DNA from: Alviniconcha marisindica
Taxonomy: Eukaryota; Mollusca; Gastropoda; Provannidae
Assembly: GCA_018857735.1 (NCBI GenBank)
Contig: JABMCL010000428.1
Coordinates: 67,501 to 131,500, forward strand
Direction: 5' to 3'
DNA length: 64,000 bases
Position 1 is the first letter of the stretch. Each line of letters starts with the position of its first letter. The position numbers and the translations under genes are program-made. A model generated the notes under the pieces. That model saw only the letters and a list, made by a program, of their open reading frames with translations, was not told the DNA's origin and searched no databases. Positions 1-64,000 of the stretch are shown piece after piece.

Positions 1-167
1 GCTTACTTTTCTTGCATTTGAACACAGCAGCAACAGCAGTCACCAAGTCTTGTCATTCAGTATTGGTATGCAAATCATGTGTCACACAGGAACCCGACTT
101 TGGTGGGTTTTTATTTTTATTTTTTCTAACAGGAGACTCTTCAACTAATAGTCTGAAATTCAGGCTC

Positions 168-170
<3 letters not shown>

Positions 171-236
<66 letters not shown>
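171..236. repeat. (GT)n microsatellite
   Basis: About 33 uninterrupted GT units lie in the intron before the first visible exon. Confidence 0.98.
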
Positions 237-239
<3 letters not shown>

Positions 240-477
240 GTTTCTGAGAAAGAGCGACAGAGATTGAGAGCCTGCAAGAGTTGTGTGGTGGTGTGCTGCA
301 AAAGGTTATTTCGGTGGATTTCAGAAGACCTACATAATATATATCAGGAGCTGAAGACTGGGGGAGAGAGAAGAAAAAAAAAGCAGAAGAAGAAGAGCAA
401 AATGTATTGTCTTGTTGATCTGTTGATGCTGTTGTTCCCACTGTCCTCTAACTGTGATTTCCACACTCTGTCGGCAG

Positions 478-572
478 CCCTGAGCATCGCCAGCAAAGCT
501 CTGGCCACGGTCCTCAGCCAGACCTACGAGGAAGAGTGGACGGACGAGGCTGGGTTCAAGGCATCGTTAGAG
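478..572 (+). CDS. AMPH: Amphiphysin exon: BAR domain, helix 2 region
   Basis: An acceptor tcggcag precedes 478 and a donor GAG|gtactg follows 572. The exon starts with 2 nt of a split codon and ends in phase 0. It encodes [20 protein letters not shown] and a further 11 residues, matching the amphiphysin stretch around the conserved 'EVYEPxW' position. The preceding exon is outside the window. Confidence 0.85.
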
Positions 573-1160
573 GTACTGACTGAGTGGACGCCCTCAGGAT
601 TTGGATTATGCTAATCCTTCAGATTGTGGGGGGGGGGGGGGACGGCAGAGCACTGCAGAGCTGATCAGGAGGTGGACTGACTGTCTCACCATTTGAGTGG
701 CAGACAGTACTAGGTTCAGCCAGATTTCCGTAATAATGTGTACTGTCTGCTTGTGGTCTGACCTGGACACCCAAGTCCGTCTCTCTCTGATGCTTCATGT
801 GAGCTGAGGTGTTGTTAACAAACCTTACCTCTTTGTTGTCATGATGCTTTACACTAATTACAGCCACAGAAACGGTGTGACTTACTAGGGACAGGGAAAG
901 CAGGAGATCGGGTTGCCGCTTTACATTACTCTCGGATATATATATATATATATTCTAGGCTCCTTCTCCATCGCTGCTCATGTTGGCTGGCTAAGATGAA
1001 GTTCACTGTGTCTGCACTGGTCCTTTGTACAGAAAGCAAGTTTGGCACCTAAGTTGAGACGCCACAAGCAGAAACCAACAGTAACAAGAATTACAAGCAG
1101 CTTAAACCACAGAAGCCTAACAGCAAGACCTTCAGTTACACACACGTACACACATGCATG

Positions 1161-1225
<65 letters not shown>

Positions 1226-2021
1226 CAGTCAACTGATATAATTTACAGGAGAAGGTGGACAGGATAGGGATTTTGCTAGCAGTAGTAGGTTTTAAACAGG
1301 TGGGTCTTCACAGCAGTTTTGCATGCAGAGGTTCATATTCATAACTGAATATGTGTAAATTTCATAAGGCAGAGAATTCCAGACAGAAGGAGCAGCACAG
1401 GAAAATAATCAATGTTTAAACACTTTAGTCTTAATGTGTGGAATGTGTAGACTTCTTTTAAAAACAGCGAAAAAAGAGATGGGTTTGTTTTGGATGTACA
1501 TTTGCCGTTCATATGACCTAGGGAGACAGCAACGGACACTCTCCTGAAAGAGAGTGAGGGAGACACCCCCACACACACACGTTACAGTTTTCAGTCCCTC
1601 CTGTCTAGTACCTTCTGATCAGGCTTGGGGATGAAGAAGTGGCATTGCGTGTGGCGAAAAGGCTCGCCAGCTGCCAAGTGGGATTAGGGTTCAATCCCCT
1701 GATACTTATCTCCCTGGTCCAACACTCCAGGCATGAACAGCTAATCCTGAGTGTGAAAAGAAATGTGGACTTTCCCACAGCTTTCTTTGTCTGTCGCCCT
1801 CTTCCTGAGACCCCTCAGCGTAAAAACGTTTGACAGTGTTTGTTGCTTTATGTGTAAATGCCTAAAGGCACCAGTACAGTCCATTCATTGCAAAGGGTGG
1901 TTTTGCGTGCAAATGCCTAAAAGCTCCAATGCTGTGTGTTACAAAGTCTTGAAGTGTAACATTGCTCTATGTGTAAATGCCTAGAAGCACCAGCACAGTC
2001 TGTTACAAGGTGTTGCTTGCT

Positions 2022-2088
<67 letters not shown>

Positions 2089-3530
2089 AATGCCTGAAGA
2101 GAAAACACCAGTGCAGACTCTGAATGCCTAAAAGCACTCAGTTTTGCTTTGCATGCGAATGCCTTAAAACCACCAAGACTGACTGTGGCACACACACTGT
2201 TTGTGTAGAAATGCCTTACAAGCACCAAGACTGTGGCAAGGTGTTGCTTTGTGTGTAAATGCCTTACAAGCACCAAGATTGACTGTGTGACATGGTGTTG
2301 CTTTGTGTGTGTAAATGCCTTACAACCACCAAGACTGACTGTGTGACATGGTGTTGCTTTGTGTGTAAATGCCTTACAAGCACCAAGATTGACTGTGTGA
2401 CATGGTGTTGCTTTGTGTGTAAATGCCTTACAAGCACCAAGATTGACTGTGTGACATGGTGTTGCTTTGTGTGTAAATGCCTTACAACCACCAAGACTGA
2501 CTGTGACAAGGTGCTGCTTTGCATGCTAATGCTAAAGAGCACCAAAGCTTGCTATAACAAACCTTGCTTTACATGTGAATGCCTAAAAGCACCAAAACTG
2601 ACTGACAAGGTGTTGCTTTGCATATACATAGGCACCACAGTGCCTACTGTGTGACAGGGTGTTGCTTTGTATGCTAATGTTTATAAACACCCATACAGAT
2701 TGTGAGAAGGTGTGTATTTGCATACATAGGCACCAGTGCAGACTGTTACAAAGTGTTGCTTTGTGTGTGAATGCCTAAAACTAAAAGCACCAAAACAGAC
2801 TGATACCAAAACAGACTGTGACAAACGAAGTGTTGCTTTGCATGTAAAAGCACCAGAACAGACTGTGACAAAGTGTTGCTTTGCATATAAGTTTGTTTTT
2901 TCTTTAGAATCTCATAAAAGAACAGTAGTCTATCTTTGTTCAAAGCCACTCTTTACATTATTATTACCTTGATGTCATGTGCAGTGCTATTGAATAAGGA
3001 AGGAAGGAACTTGGTTTATTACGCCTAGTCAGCCATGACAGTTACATCAGGGCAGTATTGAACAAGGAGTTAATGAAACCAGTTAGCTGGCTGGTTAGTT
3101 CCTCAGTTTGTCAGATGACTGTTTGTTTGGTTTTGGGGTGGGAGGACAGTTTAGTTTCAAAGGCTGACTGGTTGGTTCATTATTCAGTGGTTGAGGAAGT
3201 GAGAGGCGGGCTGACCTCTGGCTGAACGTTTTTCAGACTCAGGACTTGCTATGGAACGACTACCTAGACAACATACAGAGCACCGTGATGGAGCCCATGA
3301 ACTCTTACATCGCTTCTTTCCCAGCGCTCAAGGTGAGGTTAAAGAGGTGGGCGCACTGTCCTCAAGGTTGGAGCTAAGCAGTAATTTCCAGTATTTTACC
3401 TGTTAAGATCAGTATGTACCAGGGGAACAAATCAGCAGTCGGTCAGATGTAGCGGCTGTTATTGTGGTTGACTGGTTCTAATTTATTTTATTTTTTTAAA
3501 GGCATGGTGTGTGTGTGTGTGTTTTAGATG

Positions 3531-3629
<99 letters not shown>

Positions 3630-6600
3630 CTGAATAGGGAAGGGATCAGGGTGTTTGCTAGTAGAGCTCTGGGATAGACGACCATGCATCTGACTGGCTA
3701 CAGCAATTGACTGGTTTCCATGAATCACTTTCGCCACCTTATAGATGGTACACCGATTTCACAAATGTCTAGTGTGATCACTGCCCACTGTCAGACTGGT
3801 CCCTGCATCTGACCAGTTTACAAGCGGCACCCATTACTGACTACCTCTTTCATCAACTTTATGGGCAGCTGTTTTGTTTGGTTGAGTTATTTTATGGTTT
3901 GGAAATTGTGGGGAATTTAGTATGGGATTCGACGAGAGAGATGCAGGAAGAGGGAGCACTTGATGATCTACCATGAAAAGCTCACAAAAAGGATCATTGA
4001 CAGTCAGACTTACAGTAGAACTGTTTCAAAGACAACATTGAGAAAACATCTTGAGACAGAGGGAGGAGCATGTAGGGGCCTTCCTGAGCATAGGTACCAT
4101 CTGGACCTAAACTGCTCTCTGATGAAACGCAGGGGGGTTCAGGGTGATTAGTAAACTGGATCGAATCAATAATCAACAAGCACCCCAGAACACGCATTGA
4201 AGTATTAAGCAAAAGTAACGTTTTTGGCCCCCTTTTCCCTCCCCCCCCCCCCCCCCCCCCCAGAAATCTGAATAAAGGCAGTATAGTGTACGAAAGCCTA
4301 CTAGTCAACAGAGGCGAGTTCATTTGCCCCGGAGAAAGCCAGCTGTGACAGAGCTAGAGTAGCACCACCCAGACTGCTACTTTAATAATTGTATACATGC
4401 TGTGTGCTGCAGGCAAAGATAGCCAAGCGAGGCAGGAAAATGGTTGACTTTGACAACTCCCGACACAACCTGGAGGTCCTGCAGGCTGCCAAGAAGAAAG
4501 ACGACACCAAGATTGCCAAGGTAACTAAACAGGATGCCAGTATTGCTAAAGTAACTAAAGAGGATGCCAGTATTGCTAAGGTAACTAACTAAACCGGAAG
4601 CCAAAATTGCCAAGGTAAGTCAAGAGGATGCCAAAATTGCCAAGGTAGCTAAAGAGGATGCCAGTATTGCTAAGGTAACTAACCAAAGAGGACGCCAAAT
4701 TTGCCAAGGTAAGTCAAGAGGATGTCAAAAATTGCCACGGTAAGTCAAGAGGATGCCGAAAATTGCCAAGGTAGCTAAAGAGGATGCCAGTATTGCTAAG
4801 GTAACTAACCAAAGAGGACACCAAAATTGCCAAGGTAAGTCAAGAGGATGCCAAAAATTGCCAAGGCTGAAGCAGATGCCAGTATTGCTAAGGTAACTCA
4901 AGAGGATGCCGGTATTGCTAAGGTAACTAACTAAACTGGATGCCAGAATTGCCAAGGTAACTCAAGAGGATGCCAAAATTGCCCAGGTAACTCAAGAGGA
5001 TGCCAAAATTGCCAAGGCAACTAAAGAGGATGCCAAAATTGCCAAGGTAACTCAAGAGGCTGCCAAAATTGCTAAGGTGACTCAAGAGGATGCCAAAATT
5101 GCTAAGGTAACTAAATAAAGAGGATGCCAAAATTCCTAAGGCAACTCAAGAGGATGCCAAAATTGCCACTGTAACTCAAGAGGATGCCGGTATTGCTAAG
5201 GCAGCTCAAGAGGATGCCAAAATTGCCAAGGTAGCGCAAGAGGATGCCAAAATTGCCAAGATAGCTCAAGAGGATGCCAAAATTGCCAAGATAGCTAAAG
5301 AGGATGCCGGTATTGCTAAGGTAACTAAAGAGGATGCCAAAATTGCCAAGGTAGCTAAAGAGGATGCCAGTATTGCTAAGGTAACTAAAGAGGATGCCAA
5401 AATTGCCAAGGTAGCTAAAGAGGATGCCAATTGTTGTGCTTGTCTTTCCACAGGCTCAAGAAGACCTGAATGAATCCAAGCGTATCTATGAAGATCTACA
5501 CAATGAGCTGTGCACAGAGTTGCCCGATTTTTACAACAGGTGGGACTTCTCAGCACTGCACTATACTGTGTCGCACTACACATCACCCCATAGCACATCA
5601 GTACATTACATGTTCTACTAGAGCATAGCTAGACTGTTAGTATTTGATCAACACCCAGTGGAGTTAATTAGCGCTCAAAACAAACAGAACAAAGACCTGA
5701 GTCACTTATGCTAACTTGCACCTGGCATGCGTGTAAATACGGTGTACATAAACTCCACCAGAGGTACATCCTCTGGTGGAGTTTATTTAGAGGAAGTACC
5801 TCTGGTGGAGTTTATGTACCTTGTCTGTACATGCATGCCAAGTAAGAGTTACCATAGGCAACTCAGGTCTTTATTGTTGTTTGTTCCACATGCTAATAGA
5901 CGATTTCCGGAAATAGCAGGCGAAGATAATTTGACAGTGTTTTCGTACTCCGGAAGAGTGAAGTCCCCTGAATGGAGGCGGCTGTGGAGAAGAGCCGATC
6001 TGCAACAGTTTTAGATCTTCAGGCATAGACCTGTTATAATTTATACTAGACTACCAGCTGGGGGAACCTACTATCCGATCTGCATGTTCCCCACGAACAG
6101 TGAGAGATTGATTGGCATATCTGATGCCTTTTCTGCCTTTTGTTTATGGGTATCCGTCATCTTCCCCACGTGCTCACTGTACCCCCAACAAAAGCAGGCC
6201 TACTCTGCTCTACACCCGCAGGCTTTGACCTATATATACAGCTCCATGCCCATAGGCACTTACTGAGTGCAGTCGCTTGGATTTCCGAAGATCGTCTATT
6301 AACTCCCTTGTGTGTCGATTCAGCACAAGCGTTCTGGGCCTCATTCTTTTTCAGATTGTTAGTACTTTAACAGACATGTTGGTATCGCACGTCCCTTGTC
6401 CATTTGCTTATTAAGCATGAAGCTCTGGAGTCTAATTACCTTTGCCTGCAAACAAAATCAACAAAATAAGCATTCTCATGCATTTTGTGCTGTGGATGCA
6501 AGGAACCGTGACCTGCTTCAAGTATTCAAGTACGTGTGTATTTCTTTTCTTTCACAGCCGAGTGACGTTCTACGCTGACCTGTTCCAGAAACTGTTTGGC

Positions 6601-7068
6601 TGTGAAAACATACTGCACACCGAGATTGCAAGGGTGAGTTTTGCTCTCATCTCTCCCTCCACCCATTCCTCTTCCTTCTCTTGTTCTTGGTCATGCGGCA
6701 CACGGAGGTGTCAGCATTCAACAAGGTTTTTTTCTCCTTTTGTCTTCCTCCTCCTTGCCTTTTCGTCATGGTCACTTGCATTTGGTACAGTCTTATAAGT
6801 ACAATAATGTGCGCTCGTGAACTGCGTATTTGTAGAGGGTGGTGTCCTTATTCTCTCATTTCTGATGGCAACAGTTCCCACCCCCGTTCTCTGAGGAGGG
6901 AAAATAATGCAGCGGTGGACAAAAATGGAAATAAAGGGTGGACAGTCAGGGGTTCGCTCCCTGTGACTGTTACAGTAGCCATATTGTCCTAGGCAGACAA
7001 GTGAAACGCCTGTGCGACACTTAGAACGCAATGTTTGTTGGTTTGTTTGTAAGAGTAAGTTTGTTGGT

Positions 7069-7104
<36 letters not shown>

Positions 7105-7395
7105 TTGGGGGGGCTTGTGCTTGTTACCATGTGCAACCCCTAACAGAGACCTGATCTTTAATCTGATGAAGGAGGTCATTCTACAGAAGAAGAAGGCAAA
7201 TCACACACGAGAATGTATGTATGGAAGAAAAGAAAAAAAGATGACTTCTGTGCCTGTACACAGGGAAATGTGTGTGCTGTTTCAGATATCACAATCCCTT
7301 ACACAGACAGCGCAGACTCTGTCCAAAGACTATGTTCAGTTTGTCTACACACCAAAGAGACCACTCAGCAAGTCGCTGTCTGACAAGTAAGAAGC

Positions 7396-7439
<44 letters not shown>

Positions 7440-10100
7440 TGTGTATGTGCACATGTGCGCATTTGTATATAATGTGTGTGTGGTCATTCTTGCAAAACAC
7501 AGACAGAACGGACCCAAAGCATCATGGACAAATTCTGGGAAACGATGTCTTTACATAATGGAGTCCATTCTGACCGTTGCTGTCTGCTTGTCTGCCCCCT
7601 CTGGCTATGCATCTTCCTCGTCTGTTTTTTGACTCGCATGAACGAAATCTGTCTGTAGTGATCAGTCTTGGGTTGGCCGGCCATCTGCATCTGGCAACGA
7701 CTTTAATGGCGTGATTTTCTGGAACACTATATCAAGATCATAAAATGTCAAAATTGCATGATGGTAGAGTAGAGTGACCTTGATTACTTGACAAGGTCAC
7801 AGAGGCACCAAACAGTTGTGGACATGGAAAGTGATGTGTTTCTTGTCAGTTCTTATCCGGACCAGTTCAGACTTTGTATGGTTGCCGGACGCACAGACTA
7901 GATCATGCATATGTATGTAAAGGTTTTTTGTTTTGTTTTTTGAGAGAGAGATTTGGTTTTACTTTGACTATATTCAAGAGAAATAGTTGATGCATCACCT
8001 GTCTTAAGAAGTTGGCAAATGCCTCTCTGTCCCACTGTCCTTGCTCTCTGAGAGTGAGGTCAAGGAGGCAGTAATGCTGAGGCACACTCTGGGCCTCACT
8101 TTCCAGCACCTCCCTCTAAACTCTGTCCTAACTGGTTACGCTGTTGAAGAGGCAAGCCTCTAAACTCTGTCCTAACTGGTTACGCTGTTGAAGGGGCAAG
8201 CCTCTAAACTCTGTCCCAACTGGTTACGCTGTTGAAGGGGCAAGCCTCTAAACTCTGTCCCAACTGGTTACGCTGTTGAAGGGGCAAGCCTCTAAACTCT
8301 GTCCCAACTGGTTACGCTGTTGAAGGGGCAAGCCTCTAAACTCTGTCCCAACTGGTTACGCTGTTGAAGGGGCAAGCCTCTAAACTCTGTCCCAACTGGT
8401 TACGCTGTTGAAGGGGCAAGCCTCCAAACTCTGTCCCAACTGGTTACGCTGTTGAAGGGGCAAGCCTCCAAAGTCGGTCCCAACTGGTTACGCTGTTGAA
8501 GGGGCAAGCCTCTAAATTCTGTCCTAACTGGTTACGCTGTTGAAGGGGCAAGCCTCCAAGCTCTGTCCTAACTGGTTACGCTGTTGAAGGGGCAAGCCTC
8601 CAAACTCTGTCCTAACTGGTTACACTGTTGAAGGGGCAAGCCTCCAAACTCTGTCCCAACTGGTTACACTGTTGAAGGGGCAAGCCTCTAAACTCTGTCC
8701 CAACTGGTTACACTGTTGAAGGGGCAAGCCTCTAAACTCTGTCCCAACTGGTTACACTGTTGAAGGGGCACTGCTTGCATCCACACATCTGTCTGCTGAA
8801 ACCATGGCTTGAACAGAAAGGCATGATATAAGTTGTCTGTTACAAACATAATGATATGAGCTGTCTGTTACAAACGTAATGATATGAGCTGTCTGTTACA
8901 AACGTAATGATATGAGCTGTCTGTTACAAACGTAATGATATGAGCTGTCTGTTACAAACATAATGATATGAGCTGTCTGTTACAAACATAATGCCAGTTG
9001 AGCGCCAACAAAGCTCTGTCAGCAGACTCTGGAGACCTCTGGCATTGCCAATTATGGCAGTGCCTGGAAGAAGGCTGTTGTTGACTGATGCTCACATTTT
9101 GCTGTTGGGGCTGTTGTCACAAATTAAACACAAACTAAAATAGCTTTGACACAAGCAGAATAGACTGCGGAATGCATAGAATGTAGAATGCAGACTGAGA
9201 TGACGAATGTTGAAATGGTAGCATGCACTGTGTGGATTATGTTTTGTGCATGTGCCGAGAAATAGACTGCCTGCAATATAGGGTTACAAAAAAAAAGGGG
9301 GGGAAGGGGGGGGGGGGGGGGGGTTGTTGTTGCTTCTTTTCCTTCTGAGTGGAGGTGGGTAGAAATTATAGTTTTATGATGTTTTACACCTTCACTCTGT
9401 CTTGTGCTGATTCTGTTGCGTTTTTCTTTTTTAATAGAATAAAGTCAACATTTTATTTTGGGTATGATGACCTGGACAGGGGTGTGATTGGGTGTGTTTT
9501 GCCTTGCGCTTTTTTTCATAGTTAACATCAGTACGGTTGTGCTGTGCTACTAGCTGAGTGTATAAATTCCAAGATGAGGAAAGACAGGATTTTTTTACCA
9601 CCATGAAGACGGGCAGCAACTTGTGATCGGCCTGTGTTGCCCTGCTGGCCATGAGGAAAACCTTAATGTTGGGGTTTTCTCAACCACCGTCAGAGTGACA
9701 TCTTTCAAACTTTGCATGACAGTGTCCATTGATCTTTATACTTTAATATCAGTTTTACTGCTGTAAGGTTTAGGGGGTCAGGCTTGGTGTGTAAATTTGG
9801 TTGCTGAAATGGTGATAATAAAAGGGAATTTATAGAGCACTTTCAGAGACTCAGAGTGCTTTACAGCTTCTTTTTTTTTTTTTTTTTTTTTTTCTCTAAG
9901 CCTGCAGCATGTAAATACTCACACACAAATCAATAGCATAAAAATACATTAATGAGCTTTACATGTCCATATCGGGTACACTGAATGTTGCCCATTTCAA
10001 GGTCATGGGAGAGTTTGAAATAATGAGGTGTTTTATAGTGTCCAGCTCAAGTTTTAGTCGACTAAGCATTTGCTCATCTTGTCTTATTTATTCAAGCCAA

Positions 10101-10158
<58 letters not shown>

Positions 10159-13100
10159 AAAATAATTTGTTTGATGTGATGTTAAACAGCTAGGTCAGAT
10201 TTATTTGTCTCTCACTTTTTACATCTAGTTCAGTCCATCAGAAGGTAAAAAAAAAATTATAGACATTTTTTTATCTTTTATTGGTATTTGTTTCTTCGTA
10301 TTTCAGTATTCTTAGAACAGAAAATTCAACATTTTATTATGGGTGAGAGAAAAAGTATACACAACTTTGAACACTTTCATCTCTTTTCTGTAACCTTGAT
10401 GTGCTTTTTGATTTGATTTTCTTCTATTTGCTGTTGTCTGACAATAAGCGTCGTTGGTTAACAAAGCTGTGAGTGTAGTATTTCTTGGGAAAAGGAAAAA
10501 GCAGAATTTGATGAGAGCAATGAGGCCACATTGCCTCTGTTGGCGATTTGCTGTAGCTTGTGTTTGTGTCAGCTTGAGGAGCAGGTCTTTGCTTGGCTAA
10601 TTTAACACAGCTAAAGCCTTAGAATAAAGATTAACAGAGTGTGTGTGTGTGTGCATGTGTGTGTCTGTGTGCATTTGGATGTGCGTGTGACCAAAGTAAA
10701 TTGATGTTGGCGTTAATCCCACGTCATTTGATTTTCTTTGTCATTTTTTGAGAAATAGCTCTTTTTGCAACTTGGCCTTCGCATTTTGTAGCTTATGACG
10801 GTAACAAGTAGTTTGAAGGCATTTTGTGTGCTTTCTTTTTGTATGTTTTTAGTGGGGGTGTTTTGTCTGTGTATGTGTGCGTGTATGTGTGTGTGTGTGT
10901 GACTTGTAGTTTCAACTGTAAAGCTGTTCCAAGATTATTTTAATGTTTTTTAAATATTTTTATAAAGATTTCAGTGAAACCAACAACTTTAATAGTGTTG
11001 TCATTTCTTTAGTGTAGTACATTGTATTCAGCCACTACCAGCGCTGTTCTGCCAATCACATTCACAGAAAAGCAACATCTGTTTGTTGTGTGCATGTTTC
11101 ACACAAATGAATAACATGCCTGTATCTTCTTCTCTCACTGTTTTTATCTGATGTGAACTGTCAGGCACACGTTTTCTTTTCCAAGTGACAACTTCCACAA
11201 GCAGATATTAAACATCATGTATGCCCCACCTTTCTCTGTTTCCAACACCTGTTTGGTTTGCCTGCTCACATATCTTGAGAATCTTTGTGAGGCATCTTGC
11301 ACTGGCAGTGCAAAGTACATGTAAACTCCGTAAGATTCCTCGCTCCGGACTGTCAGTCTCTTGGTTGTTTGTTGGGCATTTTGCCTGCTAGGCTGCCTCA
11401 GCTTTGCAACCGTACATTGTTCTCTTGCTAGTTTGTTTTTGTTGTTGATCACTTTTGTGTAGCACTATTCTCTGCTCTTGAGCAGACTCACTGCGCTCGA
11501 GAGCGGAGCTTTTAGGAAGCTTTGTATAACATCAGACCTCTGTTTCTCTTGTTTATTCTTGTTTCATCTCTCTCTCTCTGTGCGTGTGTGTGCGTGTGCG
11601 TGTGTGTGTGTTTAATTTTTATATGTGTTGTAGAACACTGTAAACTCTAATGCTGTTTTGTCCTGCCTGTGAATGTCTGAAGAAAGGTGCCATTTCCTTC
11701 TGATATTTGCCTAAAATGAGTGTTGTATCTATATCCAGGAACAAAATTCACTTCTGATACTTCTGCAAATATGCATAATTATTTGTAAGCAACTGCTTTA
11801 ATCAATTGTGTGATTGTGCATGTATGTGTTTGTAGTAAAGCAAGGACATCCAAATGGACCTAATGCTACTATCCTTTAGTATTAATGTTTTCACTCTCTA
11901 TCTCTCGCTCTCTCTCTCTCTCTCTCACACACTCTCCCTCTCCCTCACACTTTCTCTCTCGCTCTCTCTTTCTTGTGTTTTCTCTGTGAAAAACTATCAT
12001 AACAGTTTTCAAGATTTTCTGTGTAGATTGAATTCATTGATGTGTAAAGTACATAATTATATTGAAAGTGTTGATTTATTCACCATGCCTTACCTAGATA
12101 CGTATTTCTGGAGGATTCCTCTTCCAGGTAAGCTTGTGGCTTGGAATCGGACTTGATGCGACTGTCTCCCTTTTCTTCTCCTTTTTTTGTTTTTCTTTCT
12201 TTTTTCTTTAAATACACATAGCAGTTAGTTTTTTGTTGGTGAACTGGTGCTTTGGGGGTTAAAGTAATTAGTCCTAATTCCAAGAATTCATGTCAGGACT
12301 CAGAAGAACCATTGGAGTTCAGATCTTTGATGAACATCATGGATTTGCTCTGATAAATTCCATGATTTCTGGCAAACAAGCAACACAGAGCTTGGCAGAG
12401 AGTGAAATTTCACTGCTGGCATTGTAACTTTTACACTTCTTTGTGCAGTGCATTTTCTGTTTGATTGGCTGAAATAAATTAGGAGTCAGTGAAAAATGAG
12501 GGCAGGGCCAACAGGCTTGCTGGTCTGTCTGTCAAATGTCTGTTGGTCAGGAATAATAACACCATGCGTACCTGTTTTGTGAACACGTACCTACAGAGAA
12601 AATTTGTGTGAAACAAACAAAAAAATGGAACACTGACTTGACTCAGTAACAGCTTTGTATGTCAATGCACAGCTTGACTGGATGATGCCGAGAAGACAGT
12701 AAGTAAGTAACTTGGTGTTTTACACCAAGTGGAACACTGACCTTACACAGTGACGGCTTTGTATGTCAAACGCATGGTTTGACTGGATGATGCCGAGAAG
12801 ACAGTAAGTAAGTAACTTGGTGTTTTACACCAAGTGGAACACTGACCTTACACAGTGACGGCTTTGTATGTCAAACGCATGGTTTGACTGGATGATGCCG
12901 AGAAGACGGTAAGTAAGTAACTTGGTGTTTTACGCCCAGTCAACCATTACAGTTATATCAGGGCGAGACAGAGAAGACAGCTTTGTTTAAATAGAAAAGG
13001 TTTCCTAAAATGAGATTATGCCAGAATGTTTTCTGTTCAGTGGATGACCATCAAACGCCTGTATTGAAAGTGTATGTGTGCCCCGCTTCTCTCCGAATCC

Positions 13101-15014
13101 TGCCTGTGTTGAAAATGTGCTTACACCCTGCCCCTCTCCAAATCAGGGAGTGACCTGTTTGCACATGATGCGTCCTCAGGAAGACCCCTTGAGAGCGGTG
13201 TCTTTAAGGATCTCTTTGCCCACCCTGCTTCTGAACAAGGGAAAAGAGCTGGTTCAGGTCATTTGTCCCGTAGCTTTAGGCATTTCCCAGGGAAGCTTTG
13301 CTGCTGTGGATCTCATCCACGCTGGGTTTTTTGTTTGGGGTGTTTTGAAAACATTATTTGTGTGCGTGTGTGTGCGTGAGTGCGTGTGTGTGTTTTTTGG
13401 GGTTTTTTTTTGTGTGTGTGTGTGTGGGTGGGGGGGGGGTCTTTCATTTAATTTTGTTTCATTCGTCTAGTGGGGGGGGGGGGGTCTTTCATTTAATTTT
13501 GTTTCATTCGTCTAGTGCCCAGTGTTGATGAAGAGATGTTCTTATTTGAGTTAGGTGTTGTGAGGAAATAAATTCAGGTGCCCTTGTTGGTGATGCATTT
13601 TAAACATGTGCCTGGAACAACAATCTTAAATAGAATAACTAGCTATTTTAAATGGGTGTCTGGAGCAATAGTTTAATTTTTTTAATTATTTTAAAACTGA
13701 TAAAGGAGGGAAAATGGGGGGGGGGGGGGGGGGGGGTGTGCTGGCTTGAAATCATGTGATTATTGGGCAGTGATTTGGGTGGTTCTCAGCTGTCAAGTAC
13801 ATGTCTCCCAGTACTGTAAAACATCAGTTAATAATTTATAGCTGCTGTTGCACAAAAGGCATGTAGTTCTGGAGACAGACAAAACCCAAGGAAATCAGAA
13901 GATGGTTTGCCAGCTTGTTACAGACATGGCTGCAAAACTTCAGAGGGTTGCACTCAGGTGCAGGCAGAGCCCAGAGAGGTGCATGTCTGTGTGACACACC
14001 GCCCGTTCTTCTTTCAGCAGACCTCAAAAAGCTGGCTGCACAAGACTGGGAGCCGGTGTGGCCCAGCGGTAAGGCGTTAGGCTGGTAAGCAGAGGGACCT
14101 CAATTCGAGTCTGCCTCAGCTCTCCTTTCTCTTCGCAAGTTGTGGTCTGTGACACTGTCTTGTGACTTTGTCCCTCACAATTAATGAAACATTAAAATGG
14201 CTCTCATCACTGCCCACCGTAGAGAAGTCCTTCTGGTGGTGGCAGTGCAGTGGTAGGTATATAATCTTCACCTCCCCCCACCTCCATACCCCCTTCCCCC
14301 CTTCTCTCCATCCTTAATAAGCCTTATGGTTTCTGTGGACGTTAAACACCATGTTTACTGACTGGGAGCAATCTTTGCAGATCCAGTAGTTAAAAAAGAC
14401 AAAAACAAAAAACTGTCGTGTTCTAAAGTAAGTAAACATGGTGCTTAATGTAAAATAAAACCTCTCTTGTTCTAAAGTAAGTAAACAAGGTGCTTAACAT
14501 CCACAGAAACCATGAGTCTTATTAGGGACGTGGAGAAGGGGGGGGGGGATTATATACCTATCGCTACACTGTCACCACCAGAATTATTCCCGCATTAAGA
14601 TGGGCAGCGATGAGAACCATTTTAATGTTTCAGTAGGAAGAGAGGGACAAAGTCCACAAACCACAAGCTTTTTGAAGAGAAAGGAGAGCCTAGGTTTCAA
14701 GGTTTTATTGATCTTTTTGCCCCTGGGGGCTAGAAAGCCGAAGCAGTATCGAACCGAGGTCCTTCCGCTTACCAGCCTAACGCCTTACCGCTAGGCCAAA
14801 CCGGCTCACCAACTCTCTCGTTCCGCTCGCTCCACGGACTTTAATCGTTCACCGCGCTGTTGCCGTACGTGCCTGTGTGCAGCAGCGACGAGCACCACGT
14901 GAACGGCGAGTCCAGTCTGCAGGGAGGAACCGACTCCCCAGCCTCCAGCGACAGTCCTGCTGCCACCCCCACCACCCCTTCCGCCGTGGCTCGTCCCCCT
15001 GAAGGTGGGGCGGG

Positions 15015-15045
<31 letters not shown>

Positions 15046-18000
15046 ATTGATGAATACCCTGAAGGTAGGCACAGTTGTGTGGGACAGCGGGGTGGTGGCT
15101 GTGGGAAGGTGGAGTTAATCCAAGGTTCCCAGGGTCCTTACAGGTGCTTATAAAGTACTTACAAATTGAATTTGCCGAGTAAGGCCTTACAAGTCCTTAT
15201 ATTTGCTTCACGGTTCTTACAAGTCTAGCTAATACTAAAAATGCACATAGGTAGTTATAAAAGCCTCTCATTTTTTCCAAGTCAGTGACACTGGATGGTT
15301 TCACACATTTACTGAATTTGGAAATCATTCGGACATAGGTTAAGATGATGTCTGAAGTAGATGATGCCTTCCTCCATTTTCATTTAGATCACGTGCAGCC
15401 AAAATCATGGTTGCAAGATTACGTGATAACTTCCGGGTCAGCCATTTTAATGCAAAATTCGAACTGTGAAAGAACCTGAGCTAACAGCAAAGACTTTGAG
15501 AAAAAGTTTATTCCAAGACCACTGGCTAAAGGACATTGCATACCAGGAGTGGGTTCTGAAAGATAAGCTGGACAAACACTGCTCGAGGCGTGGCATGCGA
15601 AATTCAGCTAGTTTTTTGTGTTCCTTACTGTTGTGATGGACCTTACAAAATCTAATACTGGTCCTTACAAGTCCTTATAAGGTCTTTATTCGGCTCTAGT
15701 CCAAGTCCCTGGGAACCACGATTTAAATCGTACAGTTGTTGAAGGCCTTTGAAAGTTGTAGGGGGAAGTGGTCAGCTGTTTTCAATAATAATTCTAATAA
15801 TTATATAATATATAAAGATGTGCTTGTACAGCTCAAACCTCTAATATAAAATAATGCTCGTTGCTTTGTGCTGAAAGCAAATTTAACACCCAAGTTGATT
15901 AAAATAGTGTTTGTTGTTTTGTACTGAAAGCAAGTTTAACATCCAGGTTGAGACATTGCAAGTAAAAAAAAAACAGTAACAGCAATGATTGTAAGCAGTT
16001 GAGACTGCAGAAAGCCAACACACATGTGCATGCACCCATGTATGCACATGTGCGTGCGTGCACACACACACACATGCACACACAGATGCATGCATGAACA
16101 CACACATGCGTACACACACACATTCCAGTCAACTGAAATCATTTAAGAAGACTGAGGGGACAGAGACATAGTAGCAGCAGTAGGTTTTAAACAGATGTCT
16201 TCAGAGTGGTTTTAAATGCAATGGTTGACTGAATGTGTCAGATTTCACAAGGCAGAGAATTCTAAACAGAAGGAGCAGCACAGGAAAAATGAGTGCTGTC
16301 CAAATGCTTTGGTCCTAACATGTAGAGTGCATAGAGTTCTTGAGTTAGAGGAGGAGCGGAGCTGTCATGACGGAGAGTAAGGAGATCAGACAGATAGGAG
16401 GGAAAAAGAAGGCAAGATGTTGACAACTCTTACTCTGTACTCCATACACGGATAGGCAGCCAGCGAAGAGTCCCGTGGAGGGATGAAACATCTAAAGGCC
16501 TTGAGAGGCTGTAAAAAAATGAGTAACTCAACCAAAGTCATTACAAACTGGGAGCGAACATGAACTCAAGACTTTGAGAGTGTGGGGAGAAGTGAGTAAA
16601 CTCAACCAAAGTTATTAAAAACTGGGAGCAATCTTTGCAGATCCAGTTGTGAAAATAACACCTGTCTTGTACTGCTCATTCCACAGACCACCTGTACGGC
16701 AATCAGGATGTGGTAATAGCAGCTGCCAAGGTCAACGGAGACACTGAGAAGGTCAAGGAGGTGAGCTCATTTGTACAGTGCTGGTACATACCTGTGAGGT
16801 CGTTGATGTCATGCTACTGATGTGTGTGGGTTTTTGTTTTGTGGTTGTTTTTTAAACAGGGGTTCTTTTTCATTTCGCTGGTGTTAAGATTGCTGAACCA
16901 AAGAAAAGGTGGATTTATTTTATTTTATCCAGTGGATATTAAGTAATGTATGTGTGACCAACACCTCAACACAAGCACATGCATGAACAGGTGAACAGGT
17001 AAACCTGCAAAAATCCCTGTGGCAAAGACCTGTCTGTGATACTGTGGGAACCCTTGTGTCATTTCTGTGTTTAGCATGGTGCAGAGACAGCGGCTGGACA
17101 AACTCGGATAATAGACAAGAGTGAAACTGTGCTGTGTTGAGAGAGGTGGTGGGTTACATGTGGCTGTTGTGGCTGTTGTTGCTTTCCATCCAGTTCCAGA
17201 ATGCCATGGCTCATCCCGAGCCAGGTGAGATTTTGTTTGTTTGTGTATATTTACATGCAGTTGTTTCCTTGCACATGCTCTCTGCGGGAATCATAGTTTA
17301 CGTTAACTCGCGTAGAGCGTCTTATTTCCAACTGAGGGCGTTGAAGCTGGCGATGACAAAACAAGAGCTGCTTCTGTTTCCCTCTACCCAGATTTTACAA
17401 CAGCAGGAGCTGATGAACACCTCTGCCGCGAAAGACGGAGGCACCCTGGGCTTTGCGAAAGGCTCTGCCGGTGGGGACAGTTCTGCCCTGGCAGACGATT
17501 ATACCACAGTAAGCGCTGATAAAACCTCCCACCTGGCTTCTGCCAGCACCCCTGCACCACCAGTCTCTTCCCCCAACACCGATTCCCACCCTAGTGCACT
17601 GTGCTTAACCCCCGTCCCTGTTGCGTCGTCTGCACAGCGTGTGTCCTCTACCCCTCCAGGTATCGTTTCACAGCCTCTTCCCCCTGCGCCTTCAGGAGAG
17701 AGGAAGATCAGGGAAGAGGTGGTAGAGAAAATGCCAGGGGAGAACCCTCCCGCCGTTTTGGCTGAGTGGGTAAAATCGCCAACGAATGAAGGAGAGAAGC
17801 TGGGGGAACCCCCTTGTCGCGCCGACCGTGCTCCAGAAGGTGCCGGAGCATCTTCGGTGAGTGTCGGGGGCTTCATCGACAGCTCCTACCAGCAGGAGAT
17901 TGACGCAGCTCTGTCTGAAGACCCAGCCAGCTCCCAGGAACCCAGCACCCAGGGAGAGACGCTTGCTCCGTCTTCACTTCCACCAACCCACCCCCCTGAC

Positions 18001-21000
18001 AGGTCCGTGAACGAGGATGAGCTTGAGGACGGACTGCTGTTTGCGGATGAAAACCCAGCGACACCAGAGGAGAGCCAGCTGGTCGTTAAGGCCCAGCAGG
18101 CTGACTCTGATGGCATTGTGTTCGTGGACAAGCGGGACGGAGCGGCTTCGAACGAGCAGGGTCCGGCGTCTGGCAACGCTTCAGACTTTGAAACCCTCGC
18201 AGACGCTCCAGGCAGAGTACAAGAAAAGAACGCAGAATCGGCCGAGAGCCTAACCCAGCCGCAGCGGCAGGTGGGCGATGTCACCGTCTCCGCGGACAGC
18301 CTGCACCACTCCGTGCCCAAGAGCGAAGGTGGCCAGAGCGAGAGCGCACTGTCCACAGCGGGCGGCTCTGAAGTCAACACAGGGGGCGCGGCCAGTCAAG
18401 AGGATTCCGCGGTCAGCAGCGACGCTTTGGTCGCCAGCTCCTTCTCCAACTTCTCCACGAGCCTCCACAGCCCCCTGGGCGAAGTCTACGCAGACATCAC
18501 GTTCTCCAGCCAGGAAGACCTGGTCCACAACAGCGCCAGTGAGAGCGAGAGGAACGGAGGTTCGGCATCGCCCACCAACGTTTGCAAAAGCTCTGAAGTC
18601 TGTGCAGACCCCGGTGGTGTGATCTCTGCAGAAGAGAGGAGCATCATCTCGGTTCTGGAGCAAGCCATCAGGAGCGAAGCATCCAACGCTGCAGCCACTG
18701 AAACTGACCCAGCGGTGGGGAGAGGGGAGCACAGGCGCCCACATTCCGTCCCACTGTCTCCAGTGAAAGACTCCGTGCCGGGGTCCAAGCGTCTGAATGC
18801 TTCATCCACTGAGATCACTGAAAAGCAGGGCAGTGAGGAGGACGCTGACTGCTATGAAAACGTCAGTAGCAAGAGCGTTTGTCACACTCACGGGGATGTT
18901 CCGGGGCTGGACCAAAAGCTGGCAGAAGACAAAGCCAAAGAGCTAAATATCCCACTTCCACTAGAGAGCGAAAAGAGCAGCAACCTAACACAGCCAGATG
19001 GCAAAACCCCAGAGAAGGATAAAGATGCTGGGGTTCAGATCCCCCCGACCACCGCCTCAGATCCCTCCAACAGGTCCGGCGACTCTGGTCCTCACGGCGT
19101 GGATCCTGGTTCCGGCCCAGCTGGTGCCCGCACCTCCGACCCGCCCCCTCATCCCTTGTCCTCTAGGGACCAGAACACCACCAGTGTGATCCACGGACCT
19201 CCAGTGTTCCTCGTCAAGCCTTACAACCTTCCTCAGCACGGGGAGAAAAGGGTGGAGAGGGAGCCCCCGCCTGAGGACAAGGGCAGCAGCTGTGGCGGCA
19301 GCGGCGGCGAAAAGAGCAAGAAAAGTAGTCTCAGTCACAGGGGGTTTGAGATGTTCAAGTCCATGCTGCACATCTCCAGCGTGGCCAAGCACGCAGGCGA
19401 AAAGAGCGGCGCCAAGAACGCGAAAAGCCTGGACTTTGGCAGCCAGCAGAAGAGCCCGGAGAAGAGCAAGAACTGGTCAGAGGACTCCAAGAAGAGGAAG
19501 AGGTCCTCCCCGGAGAAGTCGCTGGGCTCTGACACGAAGAGTTCCAAGAGGCGGTCTTCCACACCCTCGTCCACCACCTCCCACTCGCAAGAGGCCTTGA
19601 AGAAAGAGAAGAAGGCCGAAACCTTGCCCAAACTAAAACCACCCAAAAGCGGGGAGGGCGTGAGCTCCTCCCGCCAAGCGTGCCATTCGGCGGACGCAAG
19701 CCCCAAGCGCCGGGGAGCACCATCTAGTTCTCCCAGTCACGCTGCCGGCGATGTCACTGGAGAGGGCCAGAGGCAGTCAGGTCCAACTGACAGAAGCCCC
19801 AAAAAGGGAGCGTCGTCAGGTTGCAAAGGAGTGAAGTTTTCCACTCGGGCTGCTGGTGACGACACTGCAAGAGACCGGGCAGTGTCAGGTACTACAGCTG
19901 GCACCAGCCTGAAACAGGGCGGAGCGTTGTCTGGTGCTAGAAGAGCAAAGTCTCCAGGCCAGGCTGCGGGTGACGTCACTGTTACAGATCGGGCAGCGTC
20001 AGGCACAACTGGCACCAGCCCTAAACAAGGAGGAGCGTTGTCTGGTGCTGGAAGAGCAAAGTCACTGGGACAGGCTGCTGGTGACGTCACTGTGAAAAGC
20101 CAGGCTGTCTCGGAGACAACTGGCACCGGCCCTAAACAGGGAGAAGTGTTGTCTGGTGCCAAAAGAGCAAAGTCTCCAGGCCAGGCTGCTGGTGACGTCA
20201 CTGTAACAGATCGGGCAGTGTCAGGTACAACTGGCACCAGCCCTAAACAAGAAGGAGCGTTGTCAGATGCCAAAAGAGCAAAGTCTCCAGGCCAGGCTGC
20301 TGGTGATGTCACTGCAAAAAACCAGGCAGTGTCAGGTATAACTGGCACCAGCCCTAAACAGGGAGGAGCATTGTCTGGTGCTAGAAGAGCAAAGTCACCG
20401 GGACAGGCTGCTGGTGACGTCACTGCGAAAAGCCAGGCTGTCTCGACTACAACTGGCACCAGCCCTAAACAGGCTGGTTCCAGGAGAGCGAAGTCCTCTG
20501 GCGAGGCTGCAGGCGGGGTCACAGGAGGCAACCAGATGGGATTAGGCACCTACCAGCCTCCTCCTCGACCCTCACCAGCCTCTCTGCAAGCTTCCATTGA
20601 CCCAGGCTGCGAGACCAGGCCGGTGCCTCCGGCACCCGAGGCTGGCATCATCCCACCCCCCTCGAAGCCCAGCCTGACCAAGCCACCGGCCACTGCCCCG
20701 CGCCCTCCGCCGGCGTCGGGCCCGAACCCGGAAGCTAGGCCTTGCGGTCCAGGCCTCAACCCCTTGGCCCCACCTTTCACCATGCGCTCCTCACCGGCTG
20801 GGCCCAGGCCTAGTCCGGGTCCAGGCTTCAGCCTCCACTCAGACTTTCTTCCCGCTTCAACCGTGACCGGACCCGGTCCGGGTCCCGGGTCACTGCCACA
20901 TCCTCCCGATCCCTCGCAAGTGAGGCTGACGCTGCCGTACACCAAGGTTGGCACCGCCGGAGAGATGGGCAGCGCTTGTGGGGACCAGCAGCAGCAGCAA

Positions 21001-24000
21001 CAGCAGCAACACTTCCTTTCCATGCCCTTCTCCATGGTGAGCACAGACTCCATGGTGGGGATCCAAGGGGAGGAGGGGTGGCCAGTCCCGCCCCAGTCAC
21101 TCGGCAGTGCTGCCGAGAGCAGGACATCGTTTCTGACATCGGCACTCAGACACACCTTTTTCGGAAGGCGCGCTCGCCCGAGCCTGCAGCAGAACTCCCA
21201 GGAAGCTTTCCCCGGGGCACCAGTCGCCCAGCATCACTCGCGCATCCCTCTGGCGCCGCCCGTTTTCCTGCAGGCACCCTACAGGACACTCCAGGCTAAT
21301 CTGGACGGTGCGGGATTCCAGCACGGTGGAGACGGCGCCTTGGGGGCTCAGTCTCTGCTGCTTGGTGCCATGCAGAAAAGCTTGAAAGAGGAGATGGAAA
21401 ACAGGGCTGTGGCTGGGAAGACCGTCATGGACGCGCGCGGCAAGGGAGAAAAAGTGTCGGAGGGCGGGGAGGGGGATGCCGTCAGACAGGTGGCGCCCCC
21501 TGTGGCGGTGAAGGAGCAGGTGCTGGGTGAAAGCAAAAACGTCGCTGGCATTCAGAAGCCTCCGAAAAACTCCAAGAGCGGAGAGTCGCAAAAGCACATG
21601 GAGGCTACGCCTCTGCCCAAAGCGACCGCCACCCCAGCTTCTGCCCCTCCCTTTGACCTGAACCTGGCTCGGGAAGCTTGGCGAACAGCCTGGAGGACCA
21701 GCAACGTGGCCGACACAGAGCCCTCTGAAAGCTCTTTGGCCGAGGATGCCAGGCGGCCCGCAGGTCAGGCCCGTGTCCCCATCTTGAGCGCGGAGCCGGG
21801 GGCTGCCGCCAACAGGGTGCCCCAGGGTGATGGACACGGGGCTGCCACAGTCCAGGGTCCAGCTGACGAGGTTCACCCCTACCAGAACGTCCCAGAACCA
21901 CAGTGCAGAACTGTCGGGAAAGAGTCGCACGAGGTGGGGAAGTCCAAGGGTGCTGGGGGAGTGGGCGGAGGAGAGGCGGAGGACGGCTATGTCAACATGC
22001 GAGTGCAGAACCCTGCGAAGAAGAAGGGCAGTTATGTTGATATGCAGCTGCTGAAGGAAGCTCTGGCCCAGCAGGCTTCGGCCGTGGACCCCGGTGTGCC
22101 CCAGCCACCGGTGTTGAACCAAGCTGTCCCTGACGCCTGTCCGGCAGCGGGGAAGCCAGGAGATCGTCTAGAACCTGAGCTGCAGCCTGAAGCTCGATTG
22201 ACGGTGGCTGAAGGAACGGTTTCCTGTGCCAGCGGTATTGTCACAGATTCGAAAGACCGCGCCACTCAACCTCTCTTTGAGTCCCCTTCTGAGCGCCAGC
22301 CCGAGTCGCTGTCGGTTCGTGATGAGAATGTTGCCAAGTCGGATGAATCGCCGTGGAATGTTGAAGGGTTGGACAAACCTGTGGAATCAGACAACCAAGC
22401 ACTCGACAGGGAAGGTGTGGGGAAATGTGCCGAGTCTGACAATAAAGAACAAAACCTTTCAGATCTGAAGAACCCTATGGCAGCAGGGGATAACCCACAG
22501 AACTCTGAAAGGTTTGAGGACCTTGCAGCATCAGGTGATAAACCGCAGAACGTTGTAGGGTTGAAGAACACTGCCGAGTCAGACAATCAGGCACCTGATG
22601 TTGAGGCTGCTGGCTGTCCAGCGGAAAAAGCAAGGGAGAAACGAGACAAGCAGGACACACTCGCAGCCAGGCAGAACGCAGACACAGATGTTCTCCATCC
22701 TTCCAGCATTGCTCACACTGTTGGCCACCTTGCGGCAGGAGATTCGCTGCTTTCCCGAGACAGGGAAACAGGTCCCATTCCACCCAGGCCGCCTGAGAAA
22801 TCTGAAGAACAGGGTGCTGATCTTGAGGAGAGCTGTAGCCCATCCAGAGAAGCTTATCCCATCAACTCACCCACTGAAACTGCGTCTGAGGGACTGAGAT
22901 CTGTCGACGACACCAGCCTGAAGAAAACACAGTTTGTGGAGTTGAGTTACCATGTGTCTGACGGTTTTGAAACGCTTAGAGATGAGGACACTGTCCGGAG
23001 CTACCACGTCTCTGGTGGGTTTAAGATGGTGACAGAGGGAGACAGCCTCAACAACGCTGAAAGCAGCGCTCACGTTCCAACCACCAATGCTTGTGATACA
23101 GTTGCTTCAACTCAGGAGATCAGTGAGCCTCCTGGCAGTCAGTCAAGCATAGGGGCTCTTGCACAGGAGGAGTACCGTGCAGAGTGCAGAATATTTGCTA
23201 GCACGTTGGTACCCCAGGCACAAGCCAGTCGTGGCAGCAACGGCGCTGACATCACATCTGCATCCACTGGCCAGACGTCCCACCAGTCTCTGGGAAACAA
23301 TGAATCCAGTGGCATCAACCTGGCGTCTGATGCCCACTCGGTGGATGTCACTCCCTGCGACAGCGTCATCAGCGCCCACTGGGAAGCCTGCCTGCAGAGC
23401 AGCAGCACGGACACTGCCTCAGCCAACCCGTCCTCGGGCGTCAGCCAGCAGCCCGCGGACACCGTCGCCTCCAACGAAGTGGTGACGTCCTGCGACAGCG
23501 GAATCAGCGCCGGGGAACTCACCCAAAGCGCCACTGACGTGCTGAACCAGAACATCGAAGTCACCCAGAGCGGCACCAGCGTGTCGAGCCTGGTGGTTGA
23601 AGTTGCCCAGATTGCGGCAACAGGGGTCCTGTCAGCGGCAGGCACTTCTCTGCCAGGGCAGCTGCACGCCTGCAGCGGATTTGTGGACCTCACCAGCCAG
23701 GACCTGCCGCCGTGTTCTTCAGAGTGTCAACCTCGGGATGAACAGGAAGTAGCCTTGCAAGCCACAGCAAGCACTAGCAGCACATTTGGTCAGGACAGTG
23801 ACACGGGCAGTAAGGAGATGGCGGAGAAGGTGGACGTTGAGCAGAAAGAGGTAGCATCAGCTGCCAGCCACTGCCAAGAACTGGCAACCTCAGACCCTGG
23901 TGCCATTCTGACAGGCTGTGAGGTCATGTCGGAGACAGCAACCAGAGACCCTGATACCAGCCTGGCGCGCAGCGAGATCCAGCCAGAGACTGCGACCTCG

Positions 24001-27000
24001 GACCCTCACACCAGTATGACACGCCACGAGATCACCTCAGAGGCTGCTTTTACTGAGGGGGACCAGGCGTATCCACCTGTAAGGGTTTTTGTAGACCAGC
24101 TCATCCAGCGAGCTGCGCAGGTCCTGCCCAGCACTTCTCCAGGACAGGGGGAAGACGGGGAGGCAAGAAAGGAGGAGGAGGAAGAAGCCAGCAGCACAGA
24201 AATAGAGAAGGAAAAAAGCGACCAAGGCATGAAGGACACAAAGACGGAAGAAGCGTCCCATGATGACGAGAGAACAGAGAGGGGAGGAGGGGAGTGTGGC
24301 TCAGCAACAGAAAAGGAACTGGCCGTTAATGGCGACGCAAGCACAGAGACGGAAGGAACCGTTAAGGGTTGCAGCACAGTCGCAGAAAAGGGAGAAACCA
24401 TTTGTGGTGGTAAGGGAGGAACCATTAATGATGGTGATCCAGTGACAGAAAAGGGAGAAACCATTTGTGGTGGTAAGGGAGGAACCATTAATGATGGCGA
24501 TCCAATGACAGAGAAAGGAGAAGCCATTTATGATGGTGATGCAGTCACAAGGAAGGAAAGAACCATTGATGCTGGTGATACAATAACAGAGAAGGAAGAA
24601 GCCATTTATGGTGGTGATGCAGTCACAAGGAAGGGAGGAACCATTGATGATGGTGATACAGTAACAGAGAGGGAAGAAACCATTATTGATGGTGATCCAA
24701 TCACGGAAAGGAAAGAATCCATTTATTATGGTGGTGCAGTCACAAATAAGGTAGGAACCATTGGTGATGGTGATACAATAACAGAGAAGGAAGAAACCAT
24801 TTATGAAGGTGATCCAATCACAGAAAAGGAAGAAACCACTGATGATGGTGGTCCAGTCATAGAACAGGAAAAAACTGTTAACGATGGTGATGTAGTCACA
24901 GAGAAAGAAGGAGTCATAATTAGTGATGGTGATACAGGCACAGAAAAAGAAGAAACCATGGATAGTGGTGAGGCAGAAACAAGAAAGGAACAAACTGTTA
25001 ATGCCGGTGACACAAGAACTGAAAAGGAAGAAGCCATTGATCTTGGGGAGGCAGAAGCAGCTGAGTCTAGCCCCATTGGTGCCAGGGACACAGAACCAGA
25101 GAGGGAAGAAGTCAGTGGCACAGAACCAGAGACGGAAGAAGTCAGGGACAGAGATCCAGAGAGGAAAGAAGTCAGGGACACAGAACCAGAGAGGGAAGAA
25201 GTCAGTGACACAGAACCAGAGAAGGAAGAAGTCAGGGACACAGAACCAGAGAGGGAAGAAGTCAGTGACACAGAACCAGAGAAGGAAGAAGTCCATGACA
25301 CAGGAACAGAGAAGGAAGAAGTCGGTGACACAGAACCAGAGAGGGAAGAAGTTGGTGACACAGAACCAGAGAGGGAAGAAGTCAGTGACACAGAACCAGA
25401 GAGGGAAGAAGTCGGTGACACAGGAACAGAGAAGGAAGAAGCCATTGATCTTGGTGAGACAAAAGTACTGGAGCCTAACCCCATTAGTGCCAGTGACACA
25501 GAACCAGAGAGGGAAGAAGTCGGTGACACAGGAACAGAGAACAAAGAAGATGGTGACACAGGAACAGAGAAGGAAGAAGTTAGTGACAGAGGAACACAGA
25601 AGGAAGAAGCCATTGATCTTGGTGAGACAGAAGTACTGGAGTCTAGTCCCATTAGTGCCAATGACACAGAACCAGAGAAGGCTGAAGTCAGTGACACAAG
25701 AACAGAGAAGGAAGAAGTCAGTGACACAGGAACGGAGAAGGAAGAAGTCAGTGACACAGGACCAGAGAGGGAAGAAGTCGGTGACACAGGAACAGAGAAG
25801 GAAGAAGCCATTGATCTTGATGAGACAAGAGTGAGGGAGAATAGGCCCATCGATGCTGGTGACACAGGAACAGAGAGGAAAGAAGCCATTGATCTCGGAG
25901 AGACAAAAGCAGAGGATATACCCGCTAATGCTGGTGACACAAGAACAGAAAAAGAAACTATTAGTGATTGTAATGATTTGAAAGCAGAGAAGGAACAAAC
26001 CATTAATGATGGTGACATAAGAACAGAAAAGGAATGGGATACAAGAACAGATAAAGAAACTATTAATGATGGTAATGATTTGAAAGCAGAGAAGGAAGAA
26101 GCCATTAACGATGGTGAGACAAGGACAGAGGATGCGGAAAGCATCGGCAGTGGTGACACAGAAGCAGACAATGGAGAAGCTGTTATGGATGACACAAACG
26201 CAGAGAAGGAAGAAGCCATTATTGATGGTGACACAAACGCAGAGAAGGAAGAAGCCATTATTGATGGTGACACAAACGCAGAGAAGGAAGAAGCCATTAA
26301 TGATGGTGACACAAACGCAGAGAAGGAAGAAGCCATTAATGATGGTGACACAAACGCAGAGAAGGAAGAAGCCATTATTGATGGTGACACAAACGCAGAG
26401 AAGGAAGAAGCCATTATTGATGGTGACACAAACGCAGAGAAGGAAGAAGCCATTATTGATGGTGACACAAACGCAGAGAAGGAAGAAGCCATTATTGATG
26501 GTGACACAAACGCAGAGAAGGAAGAAGCCATTAATGATGGTGACACAAACGCAGAGAAGGAAGAAGCCATTATTGATGGTGACACAAACGCAGAGAAGGA
26601 AGAAGCCATTAATGATGGTGACACAAACGCAGAGCGGGAAGAAGCCGTCAATGATGGTGACACAAGCACAGAAAAGGAAGAAGCCATTTATGATGTGGAC
26701 TCTAACACAGAGAAGGAAGAAGCCATTATTGATGGTGACACAAGAATAGATAAGGAAGAAGCCACTGGTTGTGATGACGCAAGAATAGCAGAGCAGAAAG
26801 CCATTGAAACTGATGATGACGCGAGAATAGAGAAGGGAGAAGCCATTTGTGGTGATAACACAGGAACAGAGAAGGAGGAAGCCATTATAAATGATGTTGA
26901 CACAAGAACAGAGAAGGATGAAGCCATTGAAGATGGTGACACAAGCACAGAGAAGGAAGAAGCCATAGCTGGTGATGCAAGAACAGAGAGGGCAGAAGCC

Positions 27001-30000
27001 ATTACTGATGTTGGTGCAAGAGCAGAGAGGGCAGAAGCCACTACTGATGTTGGTGCAAGAGCAGAGAGGGCAGAAGCCATTACTGATGTTGATGCAAGAA
27101 CAGAGAGGGCAGAAGCCACTACTGATGTTGGTGCAAGAGCAGAGAGGGCAGAAGCCATTACTGATGGTGATGCAAGAACAGAGAGGGCAGAAGCCACTAC
27201 TGATGTTGATGCAAGAACAGAGAGGGCAGAAGCCACTACTGATGGTGATGCAAGAACAGAGAGGGCAGAAGCCATTACTGATGGTGATGCAAGAACAGAG
27301 AGGGCAGAAGCCACTACTGATGGTGATGCAAGAACAGAGAGGGCAGAAGCCATTACTGATGGTGAGACAAGAACAGAGAGGGCAGAAGCCATTACTGATG
27401 TTGATGCAAGAATAGAGAGGGCAGAAGCCACTACTGATGGTGAGACAAGAACAGAGAGGGCAGAAGCCACTACTGATGGTGATGCAAGAACAGAGAAAGA
27501 AGAAGCCACTGGTGGTGGTGGCACAAGAACAGAGAAGGCAGAGCCTGTCGAAGGCTGTGAAGCAAAAACTGAGAAGGAAGAAGCCATTGGTGCCGGCGAC
27601 ACAGGAGTAAAGGACGATGAAGCCGTATGTGATGCTGAAACTAAGCAAAAGGTAAAGGCCGATACAGGCAGCAGCACCAGAAAAGAGGATCAAGATGCCA
27701 GGAAAGCTGATGACACGAGAAACCGGATGGATGACGAGACAAGGGAAGAGAAGGAAGATGCCAGTATTGATAATGGTCAGAGGAAAAATGAGGAAGAAAT
27801 CGATAAAGGTGATGAAACAAGAGAAGAGAAGGAAGCAGCCAGTGTTGATCACGGTCAGAAGAAAGATGAGGGAGAAGTGAAGAAAGATGATGAAACGAGA
27901 GAAGAGAAGAATGGCGCCCGAGTTGAGAGTGGTCAGAGAAGAGGTGAGGAAGAAGTCGATATCGGTACAGATTATGACTCTAAAGAAGAGAAGAGAGACT
28001 TTTATGAAGACAGTGACAGAGGGAAAGAGACAACAGGACTGCCGAATAAAATATCTGGGGAGGTAGAAATGAACATGAGCAGTGATGCAGGAGAAGAACT
28101 GGAAGAAGTGTTGGGAGAGAGGGATGCCAGAAACAGGCAGGAAGATGCGTGCAGGGATGACGAACTTCGGGGAAACAGTTCCAACAAGGACGATGACAGG
28201 AGAAAAGGGAAAGAAGAGATGCTGAAAGGTCACAGCACGCAAAAGGAGGAGGGGGAAATTAGCAAAGATTGGAATGCAATGCACGAAGAAGTGTCCGAGG
28301 AGAGTGAGGCGGGGAAGGAGAAGGCGGATTTGTGCGAGAAGGATGGCGCTGGGGAGCCCAGTAACAGCCAACCTGAAGTACCGCTGCTTCTCGCTACAAC
28401 CATGCAACACAACAAGCAGTTGCACCTAGACGGAAACTTGGCACCAACAGCAGGAACAACCCCACAGCAAGAGGATGTGTCCAGAGAGACTGTCCTGAAC
28501 CAGCAACCAGGGTTAGAGCATTGTGGAGATACCGTAAGAGTCGCGGTAGGAGAACAGGTCACGGAACAAGCACAAGCTACGCTCACAGATGAAGAAAAAC
28601 ATCATGCAGCTGCAACAGAAGGAAGTCTCCATCCCAGCACCGGTGAGGCAACCAGCACAGATCTGGAGGACAAAGTGATTGCTGGGAAGGACGGAAACAA
28701 GTGCGTCCACCAAAACGTTGATGCAGCATCCGGCACAGAGGTGGAGGGCAAGGCGCACGTTGGGCTGGAAAGAAACGAAAACCTCTGCCAAAACTCCAGT
28801 GCAGCAACCGTCGCTGAACTGAAGGACAAGGAGCACATCAGGAGGGAGGAAAGTTCCGCCGTGGAGCATGTCGGTTCAGATCAGGAGGGGTCGGAGGGGT
28901 TTGAGGTGGTGTTTCACGAGGAAGAAGGAGGAGGCTTGGGTCTGCTGCCTGAGACACTGGGCATGAAAGAAGAGGAAGCGGAGTGCAGAGTAAGCATGGC
29001 TGTGTGGGACCCTGTAGAGCATCAGGAAGGAGAGGTGAATTTGTTGGAGTTGCCTTGACCAGTTAGCTCAACAGCACCTTTGCTGTTGTTGTTTTTGTGA
29101 GTTGCAAGTTTTTTTTGTTTTCGTTTTTAGCTTTGAATTGAAGAGACTTTGCTGTTGCCCATCGCCCTGATATAACCGTACTGGTTGACTGGGTGTAAAA
29201 CACCGACTTACTTGCTTACTTACTTTGTCATTGCCCTGAGCTGTTGCTGTTTTGTTGATTGATTTGCCGTTGACATTCTTTTTCCTGGTTTATTTATTGA
29301 TGGATTGATTTCAGGATGAGGAAAAGCCATCAAAGCCGGTTTAGGATCAGTGGCCGCAGTAGCCATTTTGAAGAGAATTGCGAGCCAGTTGTAATTTGGT
29401 CATGTGAACTAACGAGCCGAAACCTGCCCAACTGGGCACGGAATGTTTGCCTAGAATGACCGTTGACCAGACTATTGTTTGTTGCACCTTTCCAACAGAA
29501 CTGTTGATCAGCAGTTTGTGTGGTCATTTCAGCCAGGCTTAAATGTTACACATGCTTCAAGACATTACATAACAGATCTATGTGTCACACAGCTTTTTTT
29601 CAAGCAGCTGTGATATCAGCCAGTGAATAATGATGCCAGTGAGATCACACAGATACAGCTGTGAATGCACGCACTCATGTGGACACGCACATTAACACAA
29701 CGTGCATTTATGCTTGTAAGAACTTGCGAATATATATAATTATATATATATACTTTTTATACTTGTTTTTTCGGTCGCCCTGCTATAACCGTCATGGTTG
29801 ACTGGGCATATAAAAACGAACAACGGTGTTTATTTATTTTGATTTCTGCTTTCACTGATGTTGTGTCTAGAGCTACATTAGACAGCTTGATAAAACATCT
29901 CCATTTTTCATTGAATAATGTTAGAGTAAGGCTTAAATGGAACAAACAACCTCTTGACATGCAAATTGGAGGTGTACCCTTTCCATTTAACCTCCTTGAT

Positions 30001-33000
30001 GTCCGTTCTTGACCAACTGATGGCATTGTCACTATCAAAATGGCTCGCGGTTGGAACTTTGGAGTAAATTTTCAGGGGACATCACTCAGTGTGGTTGCCT
30101 CAAGTGTTCCCTCAGTAAGAGCTACCAGTTAAGCGGTCACTGTATTATTCTGTGTCTGTGCCCCAGATACACATTTCACTGCTGACTCATTTTGCACAAC
30201 TATTGAGTGGAGTTTGCTTCATCTATGCAATTCCTGTCATTTCTTGCATGGCAATTTTGTTGTTTGGTTTTTTAATTTGTTGTTGCTGTTTTTTTCAGTT
30301 TTATTTGTTTCATGTTCTGCACCAAATGTTGACACAAATTGTGTTTATTGCTTACTTAGTTCCTATGTTGTTGTTTTAAGTACTATAAATCAGATTTGAT
30401 CAGTCATTAATTTCTATGGGGGGGAGAGGGGGGGGAACCATTTACTGAAGAATATTAAAATGATTTCTTGCAACAAATATGTCTTAAAAATGTAAAAGCA
30501 CTAGAAACAGAAAAATATTTAGGATGGATATGTGAATCAGTTTGTTTAGGCAGAACTTGATAACAAAGGAGTTCATCCAAATAGGGTTCTACTGAATACT
30601 AGATGCATCTTTACTTTTATAGTAGACAAGAGGGCAGGGAGTGGAGTATGTCGGAATGTGTGTGTGTATGTGTGTGTGCATGCGTATGTGTGTGTGTGTG
30701 TGTGTGTGCACGTGTGCACATACACACTCTGGGGGAAGAGGGGTTGTACTGAAAAACTTTGTTTTTTTATGCTATCAACTACAGTGGTTATGTTAGGGCA
30801 GAACAGAGTATCTATTGTCAGATTATAATGTACTTTTCAGATTGTAATGTACTGGTCAGATTGTTTTCACAATTGTAGATGGACATGGGATGCATTTTTA
30901 TTTTGCTGCCTTCACTGTCTTTATTCACCATTCTGTGTCAGGTGTGATCAGAATAAAGCATTATTTTGTGAAACTGAGACTGCAATGAAGCTGACAGAGG
31001 CAGCTAACTCTACGCAAACGCAGGGAAACGGCTGCACAGGCAGAAGTCTCACCATGCAAAGCCTGGAGAGTTGCAGCTGCAGCTCGGTGAAGGAAAGCAC
31101 AGAAAAATCCCTTGACCACTTTCACTGTGTTTCAGGTGAAGGCTTTGTCTGTGGGCTCAAGCAAAGACGGCATGGACTCAGTGCCAGTAACCAACAACGT
31201 CTACGAGGAGCCGCCGGGCAATGGGGCAGAGGACAGCGGGGATGAGGGCACTTACCAGACACCCCCATCCAACAAGCCCGTCCATGAAGCTCCGCCTTCT
31301 ACACTCTACCAGGTTAGTAGTTAGCTGATCACTTTTATATAACGCTAGTCTCTCGAAGACTCACTGCACACGCATGTGATTCTACATGAGTGAATGGCTT
31401 TTTATAGTACGTTTTTGAATATCCACCGAAGTGGTGTACTTACAGTGCTGGCATGGCTGGTGCCACATGAAACTGCTGCCGTCTCGGCGTGTTCTGTGTA
31501 CACCATACAACCATTGTACCAGTGTCACTTCATGCAAAGCCACATAGGCAAGGTGCGTGCATATTTAGCTGTAACCTGCCACCTGCACTTTTGGCAGAAT
31601 GACCAGGGTCTTTTACGTGCTGTTGCGGTAATTGGGGGTGGAACTGGATACCGAAATAAGAGTCAGCACAGAAAGTTGACCCGGAGAAGAAAATTATCCT
31701 GCAGCTCCTGCAGGGATTCAGACCTGCAACCTTTCGATCACGAGTCCAGCGCTCTAACCACTGGACCCTGTGACGGATGCTTTGGATGTGTGTGGTCTCT
31801 CAGTCTAGCAGAGAGAGGAGAAGGCAGAGGCCAGGGTATTTGTGACGGATGCTTTGGTTACGTATGGTTTGTGTGTGTTTTCAGGTGGAGGCCACCCATA
31901 CCTACGCTGGTGAGGACGTCGACGAGCTGTCCTTCGAGCCGGGCGACATCATCTACGTTGTACCTTTTGACAATGAAGAGGAACAGGTAGGCACCGAGTG
32001 TAGTCACAGACATTTACTCTGCTTGGACGGGCATAAAAATTTAACAAATCTTGTAATGCTGTGGTATTATCTGTGTAAGTTCAGCCAGCGGTTGCTCAAT
32101 CAAACCGTAACTCTTTGTAGTCCAGATACGAATTTATTCGTGCTGAAGTGTTGGTCCCTGTGGACCAGGTATGGGTATGTCTGTACTCACCACCTTCCTA
32201 AAGTGCAACAGTCCTCTCAGTAGCGTTCTCACCCAAAGCTGTAATACTGGTAACTTGAGCCTGTGTGTTTGGCAAAGATTGCTTGCCATGTATTTCTCAG
32301 AAGAATTGGTCTATTTTGAGGGGGTGGGGGGGGGGGGGGGGGTAGTGGCAGGAGACATGTTTTAGGAGAGCAGATTGATGTGGTATGAGAAAGACTGTTG
32401 TAGGAAAAAGACTGGTGTTGTAGGAGAGATGTTTTAGGAGAGAAAACATCACTGGCATTGTAGGAGAGATGTTTTAGGAGAGGAAACTGGTGTGGAACAG
32501 ACGACTTATGACAGATGTGGTAAGAGAGAAGACTAATGTGATATTGATGTGATAGGAGATAAGACTGTTGTAGGAGAGGAGACTGATGTAGTAGGAGAGA
32601 AAACTGATGTGGTAGGAGAGAAGACTGATGTGGTATAGGAGAGAAAACTGATGTGGTAAGAGAGAAGACTGATGTGGTAGGAGAAAAGACTAATGTGGCA
32701 AGAGAGGAGACTGATGTGGTAAGAGAGAAGACTGATGTGGTAAGAGAGGAGACTGATGTGGTAAGAGAAAAGACTAATGTGGCAAGAGAGGAGACTGATG
32801 TGGTAAGAGAGGAGACTGATGTGGTAGAACGGACTAATGTGGCAAGAGAGGAGACTGATGTGGCAGGACAGGAGACTAATGTGGCAGGACAGAAGACTAA
32901 TGTGGCAGGACAGAAGACTGGTGTTGTACGAGAGAAGACTGATGTTGTACGAGAGAAGACTGATGTTGCAGGACTCGAGGACTGATTGATGTTATGAGAG

Positions 33001-33215
33001 AAGACTGATGTAGGACAACATCAGCTAACAAAAGACCAACTGATGTTGTAGAACTAGAAGCCTGACTGATGTTATAGGAGAGAAGGGTGGATGACTGATG
33101 TAGGGAGGATGACAAATATTACTTTGTTTTTCAGGACGAAGGTTGGCAGATGGGCATCAAACAGAAGGATGGACTGAAGGGAGTCTTTCCAGAAAACTTC
33201 ACACGCCACCTTTAA
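478..33215 (+). CDS. AMPH: Amphiphysin/BIN1-family protein, 5'-truncated by the window (spliced, 11 constitutive-looking exons plus one giant cassette)
   Basis: Amphiphysins are cytosolic scaffolds. A BAR dimer binds and curves membrane, and the C-terminal SH3 domain recruits proline-rich partners such as dynamin, in endocytosis or in T-tubule-like membranes. The coding exons seen are 478-572, 3237-3332, 4413-4520, 5454-5539, 6558-6633, 7286-7386, 14883-15064, 16687-16760, 31136-31312, 31885-31986 and 33135-33215, with a giant optional exon at 17392-28989. Without the giant exon they join in frame to 391 residues plus TAA; the first roughly 75-80 residues of the BAR domain must lie upstream of position 1. 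BAR helices ([40 protein letters not shown]) match the family in order, and the SH3 has [18 protein letters not shown] and FPENFTRHL. One AMPH/BIN1 gene is usual in invertebrates, so orthology to AMPH rather than BIN1 specifically is not claimed. Confidence 0.93.
1010..1570. repeat. Interspersed repeat, copy 1 (contains a CA tract)
   Basis: It shares a series of blocks with 15890-16500: AAAGCAAGTTTGGCACC, AGTAGTAGGTTTTAAACAG, AAGGCAGAGAATTC and AGAAGGAGCAGCACAGGAAA. The CA microsatellite (1162-1222) sits at the same internal place in both. No coding capacity is seen, and the class is unknown. Confidence 0.75.
1845..2890. repeat. Degenerate 54 bp minisatellite
   Basis: Units read like GTGTTGCTTTGTGTGTAAAT GCCTTACAAGCACCAAGATT and so on. 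They are nearly perfect at 2230-2510 and degenerate at the flanks. A GT microsatellite (2022-2082) is embedded. Open frames on both strands here are products of the repeat. Confidence 0.85.
2997..3057 (+). repeat. Short dispersed element ('CCCAGTCAACC' family)
   Basis: Related copies are at 12908-12966 (+), 29161-29226 (-), 29772-29815 (-) and 46850-46910 (+). The shared core is ACTTGGTGTTTTACGCCCAG, TCAACCATTACGGTTATATC, then AGGGCG. It is probably the tail of a SINE or a small nonautonomous element. Confidence 0.65.
3237..3332 (+). CDS. AMPH: Amphiphysin exon: BAR domain
   Basis: The exon is 96 nt, 32 codons, phase 0 to 0, between acceptor tttttcag and donor AAG|gtgagg. It encodes a stretch beginning [14 protein letters not shown] and ending [11 protein letters not shown], equivalent to the 'LWxDF...LDTYxGQFPxxK' segment of amphiphysins. 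Confidence 0.9.
3506..3627. repeat. (GT)n microsatellite, interrupted
   Basis: Two GT blocks separated by short interruptions, in the intron after the second visible amphiphysin exon. Confidence 0.97.
4413..4520 (+). CDS. AMPH: Amphiphysin exon: BAR domain helix 3; 3' edge is amplified in the intron
   Basis: The exon is 108 nt, 36 codons, phase 0 to 0, between acceptor gtgctgcag and donor AAG|gtaact. It encodes [20 protein letters not shown] followed by [16 protein letters not shown], the hallmark basic BAR segment (family: K-R-x-R-K-L-x-D-Y/F-D). The last eight codons and the first six intron bases are the seed of the 30 bp minisatellite that follows. Donor copies at about 4550 and 4580 would extend the exon in frame by 10 or 20 codons before the TAA at 4590. 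Confidence 0.92.
4497..5431 (+). repeat. Splice-junction minisatellite, 30 bp unit, about 30 copies
   Basis: The unit reads AAAGAGGATGCCAAAATT, then GCCAAG, then gtaact or a variant (gtaagt, gtagct). The authentic exon end at 4497-4520 is AAAGACGACACCAAGATT, then GCCAAG, then gtaact, so each unit carries a copy of the last 24 exon nt plus the first 6 intron nt. Several units contain AAG|GTAAGT (4614-4619, 4708-4713, 4833-4838), a better U1 match than the authentic donor. Some units vary by a few bases of insertion, and the array stops about 20 bp before the next acceptor. Confidence 0.93.
5454..5539 (+). CDS. AMPH: Amphiphysin exon: BAR domain
   Basis: The exon is 86 nt, from phase 0 to 2 leftover nt (AG), after acceptor ctttccacag and before donor ACAG|gtggga. 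It encodes [20 protein letters not shown] followed by TELPDFYN, matching the family stretch 'L..EELP.L'. The acceptor follows directly after the minisatellite ends. Confidence 0.92.
5744..5819. repeat. Perfect 24 bp inverted repeat (hairpin) in an amphiphysin intron
   Basis: The arms 5744-5767 and 5796-5819 are exact reverse complements (GTACATAAACTCCACCAG with AGGTAC). The 28 bp loop itself holds a third partial copy (CCTCTGGTGGAGTTTA, 5770-5785). Confidence 0.9.
6558..6633 (+). CDS. AMPH: Amphiphysin exon: BAR domain
   Basis: The exon is 76 nt. Its first base completes the split Ser codon, giving [20 protein letters not shown] then HTEIAR, and it ends in phase 0 at AGG|gtgagt. This is the 'SRRxxFYxxxF...E..FHxE' segment of amphiphysins. 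Confidence 0.92.
7071..7101. repeat. (GT)n microsatellite
   Basis: GT units followed by T and G runs. A second GT block lies at 7400-7437. Confidence 0.95.
7286..7386 (+). CDS. AMPH: Amphiphysin exon: end of BAR domain
   Basis: The exon is 101 nt between acceptor gtttcag and donor GACAA|gtaaga, leaving 2 nt. It encodes a stretch starting [20 protein letters not shown] and ending in SKSLSD. Reading straight on hits TAA at once, so the donor inside AAGTAAG is needed. A roughly 7.5 kb intron follows. Confidence 0.85.
8109..8770. repeat. 44 bp minisatellite, about 15 copies
   Basis: The unit is CCTCTAAACTCTGTCCCAAC TGGTTACGCTGTTGAAGGGG CAAG. Copies differ by only a few substitutions, so the array is young or homogenised. 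Confidence 0.95.
8826..8997. repeat. 28 bp tandem repeat, about 6 copies
   Basis: The unit is ATGATATGAGCTGTCTGT TACAAACGTA. It follows closely on the 44 bp array. Confidence 0.93.
10101..10154. repeat. (TA)n microsatellite
   Basis: About 27 uninterrupted AT units in the large amphiphysin intron. Confidence 0.97.
12630..12965. repeat. About 105 bp tandem repeat, three copies, built on the dispersed 'CCCAGTCAACC' element
   Basis: Each copy has ACAGCTTTGTATGTCAA or a close variant, then GACTGGATGATGCCGAGAAG and AAGTAAGTAACTTGGTG. The last copy runs into a fuller dispersed element (12908-12966). Confidence 0.85.
14050..14360 (+). mobile_element. tRNA-derived SINE, family A, plus orientation
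   Basis: A tRNA-like head (GAGCCGGTGTGGCCCAGCGG, then TAAGGCGTTA) carries A- and B-box-like sequences (B box degraded: AATTCGAGTCT). A non-tRNA body follows, with ATTAAAATGGCTCTCATC, a C-rich stretch, and AATAAGCCTTATGGTTTC near the end. Other copies lie at 14425-14813 (-), 62965-63205 (-) and 63268-63595 (+). Confidence 0.85.
14425..14813 (-). mobile_element. tRNA-derived SINE, family A, minus orientation
   Basis: This is the reverse complement of the preceding copy: CCACAGAAACCATGAGTCTT, then GATGAGAACCATTTTAATG, ending in the tRNA-like head (TAACGCCTTACCGCTAGGCC). The head ends about 70 bp before the amphiphysin acceptor at 14882. A roughly 65 bp insertion (about 14695-14745) interrupts it. 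Confidence 0.85.
14883..15064 (+). CDS. AMPH: Amphiphysin exon: Ser/Pro/Ala linker after the BAR domain
   Basis: The exon is 182 nt after gtgtgcag. The acceptor is a NAGNAG site (cagcag), so start 14883 or 14886 adds or drops one Ser codon in frame. The exon ends GAAG|gtaggc, leaving 1 nt. It encodes [20 protein letters not shown], then a low-complexity Ala/Pro/Thr stretch, nine consecutive Ala from a GCT/GCC run, and GIDEYPE. An alternative donor GAAG|gtgggg at 15004 lies exactly 60 nt earlier in the same phase and would drop the poly-Ala tract. Confidence 0.85.
15065..16686 (+). other. Amphiphysin intron with an interspersed repeat copy
   Basis: No exon is seen. About 15890-16500 is a diverged copy of the same repeat found at 1010-1570. 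A short piece at 16619-16650 repeats a sequence found near 14362. Confidence 0.55.
15890..16500. repeat. Interspersed repeat, copy 2
   Basis: Diverged copy of 1010-1570, including the internal CA-rich segment (16018-16120) and the block AGAAGGAGCAGCACAGGAAA. Confidence 0.75.
16687..16760 (+). CDS. AMPH: Amphiphysin exon: linker
   Basis: The exon is 74 nt after attccacag. Two bases complete the Asp codon, giving [20 protein letters not shown] then EKVKE, and it ends in phase 0 at GAG|gtgagc. It can join in frame either to the giant exon at 17392 or directly to 31136. Confidence 0.85.
17392..28989 (+). CDS. AMPH: Giant phase 0-0 cassette exon of amphiphysin, 3,866 codons
   Basis: A single open frame covers 17134-29058. 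A strong acceptor (pyrimidine tract ending ctctacccag) precedes 17392 at a codon boundary. A donor GCAGA|gtaagc ends at 28989, also at a codon boundary; a second donor GGAGAG|gtgaat at 29034 is in the same phase, and an in-frame TGA lies at 29056. Inclusion or skipping would therefore keep the SH3 domain in frame. The exon encodes, in order: a Ser/Glu-rich region; a Lys/Arg/Ser block near exon residues 670-750 (KKRKRSS); about seven imperfect Gly/Ala/Ser repeats of about 38 residues (19860-20500); a Pro-rich part (20540-20960) with many PxxP; a Gln run; tyrosine motifs YENV, YQNV, YVNM and YVDM; and a long acidic repeat domain (24100-28000). No known fold is visible and it is probably disordered. 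The exon boundaries and its membership of amphiphysin are inferred from phase and splice sites, not from transcripts. Confidence 0.7.
19860..20500 (+). repeat. Coding tandem repeat in the giant exon, about 114-117 bp unit, about 7 copies
   Basis: Each unit encodes a version of [19 protein letters not shown] followed by [14 protein letters not shown]. Units are full-codon multiples and keep the frame. The repeat is rich in Gly, Ala, Ser and Lys, with SP sites (AKSPGQ) that could be proline-directed kinase sites. Confidence 0.9.
25081..25830 (+). repeat. Coding 30 bp repeat in the giant exon ([10 protein letters not shown] type)
   Basis: The ten-residue unit D-T-E-P-E-R/K-E-E-V-S/G/R is repeated, with spacers encoding AIDLGET and similar. 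It is strongly acidic and in frame throughout. Confidence 0.9.
26190..26650 (+). repeat. Coding 39 bp repeat in the giant exon ([13 protein letters not shown]), 12 near-identical copies
   Basis: The 13-residue unit changes only I/N at one site in most copies. The low divergence, including at silent sites, points to recent expansion or gene conversion. Confidence 0.93.
26960..27500 (+). repeat. Coding 39 bp repeat in the giant exon ([13 protein letters not shown] type)
   Basis: About 13 copies of a second 13-residue acidic unit. It looks like a diverged relative of the [13 protein letters not shown] unit, with period and Glu positions kept. Confidence 0.9.
28990..31135 (+). other. Amphiphysin intron between giant exon and SH3 linker exon
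   Basis: This is counted as intron if the 28989 donor is used. It contains two minus-oriented copies of a short dispersed element (29161-29226 and 29772-29815), an AT dinucleotide stretch near 29735 and a GT-rich tract near 30655-30720. No AATAAA occurs until 30951, which argues against a terminal exon ending at the TGA at 29056. Confidence 0.5.
31136..31312 (+). CDS. AMPH: Amphiphysin exon: linker with tyrosine motifs before SH3
   Basis: The exon is 177 nt, 59 codons, phase 0 to 0, between acceptor gtgtttcag and donor CAG|gttagt. It encodes [20 protein letters not shown], then [20 protein letters not shown] and a tail ending PPSTLYQ. YEEP and YQTP resemble ligands of Src-type and Crk/Nck-type SH2 domains, which is inference. 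Confidence 0.87.
31340..31790 (-). mobile_element. tRNA-derived SINE, family B, minus orientation
   Basis: Read on the minus strand, the head at 31790-31715 is tRNA-like: CCAGTGGTTAGAGCGCTGGA, CTCGTGATCGAAAGG, then GCAGGTCTGAATCCC (A and B boxes). The body shares blocks with 52060-52495 on the plus strand (GGCTGGTGCCACATGAAACT, ACCTGCACTTTTGGCAGAAT). A tail-only fragment is at 11448-11515. Confidence 0.8.
31885..31986 (+). CDS. AMPH: Amphiphysin exon: N-terminal half of SH3 domain
   Basis: The exon is 102 nt, 34 codons, phase 0 to 0, after gtgttttcag and before CAG|gtaggc. It encodes [20 protein letters not shown] then [14 protein letters not shown]. This has the RT loop (DELSFEPGD) and the strand (IIYVV) of an SH3 domain; THTY sits at the usual ALYDY position, as in amphiphysins. 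Confidence 0.95.
32385..33010. repeat. 21 bp minisatellite in the SH3 intron
   Basis: The unit is GAGAAGACTGATGTGGTAAGA, with variants. It sits between the two SH3 exons. The open plus frame here is a repeat artefact. Confidence 0.9.
33135..33215 (+). CDS. AMPH: Amphiphysin terminal coding exon: C-terminal half of SH3 and stop
   Basis: The exon is 81 nt after gtttttcag. It encodes [20 protein letters not shown] then NFTRHL and TAA at 33213-33215. The conserved SH3 Trp (GW), the diverging turn and the PENF motif are present. The protein ends directly after the SH3 domain, as amphiphysins do. Confidence 0.95.
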
Positions 33216-35170
33216 CCACGCAACAGCCACACGCAGAGTTCTTTGTTACGATTGTATTGGTGCTTCTGACACACATGTTGGACTGAGGAGGAAGATCGGT
33301 TATGGGTATTGGCTTGCCCGCAGTGCGAAACAAGAGTCGTGTCAAGCCTCGATTTGGTTAAACCTGTTTCATGTACTTCAGTGACACGTTGGCAGACCTA
33401 TTTGATGTGTTTTGATGGCAAGATTCTGTAAAGAATACAAGGGTGTTGAATTTGAAACAGGTCACAATGTCACTGTTTTCTGGGGTGTTTTTTCTTCTTC
33501 TTTTTTTTCTTTTTTTTCTTTGGTTGTTCCCACCTCCTGCTTTTTTTTCTTTTCTTTTTTTAACACCACTGACCGTTTTTTGTTATTCCTTTATCCTTTG
33601 ATGTCAGAGTCTTTTACAATATTGAACACATTCCATGAAACTTGTAGCATTAATGGTGCGCTGACCCCAAGGAGCTTTTTTTTTTTAGAAGAGGTGGATG
33701 AACAATTTGCCGCCTGTATGCTCACGATTCATCTTTTTTGTTTTGTTTCTGAGACTGAATGTTTTTCCTTGACATTATATTGCAATAATTTATTTTGGAT
33801 GCATGACATGCCTTTGAAACCAACATTAAACTATTCTATATATATATATACACTGATAGTTTTCTTTCTCATGGTCCTGTTTTGACGTTTCGTCGTCAGT
33901 TCAGCTGTTTCTTCCAGGCACGCAAATCAGCTTGAGGACTGCTGCTCCAGAAGAATTGGGCCCTGACACGGTTGACGAGACATGATCAGTGATCCGTGTT
34001 TGGTGATGCTGGACTCTGACAGAACGAGTGTGCACTGAGAACGCCCCAGAGCAGAATACCTACAAACAGATGGATTGGGTTCAGTTCTGTTGGATGCGAC
34101 TTTATGCTCCTTTTGTGTTCAGATGGGGCTCTGTGTGAGTGTGCGTGACTTCCATCTCCTTTCAGTAGTCACTGAAAACCAGGAGGTAGATTGCTGTCGA
34201 CATTTGGGTGTGGGTGTTTTCCAGGCTAGTTGCGAAGAAGTCATATGTTGTAAATGCGACAGTGAGGGAATAAAATGAAAAGTGCCTGAGCAAAACAGTG
34301 CACCTTTGTCCCCGCACAGTCCTAGCACGCGGGGTCACCAATCTGACGGGATGTAACTGTGGAGACGGCCACAGAACCAGATACAAACCGCCCCTCCTTT
34401 GCCAAAAGATGCCCATTTGCAGCGGCTGAGCAGCGAAACACCTGGGCAGTGCTGCAAGGGTAGCAACTCTGACGACAACACCCATGAGAAGTGTTAACTT
34501 GCGATCAGCAGTCCCTGTAGCGTGGAGGAACGGGGAAAGACGCTGCCTTGTCGAACGCAACGTCAGATGTTACTCTGATGTTACGCAGAACCCCCGTGCG
34601 GTTGAGGGGATTTGGGAGACCAAGTACTAACCGCTTTGAGTTGTCAGCTACTAACTGCTTTGAGTTGCCAGCTGCTAACTGCTTTGAGTTGTCACCGTGG
34701 CAGTATTCCAGGCATGAGAAGCCCTGACGCTGCATCCGACACAAAGTCCTAGCACGGGGCGTCTCTAGCACCCTCTGTTCAGTGTCAGGTTCGTGGCCCC
34801 CTTCCACCTCCACCCCCACCCCCCTTCGCTGTGTTGGGGTGTGAGGAAGCGTAGCACCTCCTGTCGGTTCATAATCGCTTCTGCCTTCCCAGTGAGCGGC
34901 TTCATTCCATGGGTATTCCTTCCCCTGTTGTATATTTTGCACATTATTCGTTGTTTTTCCTCTGGGTCGGGGCTTTGCCCAGCGCTGGTGGAGACTTTGT
35001 GTGCGCAGGTGTTTGACTGCACCACGTCTGTTGGGGCACAGGACATAGCAACAGTCTTCATGTGTGTGTGTGTGTCAGACTGCGGGTCATCGCATAATGG
35101 TCTGAGCAGGATGAGCAGTGACTGTAATGAAAATGTTCCAAGGCGATTGCTCTCTCTCTCTCTCTCTCCC

Positions 35171-35210
<40 letters not shown>

Positions 35211-35660
35211 ACCCCCCCCCTCTCTCCTGCTTCTCCTCCACTCACACTTCCGATTCCCCCCCCCCCCCCCACCCCCACCCCACCCCACACCCGGGCTCAC
35301 ACTCTGTTACGCTTGTGCGGAAGTGCTTGAGCACCTTGCCTGGCATGTCAGACTGACCAGCGAAAGCTAGAGATTAAACCATTTGTGAATTGTGTCTGGA
35401 TTTGTGGATAGACTGACCAGTGAAAGCTAGAGATTAAACCATTTGTGAATTGTGTCTGGATTTGTGGAGAGACTGACCAGCGAAAGCTAGAGATTAAACC
35501 GTTTGCGAATAGTGTCTGGATTTGTGCATACATGGACGGGAACGGCCGTGCGTCTAGCTGTACGTAGCTCGCATGGGCTTCCAGCCCAACAGACATTACT
35601 GATGAGGAGGATGAAAGTATGATGCCTAACATAATAAATGTTTATTTTGTTTGTTTGTTT
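33216..35660 (+). other. Probable amphiphysin 3' UTR with candidate poly(A) signals
   Basis: There are no coding exons here. Candidate cleavage signals on the plus strand are ATTAAA at 33825 and AATAAA at 34269 and 35633. The last is followed by a T/GT-rich stretch, as expected of a downstream element. Further AATAAA signals lie at 36806 (followed by GTT repeats), 37475 and 43259, so the true 3' end cannot be fixed from sequence alone. The stretch also holds a short 24 bp repeat (34625-34692, three copies) and long poly-C tracts (35169-35220). Confidence 0.4.
35351..35527. repeat. 60 bp tandem repeat, three copies
   Basis: Copies start at 35351, 35411 and 35471 with GACTGACCAGCGAAAGCTAG and are nearly identical. 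Confidence 0.93.
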
Positions 35661-35763
35661 GTGATCTTGTGGTGCACCATGCTGTCTTTTTCCTTTCCTC
35701 CTTGTTGACACCAAGTTTCGGTACTGATTGTTCTGAATTTTTATCATTTCTTTGTTGGTGAAT

Positions 35764-36020
35764 AGGATGTACATGCTGGTAAGGCTGCTATTATCATGCT
35801 GTCATTGCCCTCGTCTAGAACATGTTAGAGGTGTTTCGTTTACGACTGTCACATAGTTTCCACAGAGCACTGTGCAGGCATGCCATTGCTGAATCGGATG
35901 TACTTGCTGGTGAGGCTGCTATTATCATGCTATTGTTGTCCTCATTCAGAACATGTTGGAGGTGTTTTGTTTTTGACTTGCACATAGTTTCCACAGAGCA
36001 CTGTGCAGGCGTGTCACTGG
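35764..36020. repeat. 133 bp tandem duplication, about two copies
   Basis: GGTGAGGCTGCTATTATCAT and the following ATAGTTTCCACAGAGCACTG occur twice with the same spacing. Confidence 0.85.
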
Positions 36021-39000
36021 TATATGCTGTGCACGTGCACTGGCAGTATTGGTTCCATGCGTAAATAATCATTTTCAGCACGGTGCAGCTTACTCCAGGC
36101 TTCTTGGTGATCAGTAGTTCAGGCGTTTTCCTTTAGAAGTGGCTGTGTTGCAATAATCACTGTTGTTAAGGTTGTGGGGGGGGGGGGGGGGGTATGTATT
36201 GCTCTGTGCACTGCTCAAATCCCAAGCCCTAAAAGTATTCCTCATCAACTTCCCCCAGTCCAAACTTGCTTCTTTTTTATTTTTTAGTGTTATTACAGAG
36301 GACCTGACTGCCGTGCAGCGTCCCTGCGCTGATGGAGGTACTAGCGATCAACAAGGGTCCAGTCACTAGATAAATATAGCGTTAAACGAGTGATTATCAA
36401 AACGAATGGAAAGCGAAGTTTAAAAGAATAATGCTTGGCTGTTTTGGGCACAGTTATTGCTTTGCAAAGAAATAAAGACAGTAAATTGCCTTGTAGCCCT
36501 TCCTTCCGAGAAACTCTCTCCCATAACTCCTAGGCAGAAAATGGTTGCTGGACAAGATGGCACAAAATGGCAGAGCTGTTTTCTGTTCACTTGCCAGTTG
36601 TGTCTGATTTCTGCCTTTACTTGTACCTTGAGATCTGTAACTACAGGGCACTATGCTAGAGCTTGTGGCATCTCGTTCTTCCCTGTGTCGTGTGGGCGGT
36701 GTGTTGTTACTGTTATTGTACAACTTAAAGTGACAATCATACTCTGGAACTGTAGGGTACAGTGTCTCCATTGGTAAGTAGTAGACTCTCATAATGATTA
36801 TATCAAATAAATGTTTAGGTGTTGTTGTTGTTGTTGTTGTTTTAATTTAAAAAAGATTTGGAGGAGACTGAAGAAAAGGACTGTTTTGATGCTAGCATGG
36901 CTGTTTTTTCCCTCCTGTGTATTCTTGGGTTGTTTTGCGTTTTGTTTTTACCTGCTTTAGATGACTACGTACGTGATTGTGTATTGTTACGATGCGTTGG
37001 GCAAACTTGCGGAATTTTCCCCTCACTTATAAACATCGTTAATGAAGCATCTGGTCACTTACTGCTTTCCACTCTGACTAGAGCTTTTCCTCCGTGGCTC
37101 ATTTGGTGGCTCAAACCAGGGGCTTGTAAACCATTCCATTCCTCTGGCGCTGCTTTTTGCCCAGCCTGAGGCGGATGCAGCGCAGCGTGCTTCTGCAGTG
37201 ATACCAAAGGACAATGGCTGCAAGCAGCAACGCAGGTGAAACAGCGCAGGTCGGCCACCACTGCAGACAAGTCACATCGCAAACTCCAAGCACTGGTTTA
37301 CGACATCCTTCCTTCAACCACCTGCCATATTTAGTTACGCCATAGGGTCCAGAAAACTGTCAGCTAACGAGCAGTTTTTTTGTTGGTGCTCAAACAGTAG
37401 TAGGTTTGTTACAAACAACTCGGGTTGTATCAGACATTTGTTTTATAACTGACCGTGTTGCCTACGCCAGCTCTAATAAAACCAAAATCGTTTGAATCGA
37501 GATGGAACTTTTTTCTTCTTTTTTACCCGGGGTGGATGCGTCTCGTGTTTACATGCGTGCTTGGGTGCTAGGTTGCTTCCACAGTCTTATCAGTACCCAA
37601 ACCTTTCAGAGGGCACTGACCGCGTCAGTGGACAGCTGCACGGAGATAAAGAGTGCCTCTTCAGTGGCGTAACCGAATCGGGCAGAGTTTGGAGGAAGGT
37701 GCCGGAAAGCGATGCTCAGAGTGTGGTCGCATCACTGAGTTCACTGTCGTCAGGCATTAAGGATCCTGCGGATAGAATGTGTCCCGCTGTAAATATCATT
37801 ATTTATGTATAGCAGCACTCCTTTTGAAAGCGCTTTTTGTTTTATTTTTGTTTTTGGTGAAATGGAAAAGGACATGGGGATGACTAGAATCGTATTCCGT
37901 GGAGGAGTGTAACATTGTTGGTAGTTGAAGTTGACCTGCTCTGTTCTTCGCTGCGTGCTAGTTCTGCAGTGGCTGTGTCAGCCACAAGGTGTTGAAGGGA
38001 TTGCTGTGTATGTGTTTCAGCGTTGTTGTTTTTCTGTGTGATCCCTTCCCCCCCTCCCCTCCTCAATTTGTTGCCCAAGTTGACGTTTGGTTGATTCCCT
38101 TGTACATACATAAATAAGCTTCTTGATACATAATTATAAGCTTGTTGATACATAATTATACATAATAAGTAAACATTCCTGTTCCATGGTTTTCGTGACA
38201 GTTGATGACGTTTGTTGTAGGTAATGCTCCCCTTTGTTTGAAATGTGCAAAATGCCATTTGTTGCTTTGGAGTTGCATTTGTACGCCTCACTTTCCAGCA
38301 GGACTTCAGTATTGTGTCTGTTTGATCCGGCAGAGTCTAGAAACTTGCTGAGCATTTCTTTTTTCCTTTTTCAGTTGCGCTCATTCATTTCTCAATCCAA
38401 AAGCGTGTTGTTCTCAAGACTTGTGTCGGCGTCATCATTGAGTTTGAAGCAGTTGAAGGCACCACGGTTCTGTAGTTAAAAAAAATATGGAGAATGTCCA
38501 TCAAGAATTTACATTTACCTGTTGTACTTCATACACAGGTAAAACGTGTGACCGTTGTGAACATTCTGAAATGGAGACTATCCACCAGGAGTTTACTCCA
38601 CCACCTGTTGTACTTCAAAAAACAGATAATTATAACAAAACTCTGACCATTTTGAACATTCTGAAATTGCCCTGAGGGTTCCAGGGACTGCTTGGGCTGT
38701 TAAAGGCCAACATCAGACGGCAAGGTTTTCAAGATCTGTGACCAGGCTAGAGCCATTTTCTGGTGCTTCCCAAAGACAGATGATGCCAGAAAGTAGTGCT
38801 ACTGAGCAAAGTGGTGTCGTCAGGTAGAACAAATAGAGGTTCAGACATTTTCACTCCGGCCAACTTTAAAACTGGCATGTTGGGGTTTTGTTCTATGGAG
38901 GAGTCAGGCATTAAAAAGAGTGGTCAGTATTTGAATGCTGTAGATGATGCTGCGTGGAAAGAAAAAAAACACAGTTGGCAGACGTGATTCTAAGACTGTC

Positions 39001-39560
39001 CCCTTCCTCAGCAAATGTGATGCTGTTCTGGAAGCGCCTTCTCAGGTGCATCCACTCTCGACGTGGCGACTGCAACTCTGAAGCAACAACTGCAGTGTAT
39101 TCAGTGCGTAAAGTTAAGGATATGCGAGTGTGTACATAGAAATACAATCTGCTGTTTGAACAGGAAAAGGACGCAATGTTGTTCATCACTGTGAAGGACC
39201 CCAGAACCTTTTCCTGTCGGACGGCAGCTCTGACGCCGTGTTTGAGTCAATACTCACAGCCATTCTGTGTTACGAGTTTACTGTTTATGGCCAGTAGTGT
39301 GAAGATTCCATAGTAGCCTTTTTTGTAGAAATGCTCTTTCCTCGGCATGAGAGACGTGTGTGTAGAGCCTATAAATGCATAATTCAGAAAGAGCGTAAGG
39401 TGAATGAGCTTTCTGGCAACTCGCCCACAGATCTTTCCTCTGCTAGCAAGCTAGGACAACAAGAAGCGGTGGTGAAGGAGGGCACTAGAGAAGTGGATCT
39501 TTGTGGCATCATACTCCACCGTTACAGTCAGAGGGCTTTGTCGTGAAAAGATGGCAGCGG
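36020..39560. other. Non-coding stretch: distal amphiphysin 3' UTR or intergenic DNA
   Basis: No supported exon. It contains a poly-G run (36176-36192), AATAAA signals at 36806 and 37475, a GTT repeat at 36822-36840 and a weak two-copy repeat (38487-38680). Confidence 0.5.
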
Positions 39561-39585
39561 GAACTAGCTGTGATCACATGACATG

Positions 39586-40400
39586 CAAGTATACATCAGA
39601 GAGGCGTTACCTTCTAAATATGGCATCAGGTAACATGCATGTGGGGTTTACATCAGAGAGGCGTTACCTTCTAAAGATGGCATCAGGTGACACACATGTT
39701 TACATCAGAGAGGCGTTACCTTCTAAAGATGGCATCAGGTGACATGCATGTTTACATCAGAGAGGCGTTACCTTGTAACGATGGTGTCAGGTGACTGCAT
39801 GTTTACATCAGAGAGGCGTTACCTTCTAAATATGGCATCAGGTAACACGCATGTTTACATCAGAGAGGTGTTACCTTGTAAAGATGGCATCAGGTGACAT
39901 GCATGTTTACATCAGAGAGGCGTTACCTTCTAAATATGACATCAGGTAACACGCATGTTTACATCAGAGAGGTGTTACCTTGTAAAGATGGCATCAGGTG
40001 ACATGCATGTGGTGTTTACATCAGAGAGGTGTTACCTTGTAAAGATGGTGTCAGGTGACATGCATGTGATGTTTACATCAGAGAGGTGTTACCTTGTAAA
40101 GATGGTGTCAGGTGGCATGCATGTGATGTTTACATCAGAGAGGTGTTACCTTGTAAAGATGGTGTCAGGTGACATGCATGTGATGTTTACATCAGAGAGG
40201 TGTTACCTTGTAAAGATGGCATCAGGTGACATGCATGTGGTGTTTACATCAGAGAGATGTTACCTTGTAACGATGGCGTCAGGTGACATGCATGTGATGT
40301 TTACATCAGAGAGGTGTTACCTTCTAAAGATGTCATCAGGTGACATGCATATTTATAGCAGAGAGGGGGGGTACCTTGTAAAGATGGCATCAGGAACTAG
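39586..40400. repeat. 57 bp minisatellite, about 14 copies
   Basis: The unit is CATCAGAGAGGTGTTACCTT GTAAAGATGGTGTCAGGTGA CATGCATGTGATGTTTA. 57 is a multiple of three, so an open frame (FTSERCYLVKMVSGDMHV per unit) runs through the second half. Early copies are shorter (51-54 bp). Confidence 0.92.
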
Positions 40401-43300
40401 CTGTGATCACGTGACATGCATATTTATATTAGAGAGGCATTACCTCATTAACCGTTTCTCTGCCATGGGTGGCAAGTTGTGAAGGTGGCCAGATGGGGCT
40501 ACCGGAGGCCAGGAGCATGGTAGAGAGTTCCAGGCAGCTGGTCATCTGGGCAGTTCTGCCAGGCGTCACAATTAATAGTCTGCGTGGAAACCCTAAGAGT
40601 GGCCCCCGTGCAAGCTAAAGCATAGCACGGGAATGGAAGACGTTCAGAATCAAGCTTATTGATGATGAGAGGTAGCTGCTGCTCTCAGATGATAAAGCAG
40701 TTCTCAACGGTTTGAGTGCTGAATCAGACTCGAATCATCGCGCTGTCCACCAGTCAGCACAGTCCGTCCGACCTAAAGGCGAGATCTAAAGTTTTGCAAC
40801 GCAAGGGCCATGGCTTTAGAGCTTGGCTTGGAACTCACCGTTCTCAGACACCCGATTTTCAGCTGTCAATAGGTGGAATTCCATCAGTCGGTTGGGGAGC
40901 AGCAGGGGTCATTCTTGAGAAGAGAGAAAGGTACTAAACCTGTAGTCAGGTACTTTCTAGGGCAGTGTCTGGCAGCTGACTTGTGAATTTTCATCAAAAC
41001 TGATACTCCCGATGTGTATGGTTGTTTAAGATGTTCCAAATGGCGAGGCCACATCACATGGATGCTGATGTCCTTGTTGGTAGCCGGTGAGCTACCCAAC
41101 AGGCTGCTGATTCTCGACTTTTCAGTCGGTCGGCATCAGTGGATCATTGTTTCCATGGTTGTGTAACTTGAGGCCTGGTCAGTAGCATGCAAGTTACACC
41201 GACCCATAACACAATTTCCAGACGGACAATGAAAAATGCCAGTGTCGGACTAACAGCAAGTTCATGGGCATGTTGCTGTGGTGTGCATTGCTGTGGTGAT
41301 GGCTAGCCGTCATAGGACTGACTATGGTTGCAGAATGGCAGAAGTTCTGCACATTTCATGCGCAGGACCCCAAGGTTATACTCAGACCAGGGCCAGGCTA
41401 TAACTTTGCAGCCTTGTACATGTGTGTTTTTTTTGCAAATTTCATTCCTTGCCCTTGTTGTTTGTGGAGATGGGAGATGGGTTGGTTGGGGAATGCAAAT
41501 TTTAAGGCCACCTTTTTTTTTCTTTTTTATAAATTCCATCTGTTGTTGGGTACATGCCAACTAGTCGGTACAATGAGCGTTTGCTCCATCTGCACTGCTC
41601 GGACGAAGATGCAAAGAGCTTGCAGGATCACTGAGCTTCCTATGCAACGGGCCACTTTTTTTCAGGAAAAAAATATTTTATGTTAAAAATCTATGCATAT
41701 ATATTATTGGTATACCTTACTTGGTAATCTTTGTATCCATGCAAAAGAAGTTGTCATTTTAAAATAATATGTTGTTATCCCCAGATTTATTAATCCATAC
41801 ATACACATACCTCATTTTTACCTACAGTATTTATTGTTGAAACACTTTTTCATATTCCTGTAAAGTGCCTTAACAACCCTGATTAAAAGTTTGTATGAGC
41901 AAGTGTATTCCGTAAAACTTCACTTGTAACATGAACAGTTGTGTATTTGACAAAGCACCAGCTAGTGGGAAACTGTGCCCACAGTTAGACTTTCAATTTG
42001 CTACTGCTGATACATTTCGGTGTTTGCACGAGTGTGTGTATGCCAAACAATGGTCAGAATGGAAGTGCATAACTTGCAGAAACATCAGCAAAGTTCGAGA
42101 GGAAAACCTTTAGATTCAGGCAGATTTCTTACTGTTCTTTGAGTGTCATATGTGTTCAAGAGTAGTTCACTGAATAGCTAATTGGCATACCATTTTCAGA
42201 AGCACCAAGCAGTAAAAGAGAAGGGAAAAGAAAAGAAAATCTAAAAAACAAGTAGACATTCAGAAATTGTTCTCCATTTCTTCACATTTTTCATTTTAGC
42301 CATCTGACCTCCAAAGATTCTGATGTAATTTCATCTTCCATCATTTCGCTGTGCACTTTGTGCAAACTTTTATTTATCTGGGTGGTGACATTGCAATGAG
42401 TGGGAGGGGGGAGGGAATCGGCAGAACCAATGGATTTATAGTGCAGGCGACCTCTGGGTTTCCAAAATACTGCATACAAGGGGATTTTCAGCACTGTTCT
42501 ATAAATTGCAGCCTTCAAGGGTGTATGTACGGTTTGAAAGGCATCGCAGTGATTGGGGTTAGCTTCAGCTCAACTGACAAGGTGCAGCATAGAATGAATG
42601 CAGGTGACTGGCAGCAGCTGCCAGCTGCAGGAGGCAACCAACTGCAGCTAGTTGATTGAGGCGACCAACTGCAGCTGCTAGTTGCAGGTGACAACTGCAG
42701 TTGCAGGAGGCGACCAGCTGCAGCTGCTAGTTGCAGGAGACGACCAACAGCAGCTGCTAGTTGCAGGTGACCAACTGCAGCTGATAGTTGCAAGGCTGAT
42801 GCAGTCGGCAGTTAGTCCCAGCAAAGATGGTCCATGCTTTTCCCTGAACAGTTTCGAAGTTGAAACTTCCACCCCCCAAACAAATCGCTTGGCAAAAATG
42901 AAATAGCTTTGCACTTAATGCAACATGCAGGAAACGGTTCTAGGTCATGTATATCAATGTTTCTGCTGTGTGCGTTTTACATTTACCTTTTGACATTCTT
43001 GTAGCACTGCTTTGTTTCAGCAATAATTTTCAGAGTTGCATGCAGAATCAAATGCTTGAAATTGCTTTTTCTTTTACAATGTCTTGCGCCTTGAATCCTG
43101 CCCCCTAATAGTTTTCAGATTTCATCATTCAACTCAGTGCAATACGTTCAGTCAGCATTTTAACATCAGCTATCATATTTTCATTAACTTGTACTTCCCC
43201 TGAATTTGCATACCTTCTTGGTGTTGGATCTGTTTGTTGCAGGATGCATTCATTTTGAAATAAAATGTATTGACTCAAGCAGTTTGGCTTTTGTTTCTTT
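40400..43300. other. Non-coding stretch before the convergent gene ends
   Basis: No gene is supported. CTGCAGCTGCTAGTTGCAG-type short repeats lie at 42600-42800. A plus-strand AATAAA followed by T/GT-rich sequence is at 43259-43264 and could be a distal amphiphysin end. Confidence 0.45.
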
Positions 43301-43375
43301 TGAAGCACACACACACACACACACACAAACGCATGCACACACAAAAAACATAATTCTTGAACAATTTGCAATGCT

Positions 43376-43381
43376 TTTATT
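43376..43381 (-). terminator. Probable CCT5 poly(A) signal
   Basis: TTTATT on the plus strand is AATAAA on the minus strand. Just downstream on the minus strand comes a T-rich then GT-repeat stretch (43342-43305), a strong U/GU-rich downstream element. This predicts cleavage near 43355 and a CCT5 3' UTR of about 1.1 kb. Confidence 0.65.
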
Positions 43382-44461
43382 ACAAACAATGTTTTTATAT
43401 TAAATATCAGCCTCACAAACAATACAATTTAATGAAACTGCACTCACAGTCTCTCTTGTGAATATGAATACACTCTGCACTCAACAAAAAACCTGAAGGA
43501 TGGAAAACTTAACATTCATTCCAATTAATGCCCCAACCTTCAACAAGTTCTCAAACACAGCAACAGCAATGGTAAAGATGAGTACCTACAATTCATTCCC
43601 CCAATACTGTCCCACTAAGTTTTAACCTGGATTTCATGAGTATCCTATTTTTTTGTATATATATTTTTTTCTTCTCAAGATTCTAATGTGCACAACTGTG
43701 ACAACACTCTTCACAAAATGATGTAAGAACATACTGTTACAATAACAAAATCACTGACTGATAAGGTGACCACTAGCTTAAATCTCCAAATTCCTCCAGC
43801 TACTTAAATCTCCCAAGTTCCTAAAATGGTTCATATTTTGAATTCTGTGTCAGATAGTCTGCCACATGCACCAACATGCTTACAATTCTGCTTACTTTTT
43901 TGAGTGGCCCACATATATACATACAAATACATTCAATTTCTATATACAATACCTTCGGCCTACATAAAGACACACATTCCATGTCCTGTGTAAAACTACA
44001 ATGCTAACATTCAGATTTAGAAAATGTGCCTATTCTGTTGTATGCATTACATACTTCATTTGAACAAAGCCTGTTTACACTGTGACAAGCATAACAATCT
44101 TTGTTCACCTTTTAAACATCCTGTTCTGCAAGTACAAAAACAGTGTACAGTGATTTCTTTGCCCAAAGGCACGTAACCCAAAACAAAGCGCAGCAGCCTC
44201 CTCAACAAGGGTAAGCTGCCCCAACCCAACAGAAGAATGCTTGATGAAAAAACGGTGAAAAATGAACTGGAGACGGGGATGTTTATGCACACAGGCAAGC
44301 CAGCACACAGCATGGGCATAATCTGTTGATCGTGAAACTCCTTTCTCCTAATGTAACATCTCACTTGCAAACGCCGCTCAAACACCACACTCTCAGTCAC
44401 CCAACGCACGCACACGCACACACGCAGATCAGACTCCACATCTGCAGATCAGACTCCACAT

Positions 44462-44583
44462 CTACACCTCGGATGGAGCTCGTATGTCGTCAATCTTGAG
44501 GATCATGCGGACAAGCTGCGTGGCCAGGAGGATCTGCTGCTTCTTGGCCATCAGTGTCTCTATCACGTTCTGCTCACGCATGT
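44462..44583 (-). CDS. CCT5: CCT5 exon 10 and stop
   Basis: 122 nt after acceptor gtgttgcag. It encodes [20 protein letters not shown] then [20 protein letters not shown] and TAG. Just past the stop a 20 bp piece (44424-44463) is tandemly duplicated in the 3' UTR. Confidence 0.96.
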
Positions 44584-47500
44584 CTGCAACACAACAACAA
44601 TAGGTTATTATCACCCATCACCTCGCCACAATCACACTTCAGCCATTCACCCTGGTGGAGCAGGCTTACGTAAACTCTAGAAGAAGATAATAATAAAAAT
44701 GCAAGTGAGTGGAAGCTTTAAGGTTTGGCAGCAGTTGCTCACTGCTCTTTTTCTAGCCAAGATGCCACTCCAAAATTAACTGTCAGCTAACCAGTGAACA
44801 CCTGTTACAAAGCTGCAGCCCAATTTCCACTGGAAAAAAACAACAACAGCAAACAACAACAAAAGAAGGCAACAAAAAATTCATGATCAAAACATGCCAC
44901 CATTCTCAATCATTTCAGTTTTGGGTGCGCTTTGGAGACGATTCCCATGCCTAAACAGAAGAACTGCTCCTGCCATACCTCCAAACAACCCCAGTTAATT
45001 TGCAGTATTTTGTCCGCTGCCCTTTCCACCAAAGGTGATAACATCACTTGCTTGCTTACTCTCAACAGTGTGCAGTAACAATAACTGCTGAGACCCAATG
45101 ATCCACTTCCATGGGCAGTGCATCACTTGCTTGGTTACACCCAACAGTGTGTAATAACAATAAACGCCAAAATCCAACAATCCACTTCCATGGGCAGTGC
45201 ATCACTTGCTTGGTTACACCCGGCAGTGTGTAATAACAATAAACGCCGAAATCCAACAATCCACTTCCATGGGCAGTGCATCACTTGCTTGGTTACACCC
45301 GACAGTGTGTAATAACAATAAACGCCGAAATCCAACAATCCACTTCCATGGGCAGTGCATCACTTGCTTGGTTACACCCGGCAGTGTGTAATAACAATAA
45401 ACGCCGAAATCCAACAATCCACTTCCATGGGCAGTGCATCACTTGCTTGGTTACACCCGACAGTGTGTAATAACAATAAACGCCGAAATCCAACAATCCA
45501 CTTCCATGGGCAGTGCATCACTTGCTTGGTTACACCCGACAGTGTGTAATAACAATAAACGCCGAAATCTAACAATCCACTTCCATGGGCAGTGCCTTGC
45601 CACCAGTCCTGTCCTACTGGTCCAAAGGTAACAGTCACTTTCCACAACAGTTAGGCAACTCCCACCTGACTGGTAGAGATGGAATTATGGGTAGGTAGTC
45701 ATATAATGATTCATTTTCTTTATATATTGCTGTTTCTCACATGGCACATGTACTTGTATATTATACATTGTTAGTTGTCATAATTATATGTATTGTGTTT
45801 GTGAAACTTAGAAAATGTTGGAGAATGTTGTAAAGCGCAGTGAGTTTGGATACACCAGAGAATAGCGCTATACAAAAGTTACCTATTATTATTATGATTA
45901 TTATTATTACTTGCCAGCTTTACTTTGCACATATCGGCATCAACACCCCTCGCTCAGCTTGGGGAGGGAAAGTGGCGACAGTTCAACTTTTATCAAGTCA
46001 ACATTTTGAAGACGCACTGACAAAGAAACACTAGTAAAATAGTGATGTACTATTTCTCCAAATTGCAACACATAGCCCATTACAAAGCAAAGAACCAAAA
46101 CAAACTTCCACTTGCATGCACACAAACACACTGAACAGGACAGCTTGAAGGGTTGAGATTTAAAAGATGATTTGAAAGACGTGAATGTGTTTGAAAATCT
46201 AACTTTGAGACTGTTCCAGACAGACAGAACTGTTCATAAAGATTTGCATCAAGATGCCACCTGAAGCTTCTATGGGGTTGTTTTTTAAACACCAAAGTGA
46301 AGACCATGGACTGTCCAACACTACCGTGCAACTCGCAGAAAGAGATATGCCAGCTAACAACATGGGCAGGTGATCCCAGCACACATCCACCGCTACTGGG
46401 GTATAAGCAGCAATCAACGAGACTGACCGTTGGTTCCCTTGTTGAGGCAGTCGATGCCGAGACGAGGGTTCTTCTCCTTGACCTGTCGGGACTTGACCTC
46501 TGCCAGGGTCTGGATGGGGGCCTGACCGCTGTTTTCCGCCAGCGCCAGGGGAACAGCCTCCAGAGCCTCAGCAAACGCCCGCACAGCGTACTGTTCCAAC
46601 GTGGAGATCTGATGGACATATAATAATGATAATAATAATGGGCACTTAGAGCGCCTAACCTGCACAACATACTGTTCTAGTGTGGAGATCGGACAGATGT
46701 AAAATAATTAAAATAATGGGTAAGAGTGCCTAACCCTCAGAGGCCCTAAGCACTTACACATTCTTCAAATGTACATGTTTCCAAGATTCAATGCATACCA
46801 CACACACACACAGTCATATATCAGGGCAACGGGACTGAAGAAAAGGTTTTTAAGTAAGCAAGTTGGTATTTTATGCCCAGTCAATCATTACGGTTATATC
46901 AAGGCGATACACATTTTGTCATTACACAATATATATTAAAAATATGTATGTGATAAAACTAAAAAGAGAAAGGTTTTCAAGGAAGATTTAAAAGAACTGA
47001 CAGAGGTAGAATGACGGACAGGAACATGGAGCAAAAGACCTAATTTTCAACACATTTTCTCCCAAACTGCTCATTAAAAAAACATTGAAACTACCTAAAT
47101 AAGTCCACGCACAAAAACAGTAAAGAAAAGTAAGTGTGCTACTGCCAAGGAAAGTGAGCTGTGTTACTGATTATTAGTCTGGCAAAACTCAAGCGCTCGC
47201 TTTCTAATGCATTCCCAAATTTAGCTTCACCAGTGCACAGTCCCAGTACTACGGGACAGGGTGTCACTGATGTGTTGACACAGACTTGTCTCACTCTGTT
47301 CAGGGTGACAGTCCCAGGGAGATAAGACTGACAGAGGTTGAGAGTGAGGTTTCTGTAGCATGTACTTTAGCCTCACAGTCACAGCAGTACTGGAAGGTAG
47401 TTCGACATGCCTTGCTGCTAAAGTTTACTCCTATATTGGAAAGGGTGGGGGGGGGGGGGGGGGGGGGGGAGCACAGTGTGCATGTTTTCAGAGGGTGGGG

Positions 47501-50500
47501 GGGGAGGGATCTTTTCACAAAATCTAACTAGCCATAGTGACCGTCTTGCACTCTGGCACTGTATCTCACCTTGTCAGCTGCTTCAGCCACAGCGAGGGAG
47601 GCGGCGATCTCGGGTGCCCCACCGCCATACACAACACGACTGTCGCGCACCAGGTTACGAATCACACACAGAGCATCGTGAAGACTACGCTTGGCTTCCT
47701 CCACAATCTGAAACCCAGAGTTTACCTGACTGTAGTGCAAATCCTTGGAGAGTGGAAAGAACAAGATGACAGACTCATTATAACACTCTAAGACAGGGGG
47801 GAGAGAGAGTAGATTTGCAAGGCATCACACAGATGTACATAACAGCACAATGAGAAGAAAAACACGCACACACCACATGGCAGCATGAAATGTATTTACC
47901 TACATACACAAATTTGACAGGCACCGCAACAACTTTGTAGGAAATGGGTGATGGAACAACCATGCCAACACATCCACAAGTTTAATGCTACTGTACAAAA
48001 TCAGAAGGCTAGTAGCATAGCTAGCAGAGCACAAAACACTGACTGTTGCTTACAACAACAACAAAGACTGACCATCTTGTTGCCTCCTCTGATGAAGATG
48101 GTGACAGCCCTGGTGTTGTGGCATTCTTCAATCACCAGCATACGCTCCTTTATGGTGCCAAAGGACAGCTCACGCACCAAGCCAGCTTTGCCCAGTTTCT
48201 CTGGCGTCAGCTCCTCAAACCGAGGTACGATGCGACCCCCTGTGGCTATTGCGATCAGCTGGAATACACAAAAGATCATTTTAACGACGCCCAAACTCTG
48301 TCGAAGAAAAAAAAAATCGACAATAACCCTGAAGCACAACTAGTCAAAGAATAAACTCATGAAAAAATCACAAATTCAAAACAAAACAACAAAATGCCAG
48401 CCAGGCAACATCCATGTCGCAGAACTGTCCCCCCAGGTCCAAAACAACACAGTGGAAACCCTCGTCAATGACCAACCTAGCCTGCTGGCATGCACACTGA
48501 ACCATTTTTGGAAGGAGGGGGAGGGGAAAAGGGGTGGGGGGAAGGAGGGTGGACTGACCTCAATTTCTGGGCCTCCCACCCATCGCACAGCAGGCAGATC
48601 CTTCTGCAGCAGCAGGTGGTTGGCCTCGTCGTCAAAGCCCCACTGACAGATCACCAGGTTAGCGCCCTTGTCCTTCACCTGGAAACACACAGCAGCGACA
48701 GGTGCCTGTCAGTAAATACTTCACATCCTAACTCTCTCCAGCTTCTTCCCTCTGCAAATGTCCTCATCATTTCCATGACCCAACGGTCACCAACACCACC
48801 CAACAGTCACCAACACCACTGACAAACGCACATCAGTGATCATGCTTGACATTTTTCAAGCCTGTGCGACATCTGTAAGATGGCTAAAGTGTTTTACAGA
48901 AACTGGTCAGACGATCACTGTAACTGATCAGATCAACTGACCAGCTGTACTACCACTAGAGCTATACTAGCAAACACCCTGCTCCCTTCTCTGTCTACAA
49001 AAAGTTGAAACACACACACACACTCTGTGTGATGTTTATATAAATACACATTTTTGGTTGTTGCTGAGAACTGGCCAAACAAAATGAATAACAGCCCCCC
49101 CCCCCCCCCCCCAACCAGTTAAATGCAGGAAATTGCCAGTTAATGCAAACCCTGCACACGCATACAAATGCACACCAACCAGAGGGAAGAAGTCAAAAAA
49201 GGAATCCAGCTATCCGGCCAATCTGAAGCATTAGATGCTATATTAGTCATCTGGCTATTGTAAGGCATTAAATACTATCAGTTTTACAAATGGGAATCTT
49301 TCACACAGGCCCTGGCACGTATCTTTCTTTCCCCTTTTACCCCACTGATTGTAACAAACTTTGTTAGGTGGCCATCACTTGCTGGTTATTGTTTCAATTA
49401 CTGATTCTGGGTGTTCATTTGTGGTTTGTTTTTGCTTGTTCGGGGTTGGAGTTTGTTGTTGTTACCGTTGTGGGGGGAGTGGGGGTGCAGGAGGGAGAGT
49501 CTTTTCAGGGTAGGTGGACTGTCTTTAAAATCAGTATTTTCATAGAGGCACAATAGCAATAAACAAGTTAGGGCTGACTGTCCCAGCGTTATTCATGGCA
49601 TCCCATACAGATGGGAGACAGAGGGTAAACTCTGGACCACACAATGATTCATGTAGCATGTTGTCTGATCCACGCACACCATCGCACAGTAGGCAGAAAT
49701 TCCACATGCATCTGTAATAAATTTAACCCTATGAAATTTAACATGATTCAGTAATAAATCAACCCTACAATTCAGCACCTTAACTTTGTTTCTATATCCC
49801 ACAAATTCACACCTTCACCCTGACGGCGTCTCTTATTTTATACCCCAAAGCCGGCAAAGGCGAAGGACAATCAAGTCTGGACCCCACAGTGATCGCTGTA
49901 GCAGGAAAATGAACTTCTGTGGCACCTGACAAATTGCTGGGCACAGGGGCTGAGTTAATGATTCTGGCAGTTTCACAATTACAGCTAATAACAATAATAC
50001 AACAGCATGTGCACCTGCACCTTTTTGTACACAGATTTACAAGGATTTCCACATACTGCAAGCATCAACTTCCAGAACATGGTCCTCCCAACACTGCTGT
50101 GCGCACGGATGGAAAATGGACACTTTACAGAGCCTCCGCTAGACTGTTGAGACTATCAGTATGCGGTACCAGCAACAAAGAAATATTCCGGTACCAACCC
50201 TCAGTCAACCTGTACAATCTTTCCATTGAAAAAGTTAGTTTTATCAATGTTTTTCAGCATGTGTAGGCGCCACTGATGTTTGATCCAGATCTAGTTTCCA
50301 AGTAACGACGTGCACGTTCTTCAGTGCTGATGTGGGAAAAGCAATCGCTCATGTACTGACGACTCACCCTTTACTGACTGTAATCAAACTCAGTTTTGTT
50401 GCCAATGGCAGTGAAAGTTTTCGCGTTCACTGTTTTGCTTGCTAAACATCACCGGAAGTGATCTTGTTTAGCGGGAGCTTCTACTTGCTTCAGGACCCAG

Positions 50501-53500
50501 GGTACAGAGTATGATCTCTAGCAAGTCACACAAAACGTTCAGTTTCAGCCGGTACTTGGTACCAGTGACTACATTTTTACCGGTACCAGGGAAACATTTA
50601 CCGGTAAAAAACCAGCATATGCCGGTCTAGCGGAGGCTCTGCTTTGGCATTAGTTTCCAAGGCTATGACGTAACCATCAATAGCACAGATGTGGGAAATG
50701 GCATGTCAGAAGCTGATGCTTGTCGAACAGGATTCTGACTGTCCCAGCGTTATTCATGGCATCCCATACTGATGGGAGACAGAGGGTAAACTCTGGACCA
50801 CACAGTGGTTGCTGTAGCATGTTGTCTGATCCACGCACACCATCACACAGTGGGCAGAAATTCCACATGCATCCACAATAAATGAACCCTATGAAGTTTA
50901 ACATGAATCAGTAATAAATTAACCCTATGAAATTCCACATGCATCAGTAATAAATCAACCCTATGAAATTCTACATGTATCTGTAACAAATTAACCCTAT
51001 GAAATTCCACATGCATCAGTAACAAATTAACCCTATGAAATTCCACATGCATCAAACAAATTAACCCTATCAGCCCTGAGTGGCACACAGGTCTGTAAGC
51101 CGTTCCAGCCTGAAGAAGTTTATCTATGCTGCAGTGCTCCAACAGAACACCTGTACCTCAAAAAACTACATTCTGTACAGCGATTAGAAACAAATAACAG
51201 TTAAAGTAATTTTCTTACAGTCAAATTCACTGCTCCTCAGGGGAAAAAATTTGCCTGTTGAGGCGTGGTCACTGCCCCATAGTTGTCAACAAACAATGCC
51301 TAAAATCTGCAAACTCAACGTAACCTAGCTAAAAAAAGGTGCAGAAATGATCTGTCGACCAAAGGTGGTTGTCTCCCCTTGTTCACAACAGCCCCTTACT
51401 TCCACCACAAGAGACCAGTTTAACATGGGACAGGTTTCTTAACCCAACAGTTTAATGGTCACAGCAGTTCTGCAGCACCAGACAAACTGCTGGGCACAGG
51501 GCCCAAGTTAAGGATTCTGGCAGTTTCAAAATTACACGTAATAACGACACTACAACAGCATGTGCACGTGCACCTTTTCGTACACTTGCACCATCACCTG
51601 AGCAGGTAAGACTAAGAGGCTGGGAGCAAAACACACCGCTAGCTACTCACACTCTGCACCATATCCTCAAAGGTCTTGAGTTCGTACTCGCGCAGCTTCC
51701 TGTAGTCTTCCACAGACGTGATGTCCAGCTTGTGCTTCGTCTTGGGTTTGGGCGGCTCGAAGGGGCAGGTCAGAATGGCAATCTTGGCGTCCCTCACCAC
51801 CTGTTGGAGTAAACACTCAACGTTAATGATCACAAAGTGGCTCAAAGGGGCAGGTCAGAATGGAGATCTTGGCGTCCTTCACCACCTGTTGGAGTAAACA
51901 CTCAACGTTAATGATCACAAAATGGCTCAAAGGGGCAGGTCAGAATGGAGATCTTGGCGTCCTTCACCACCTGTTGGAGTAAACACTCAATGTTAATGAT
52001 CACAAAGTGGCTCAAAGGGGCAGGTCAGAATGGCGATCTTCACGTCCTTCACCACTCAACATTACTGATCCCTTTTATACAGTGCGATTCTCTGCTCTCA
52101 AGCAGACTCACTGCACTCATGTCGCATGCGACTCTGAATGAGCAACTGTATCCTTTTATAGTGATGGTGTACCAACAGCGCTATCTGGTTGATGCATGGC
52201 TGGTGCCATGTGAAACTGCTGCTGTCTCGGTGCAAGTTCTGTATCCACCATACAACCATGCACCAGTTTAGAGTGTCACACCATTCAAAGCCACATAGGT
52301 AGGGGGTGTGTGTGTGTTTAGCTGTAAACTGCCACCTGCACTTTTAGCAGAATGACCAGGATCTCCTACGTGTTACTTGCAGGAATGTGGGGTGGAACAG
52401 ATACCAAAATAAGAGTCATCACAGAAAGCAGACCCTGGAGAAGAAAATTCTCCCGCCGCTCCTGTGGGACCTTTCAATCACGAGTCTGGCTGAGCCAGAC
52501 TCATCTAGCTGGACTGTCACCATCCCCCAACGTTAATGATGGTATTGGTCACAGCTCTGGATGGCTAAAGGCAGCAGGTCCAAAAGGCTGTCCTGGCATC
52601 ATTCACCGACATCTACGCAACAGGGCGCTCATGACAAAACTGACCTCGGGTACCAGGGCAGTTCAAGTAAGAACAGAAAATATCACAATGCCACCCCTCG
52701 CCCTCTGCCAGCGTCAATACACAGCTTATTAATGGAAGCGGTCATGGGTTAGGAACGGTGGCACATCAGAGCAACTACCTCCAAATCCTTCACCACCTAC
52801 CTATGTCAAACATCACAAGTTAATGACAACACTAAAGTTCAAACAGCAGCTCAAGGCAGCTACCAAGTGTCATAACCAAACATTCTCTTTCTCACCCACC
52901 TTGGGCATCTGCGGGTGGCTCATGTCCTTGTCAACGACCACGCCCTTAACCAGCATGGTGTCCTCCAGCTTGCCACCGACCTTGCCCTCCACCTTGATCA
53001 GCTCAAAGTCAACGTCCTTACGCGTCAGGTCAGCCACAGACATGATGGCGTTGACAGCGATTTCAGCCATCTGGCGGTGGCAGCGGTTGACACTGTAAAT
53101 CAAATACAAGATTCAAAACATTCTGCCAAAAATTCAACACAGCACAGAAGCGAAACTGTGTGAAAGGACCTGGAATTTTCAAGTTACCTGTCTTCTGGAA
53201 CGACAGAGTGTGGGAGGAAGGAAGACCTGGGGACCAAAAAACCCATTTGTGTTGTCCAGCATTCTGTGCTATTGGTGTTTGTGCTGAACATACACCGCTA
53301 CACAACCACTACTAGGTTTCTTTTACTTTGTAGCAGCGTAACAGATAAAAGTATGAATGCACATTCACACAGCCACACCAACTGTCTACCGAACCAGTCT
53401 CATGTTGTGGACTCACATCTTGGACCCTAGCGTCGTCATGGCCAGCTTGATGAGAGGTTCTGGGTTGTTCAGGTCCACTTCATACTTGTCGCCAATGCTG

Positions 53501-56500
53501 TCCAGTATATCCACAGCAATCTTAGCTGCCATCTCGTAGCCATCTGCGATGCGAATTGGGTGAATGCCACGGTCCAGCAACTTCTCAGCTTGCTCCAACA
53601 GGGCCCCAGCCAACACTAAAAAATGATCAGTTCAGAAATGGATTCACTTTGGATACGCTATGCAAGTCCAGTGCTTTTTGTTTTTGGATAGGCTCTTTAC
53701 AAACTGGAAAGAAACAGACACTTTCAATCCCAATTTAACCATGCACACATGTTGTATCAGGAAAAATCACAATACAAATTTTATACTACACAATACATTA
53801 CTAACTTGAATTTAAACAAGAAACCAAATGAAAAATGTGGACAAAGTACTACCAGATGGCAAGCAACTTGTAAGATGACATTTTATATAATTATTAAAAC
53901 TAAAACTCAAGAGTGTAGGATACAGAGACTTTAGCATACAATGTGTGGTGTATGCCGGCACATTTTCTGTATTCAGTTACTGTCGCATTCAGCCCTTCTC
54001 TGGAATGACCCACATGGTAGGGCCAGCAGTACACAAGAATGCAGCTCTGGAAGATTACAATTAGTGCACAGACACTATGCACAACACACTGTCAACACAG
54101 CATCAGCTATGCACAACATTTTGACTGGAACTCAGACACCCTTTCTGCAATTTAATGGCTTGACAGAAATGCCCTGTAAGCCACAATGTCCATGTCAAAA
54201 TCTTCACACTTCAAACAAGATTGTCATTAGCTTCAACCATTTTGAAATGTGGGCTGATACTATAATTTTATTACAAAAACTATCACTGTACCAGTATCAC
54301 AATCATGACTTTTTAATCAATGTTAACCCTTTCACACCATCACTGCCGCACGGTACATGCTGAGAAATAAATTGTAAATCCTTCAGCCTTTTCTTTTCTC
54401 ACCAGTATCTGGAAGGATTTGCATCAAAATGCACAGCCACAGCACTAACAGTAACACTGTAAAAGTCAACCTAATTTTTTTCTTTTTTCTTTTCTTTTTC
54501 GGTTTCAGGAAAGTGCGTGCACTTTTCAGCATGAAAATTTCTCAGGCTGGGGCACTATTGATACTCATTATTCACTTCCTTCTTTCCTACAAATACATTG
54601 TATGGTCTTTCCTACAAATAAATTGTATGGTGTCATTCTAAAACAGCATTTCATTATTCTATAACTAGTACAAGCATAGGAAAACAAATCAAGTACAGTT
54701 CAGTAAAAACAAAATACAAAACTGCAAATAATGATCAGTTTTGAGTAAATGTCAACACACACAAGAGTACACTTGCAAGACCGGTATGTATCGCCTTATA
54801 TCACGAAGCAAAACTGTGAAGAATGTGACAGCGCAAAAGTGTAGGATTCAGAAGAGTTTAGCATACAATGTGTGGTGTATGCCAGCATGTCTCCCATATT
54901 CAATTACTGTTGCATTCAGCCCTTCTCTGGAATGACCCACATGGTAGGGCCAGCAGTACACAAGAATGCAGCACTGGAAGATTACAATTAGTGCACAGAC
55001 ACTATTAGCACAACACTCTGTCAACACAGCATCAGCTATGCACAACAACACAGACACCCTTTCTGCAATTTAATGGTATGACAAAAATGCCCCATAAGCC
55101 ACAATGTCCATGTCAAAATCTTCACACTCCAGACAAGACTGTCATTAGTTTCAACCATTCTGAAATAAGGGCCGATACTATAATTTTATTACAAAAACTA
55201 TCAGTATCACAATCATGACTTTTTAATCAATGTTATCCCTTTCACTAGTTTCAGTTTCACTCCATCACTGCTGCACGGTACAAGCTGAGAAATAAATAGG
55301 ATTATTTTTAATCCTTCAGCTTTTTCTTTTCTCACCAGTATGCAGAAGGATTTAAATCAAAATGCACAGTACTAAAAGTCAACCTAACTTTAATTTTTTT
55401 TTTATTATACACTGTATGCTTGAACAATTTTCGAAGGCAAGTGTGTGCATTTTTCAGCATGAAAAATTTCCAGGTTGGAGCACTACTGATACTCATTTAG
55501 TCATTATTCACTTCCTTCTTTCCTACAAATACATTGTATGGTGTCATTCTAAAACAGCACTGCATTATTCTATAACTACAGAGCTGCCAACCCTTCACTG
55601 GACTTTAGCCTAGCAAAATCAGATTTTAAGCGTAGTAATTAGATTTTGAACGTAGCGTACATATATGGTCCTCCTTTGCAATTCGCTTTTGCGGAAATAT
55701 GCACCAGAACAGATGTCATGATCAGCTGCAGAGCGAGCGATGTTGTGCACTACAAAGAAATTTGTGAAAAGCGTCTCTGCTTGATTTACGTCACAACCCA
55801 TAAAAATTAATGGGAAATCTTCAGCGTATTTCCTATCGCTTTTCCTTTGTTGACGTGACCCTTCAAGTTGACGTGTTGTTCGACGTCGTACATTCCGCCA
55901 TGGGCGACAGAAAAGTCCCAAGAACTGAAGCAGGTGCTGCACTTCACATGCTTGGCGCTCTGCGTTGATCATACAACACACAGAAACTGTTCTGTATAAT
56001 ACTCTTCCCGGAAATTTTGGTGTGCGTTTTTTTGATGAGATTCATCACCCGGGAGCTCGCTTTCAGCTTCTCGCTTCGGCATGGCGATTTGAAATGATTG
56101 AAAATGGAAGTCGTCTCGCCAGGAAGTGACGCATAAAAGCGGGAATTGAACCGAACGCTACGATTGGTCAGCTGTTAAAACGCGAACGCTGATTGGCACA
56201 ACCAACATCTCAGACACAAAAAGGCACACGCGCAACCAGTTGCTGGCGAATTTGATGCCCACACGAACACACAGGATCGAAAATAAACAATTTTTGTTTT
56301 TCTGACGGAGAGCATAGTGATATGATCATGAACGTAGCAGCGTAGTGCAGTGCCCTTGGCCATAGCAAACTACGGCCAAAACATAGTAGTTGGCAGCTCT
56401 GTAACTAGTACAAGCATAGGAAATCAAATCAAGTACAGTTCAGTAAAAACAAAACTGCAAATAATAATCAGTTTACATTAAAACTAAGTGTCACTGCACA

Positions 56501-58495
56501 CAAAAGTACACTTGCAAGACTGATACGTATCACCTTATATCACAAAGCAAAATTGTGAAGAACATGACAGTGCAAAAGTGTAGGATACAGAAGAGTATAG
56601 CATACAATGTGTGGTGTATGCTGGCATGTCTCCCATATTCAATTACTGTTGCATTCAGCCCTTCTCTGGAATGACCCACATGGTAGAGCCAGCAGTACAC
56701 AAGAATGCAGCACTGGAAGATTGGTTTGCACATTCTTTCTAAGTACAACGGTTTGTTCTAACTGATTCTAAGTGCTTGATCAACAATACATCTTTACTGC
56801 CAAGTGTCAAGATTACTGCACTTATAAGGAATGTGTCATGGTAGCAAATAATATGTAAGTATAACCAAGTACCCTTACTCACACATTAATGCCAATCAAA
56901 AAAATGACACATGTGTGCTGCTGCAACAACAGCAACACCACCACCACCAACTCATTCTCACTCTCAGTCTCACCACTAAGATAAACACAACAACCGCTGA
57001 ATTTAACAACAATAATCATTACTCTGTTAAATCTGTCATGTGGCAACACCATGAAACTAAAATTTCCTTTAAAAATTTTTATTTTTTAAATCAGTACAGG
57101 TAGCACTAACTGGAGACCAATAACTCCTGACTACGCCAGCTCACCAACAACTCCAGTGGTTCCATCACCGATCTCGTCATCCTGAGATTTGGACAGCTGA
57201 ACCATGAGCCTGGCAATCTGGTGATCCACATCCATCATGTCCAGAATGGTGGCACCATCGTTGGTCACTGTGACATCACCGTCAGCACCCACCATCATCT
57301 TGTCCAGGCCTTTGGGGCCCAGCGATGTTTTCAGGATGCTGGCCACTGACTTGGCAGCGAGAATGTGAGACTGAAATGACCCAAACAAGCTGCCATACTG
57401 AAAGAGGTTGTCAGTAATGTCAATGTTACCTGATTCTCATTACGATGAAAAACTATCATTTCACGTCTTTAGTAACTTAAGAACGTATGGAAACTGTTTA
57501 GTTGTGTCCAAGTTGTTCACTGCTGCCAGTGCTGGGTTTATTATACTACTACTACAACTGTACAAGTAAACTAAGCAAGCTAGCGCTTGTCAAGATCAGC
57601 TTGTTGTTAATGTTTAAGGCCCAGGTGATAGCTCTGTGGTCTGTACAATTGTATTTGTGAAGACTGCTCCACTGCCCTGGTGCGCTTCAGACAATTTTTC
57701 AATTCTTTCCAACCCTTGTGCAGACTTGTCAGTGGCTGTCTCTTGTCTTTGTGTGCAAGCACTGATACTAATAGTATTACTATTAGTAATCAATAAGTAT
57801 TAAGACAAACAGTAACAATGTGACTAAGCAACATTCAAGCAATATGTATCATTCACTGTGCAAGTTAGATATCTCATGTCCACCTTTCCATGAGATTTGG
57901 CTGCGAGTTAAGACTGTAAGAGACAGATACATAAGATCTGTAATGTATACACAGAGATGAATACTGATTATCATATCAATTATCATGTCACAGTTTCATA
58001 CACATAACAATTGATACAGTGTAACAGTATACTATACATGGATGTATACACACAGACGAATATTATTATTGTAAGTGTGGACATAACAGATGAACAAGTT
58101 CAATTTTTCCACTTCCAGAACATTCCAATTCGACTGCCATAAAGGCCAGGGTCAATTCTGGGAATGCCCCCACTGGCCCATGGCGTTCAAAGCACATCGT
58201 GATCTGTGCAAACACGGATAGATATCTAGTTTAACATTACAGTACCAAAATCAAACATGAGCGTTCCTCCCAAAAAAGAGCACAGTCATCCTAAGATGTC
58301 TTACTTAAACTCCGCAATACATGAAATTAGTATTTCATTCATTAATTAGTAGCACTTTTTTTAACACAAGAAGAAAAACTGGCCTACTTTGTGAGCTTCG
58401 ATGCCGGTGAGTCGAGACTTCTTGTCCTGGTCCCTCAAAATGATAAATGGACGACCATATTCATCAAAAGCGATTTGTCCCATTGGTGCAGACAT
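44462..58495 (-). CDS. CCT5: T-complex protein 1 subunit epsilon (CCT5), complete, 10 exons, 540 aa
   Basis: CCT5 is one of eight subunits of the cytosolic chaperonin TRiC/CCT, which folds actin, tubulin and other proteins with ATP. Exons on the minus strand are 58495-58388, 57370-57145, 53615-53417, 53092-52900, 51800-51651, 48678-48559, 48258-48073, 47707-47570, 46608-46428 and 44583-44462. They sum to 1,623 nt, giving 540 aa plus TAG; human CCT5 is 541 aa. Every junction keeps phase. Visible motifs are the N-terminal AFDEYGRPF, the nucleotide-binding [26 protein letters not shown] and GDGTTGVV, the apical [13 protein letters not shown] and [12 protein letters not shown], and the C-terminal VVYGGGAPE and [11 protein letters not shown]. 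The start is the ATG at 58495 ([17 protein letters not shown]), with a second in-frame ATG four codons later. The gene converges on amphiphysin and diverges from the small gene at 58892. Confidence 0.97.
45040..45600. repeat. 79 bp minisatellite in CCT5 intron 9, about 7 copies
   Basis: The unit includes CACTTCCATGGGCAGTGCAT, CACTTGCTTGGTTACACCC and GTGTGTAATAACAATAAACG. Copies are nearly identical at 45118-45590. Staggered open frames on both strands at 79 bp spacing are artefacts. Confidence 0.95.
46428..46608 (-). CDS. CCT5: CCT5 exon 9 (5' edge duplicated in the upstream intron)
   Basis: 181 nt after acceptor gtccatcag, ending AACG|gtcagt with 1 nt over. It encodes [20 protein letters not shown] and on to [12 protein letters not shown] diverged copy of its first codons lies 81 bp away at 46660-46690. 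Confidence 0.96.
46581..46735 (-). repeat. 81 bp tandem duplication of the exon 9 acceptor edge
   Basis: Authentic copy on the minus strand: catcag|ATCTCCACGTTGGAACAG. Upstream copy: gtccg|ATCTCCACACTAGAACAG, encoding ISTLEQYVV. The flanking AATAATGGG and GCGCCTAAC blocks are shared too. The acceptor AG of the copy is changed to CG, so it looks dead. Confidence 0.88.
46850..46910 (+). repeat. Copy of the short dispersed 'CCCAGTCAACC' element
   Basis: It reads AAGTTGGTATTTTATGCCCA then GTCAATCATTACGGTTATATC, matching the copies at 2997, 12908 and elsewhere. Confidence 0.65.
47570..47707 (-). CDS. CCT5: CCT5 exon 8
   Basis: 138 nt, 46 codons, after acceptor gggtttcag and before AAG|gtgaga. 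It encodes [20 protein letters not shown] and [20 protein letters not shown]. Confidence 0.97.
48073..48258 (-). CDS. CCT5: CCT5 exon 7
   Basis: 186 nt, 62 codons, after acceptor gtattccag and before ATG|gtcagt. It begins [20 protein letters not shown] and ends [13 protein letters not shown]. Confidence 0.97.
48559..48678 (-). CDS. CCT5: CCT5 exon 6
   Basis: 120 nt, 40 codons, after acceptor gtttccag and before GAG|gtcagt. It encodes [20 protein letters not shown] then [20 protein letters not shown]. Confidence 0.97.
49574..50905. repeat. Duplicated segments in CCT5 intron 5
   Basis: 49574-49745 and 50738-50905 are near-identical (GACTGTCCCAGCGTTATTCA, CATGTTGTCTGATCCACGCA). A second pair is 49920-50040 and 51470-51590 (TGCTGGGCACAGGG, CAACAGCATGTGCAC). 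The intron has no other visible feature apart from short repeats. Confidence 0.8.
50882..51066. repeat. 36 bp tandem repeat, about 5 copies
   Basis: The unit is CCCTATGAAATTCCACATGC, then ATCAGTAACAAATTAA. It extends the end of the duplicated segment above. Confidence 0.88.
51651..51800 (-). CDS. CCT5: CCT5 exon 5 (5' edge duplicated in the upstream intron)
   Basis: 150 nt, 50 codons, phase 0 to 0, after acceptor ctccaacag and before AGT|gtgagt. It encodes [20 protein letters not shown] and on to FEDMVQS. Partial copies of its 5' end plus acceptor lie at 51845-52060. Confidence 0.96.
51760..52060 (-). repeat. 85 bp tandem repeat spanning the CCT5 exon 5 acceptor, about 3.5 copies
   Basis: Copies are spaced exactly 85 bp (CAGGTCAGAATGG at 51766, 51851, 51936 and 52021). 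The first is the real exon 5 edge. Copies 2 and 3 keep the acceptor ctccaacag (AG at 51887-51886 and 51972-51971) and encode [16 protein letters not shown] before running into an in-frame TAA. Copy 4 has lost the acceptor. Confidence 0.93.
52060..52495 (-). mobile_element. SINE family B copy in CCT5 intron 4
   Basis: It is colinear with 31340-31790 (GGCTGGTGCCATGTGAAACT, CCACCTGCACTTTTAGCAGA, TTTCAATCACGAGTCTGG). The tRNA-like head is truncated. Confidence 0.78.
52900..53092 (-). CDS. CCT5: CCT5 exon 4
   Basis: 193 nt after acceptor gatttacag, ending CCCAAG|gtgggt. It encodes [20 protein letters not shown] and on to [11 protein letters not shown]. Confidence 0.97.
53417..53615 (-). CDS. CCT5: CCT5 exon 3
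   Basis: 199 nt after acceptor tttttag, ending AAGAT|gtgagt. It encodes [20 protein letters not shown] and on to TTLGSK. Confidence 0.97.
53905..56740. repeat. Tandem segmental duplication in CCT5 intron 2, unit about 920 bp, just over two copies
   Basis: The block GTGTAGGATACAGA...TAGCATACAATGTGTGGTGTA begins near 53911, 54838 and 56577. Within each unit the same order of blocks follows (CTCTGGAATGACCCACATGG, TGTCCATGTCAAAATCTTCA, CTTCCTTCTTTCCTACAAAT). The third copy is partial and ends near 56722. Copy 2 is longer because of the transposon at 55579-56401. Confidence 0.9.
55579..56401. mobile_element. Nonautonomous DNA transposon, 823 bp, with terminal inverted repeats and target duplication
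   Basis: The ends CAGAGCTGCCAAC (55579-55591) and GTTGGCAGCTCTG (56389-56401) are perfect inverted repeats. They are flanked by TAACTA at 55573-55578 and 56402-56407. The paralogous unit has the empty site CTATAACTAGTAC near 54659-54671, confirming an insertion. No transposase frame is seen. CAG-initial ends resemble hAT elements, but a 6 bp target duplication is not the 8 bp typical of hAT, so the superfamily is left open. Confidence 0.85.
57145..57370 (-). CDS. CCT5: CCT5 exon 2: nucleotide-binding equatorial segment
   Basis: 226 nt after acceptor gtcatttcag, ending GTTG|gtgagc with 1 nt over. It contains [35 protein letters not shown] and GDGTTGVV; the Asp of GDGTT is the conserved catalytic position. 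Confidence 0.97.
57371..58387 (-). other. CCT5 intron 1
   Basis: AT-rich intron of about 1 kb. I see no repeat or other gene in it. Confidence 0.8.
58388..58495 (-). CDS. CCT5: CCT5 exon 1
   Basis: 36 codons, [20 protein letters not shown] then [16 protein letters not shown]. The donor is AAA|gtaggc, phase 0. It matches the CCT5-specific N terminus. Confidence 0.96.
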
Positions 58496-58891
58496 GACTG
58501 CAGATGTTGGAACTTCGGATGACAAGCAAACGATTCAGATTCTAGACGATTACGGTCATGTGCTGACTAGAACATTCTCTTCAATGGCGGCCAGTTCTCG
58601 CGCTGTGCGTGATTCCCGTTCTTAGCGAGGCTCCCCCGCTGTAAACAATTTCGGCTGCTGCATAGCAACATCGCCGGATAGAAGGGTAGTCTGCTTTCCT
58701 GCCTACCCTTTCCTCCTTTCGGTTACACGCTGGGACAGTAGAATGAGACTGAGATAAGTCTCTGCAGACCGTGCCACTGTGATTATCACTGAGCAAGCCT
58801 CGGCAAACAGTCAGCCGATAATTTCGCGTGCTAGCGGCGTGTTAGTTTGGACGAACTGGTGGTGACCGAGTCAGACTTTATCACAACCGAA
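58496..58891. promoter_or_regulatory. Shared divergent promoter region between CCT5 and the gene at 58892
   Basis: Only 397 bp separate the two start codons, which point away from each other. No TATA box is evident. The segment has several CG dinucleotides, consistent with a housekeeping-type promoter. AGCAAC at 58664-58669 with TGCTGC before it resembles half of an RFX X-box but is not a full match. Transcription starts cannot be placed. Confidence 0.6.
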
Positions 58892-59141
58892 ATGGCTTTC
58901 TTCGGAATCACACAGCTAGGCTTCCAGAACTACATCAGGGAGCATTCGACGCTCGCCAAAGATGACCCGGCCCGAGCTACGCGACAGCTGGGATTCGTGG
59001 CTCTCCCGCCCCTGAAAGTCAAGAATCCTCCACCCAGATCCATTGTTCCTGTGAACGAGACGTCGAGTTTCGGGCCTGGGTTTGAGGGGTCCTACGGGGA
59101 GCTCACCAGGATGAGAACGAAACATATTCGAAACCCTGCAG
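58892..59141 (+). CDS. First coding exon of an unidentified small conserved-looking protein
   Basis: An ATG in good context (CCGAAATGG) opens an 83-codon frame, MAFFGITQLGFQNYIREHST and on to TRMRTKHIRNPA, ending at a consensus donor CAG|gtgaga with 1 nt over. Codon use and composition (proline-rich middle, KVKNPPPRSIVP) look coding. The sequence has the feel of small axonemal or sperm microtubule-associated proteins, whose short exons often start MAFFG; that is an impression from memory, not an identification. Reading past the donor meets a stop at 59171. The remaining exons are not found and may lie beyond 64000. The frame stays open upstream to 58847 but has no ATG there before 58892. Confidence 0.6.
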
Positions 59142-59460
59142 GTGAGATTGCACTTGAAGAGGGACAGGAGTAGCCGTGGTGTAACAGTGTAAAATATGCA
59201 GAGCGTATTAATGGGGGGGGGGTGGGGGGGGGGGGGGGGGCTAGAACTTCTTCTTCAGTCGTTGTCGTCGTCTTCTTCTTCTTCGTCTTCTTCGTCTTCG
59301 TATTAGGTAGCCTCCTTCCATGCAATGAGCAGAAAACTGCTTGGAGATTATGCTGCACTTTGGGCCAGTGAGGGGGGGGGGGGGGGGGGGGTCTGCAGAG
59401 TCCCGTAACTACTGAAGTGGTATAAGAAAGAAAAAAAGCGATAAAAGAAAGAACAAGAAC

Positions 59461-59502
<42 letters not shown>

Positions 59503-59504
<2 letters not shown>

Positions 59505-60035
59505 TCAAACTCGAACTCGAAAACTTTATTTTCCAAGGATTGTAGTTTAGGTTCATTTAGACCTGTCTAACAACTAGTCCTTGCTAAACTACTGAATAAG
59601 TGAACATGAGAAACAATTATATGAAAACAAAAACAACAAAACTTTACAAACTCGATTAATATTTAAACATGATAAACAATATACAAACAATAAAATATAA
59701 CACTACCCTATGAATAGTAATAAACATACAGGAACAGCAAAATCAGTGAAAATACTTTGAGAGAGCGAGAGAACTCGAACTCGAACTCGAAAACTTATTT
59801 TCCAAGGATTGTAGTTTAGGTTCATTTAGACTTGCCTAACAACTAGTCCTTGCTAAGCTGTCGAATAAGTGAAAACTGGAGAAACAATTATATAAAAATA
59901 AAAAAAAATTTTTTTTACAAACTCGACTAATATTTAAACAGGATAAACAATATATAAACAAATAAAATATATACTACCACTATTAATAGTAATAAACATA
60001 CAGAAACAGCCAAATCACTGAAAATACTTTGAAAT
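59503..60035. repeat. About 268 bp tandem duplication
   Basis: TTTTCCAAGGATTGTAGTTT, then AACAACTAGTCCTTGCTAA and AATATTTAAACA, occur in both halves (starting near 59503 and 59771). Confidence 0.88.
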
Positions 60036-60562
60036 GACAATGAATAAATAAGATGTATACATAGTAAAAATGGTGTTGACGTATCTCGCAATTATTTGTA
60101 AATCATGAAAACATAACATGGTTCAGTGGTAGTGGGGAAGGGGGGGGGGGGGGAGAAGAAGAAGAAGAAAAAAAGAAAAAAGAAAAAAATGTTGATCAGA
60201 TCATAAATCACAGTAGGCAATGCTGCATTCACTCACACACAGACACACAGACAGACACACACACACACACACACACACACACCACACACACACACACACA
60301 CACACCACAGGCGGTAGCAACAGTAAATCACTTTTCAATGATGTGATAAATGATGATACCGGCATCTGTATTGCAAGCACTGGTCTACAGAGTAAAATGA
60401 GGCGGGTTGGGGGGGGGGGGGGGGGTTATAAGCTGTCTTATACGGTTGTGTTAAGGTGCTCACGGAGGTTTTTCTTGAAGGAGCTGAGTGAGTGACATGA
60501 TCTGAGGTGCACTGGAAGACTATTCCAAAACAGGGCACCAGGAAAGGCCATGCTTGTTTTGA

Positions 60563-60622
<60 letters not shown>

Positions 60623-61325
60623 GTATTTAACTACTTTGGGGTATCCGGCTAATCCAATCCGGCTACCGTAGCAGTCCCGTAACTTGTACTGAGAAGCCTC
60701 AGTGTCCGATTCTGTTCAAGTTTAATGTTGCTTTACGCCCACGGAGGCTATGAGGACTTTCACCCAGCTCCTGAACTCTGTCCAAATCAGTTTCTGGGCT
60801 GGGGCTTCAAAGGCGTCGGAGTCAGTCGTTAAACGAATCAGTATCGATAAATCGTTGGGGGTGGGGTGGTGGGGGGGGGGGGGGGGGTCGGGGCAGGCGT
60901 GTCCGAATCAGTTTGCCGCGGCTGAACACGAGTCAGTCGTTAAACGAACTAGTAGCCAGTGGGTGGGGGGGGGGGGGGGGGAGGGGGGGCTATCAGTCGT
61001 TATGATCTTGATGCTGTTGCAAATTATTCAATTCAGTTCACTTCAATTCAAAAAATGTTTATCCCACAAGGGGCTTGCTAATTTTACAATTTGTCTGGAA
61101 CATATGATGTACGCAAGCGTGCGATCAAATCCATGTGTAGAGCTGTGGTAAAGTCACTGTTTTGTGAAACTGATCGATTTAGTCGTATTGTTGTATCATT
61201 TTCGTTCCTGTTGCACTTTTTCCCTTTTGTCGTCTCTGTACCTCTGTCTTTTCCGTCTGACTGTCTGTCCGTTCTCCAGTTTGTCTGATTGTCCGTTGGT
61301 TTGTCTGTCCATTCATCTGTCCCCC

Positions 61326-61469
<144 letters not shown>

Positions 61470-62622
61470 GGGTGTGCGTGAGTGTAGTATGTATTTTGCT
61501 GAGATTAAACCACTGGGTAACCAGCCTAGGTTGCGAACGGTCAACATAAACCGTGCTGTCTTTGTCCTCCGCTGAACAAGCAGTAACAAAGTCAACAAAT
61601 AGGGGCAGTAAATTGGTGGTGTTGACTCTTACATCACGGGCCACTTGAGCAGCGGGTGTACGGTGGAAATGACACCCGTTGCAGCCGAGGGCCTGGAACG
61701 AACAGGAGGACAAACCTCAGCCAACTGTTGGTCACGGCTGTTTGATACTGCAAGAGAATTTTGTTTTGAATAACTGCATTTTGTGTAACTCCTTGTCTTC
61801 TGTTTGCCCTAAAACAACGAATTTAAATCAAACGAGGGTGTGTTCCTACTTTGTTTTGCTTTGTTTTGCTTCTTTCTTTCTTTGTTTCTTTGTTTCAGGC
61901 TATCGTTCTTAGTTTCTTTCTTTCTTCTTCTTTTTTTCTTTTTTAACCACTAGGTTGTCAGATGACTGGGTTCGCAAATTACCAGCTTGACAGAGTACTG
62001 GGTTGTCAGACTACTAAGTTGTCAGTCAGACTGCGGTTTGTGAGATATCGGGTTGTCAGACTGCTGGATTGTTTGACCAGTTGGTTGTCCGATGCAAGAT
62101 TGTCAGGCTACTGAATTACCAGTCTACTGACACTGTTTGGTTATTTTTCACTACTGGGTTGTCAGAGCACTGGGAAAAAGACTACCGGAATGTTCCTAAA
62201 CACTGAACGCGATTTCTAAAGACCGACACTCACACAACAGTTCTTTTGAGCTCGTCCGTCTTTACGTCGGTGGATTAAAAAGTGGGAGAGAAAAATTAAA
62301 GGAAGAAGAAAAAGAAAAGGTGTTGAGTGACAGCGTTTGTGGGCACAAGTTTATTCTGTACTTGCGAAAAACATTAGGGTGAATTCAGTTCAGTGCCCAG
62401 GTCAATAGCAGCTGGTTCTGTGTAGCGGTTTTTCGTGTTGCTACATGTATAGGCCATTGAATGACTCAATCCTTCCCGGGGATCCTTCTCACTGTGTTAT
62501 CGTTGATTGACGCCCAAAAGGCTGGAGCGACCATTGTTAAGATGTTTATCTCTCTTTGGACACCTGACACGTGCTACAACTGACTAAGTCAGTGGTCGCC
62601 ACAGCGGTCTGATCACATAGTA

Positions 62623-62881
<259 letters not shown>

Positions 62882-62964
62882 CTTAACAAGTACATATGTT
62901 TTAATGTTTACTTCTTCTTCTTCAGTGTTGCTTTACGTCCACAGAGACCGTAGGAACTATTAGG

Positions 62965-63205
62965 GGCTGTTGGCAGTAAGTAAACATGATGCTTAACGTC
63001 CATGATGCTTAACGTCCATGATGCTTAACGTCCACAGAAACCACAAAGCTTATCAGGGCAGCGATGAGAGCCATTTTAATGCTCCGTTAACCGCGAGGGA
63101 CACAGCCACAAAACGGTGTCCACAAACCACAGCCTTTTGGAAGAAAAAGGAGAGCCGAAGCGGATTCGAACCGAGGTCCCTCTGCTTACCACTTTAACGC
63201 CTTAC
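62965..63205 (-). mobile_element. SINE family A, minus orientation
   Basis: It contains CCACAGAAACCACAAAGCTT and GCGATGAGAGCCATTTTAAT. The tRNA-like head follows on the minus strand, with B-box GGATTCGAACCGAGG and then TTAACGCCTTACCGAG. The end TGATGCTTAACGTCCA is triplicated at 62985-63025. Confidence 0.82.
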
Positions 63206-63267
63206 CGAGTTTGCTTCTTCTTCTTCAATGTTGCTTTACGTCCACAGAGACCGTAGCCGTAGGGACT

Positions 63268-63595
63268 GTGAGCCGGTTTGGCCAAGCGGTAAGGCGTTAA
63301 GCTGAGTTACGCTGGTTCGAATCCGCTTCGGCTCTCCTTTCTCTTCAAAAAGGTTGTGGTTTGTGGACACTGTCTTGCGACTCCCGTCCGCCGTCACTTC
63401 CTACTGAAACATTAAAATGGCTCTCATCGCTAGCCCACCTTAATGCTGGAGTCAATCTGGTGGTGATAGTGTAGCGATGGGTATAAAATTATAATCTCCC
63501 TCTCCCCCACCTCCATACCTCTCCCCCCCATCACCCCCCAGTCCCTAATAAGCCGTACGGTTTCTGTGGACGTTAAGCAGCGTGTCTACTTACTT
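63268..63595 (+). mobile_element. SINE family A, plus orientation
   Basis: The head GTGAGCCGGTTTGGCCAAGC has a perfect B box GGTTCGAATCC, but the region between the boxes is shortened. The body (ATTAAAATGGCTCTCATCGC) and end (AATAAGCCGTACGGTTTCTG) match the 14050 copy. Confidence 0.85.
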
Positions 63596-63724
63596 TCACA
63601 CCACTCCTGAGCTCTGGTTATGTAACGTTTACCCTTGCTTTTCCCCCGTCTACTCTCACGGTTGACTGGGCGTTGAAACCTATTTCCCTTTTACCTTTAG
63701 GGGTGGGAGTGTGATGATGTTGTT

Positions 63725-63960
63725 GTTGTTGTTGAAGTGTTGCTTTACGTCCACAGAAGCCGTAGGCTTATTAGGGACGGGAGCCCAGGACGGCCACCTC
63801 GACTTTCACACAGCTCCTGAGCTCTGTCATTGAGTTCGAGTTCAATGTTGCTTTACGTCCACAGAGACCGTACGGACTATTAGGGACGGGTGCCCGGGAG
63901 GTCCACCTCACACTCATAATTCAGGAGCTGTGTGAGAGTCTTGCGTCATTGAACGCCGAG
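63725..63960. repeat. Copies of a 'TGTTGCTTTACGTCCACAGA' dispersed repeat
   Basis: Two copies lie at about 63738 and 63846, with others at 60728, 62924 and 63228. The core is TGTTGCTTTACGTCCACAGA, then GACCGTA and TTAGGGACGGG. It overlaps in part with the reverse complement of the SINE A end, so it may be a related SINE tail. Confidence 0.65.
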
Positions 63961-64000
63961 TTTTCCTGTGCCTACAGTAATTGCAGGGACCGAGCTCTTG

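What the first reader, a model, noticed from the sequence alone, without database searches (positions are those of the whole stretch)
17392..28989. An 11.6 kb in-frame cassette exon inside an amphiphysin gene
Seen: an open frame of nearly 12 kb lies between two amphiphysin exons. It has a good acceptor at 17391 and a good donor at 28989, both exactly at codon boundaries (phase 0-0), matching the phases of the flanking exons at 16760 and 31136. Established: amphiphysins carry optional inserts between BAR and SH3, but known ones are short; ankyrin genes gain neuron-specific giant exons of comparable size. Inference: this gene can make a normal protein of about 470 aa and a giant form of about 4,300 aa with a long disordered acidic spacer between the membrane-binding and SH3 ends.
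Basis: partly seen in the sequence, partly recalled or inferred. Interest (0 to 1): 0.9.

Follow-up and report, generated by a model that had tools for sequence, protein, structure and literature searches.

The report
Giant cassette exon in gastropod amphiphysin
A gene for the membrane-bending protein amphiphysin, likely from a snail, contains one unbroken 11.6 kb open stretch that is likely spliced in or out, so that the gene would make either an ordinary protein or one roughly ten times larger; matching giant gene models exist in other gastropods.

Summary
A frame of 3,977 codons (17125-29058) contains an 11,598-nt exon, 17392-28989, with AG and GT borders and phase 0-0. It lies between amphiphysin exons, and the in-window exons translate without a stop with it (4,269 aa) or without it (403 aa). 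The cassette reading gains outside support. In Littorina saxatilis a 470-aa model is identical, 470 of 470 residues, to a 3,182-aa BAR-SH3 model except for a 13-aa and a 2,699-aa insert, the latter at this junction. The window's exon is homologous to the giant inserts of Littorina, Nucella and Batillaria. Heterobranch gastropods have a giant insert in the same slot without detectable similarity. The product is predicted to be mostly disordered, Ser/Glu-rich like ankyrin giant exons, and has an excess of SH2-docking-like tyrosine motifs. No paper listed in my searches describes it. RNA could not be examined: transcription and function are inferred. Likely mechanism: optional inclusion of a very long disordered spacer that crowds a BAR-coated membrane, moves the SH3 end outward and adds docking sites.

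The parts
478..572 (+). BAR exon ([11 protein letters not shown]...FKASLE)
   Evidence: tblastn with Littorina P0006, E 1e-7; borders
3237..3332 (+). BAR exon ([10 protein letters not shown]...FPALK)
   Evidence: tblastn E 2e-11
4413..4520 (+). BAR exon ([15 protein letters not shown]...KIAK)
   Evidence: Pfam BAR E 0.0016, below Pfam's cut-off for this single exon; BIN1 structure 2fic E 8e-9; tblastn E 4e-16
5454..5539 (+). BAR exon ([14 protein letters not shown]...)
   Evidence: tblastn E 4e-11
6558..6633 (+). BAR exon ([17 protein letters not shown]...)
   Evidence: tblastn E 4e-12
7286..7386 (+). end of BAR / start of linker ([10 protein letters not shown]...SLSD)
   Evidence: tblastn E 3e-11
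10307..10342 (+). 36-nt likely optional linker exon ([12 protein letters not shown])
   Evidence: resembles the 13-aa stretch ([13 protein letters not shown]) by which Littorina's giant model also differs from its short one
14883..15064 (+). linker exon ([11 protein letters not shown]...)
   Evidence: tblastn E 2e-17
16687..16760 (+). linker exon directly upstream of the giant exon ([25 protein letters not shown]), ends in phase 0
   Evidence: tblastn E 2e-8
17392..28989 (+). giant exon, 11,598 nt, 3,866 codons, phase 0-0
17392..17508 (+). possible 'mini' use of the giant exon (39 codons) through an in-frame internal donor aca|GTAAGC
   Evidence: Babylonia isoform X2 has a 46-aa insert at this slot that resembles the exon's start; the donor itself is not outstanding (rank 130 of 535 GT in the exon)
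18478..18519 (+). [14 protein letters not shown] block; GEVY and FSSQED are unchanged in 8 of 8 aligned sequences
21880..22044 (+). cluster of three SH2-docking-like tyrosine motifs: YQNV, YVNM, YVDM (residues 1497, 1533, 1548)
24383..27961 (+). acidic tandem-repeat region inside the exon (reported periods 24, 30, 39, 60, 63, 78, 102, 117, 168, 198 nt, all multiples of 3)
31136..31312 (+). exon directly downstream (VKALSV...NNVYEEPPG...STLYQ), starts in phase 0
   Evidence: tblastn E 3e-21
31885..31986 (+). SH3 exon, first part
   Evidence: BIN1 SH3 structure 1muz E 6e-5, tblastn E 4e-18
33135..33215 (+). SH3 exon, last part, with stop codon
   Evidence: tblastn E 2e-11

Best explanation
The open frame at 17392-28989 is an 11,598-nt phase 0-0 exon of an amphiphysin gene that is likely an optional cassette, and when included it is predicted to put about 3,870 mostly disordered residues between the BAR and SH3 ends. 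Shown: the frame, its splice borders and phases, its homology to giant inserts in other gastropods, and an exactly matching pair of short and giant gene models in Littorina. Predicted: disorder with a few short helices. Inferred: the giant form docks on curved membrane through the BAR dimer; its chain, about ten times the 380-residue disordered part of human amphiphysin 1, adds steric and electrostatic pressure that sharpens curvature preference or favours fission; it lets the SH3 end capture partners farther from the coat; and its conserved tyrosine motifs dock SH2 adaptors when phosphorylated. Splicing would thus switch one gene between a compact coat protein and a long-reach scaffold, as giant exons do in ankyrin genes.
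For: Frame and phases. Littorina short and giant models identical over 470 of 470 shared residues, with the 2,699-aa insert at the same junction. Homology of the exon's first 2,320 residues to giant inserts of Littorina (36% over 651 aa, E 1e-78), Nucella (E 2e-36) and Batillaria (E 1e-16). Four unnamed records hold a single frame of 3,395-3,703 codons, 73-78% identical. GEVY and FSSQED unchanged in 8 of 8 aligned sequences. Charge-hydropathy on the disordered side for 12 of 12 spacers; AlphaFold2 mean pLDDT 38.8 and 38.9, with 625 of 700 and 455 of 500 residues under 50. YxN motifs 3 against 0.8 in shuffles, YxxM 2 against 0.2; Y kept at 10 of 14 positions aligned to Littorina against 38% over all residues. 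Full-length human amphiphysin 1 prefers 20-nm over 200-nm vesicles 25-fold, its N-BAR alone 11-fold (passages of PMC6175956).
Against: No RNA could be examined; the Littorina pair are gene models. In 5 of 5 segments of the acidic repeat arrays tested, units differ mostly by amino-acid changes (synonymous to non-synonymous 1:10, 3:33, 0:23, 2:29, 11:51), so no purifying selection shows there; only the 111-nt array upstream has 26:21. Clathrin-box, DPF/W and FxDxF motifs are absent from the window's exon. For Pomacea, a caenogastropod, only a 447-aa form was seen. The SH2-docking reading is a motif match: Nucella lacks YxxM and Batillaria lacks YxN. The frame runs on past the donor to a stop at 29058 and is open for 39 codons or more before the acceptor, and both tails are open in the four unnamed records, so an unspliced or terminal use cannot be excluded from sequence alone. 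Low pLDDT with 8-row alignments is weak evidence of disorder.
Confidence: 0.72

Rival explanations
1. The long frame is always included in this species (a constitutive giant exon, or one whose skipping is only splicing noise), so there is no regulated switch.
For: Nucella's giant appears as a single model without an isoform label; the exon's splice sites look as good as the others.
Against: Littorina has both forms as models; two listed Babylonia models lack the giant part and a 353-aa Batillaria model holds only part of the insert; short forms are listed for many animals, though that search could only list proteins of roughly 220-705 residues; phases allow clean skipping.
Confidence: 0.15
2. 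The frame is an alternative 3' terminal exon or a nested transcript: read from its own start or from 16760 and ending at the stop at 29058 with an intronic poly(A) site, giving a BAR protein with a giant tail and no SH3.
For: Frame open past the donor to 29058 and ending ...HQEGEVNLL(E/A)LP in 4 of 4 unnamed records; an AATAAA at 30952; Elysia's giant model has BAR but no SH3.
Against: 8 of the 9 giant rows carry an SH3 match as well as BAR; comparing translations by eye, the intron upstream of the acceptor has changed frame between the window and P0003 whereas the exon keeps it; AATAAA occurs 42 times in the window, so one is no evidence.
Confidence: 0.08
3. The frame is a pseudogene, retrocopy or repeat expansion that is open by chance or by repeat structure.
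For: About 1,190 of the 3,866 codons are tandem repeats with periods divisible by three, which stay open once open.
Against: The first 2,320 residues are homologous to inserts of spliced giant amphiphysin models; chance runs reach 360 codons at most; the window and four unnamed records keep the frame.
Confidence: 0.02

Closest known systems
Amphiphysin / BIN1 (N-BAR and SH3) with alternatively spliced middle inserts
   Same: BAR exons, linker motifs ([17 protein letters not shown]) and SH3 exons; optional inserts between BAR and SH3
   Different: Middle region of human amphiphysin 1 is about 380 residues (PMC6175956, passages); here about 3,870 residues in one exon, without clathrin/AP2 motifs
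Giant exons of ankyrin genes (ANK2, ANK3, Drosophila Ank2)
   Same: One very long exon in a membrane adaptor gene, alternative use, Ser/Glu-rich composition (S+E 21.8% here, 20.0-24.2% over the ten spacers measured; about 25% in ankyrins), repeat arrays, fast loss of sequence homology at a shared site (passages of PMC5135030)
   Different: Different gene family; reported bilaterian-wide for ankyrins but found here only in caenogastropod and heterobranch gastropods; neuronal use is not shown here
Littorina saxatilis 'streptococcal hemagglutinin-like isoform X2' (P0006)
   Same: Homologous giant form with BAR, giant insert at the same junction and SH3
   Different: Carries a database name that hides the amphiphysin; insert 2,699 instead of 3,866 residues
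Heterobranch giant models (Bulinus, Biomphalaria, Plakobranchus, Elysia)
   Same: In three of the four (Elysia's has no SH3), about 2,490-2,890 residues between the linker motif and the SH3; the inserts are homologous in the 4 of 4 pairs compared
   Different: No detectable similarity to the caenogastropod spacer (profile comparison E 0.4 and 0.65)

Membership tests
Amphiphysin/BIN1 | BAR domain | tested here: met
   Six exons match Littorina's BAR part; BIN1 BAR 2fic E 8.1e-9
Amphiphysin/BIN1 | C-terminal SH3 domain | tested here: met
   1muz E 5.7e-5; last exon [26 protein letters not shown]
Amphiphysin/BIN1 | N-terminal amphipathic helix of the N-BAR | not testable with these tools
   The first exon(s) lie upstream of the window and the own-genome search did not complete; Littorina's model starts MAEANKSGILAKAQKRLSRTKTKVLQ
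Amphiphysin/BIN1 | Clathrin/AP2-binding motifs in the middle region (vertebrate neuronal forms; recalled, not a feature of all members) | tested here: not met
   0 clathrin boxes, 0 DPF/W, 0 FxDxF in the window's exon; that invertebrate members lack this feature is recalled
Giant-exon cassette as in ankyrins (works like) | Single exon of several kb within an otherwise ordinary gene | tested here: met
   11,598 nt; ankyrin long exons average 8,103 bp (passage)
Giant-exon cassette as in ankyrins (works like) | Alternative inclusion | tested here: inconclusive
   Phases allow it and Littorina has both models, but no RNA was seen
Giant-exon cassette as in ankyrins (works like) | Composition: S+E about 25%; S,E,T,D,K,P above 55% | tested here: inconclusive
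   S+E 21.8% and six residues 49.9% here (20.0-24.2% and 46.4-51.6% over ten spacers), against 15.8% and 41.1% in the window's BAR part: same direction, below the ankyrin values
Giant-exon cassette as in ankyrins (works like) | Neuronal expression | not testable with these tools
   No RNA data
Ankyrin | Ankyrin repeats, ZU5, UPA, death domain | tested here: not met
   No such Pfam match in the giant exon or in the three + frames of 1-18002 and 29001-38002

The most novel reading that the evidence does not exclude
Amphiphysin is a second gene family, after ankyrin, in which a giant cassette exon turns a membrane adaptor into a giant: gastropods splice one gene three ways (none, a 39-codon mini piece, the whole 3,866 codons), the giant exon having been gained twice, or rewritten beyond recognition, in the same slot of caenogastropods and heterobranchs, and the giant form acts as a phosphotyrosine-docking polymer brush on curved membranes.
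Probability: 0.3. Interest if true: 0.88.

Novelty: new variant of a known kind. Interest (0 to 1): 0.76.

Why it matters
Whether the length of a disordered chain tunes what a BAR protein does to membranes is studied mainly with laboratory constructs; here is a natural gene that appears able to make the same BAR and SH3 ends with about 80 residues (Littorina's short model) or about 3,950 residues (window, giant form) between the linker motif and the SH3. It would be a second case of the giant-exon solution known from ankyrins, with a similar composition bias, which makes the open question of what that bias is for testable by comparison. And it shows that giant amphiphysins sit in public databases under names that hide them.

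Tried and rejected
Independent gene or nested transcript: considered and set low (see rivals). The upstream reading '[10 protein letters not shown]...' in frame before the acceptor looks like a signal peptide but is not kept in frame in P0003 (by eye).

Folded domain in the exon: Pfam gave only a match at E 2.7; two AlphaFold2 jobs gave low confidence with a few helices, so no fold search was made.

'Residue I1 invariant': dropped, because Nucella and Batillaria differ at the junction and the global alignment probably misplaced that column.

Homology of caenogastropod and heterobranch spacers: hhalign found none (prob 0.15 and 0.08%, E 0.4 and 0.65). BLAST hits between the window and Biomphalaria lie mostly in the repeat arrays and were not counted. 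For one search I used 6 caenogastropod rows (window, P0002, P0004, P0006, P0008, P0009; hhalign kept 5 of 6) and 4 heterobranch rows (P0007, P0010, P0012, P0014), leaving out P0003, P0005, P0011, P0013; repeat arrays were cut from the window, P0010 and P0014, and the intended cut in P0002 and P0004 failed.

Selection within repeats: no purifying signal in the acidic arrays, reported as evidence against. The script compared neighbouring units in fixed register and two of the segments overlap (26990-27150), so the counts are rough.

Internal mini donor at 17509: its own score is unremarkable (rank 130 of 535, from a matrix of only 11 donors). The Babylonia insert is not better than shuffles against the whole window exon (367 of 500 reach it), though it is against the exon's first 45 residues (0 of 2,000), against Nucella's whole giant insert (2 of 500) and against its first 45 residues (0 of 2,000).

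PxxP 26 against 13.8 in shuffles, LIR-like 9 against 4.9, dynamin-like 0 against 1.2, NPF 0 against 0.1 in the window's exon: not followed further.

Species: not identified; the best named short-form hit is Littorina saxatilis, 71%.

Literature: 'amphiphysin'+'giant exon' 0 papers; 'giant exon'+'mollus' 0; 'amphiphysin'+'gastropod' 2, listing only; two or more of six terms 605 papers, 20 listed; 'amphiphysin'+'Aplysia' 9, 8 listed; two or more of BIN1, amphiphysin, snail 660, 10 listed. Of PMC9527923, on BIN1 evolution, I saw 12 passages, none on such an exon. 'Not described' covers only this library and these listings.
Full report
WHAT IS THERE. The + strand of the window is open from 17125 to 29058 (3,977 codons); the next longest frame is a 1,374-codon reverse frame that overlaps the repeats of the same exon. 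Between a consensus acceptor at 17391/17392 and a donor at 28989/28990 lie exactly 3,866 codons. In 200 random sequences of 64 kb with the exon's own trinucleotide statistics the longest open run was 360 codons.

The surrounding gene is an amphiphysin. tblastn with a Littorina relative and inspection of borders place six BAR exons (478-7386), three linker exons (10307-10342, 14883-15064, 16687-16760), the giant exon, one linker exon (31136-31312) and two SH3 exons (31885-31986, 33135-33215). Their translations join without a stop with the giant exon (4,269 residues) and without it (403 residues). BAR and SH3 match solved structures of BIN1 (2fic E 8.1e-9; 1muz E 5.7e-5). By Littorina's model 69 N-terminal residues lie before the window.

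RELATIVES OF THE GIANT EXON. A search with the exon itself gave five proteins among 1,758 scored candidates: four unnamed single-frame proteins of 3,395-3,703 residues (73-78% identity) and a 3,182-residue Littorina saxatilis protein named 'streptococcal hemagglutinin-like isoform X2' that carries BAR and SH3. A search with that protein's BAR part, restricted by the tool to proteins of 0.55-1.75 times its length, gave nine rows at E 1e-5 among 7,989 scored candidates (a capped set): Littorina (the query), Nucella, Batillaria (two), Bulinus, Biomphalaria (two), Plakobranchus, Elysia. Littorina, Nucella and Batillaria are Caenogastropoda, Bulinus and Plakobranchus Heterobranchia; for Biomphalaria and Elysia the placement is recalled. 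No bivalve, cephalopod or annelid is among the nine, whereas the first 120 of 3,400 hits of the short-form search, which could only show proteins of about 220-705 residues, include six bivalve and two annelid rows. Giants longer than about 5,570 or shorter than about 1,750 residues could not have been seen.

THE CASSETTE. Littorina also has a 470-residue model. Aligned to the giant model it is identical at 470 of 470 positions, and the giant model has two extra stretches: 13 residues that resemble the window's 36-nt exon at 10307, and 2,699 residues starting ILEEEE... after DKPKE. In the window the giant exon starts ILQQQ... after KVKE. The insert thus sits at the same junction in two genera. 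These are gene models; I saw no reads.

A POSSIBLE THIRD FORM. Babylonia areolata isoform X2 has a 46-residue insert in this slot that isoform X6 lacks. Its sequence resembles the start of Nucella's giant insert (2 of 500 shuffles reach its score against the whole insert; 0 of 2,000 against the first 45 residues) and of the window's exon (0 of 2,000 against the first 45 residues, but 367 of 500 against the whole low-complexity exon). It ends PSALADDSLA; the window reads [10 protein letters not shown] and has an in-frame GTAAGC right there (17509). That would be a 39-codon mini use of the giant exon, as 270-kDa ankyrin-G uses the first part of its giant exon (passage of PMC5422562). The donor scores only 130th of 535 GT in the exon, so this is a lead. 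A 353-aa Batillaria model also holds only part of the insert.

CONSERVATION INSIDE THE EXON. The first 2,320 residues against Littorina's insert: 36% over 651 residues (E 1e-78), 33% over 836 (E 3e-57), 33% over 261 (E 2e-20); Nucella E 2e-36; Batillaria E 1e-16. Blocks seen in that comparison: [14 protein letters not shown], [15 protein letters not shown], AEExSIISxLEQAI, [19 protein letters not shown], AREAWRxAW, SDGFET. The exon's tail EGSEGFEV is also shared with Littorina and Nucella. The repeat region keeps frame in the window and the four unnamed records although their total lengths differ, and its units show no purifying selection. Tyrosine is kept at 10 of 14 aligned positions in Littorina against 38% over all residues, and at 6 of 10 against 32% in Nucella. 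YxN and YxxM motifs exceed shuffles (3 against 0.8; 2 against 0.2) and recur as YENV/YQNV/YVNM/YVDM in the window and 4 of 4 unnamed records, YENI/YENI/YINM/YVDM in Littorina, YENF/YENI/YENV in Nucella, and YVKM/YVDM in Batillaria. That YxN and YxxM are docking motifs of Grb2 and p85 SH2 domains is recalled.

THE SAME SLOT IN HETEROBRANCHS. Bulinus, Biomphalaria and Plakobranchus carry 2,488, 2,891 and 2,849 residues between a YxN motif upstream and the start of the SH3 downstream. These inserts are homologous to each other (Bulinus-Biomphalaria 38% over 2,170 residues; Bulinus-Plakobranchus E 1e-15) but not detectably to the caenogastropod ones. Shared origin with loss of similarity, or two gains, cannot be separated. 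Ankyrin giant exons behave the same way: Jegla and colleagues found no significant homology even between exons at one site, but a shared composition with Ser and Glu at about 25% (passages of PMC5135030). Here S+E is 21.8% in the window and 20.0-24.2% over the ten spacers measured, against 15.8% in the window's BAR part.

STRUCTURE. Charge-hydropathy puts 12 of 12 spacers on the disordered side (repeat arrays were cut from two of them). AlphaFold2 with 8-sequence alignments gave mean pLDDT 38.8 for residues 1-700 and 38.9 for residues 1101-1600; the more confident pieces are short helices, chiefly 413-435 ([17 protein letters not shown]...) and 1423-1438 ([16 protein letters not shown]). The alignments are shallow, so low confidence is weak evidence on its own. 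Acidity is concentrated in residues 2331-3866 (D+E 31.8%), against 13.4% before.

HOW IT LIKELY WORKS (inferred). A BAR dimer would hold two chains of about 3,950 residues each from linker motif to SH3. Human amphiphysin 1, with about 380 disordered residues, prefers 20-nm over 200-nm vesicles 25-fold where its N-BAR alone does so 11-fold (PMC6175956, passages), and steric pressure among its disordered domains is reported to play a role in fission (Snead et al. 2019 as cited in PMC6914677, passages; the paper itself was not read). A tenfold longer chain should strengthen both effects, space the coat and move the SH3 end outward; contour length would be about 1.4 micrometres at roughly 0.36 nm per residue (recalled value). 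Conserved short helices and tyrosine motifs argue against an inert spacer and for docking.

LIMITS. No RNA data; species unknown; own-genome search did not complete; giant models of other species unverified (Bulinus shows a duplicated BAR part; Elysia lacks SH3).

Noticed in passing
window 4507-5430: The intron after BAR exon 4413-4520 begins with about 30 copies of a 30-nt unit that repeats the exon's own 3' end together with its 5' splice site (AAG|GTAACT); 19 AAGGTA sites, of which 4580 is in frame before the first in-frame stop, so an expanded array of candidate donors that could lengthen the BAR part by some 20 residues.
   Followed up: partly
window about 9438-9486: A second copy of the small linker exon ([15 protein letters not shown], resembling [12 protein letters not shown] at 10307-10342); Nucella's model contains both kinds, so possibly a duplicated optional exon.
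   Followed up: partly
window 29315-29338: A possible 24-nt phase 0-0 microexon (DEEKPSKP) with a fair acceptor and a weak donor (gtttag) between the giant exon and the next exon.
   Followed up: no
window 46438-57346: Matches to a TCP-1/CCT chaperonin subunit on the - strand downstream of the amphiphysin gene (Pfam PF00118 in several exon-sized pieces).
   Followed up: no
window 58892-59143: A + strand match to sperm microtubule inner protein 11 (PF22593, E 7.5e-9).
   Followed up: no
P0006 (Littorina saxatilis): A giant amphiphysin carries the database name 'streptococcal hemagglutinin-like', probably a composition-driven misnaming.
   Followed up: yes
P0014 (Biomphalaria glabrata): The heterobranch giant spacer has its own repeat array of a different unit (NSQYESVEAVLAP), so repeat arrays probably arose separately in the same slot.
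   Followed up: partly
window 5741-5820: An inverted repeat with a further partial copy (TGTACATAAACTCCACCAGAGGTAC ... TACCTCTGGTGGAGTTTATGTACC) in the intron after 5539, unexplained.
   Followed up: no
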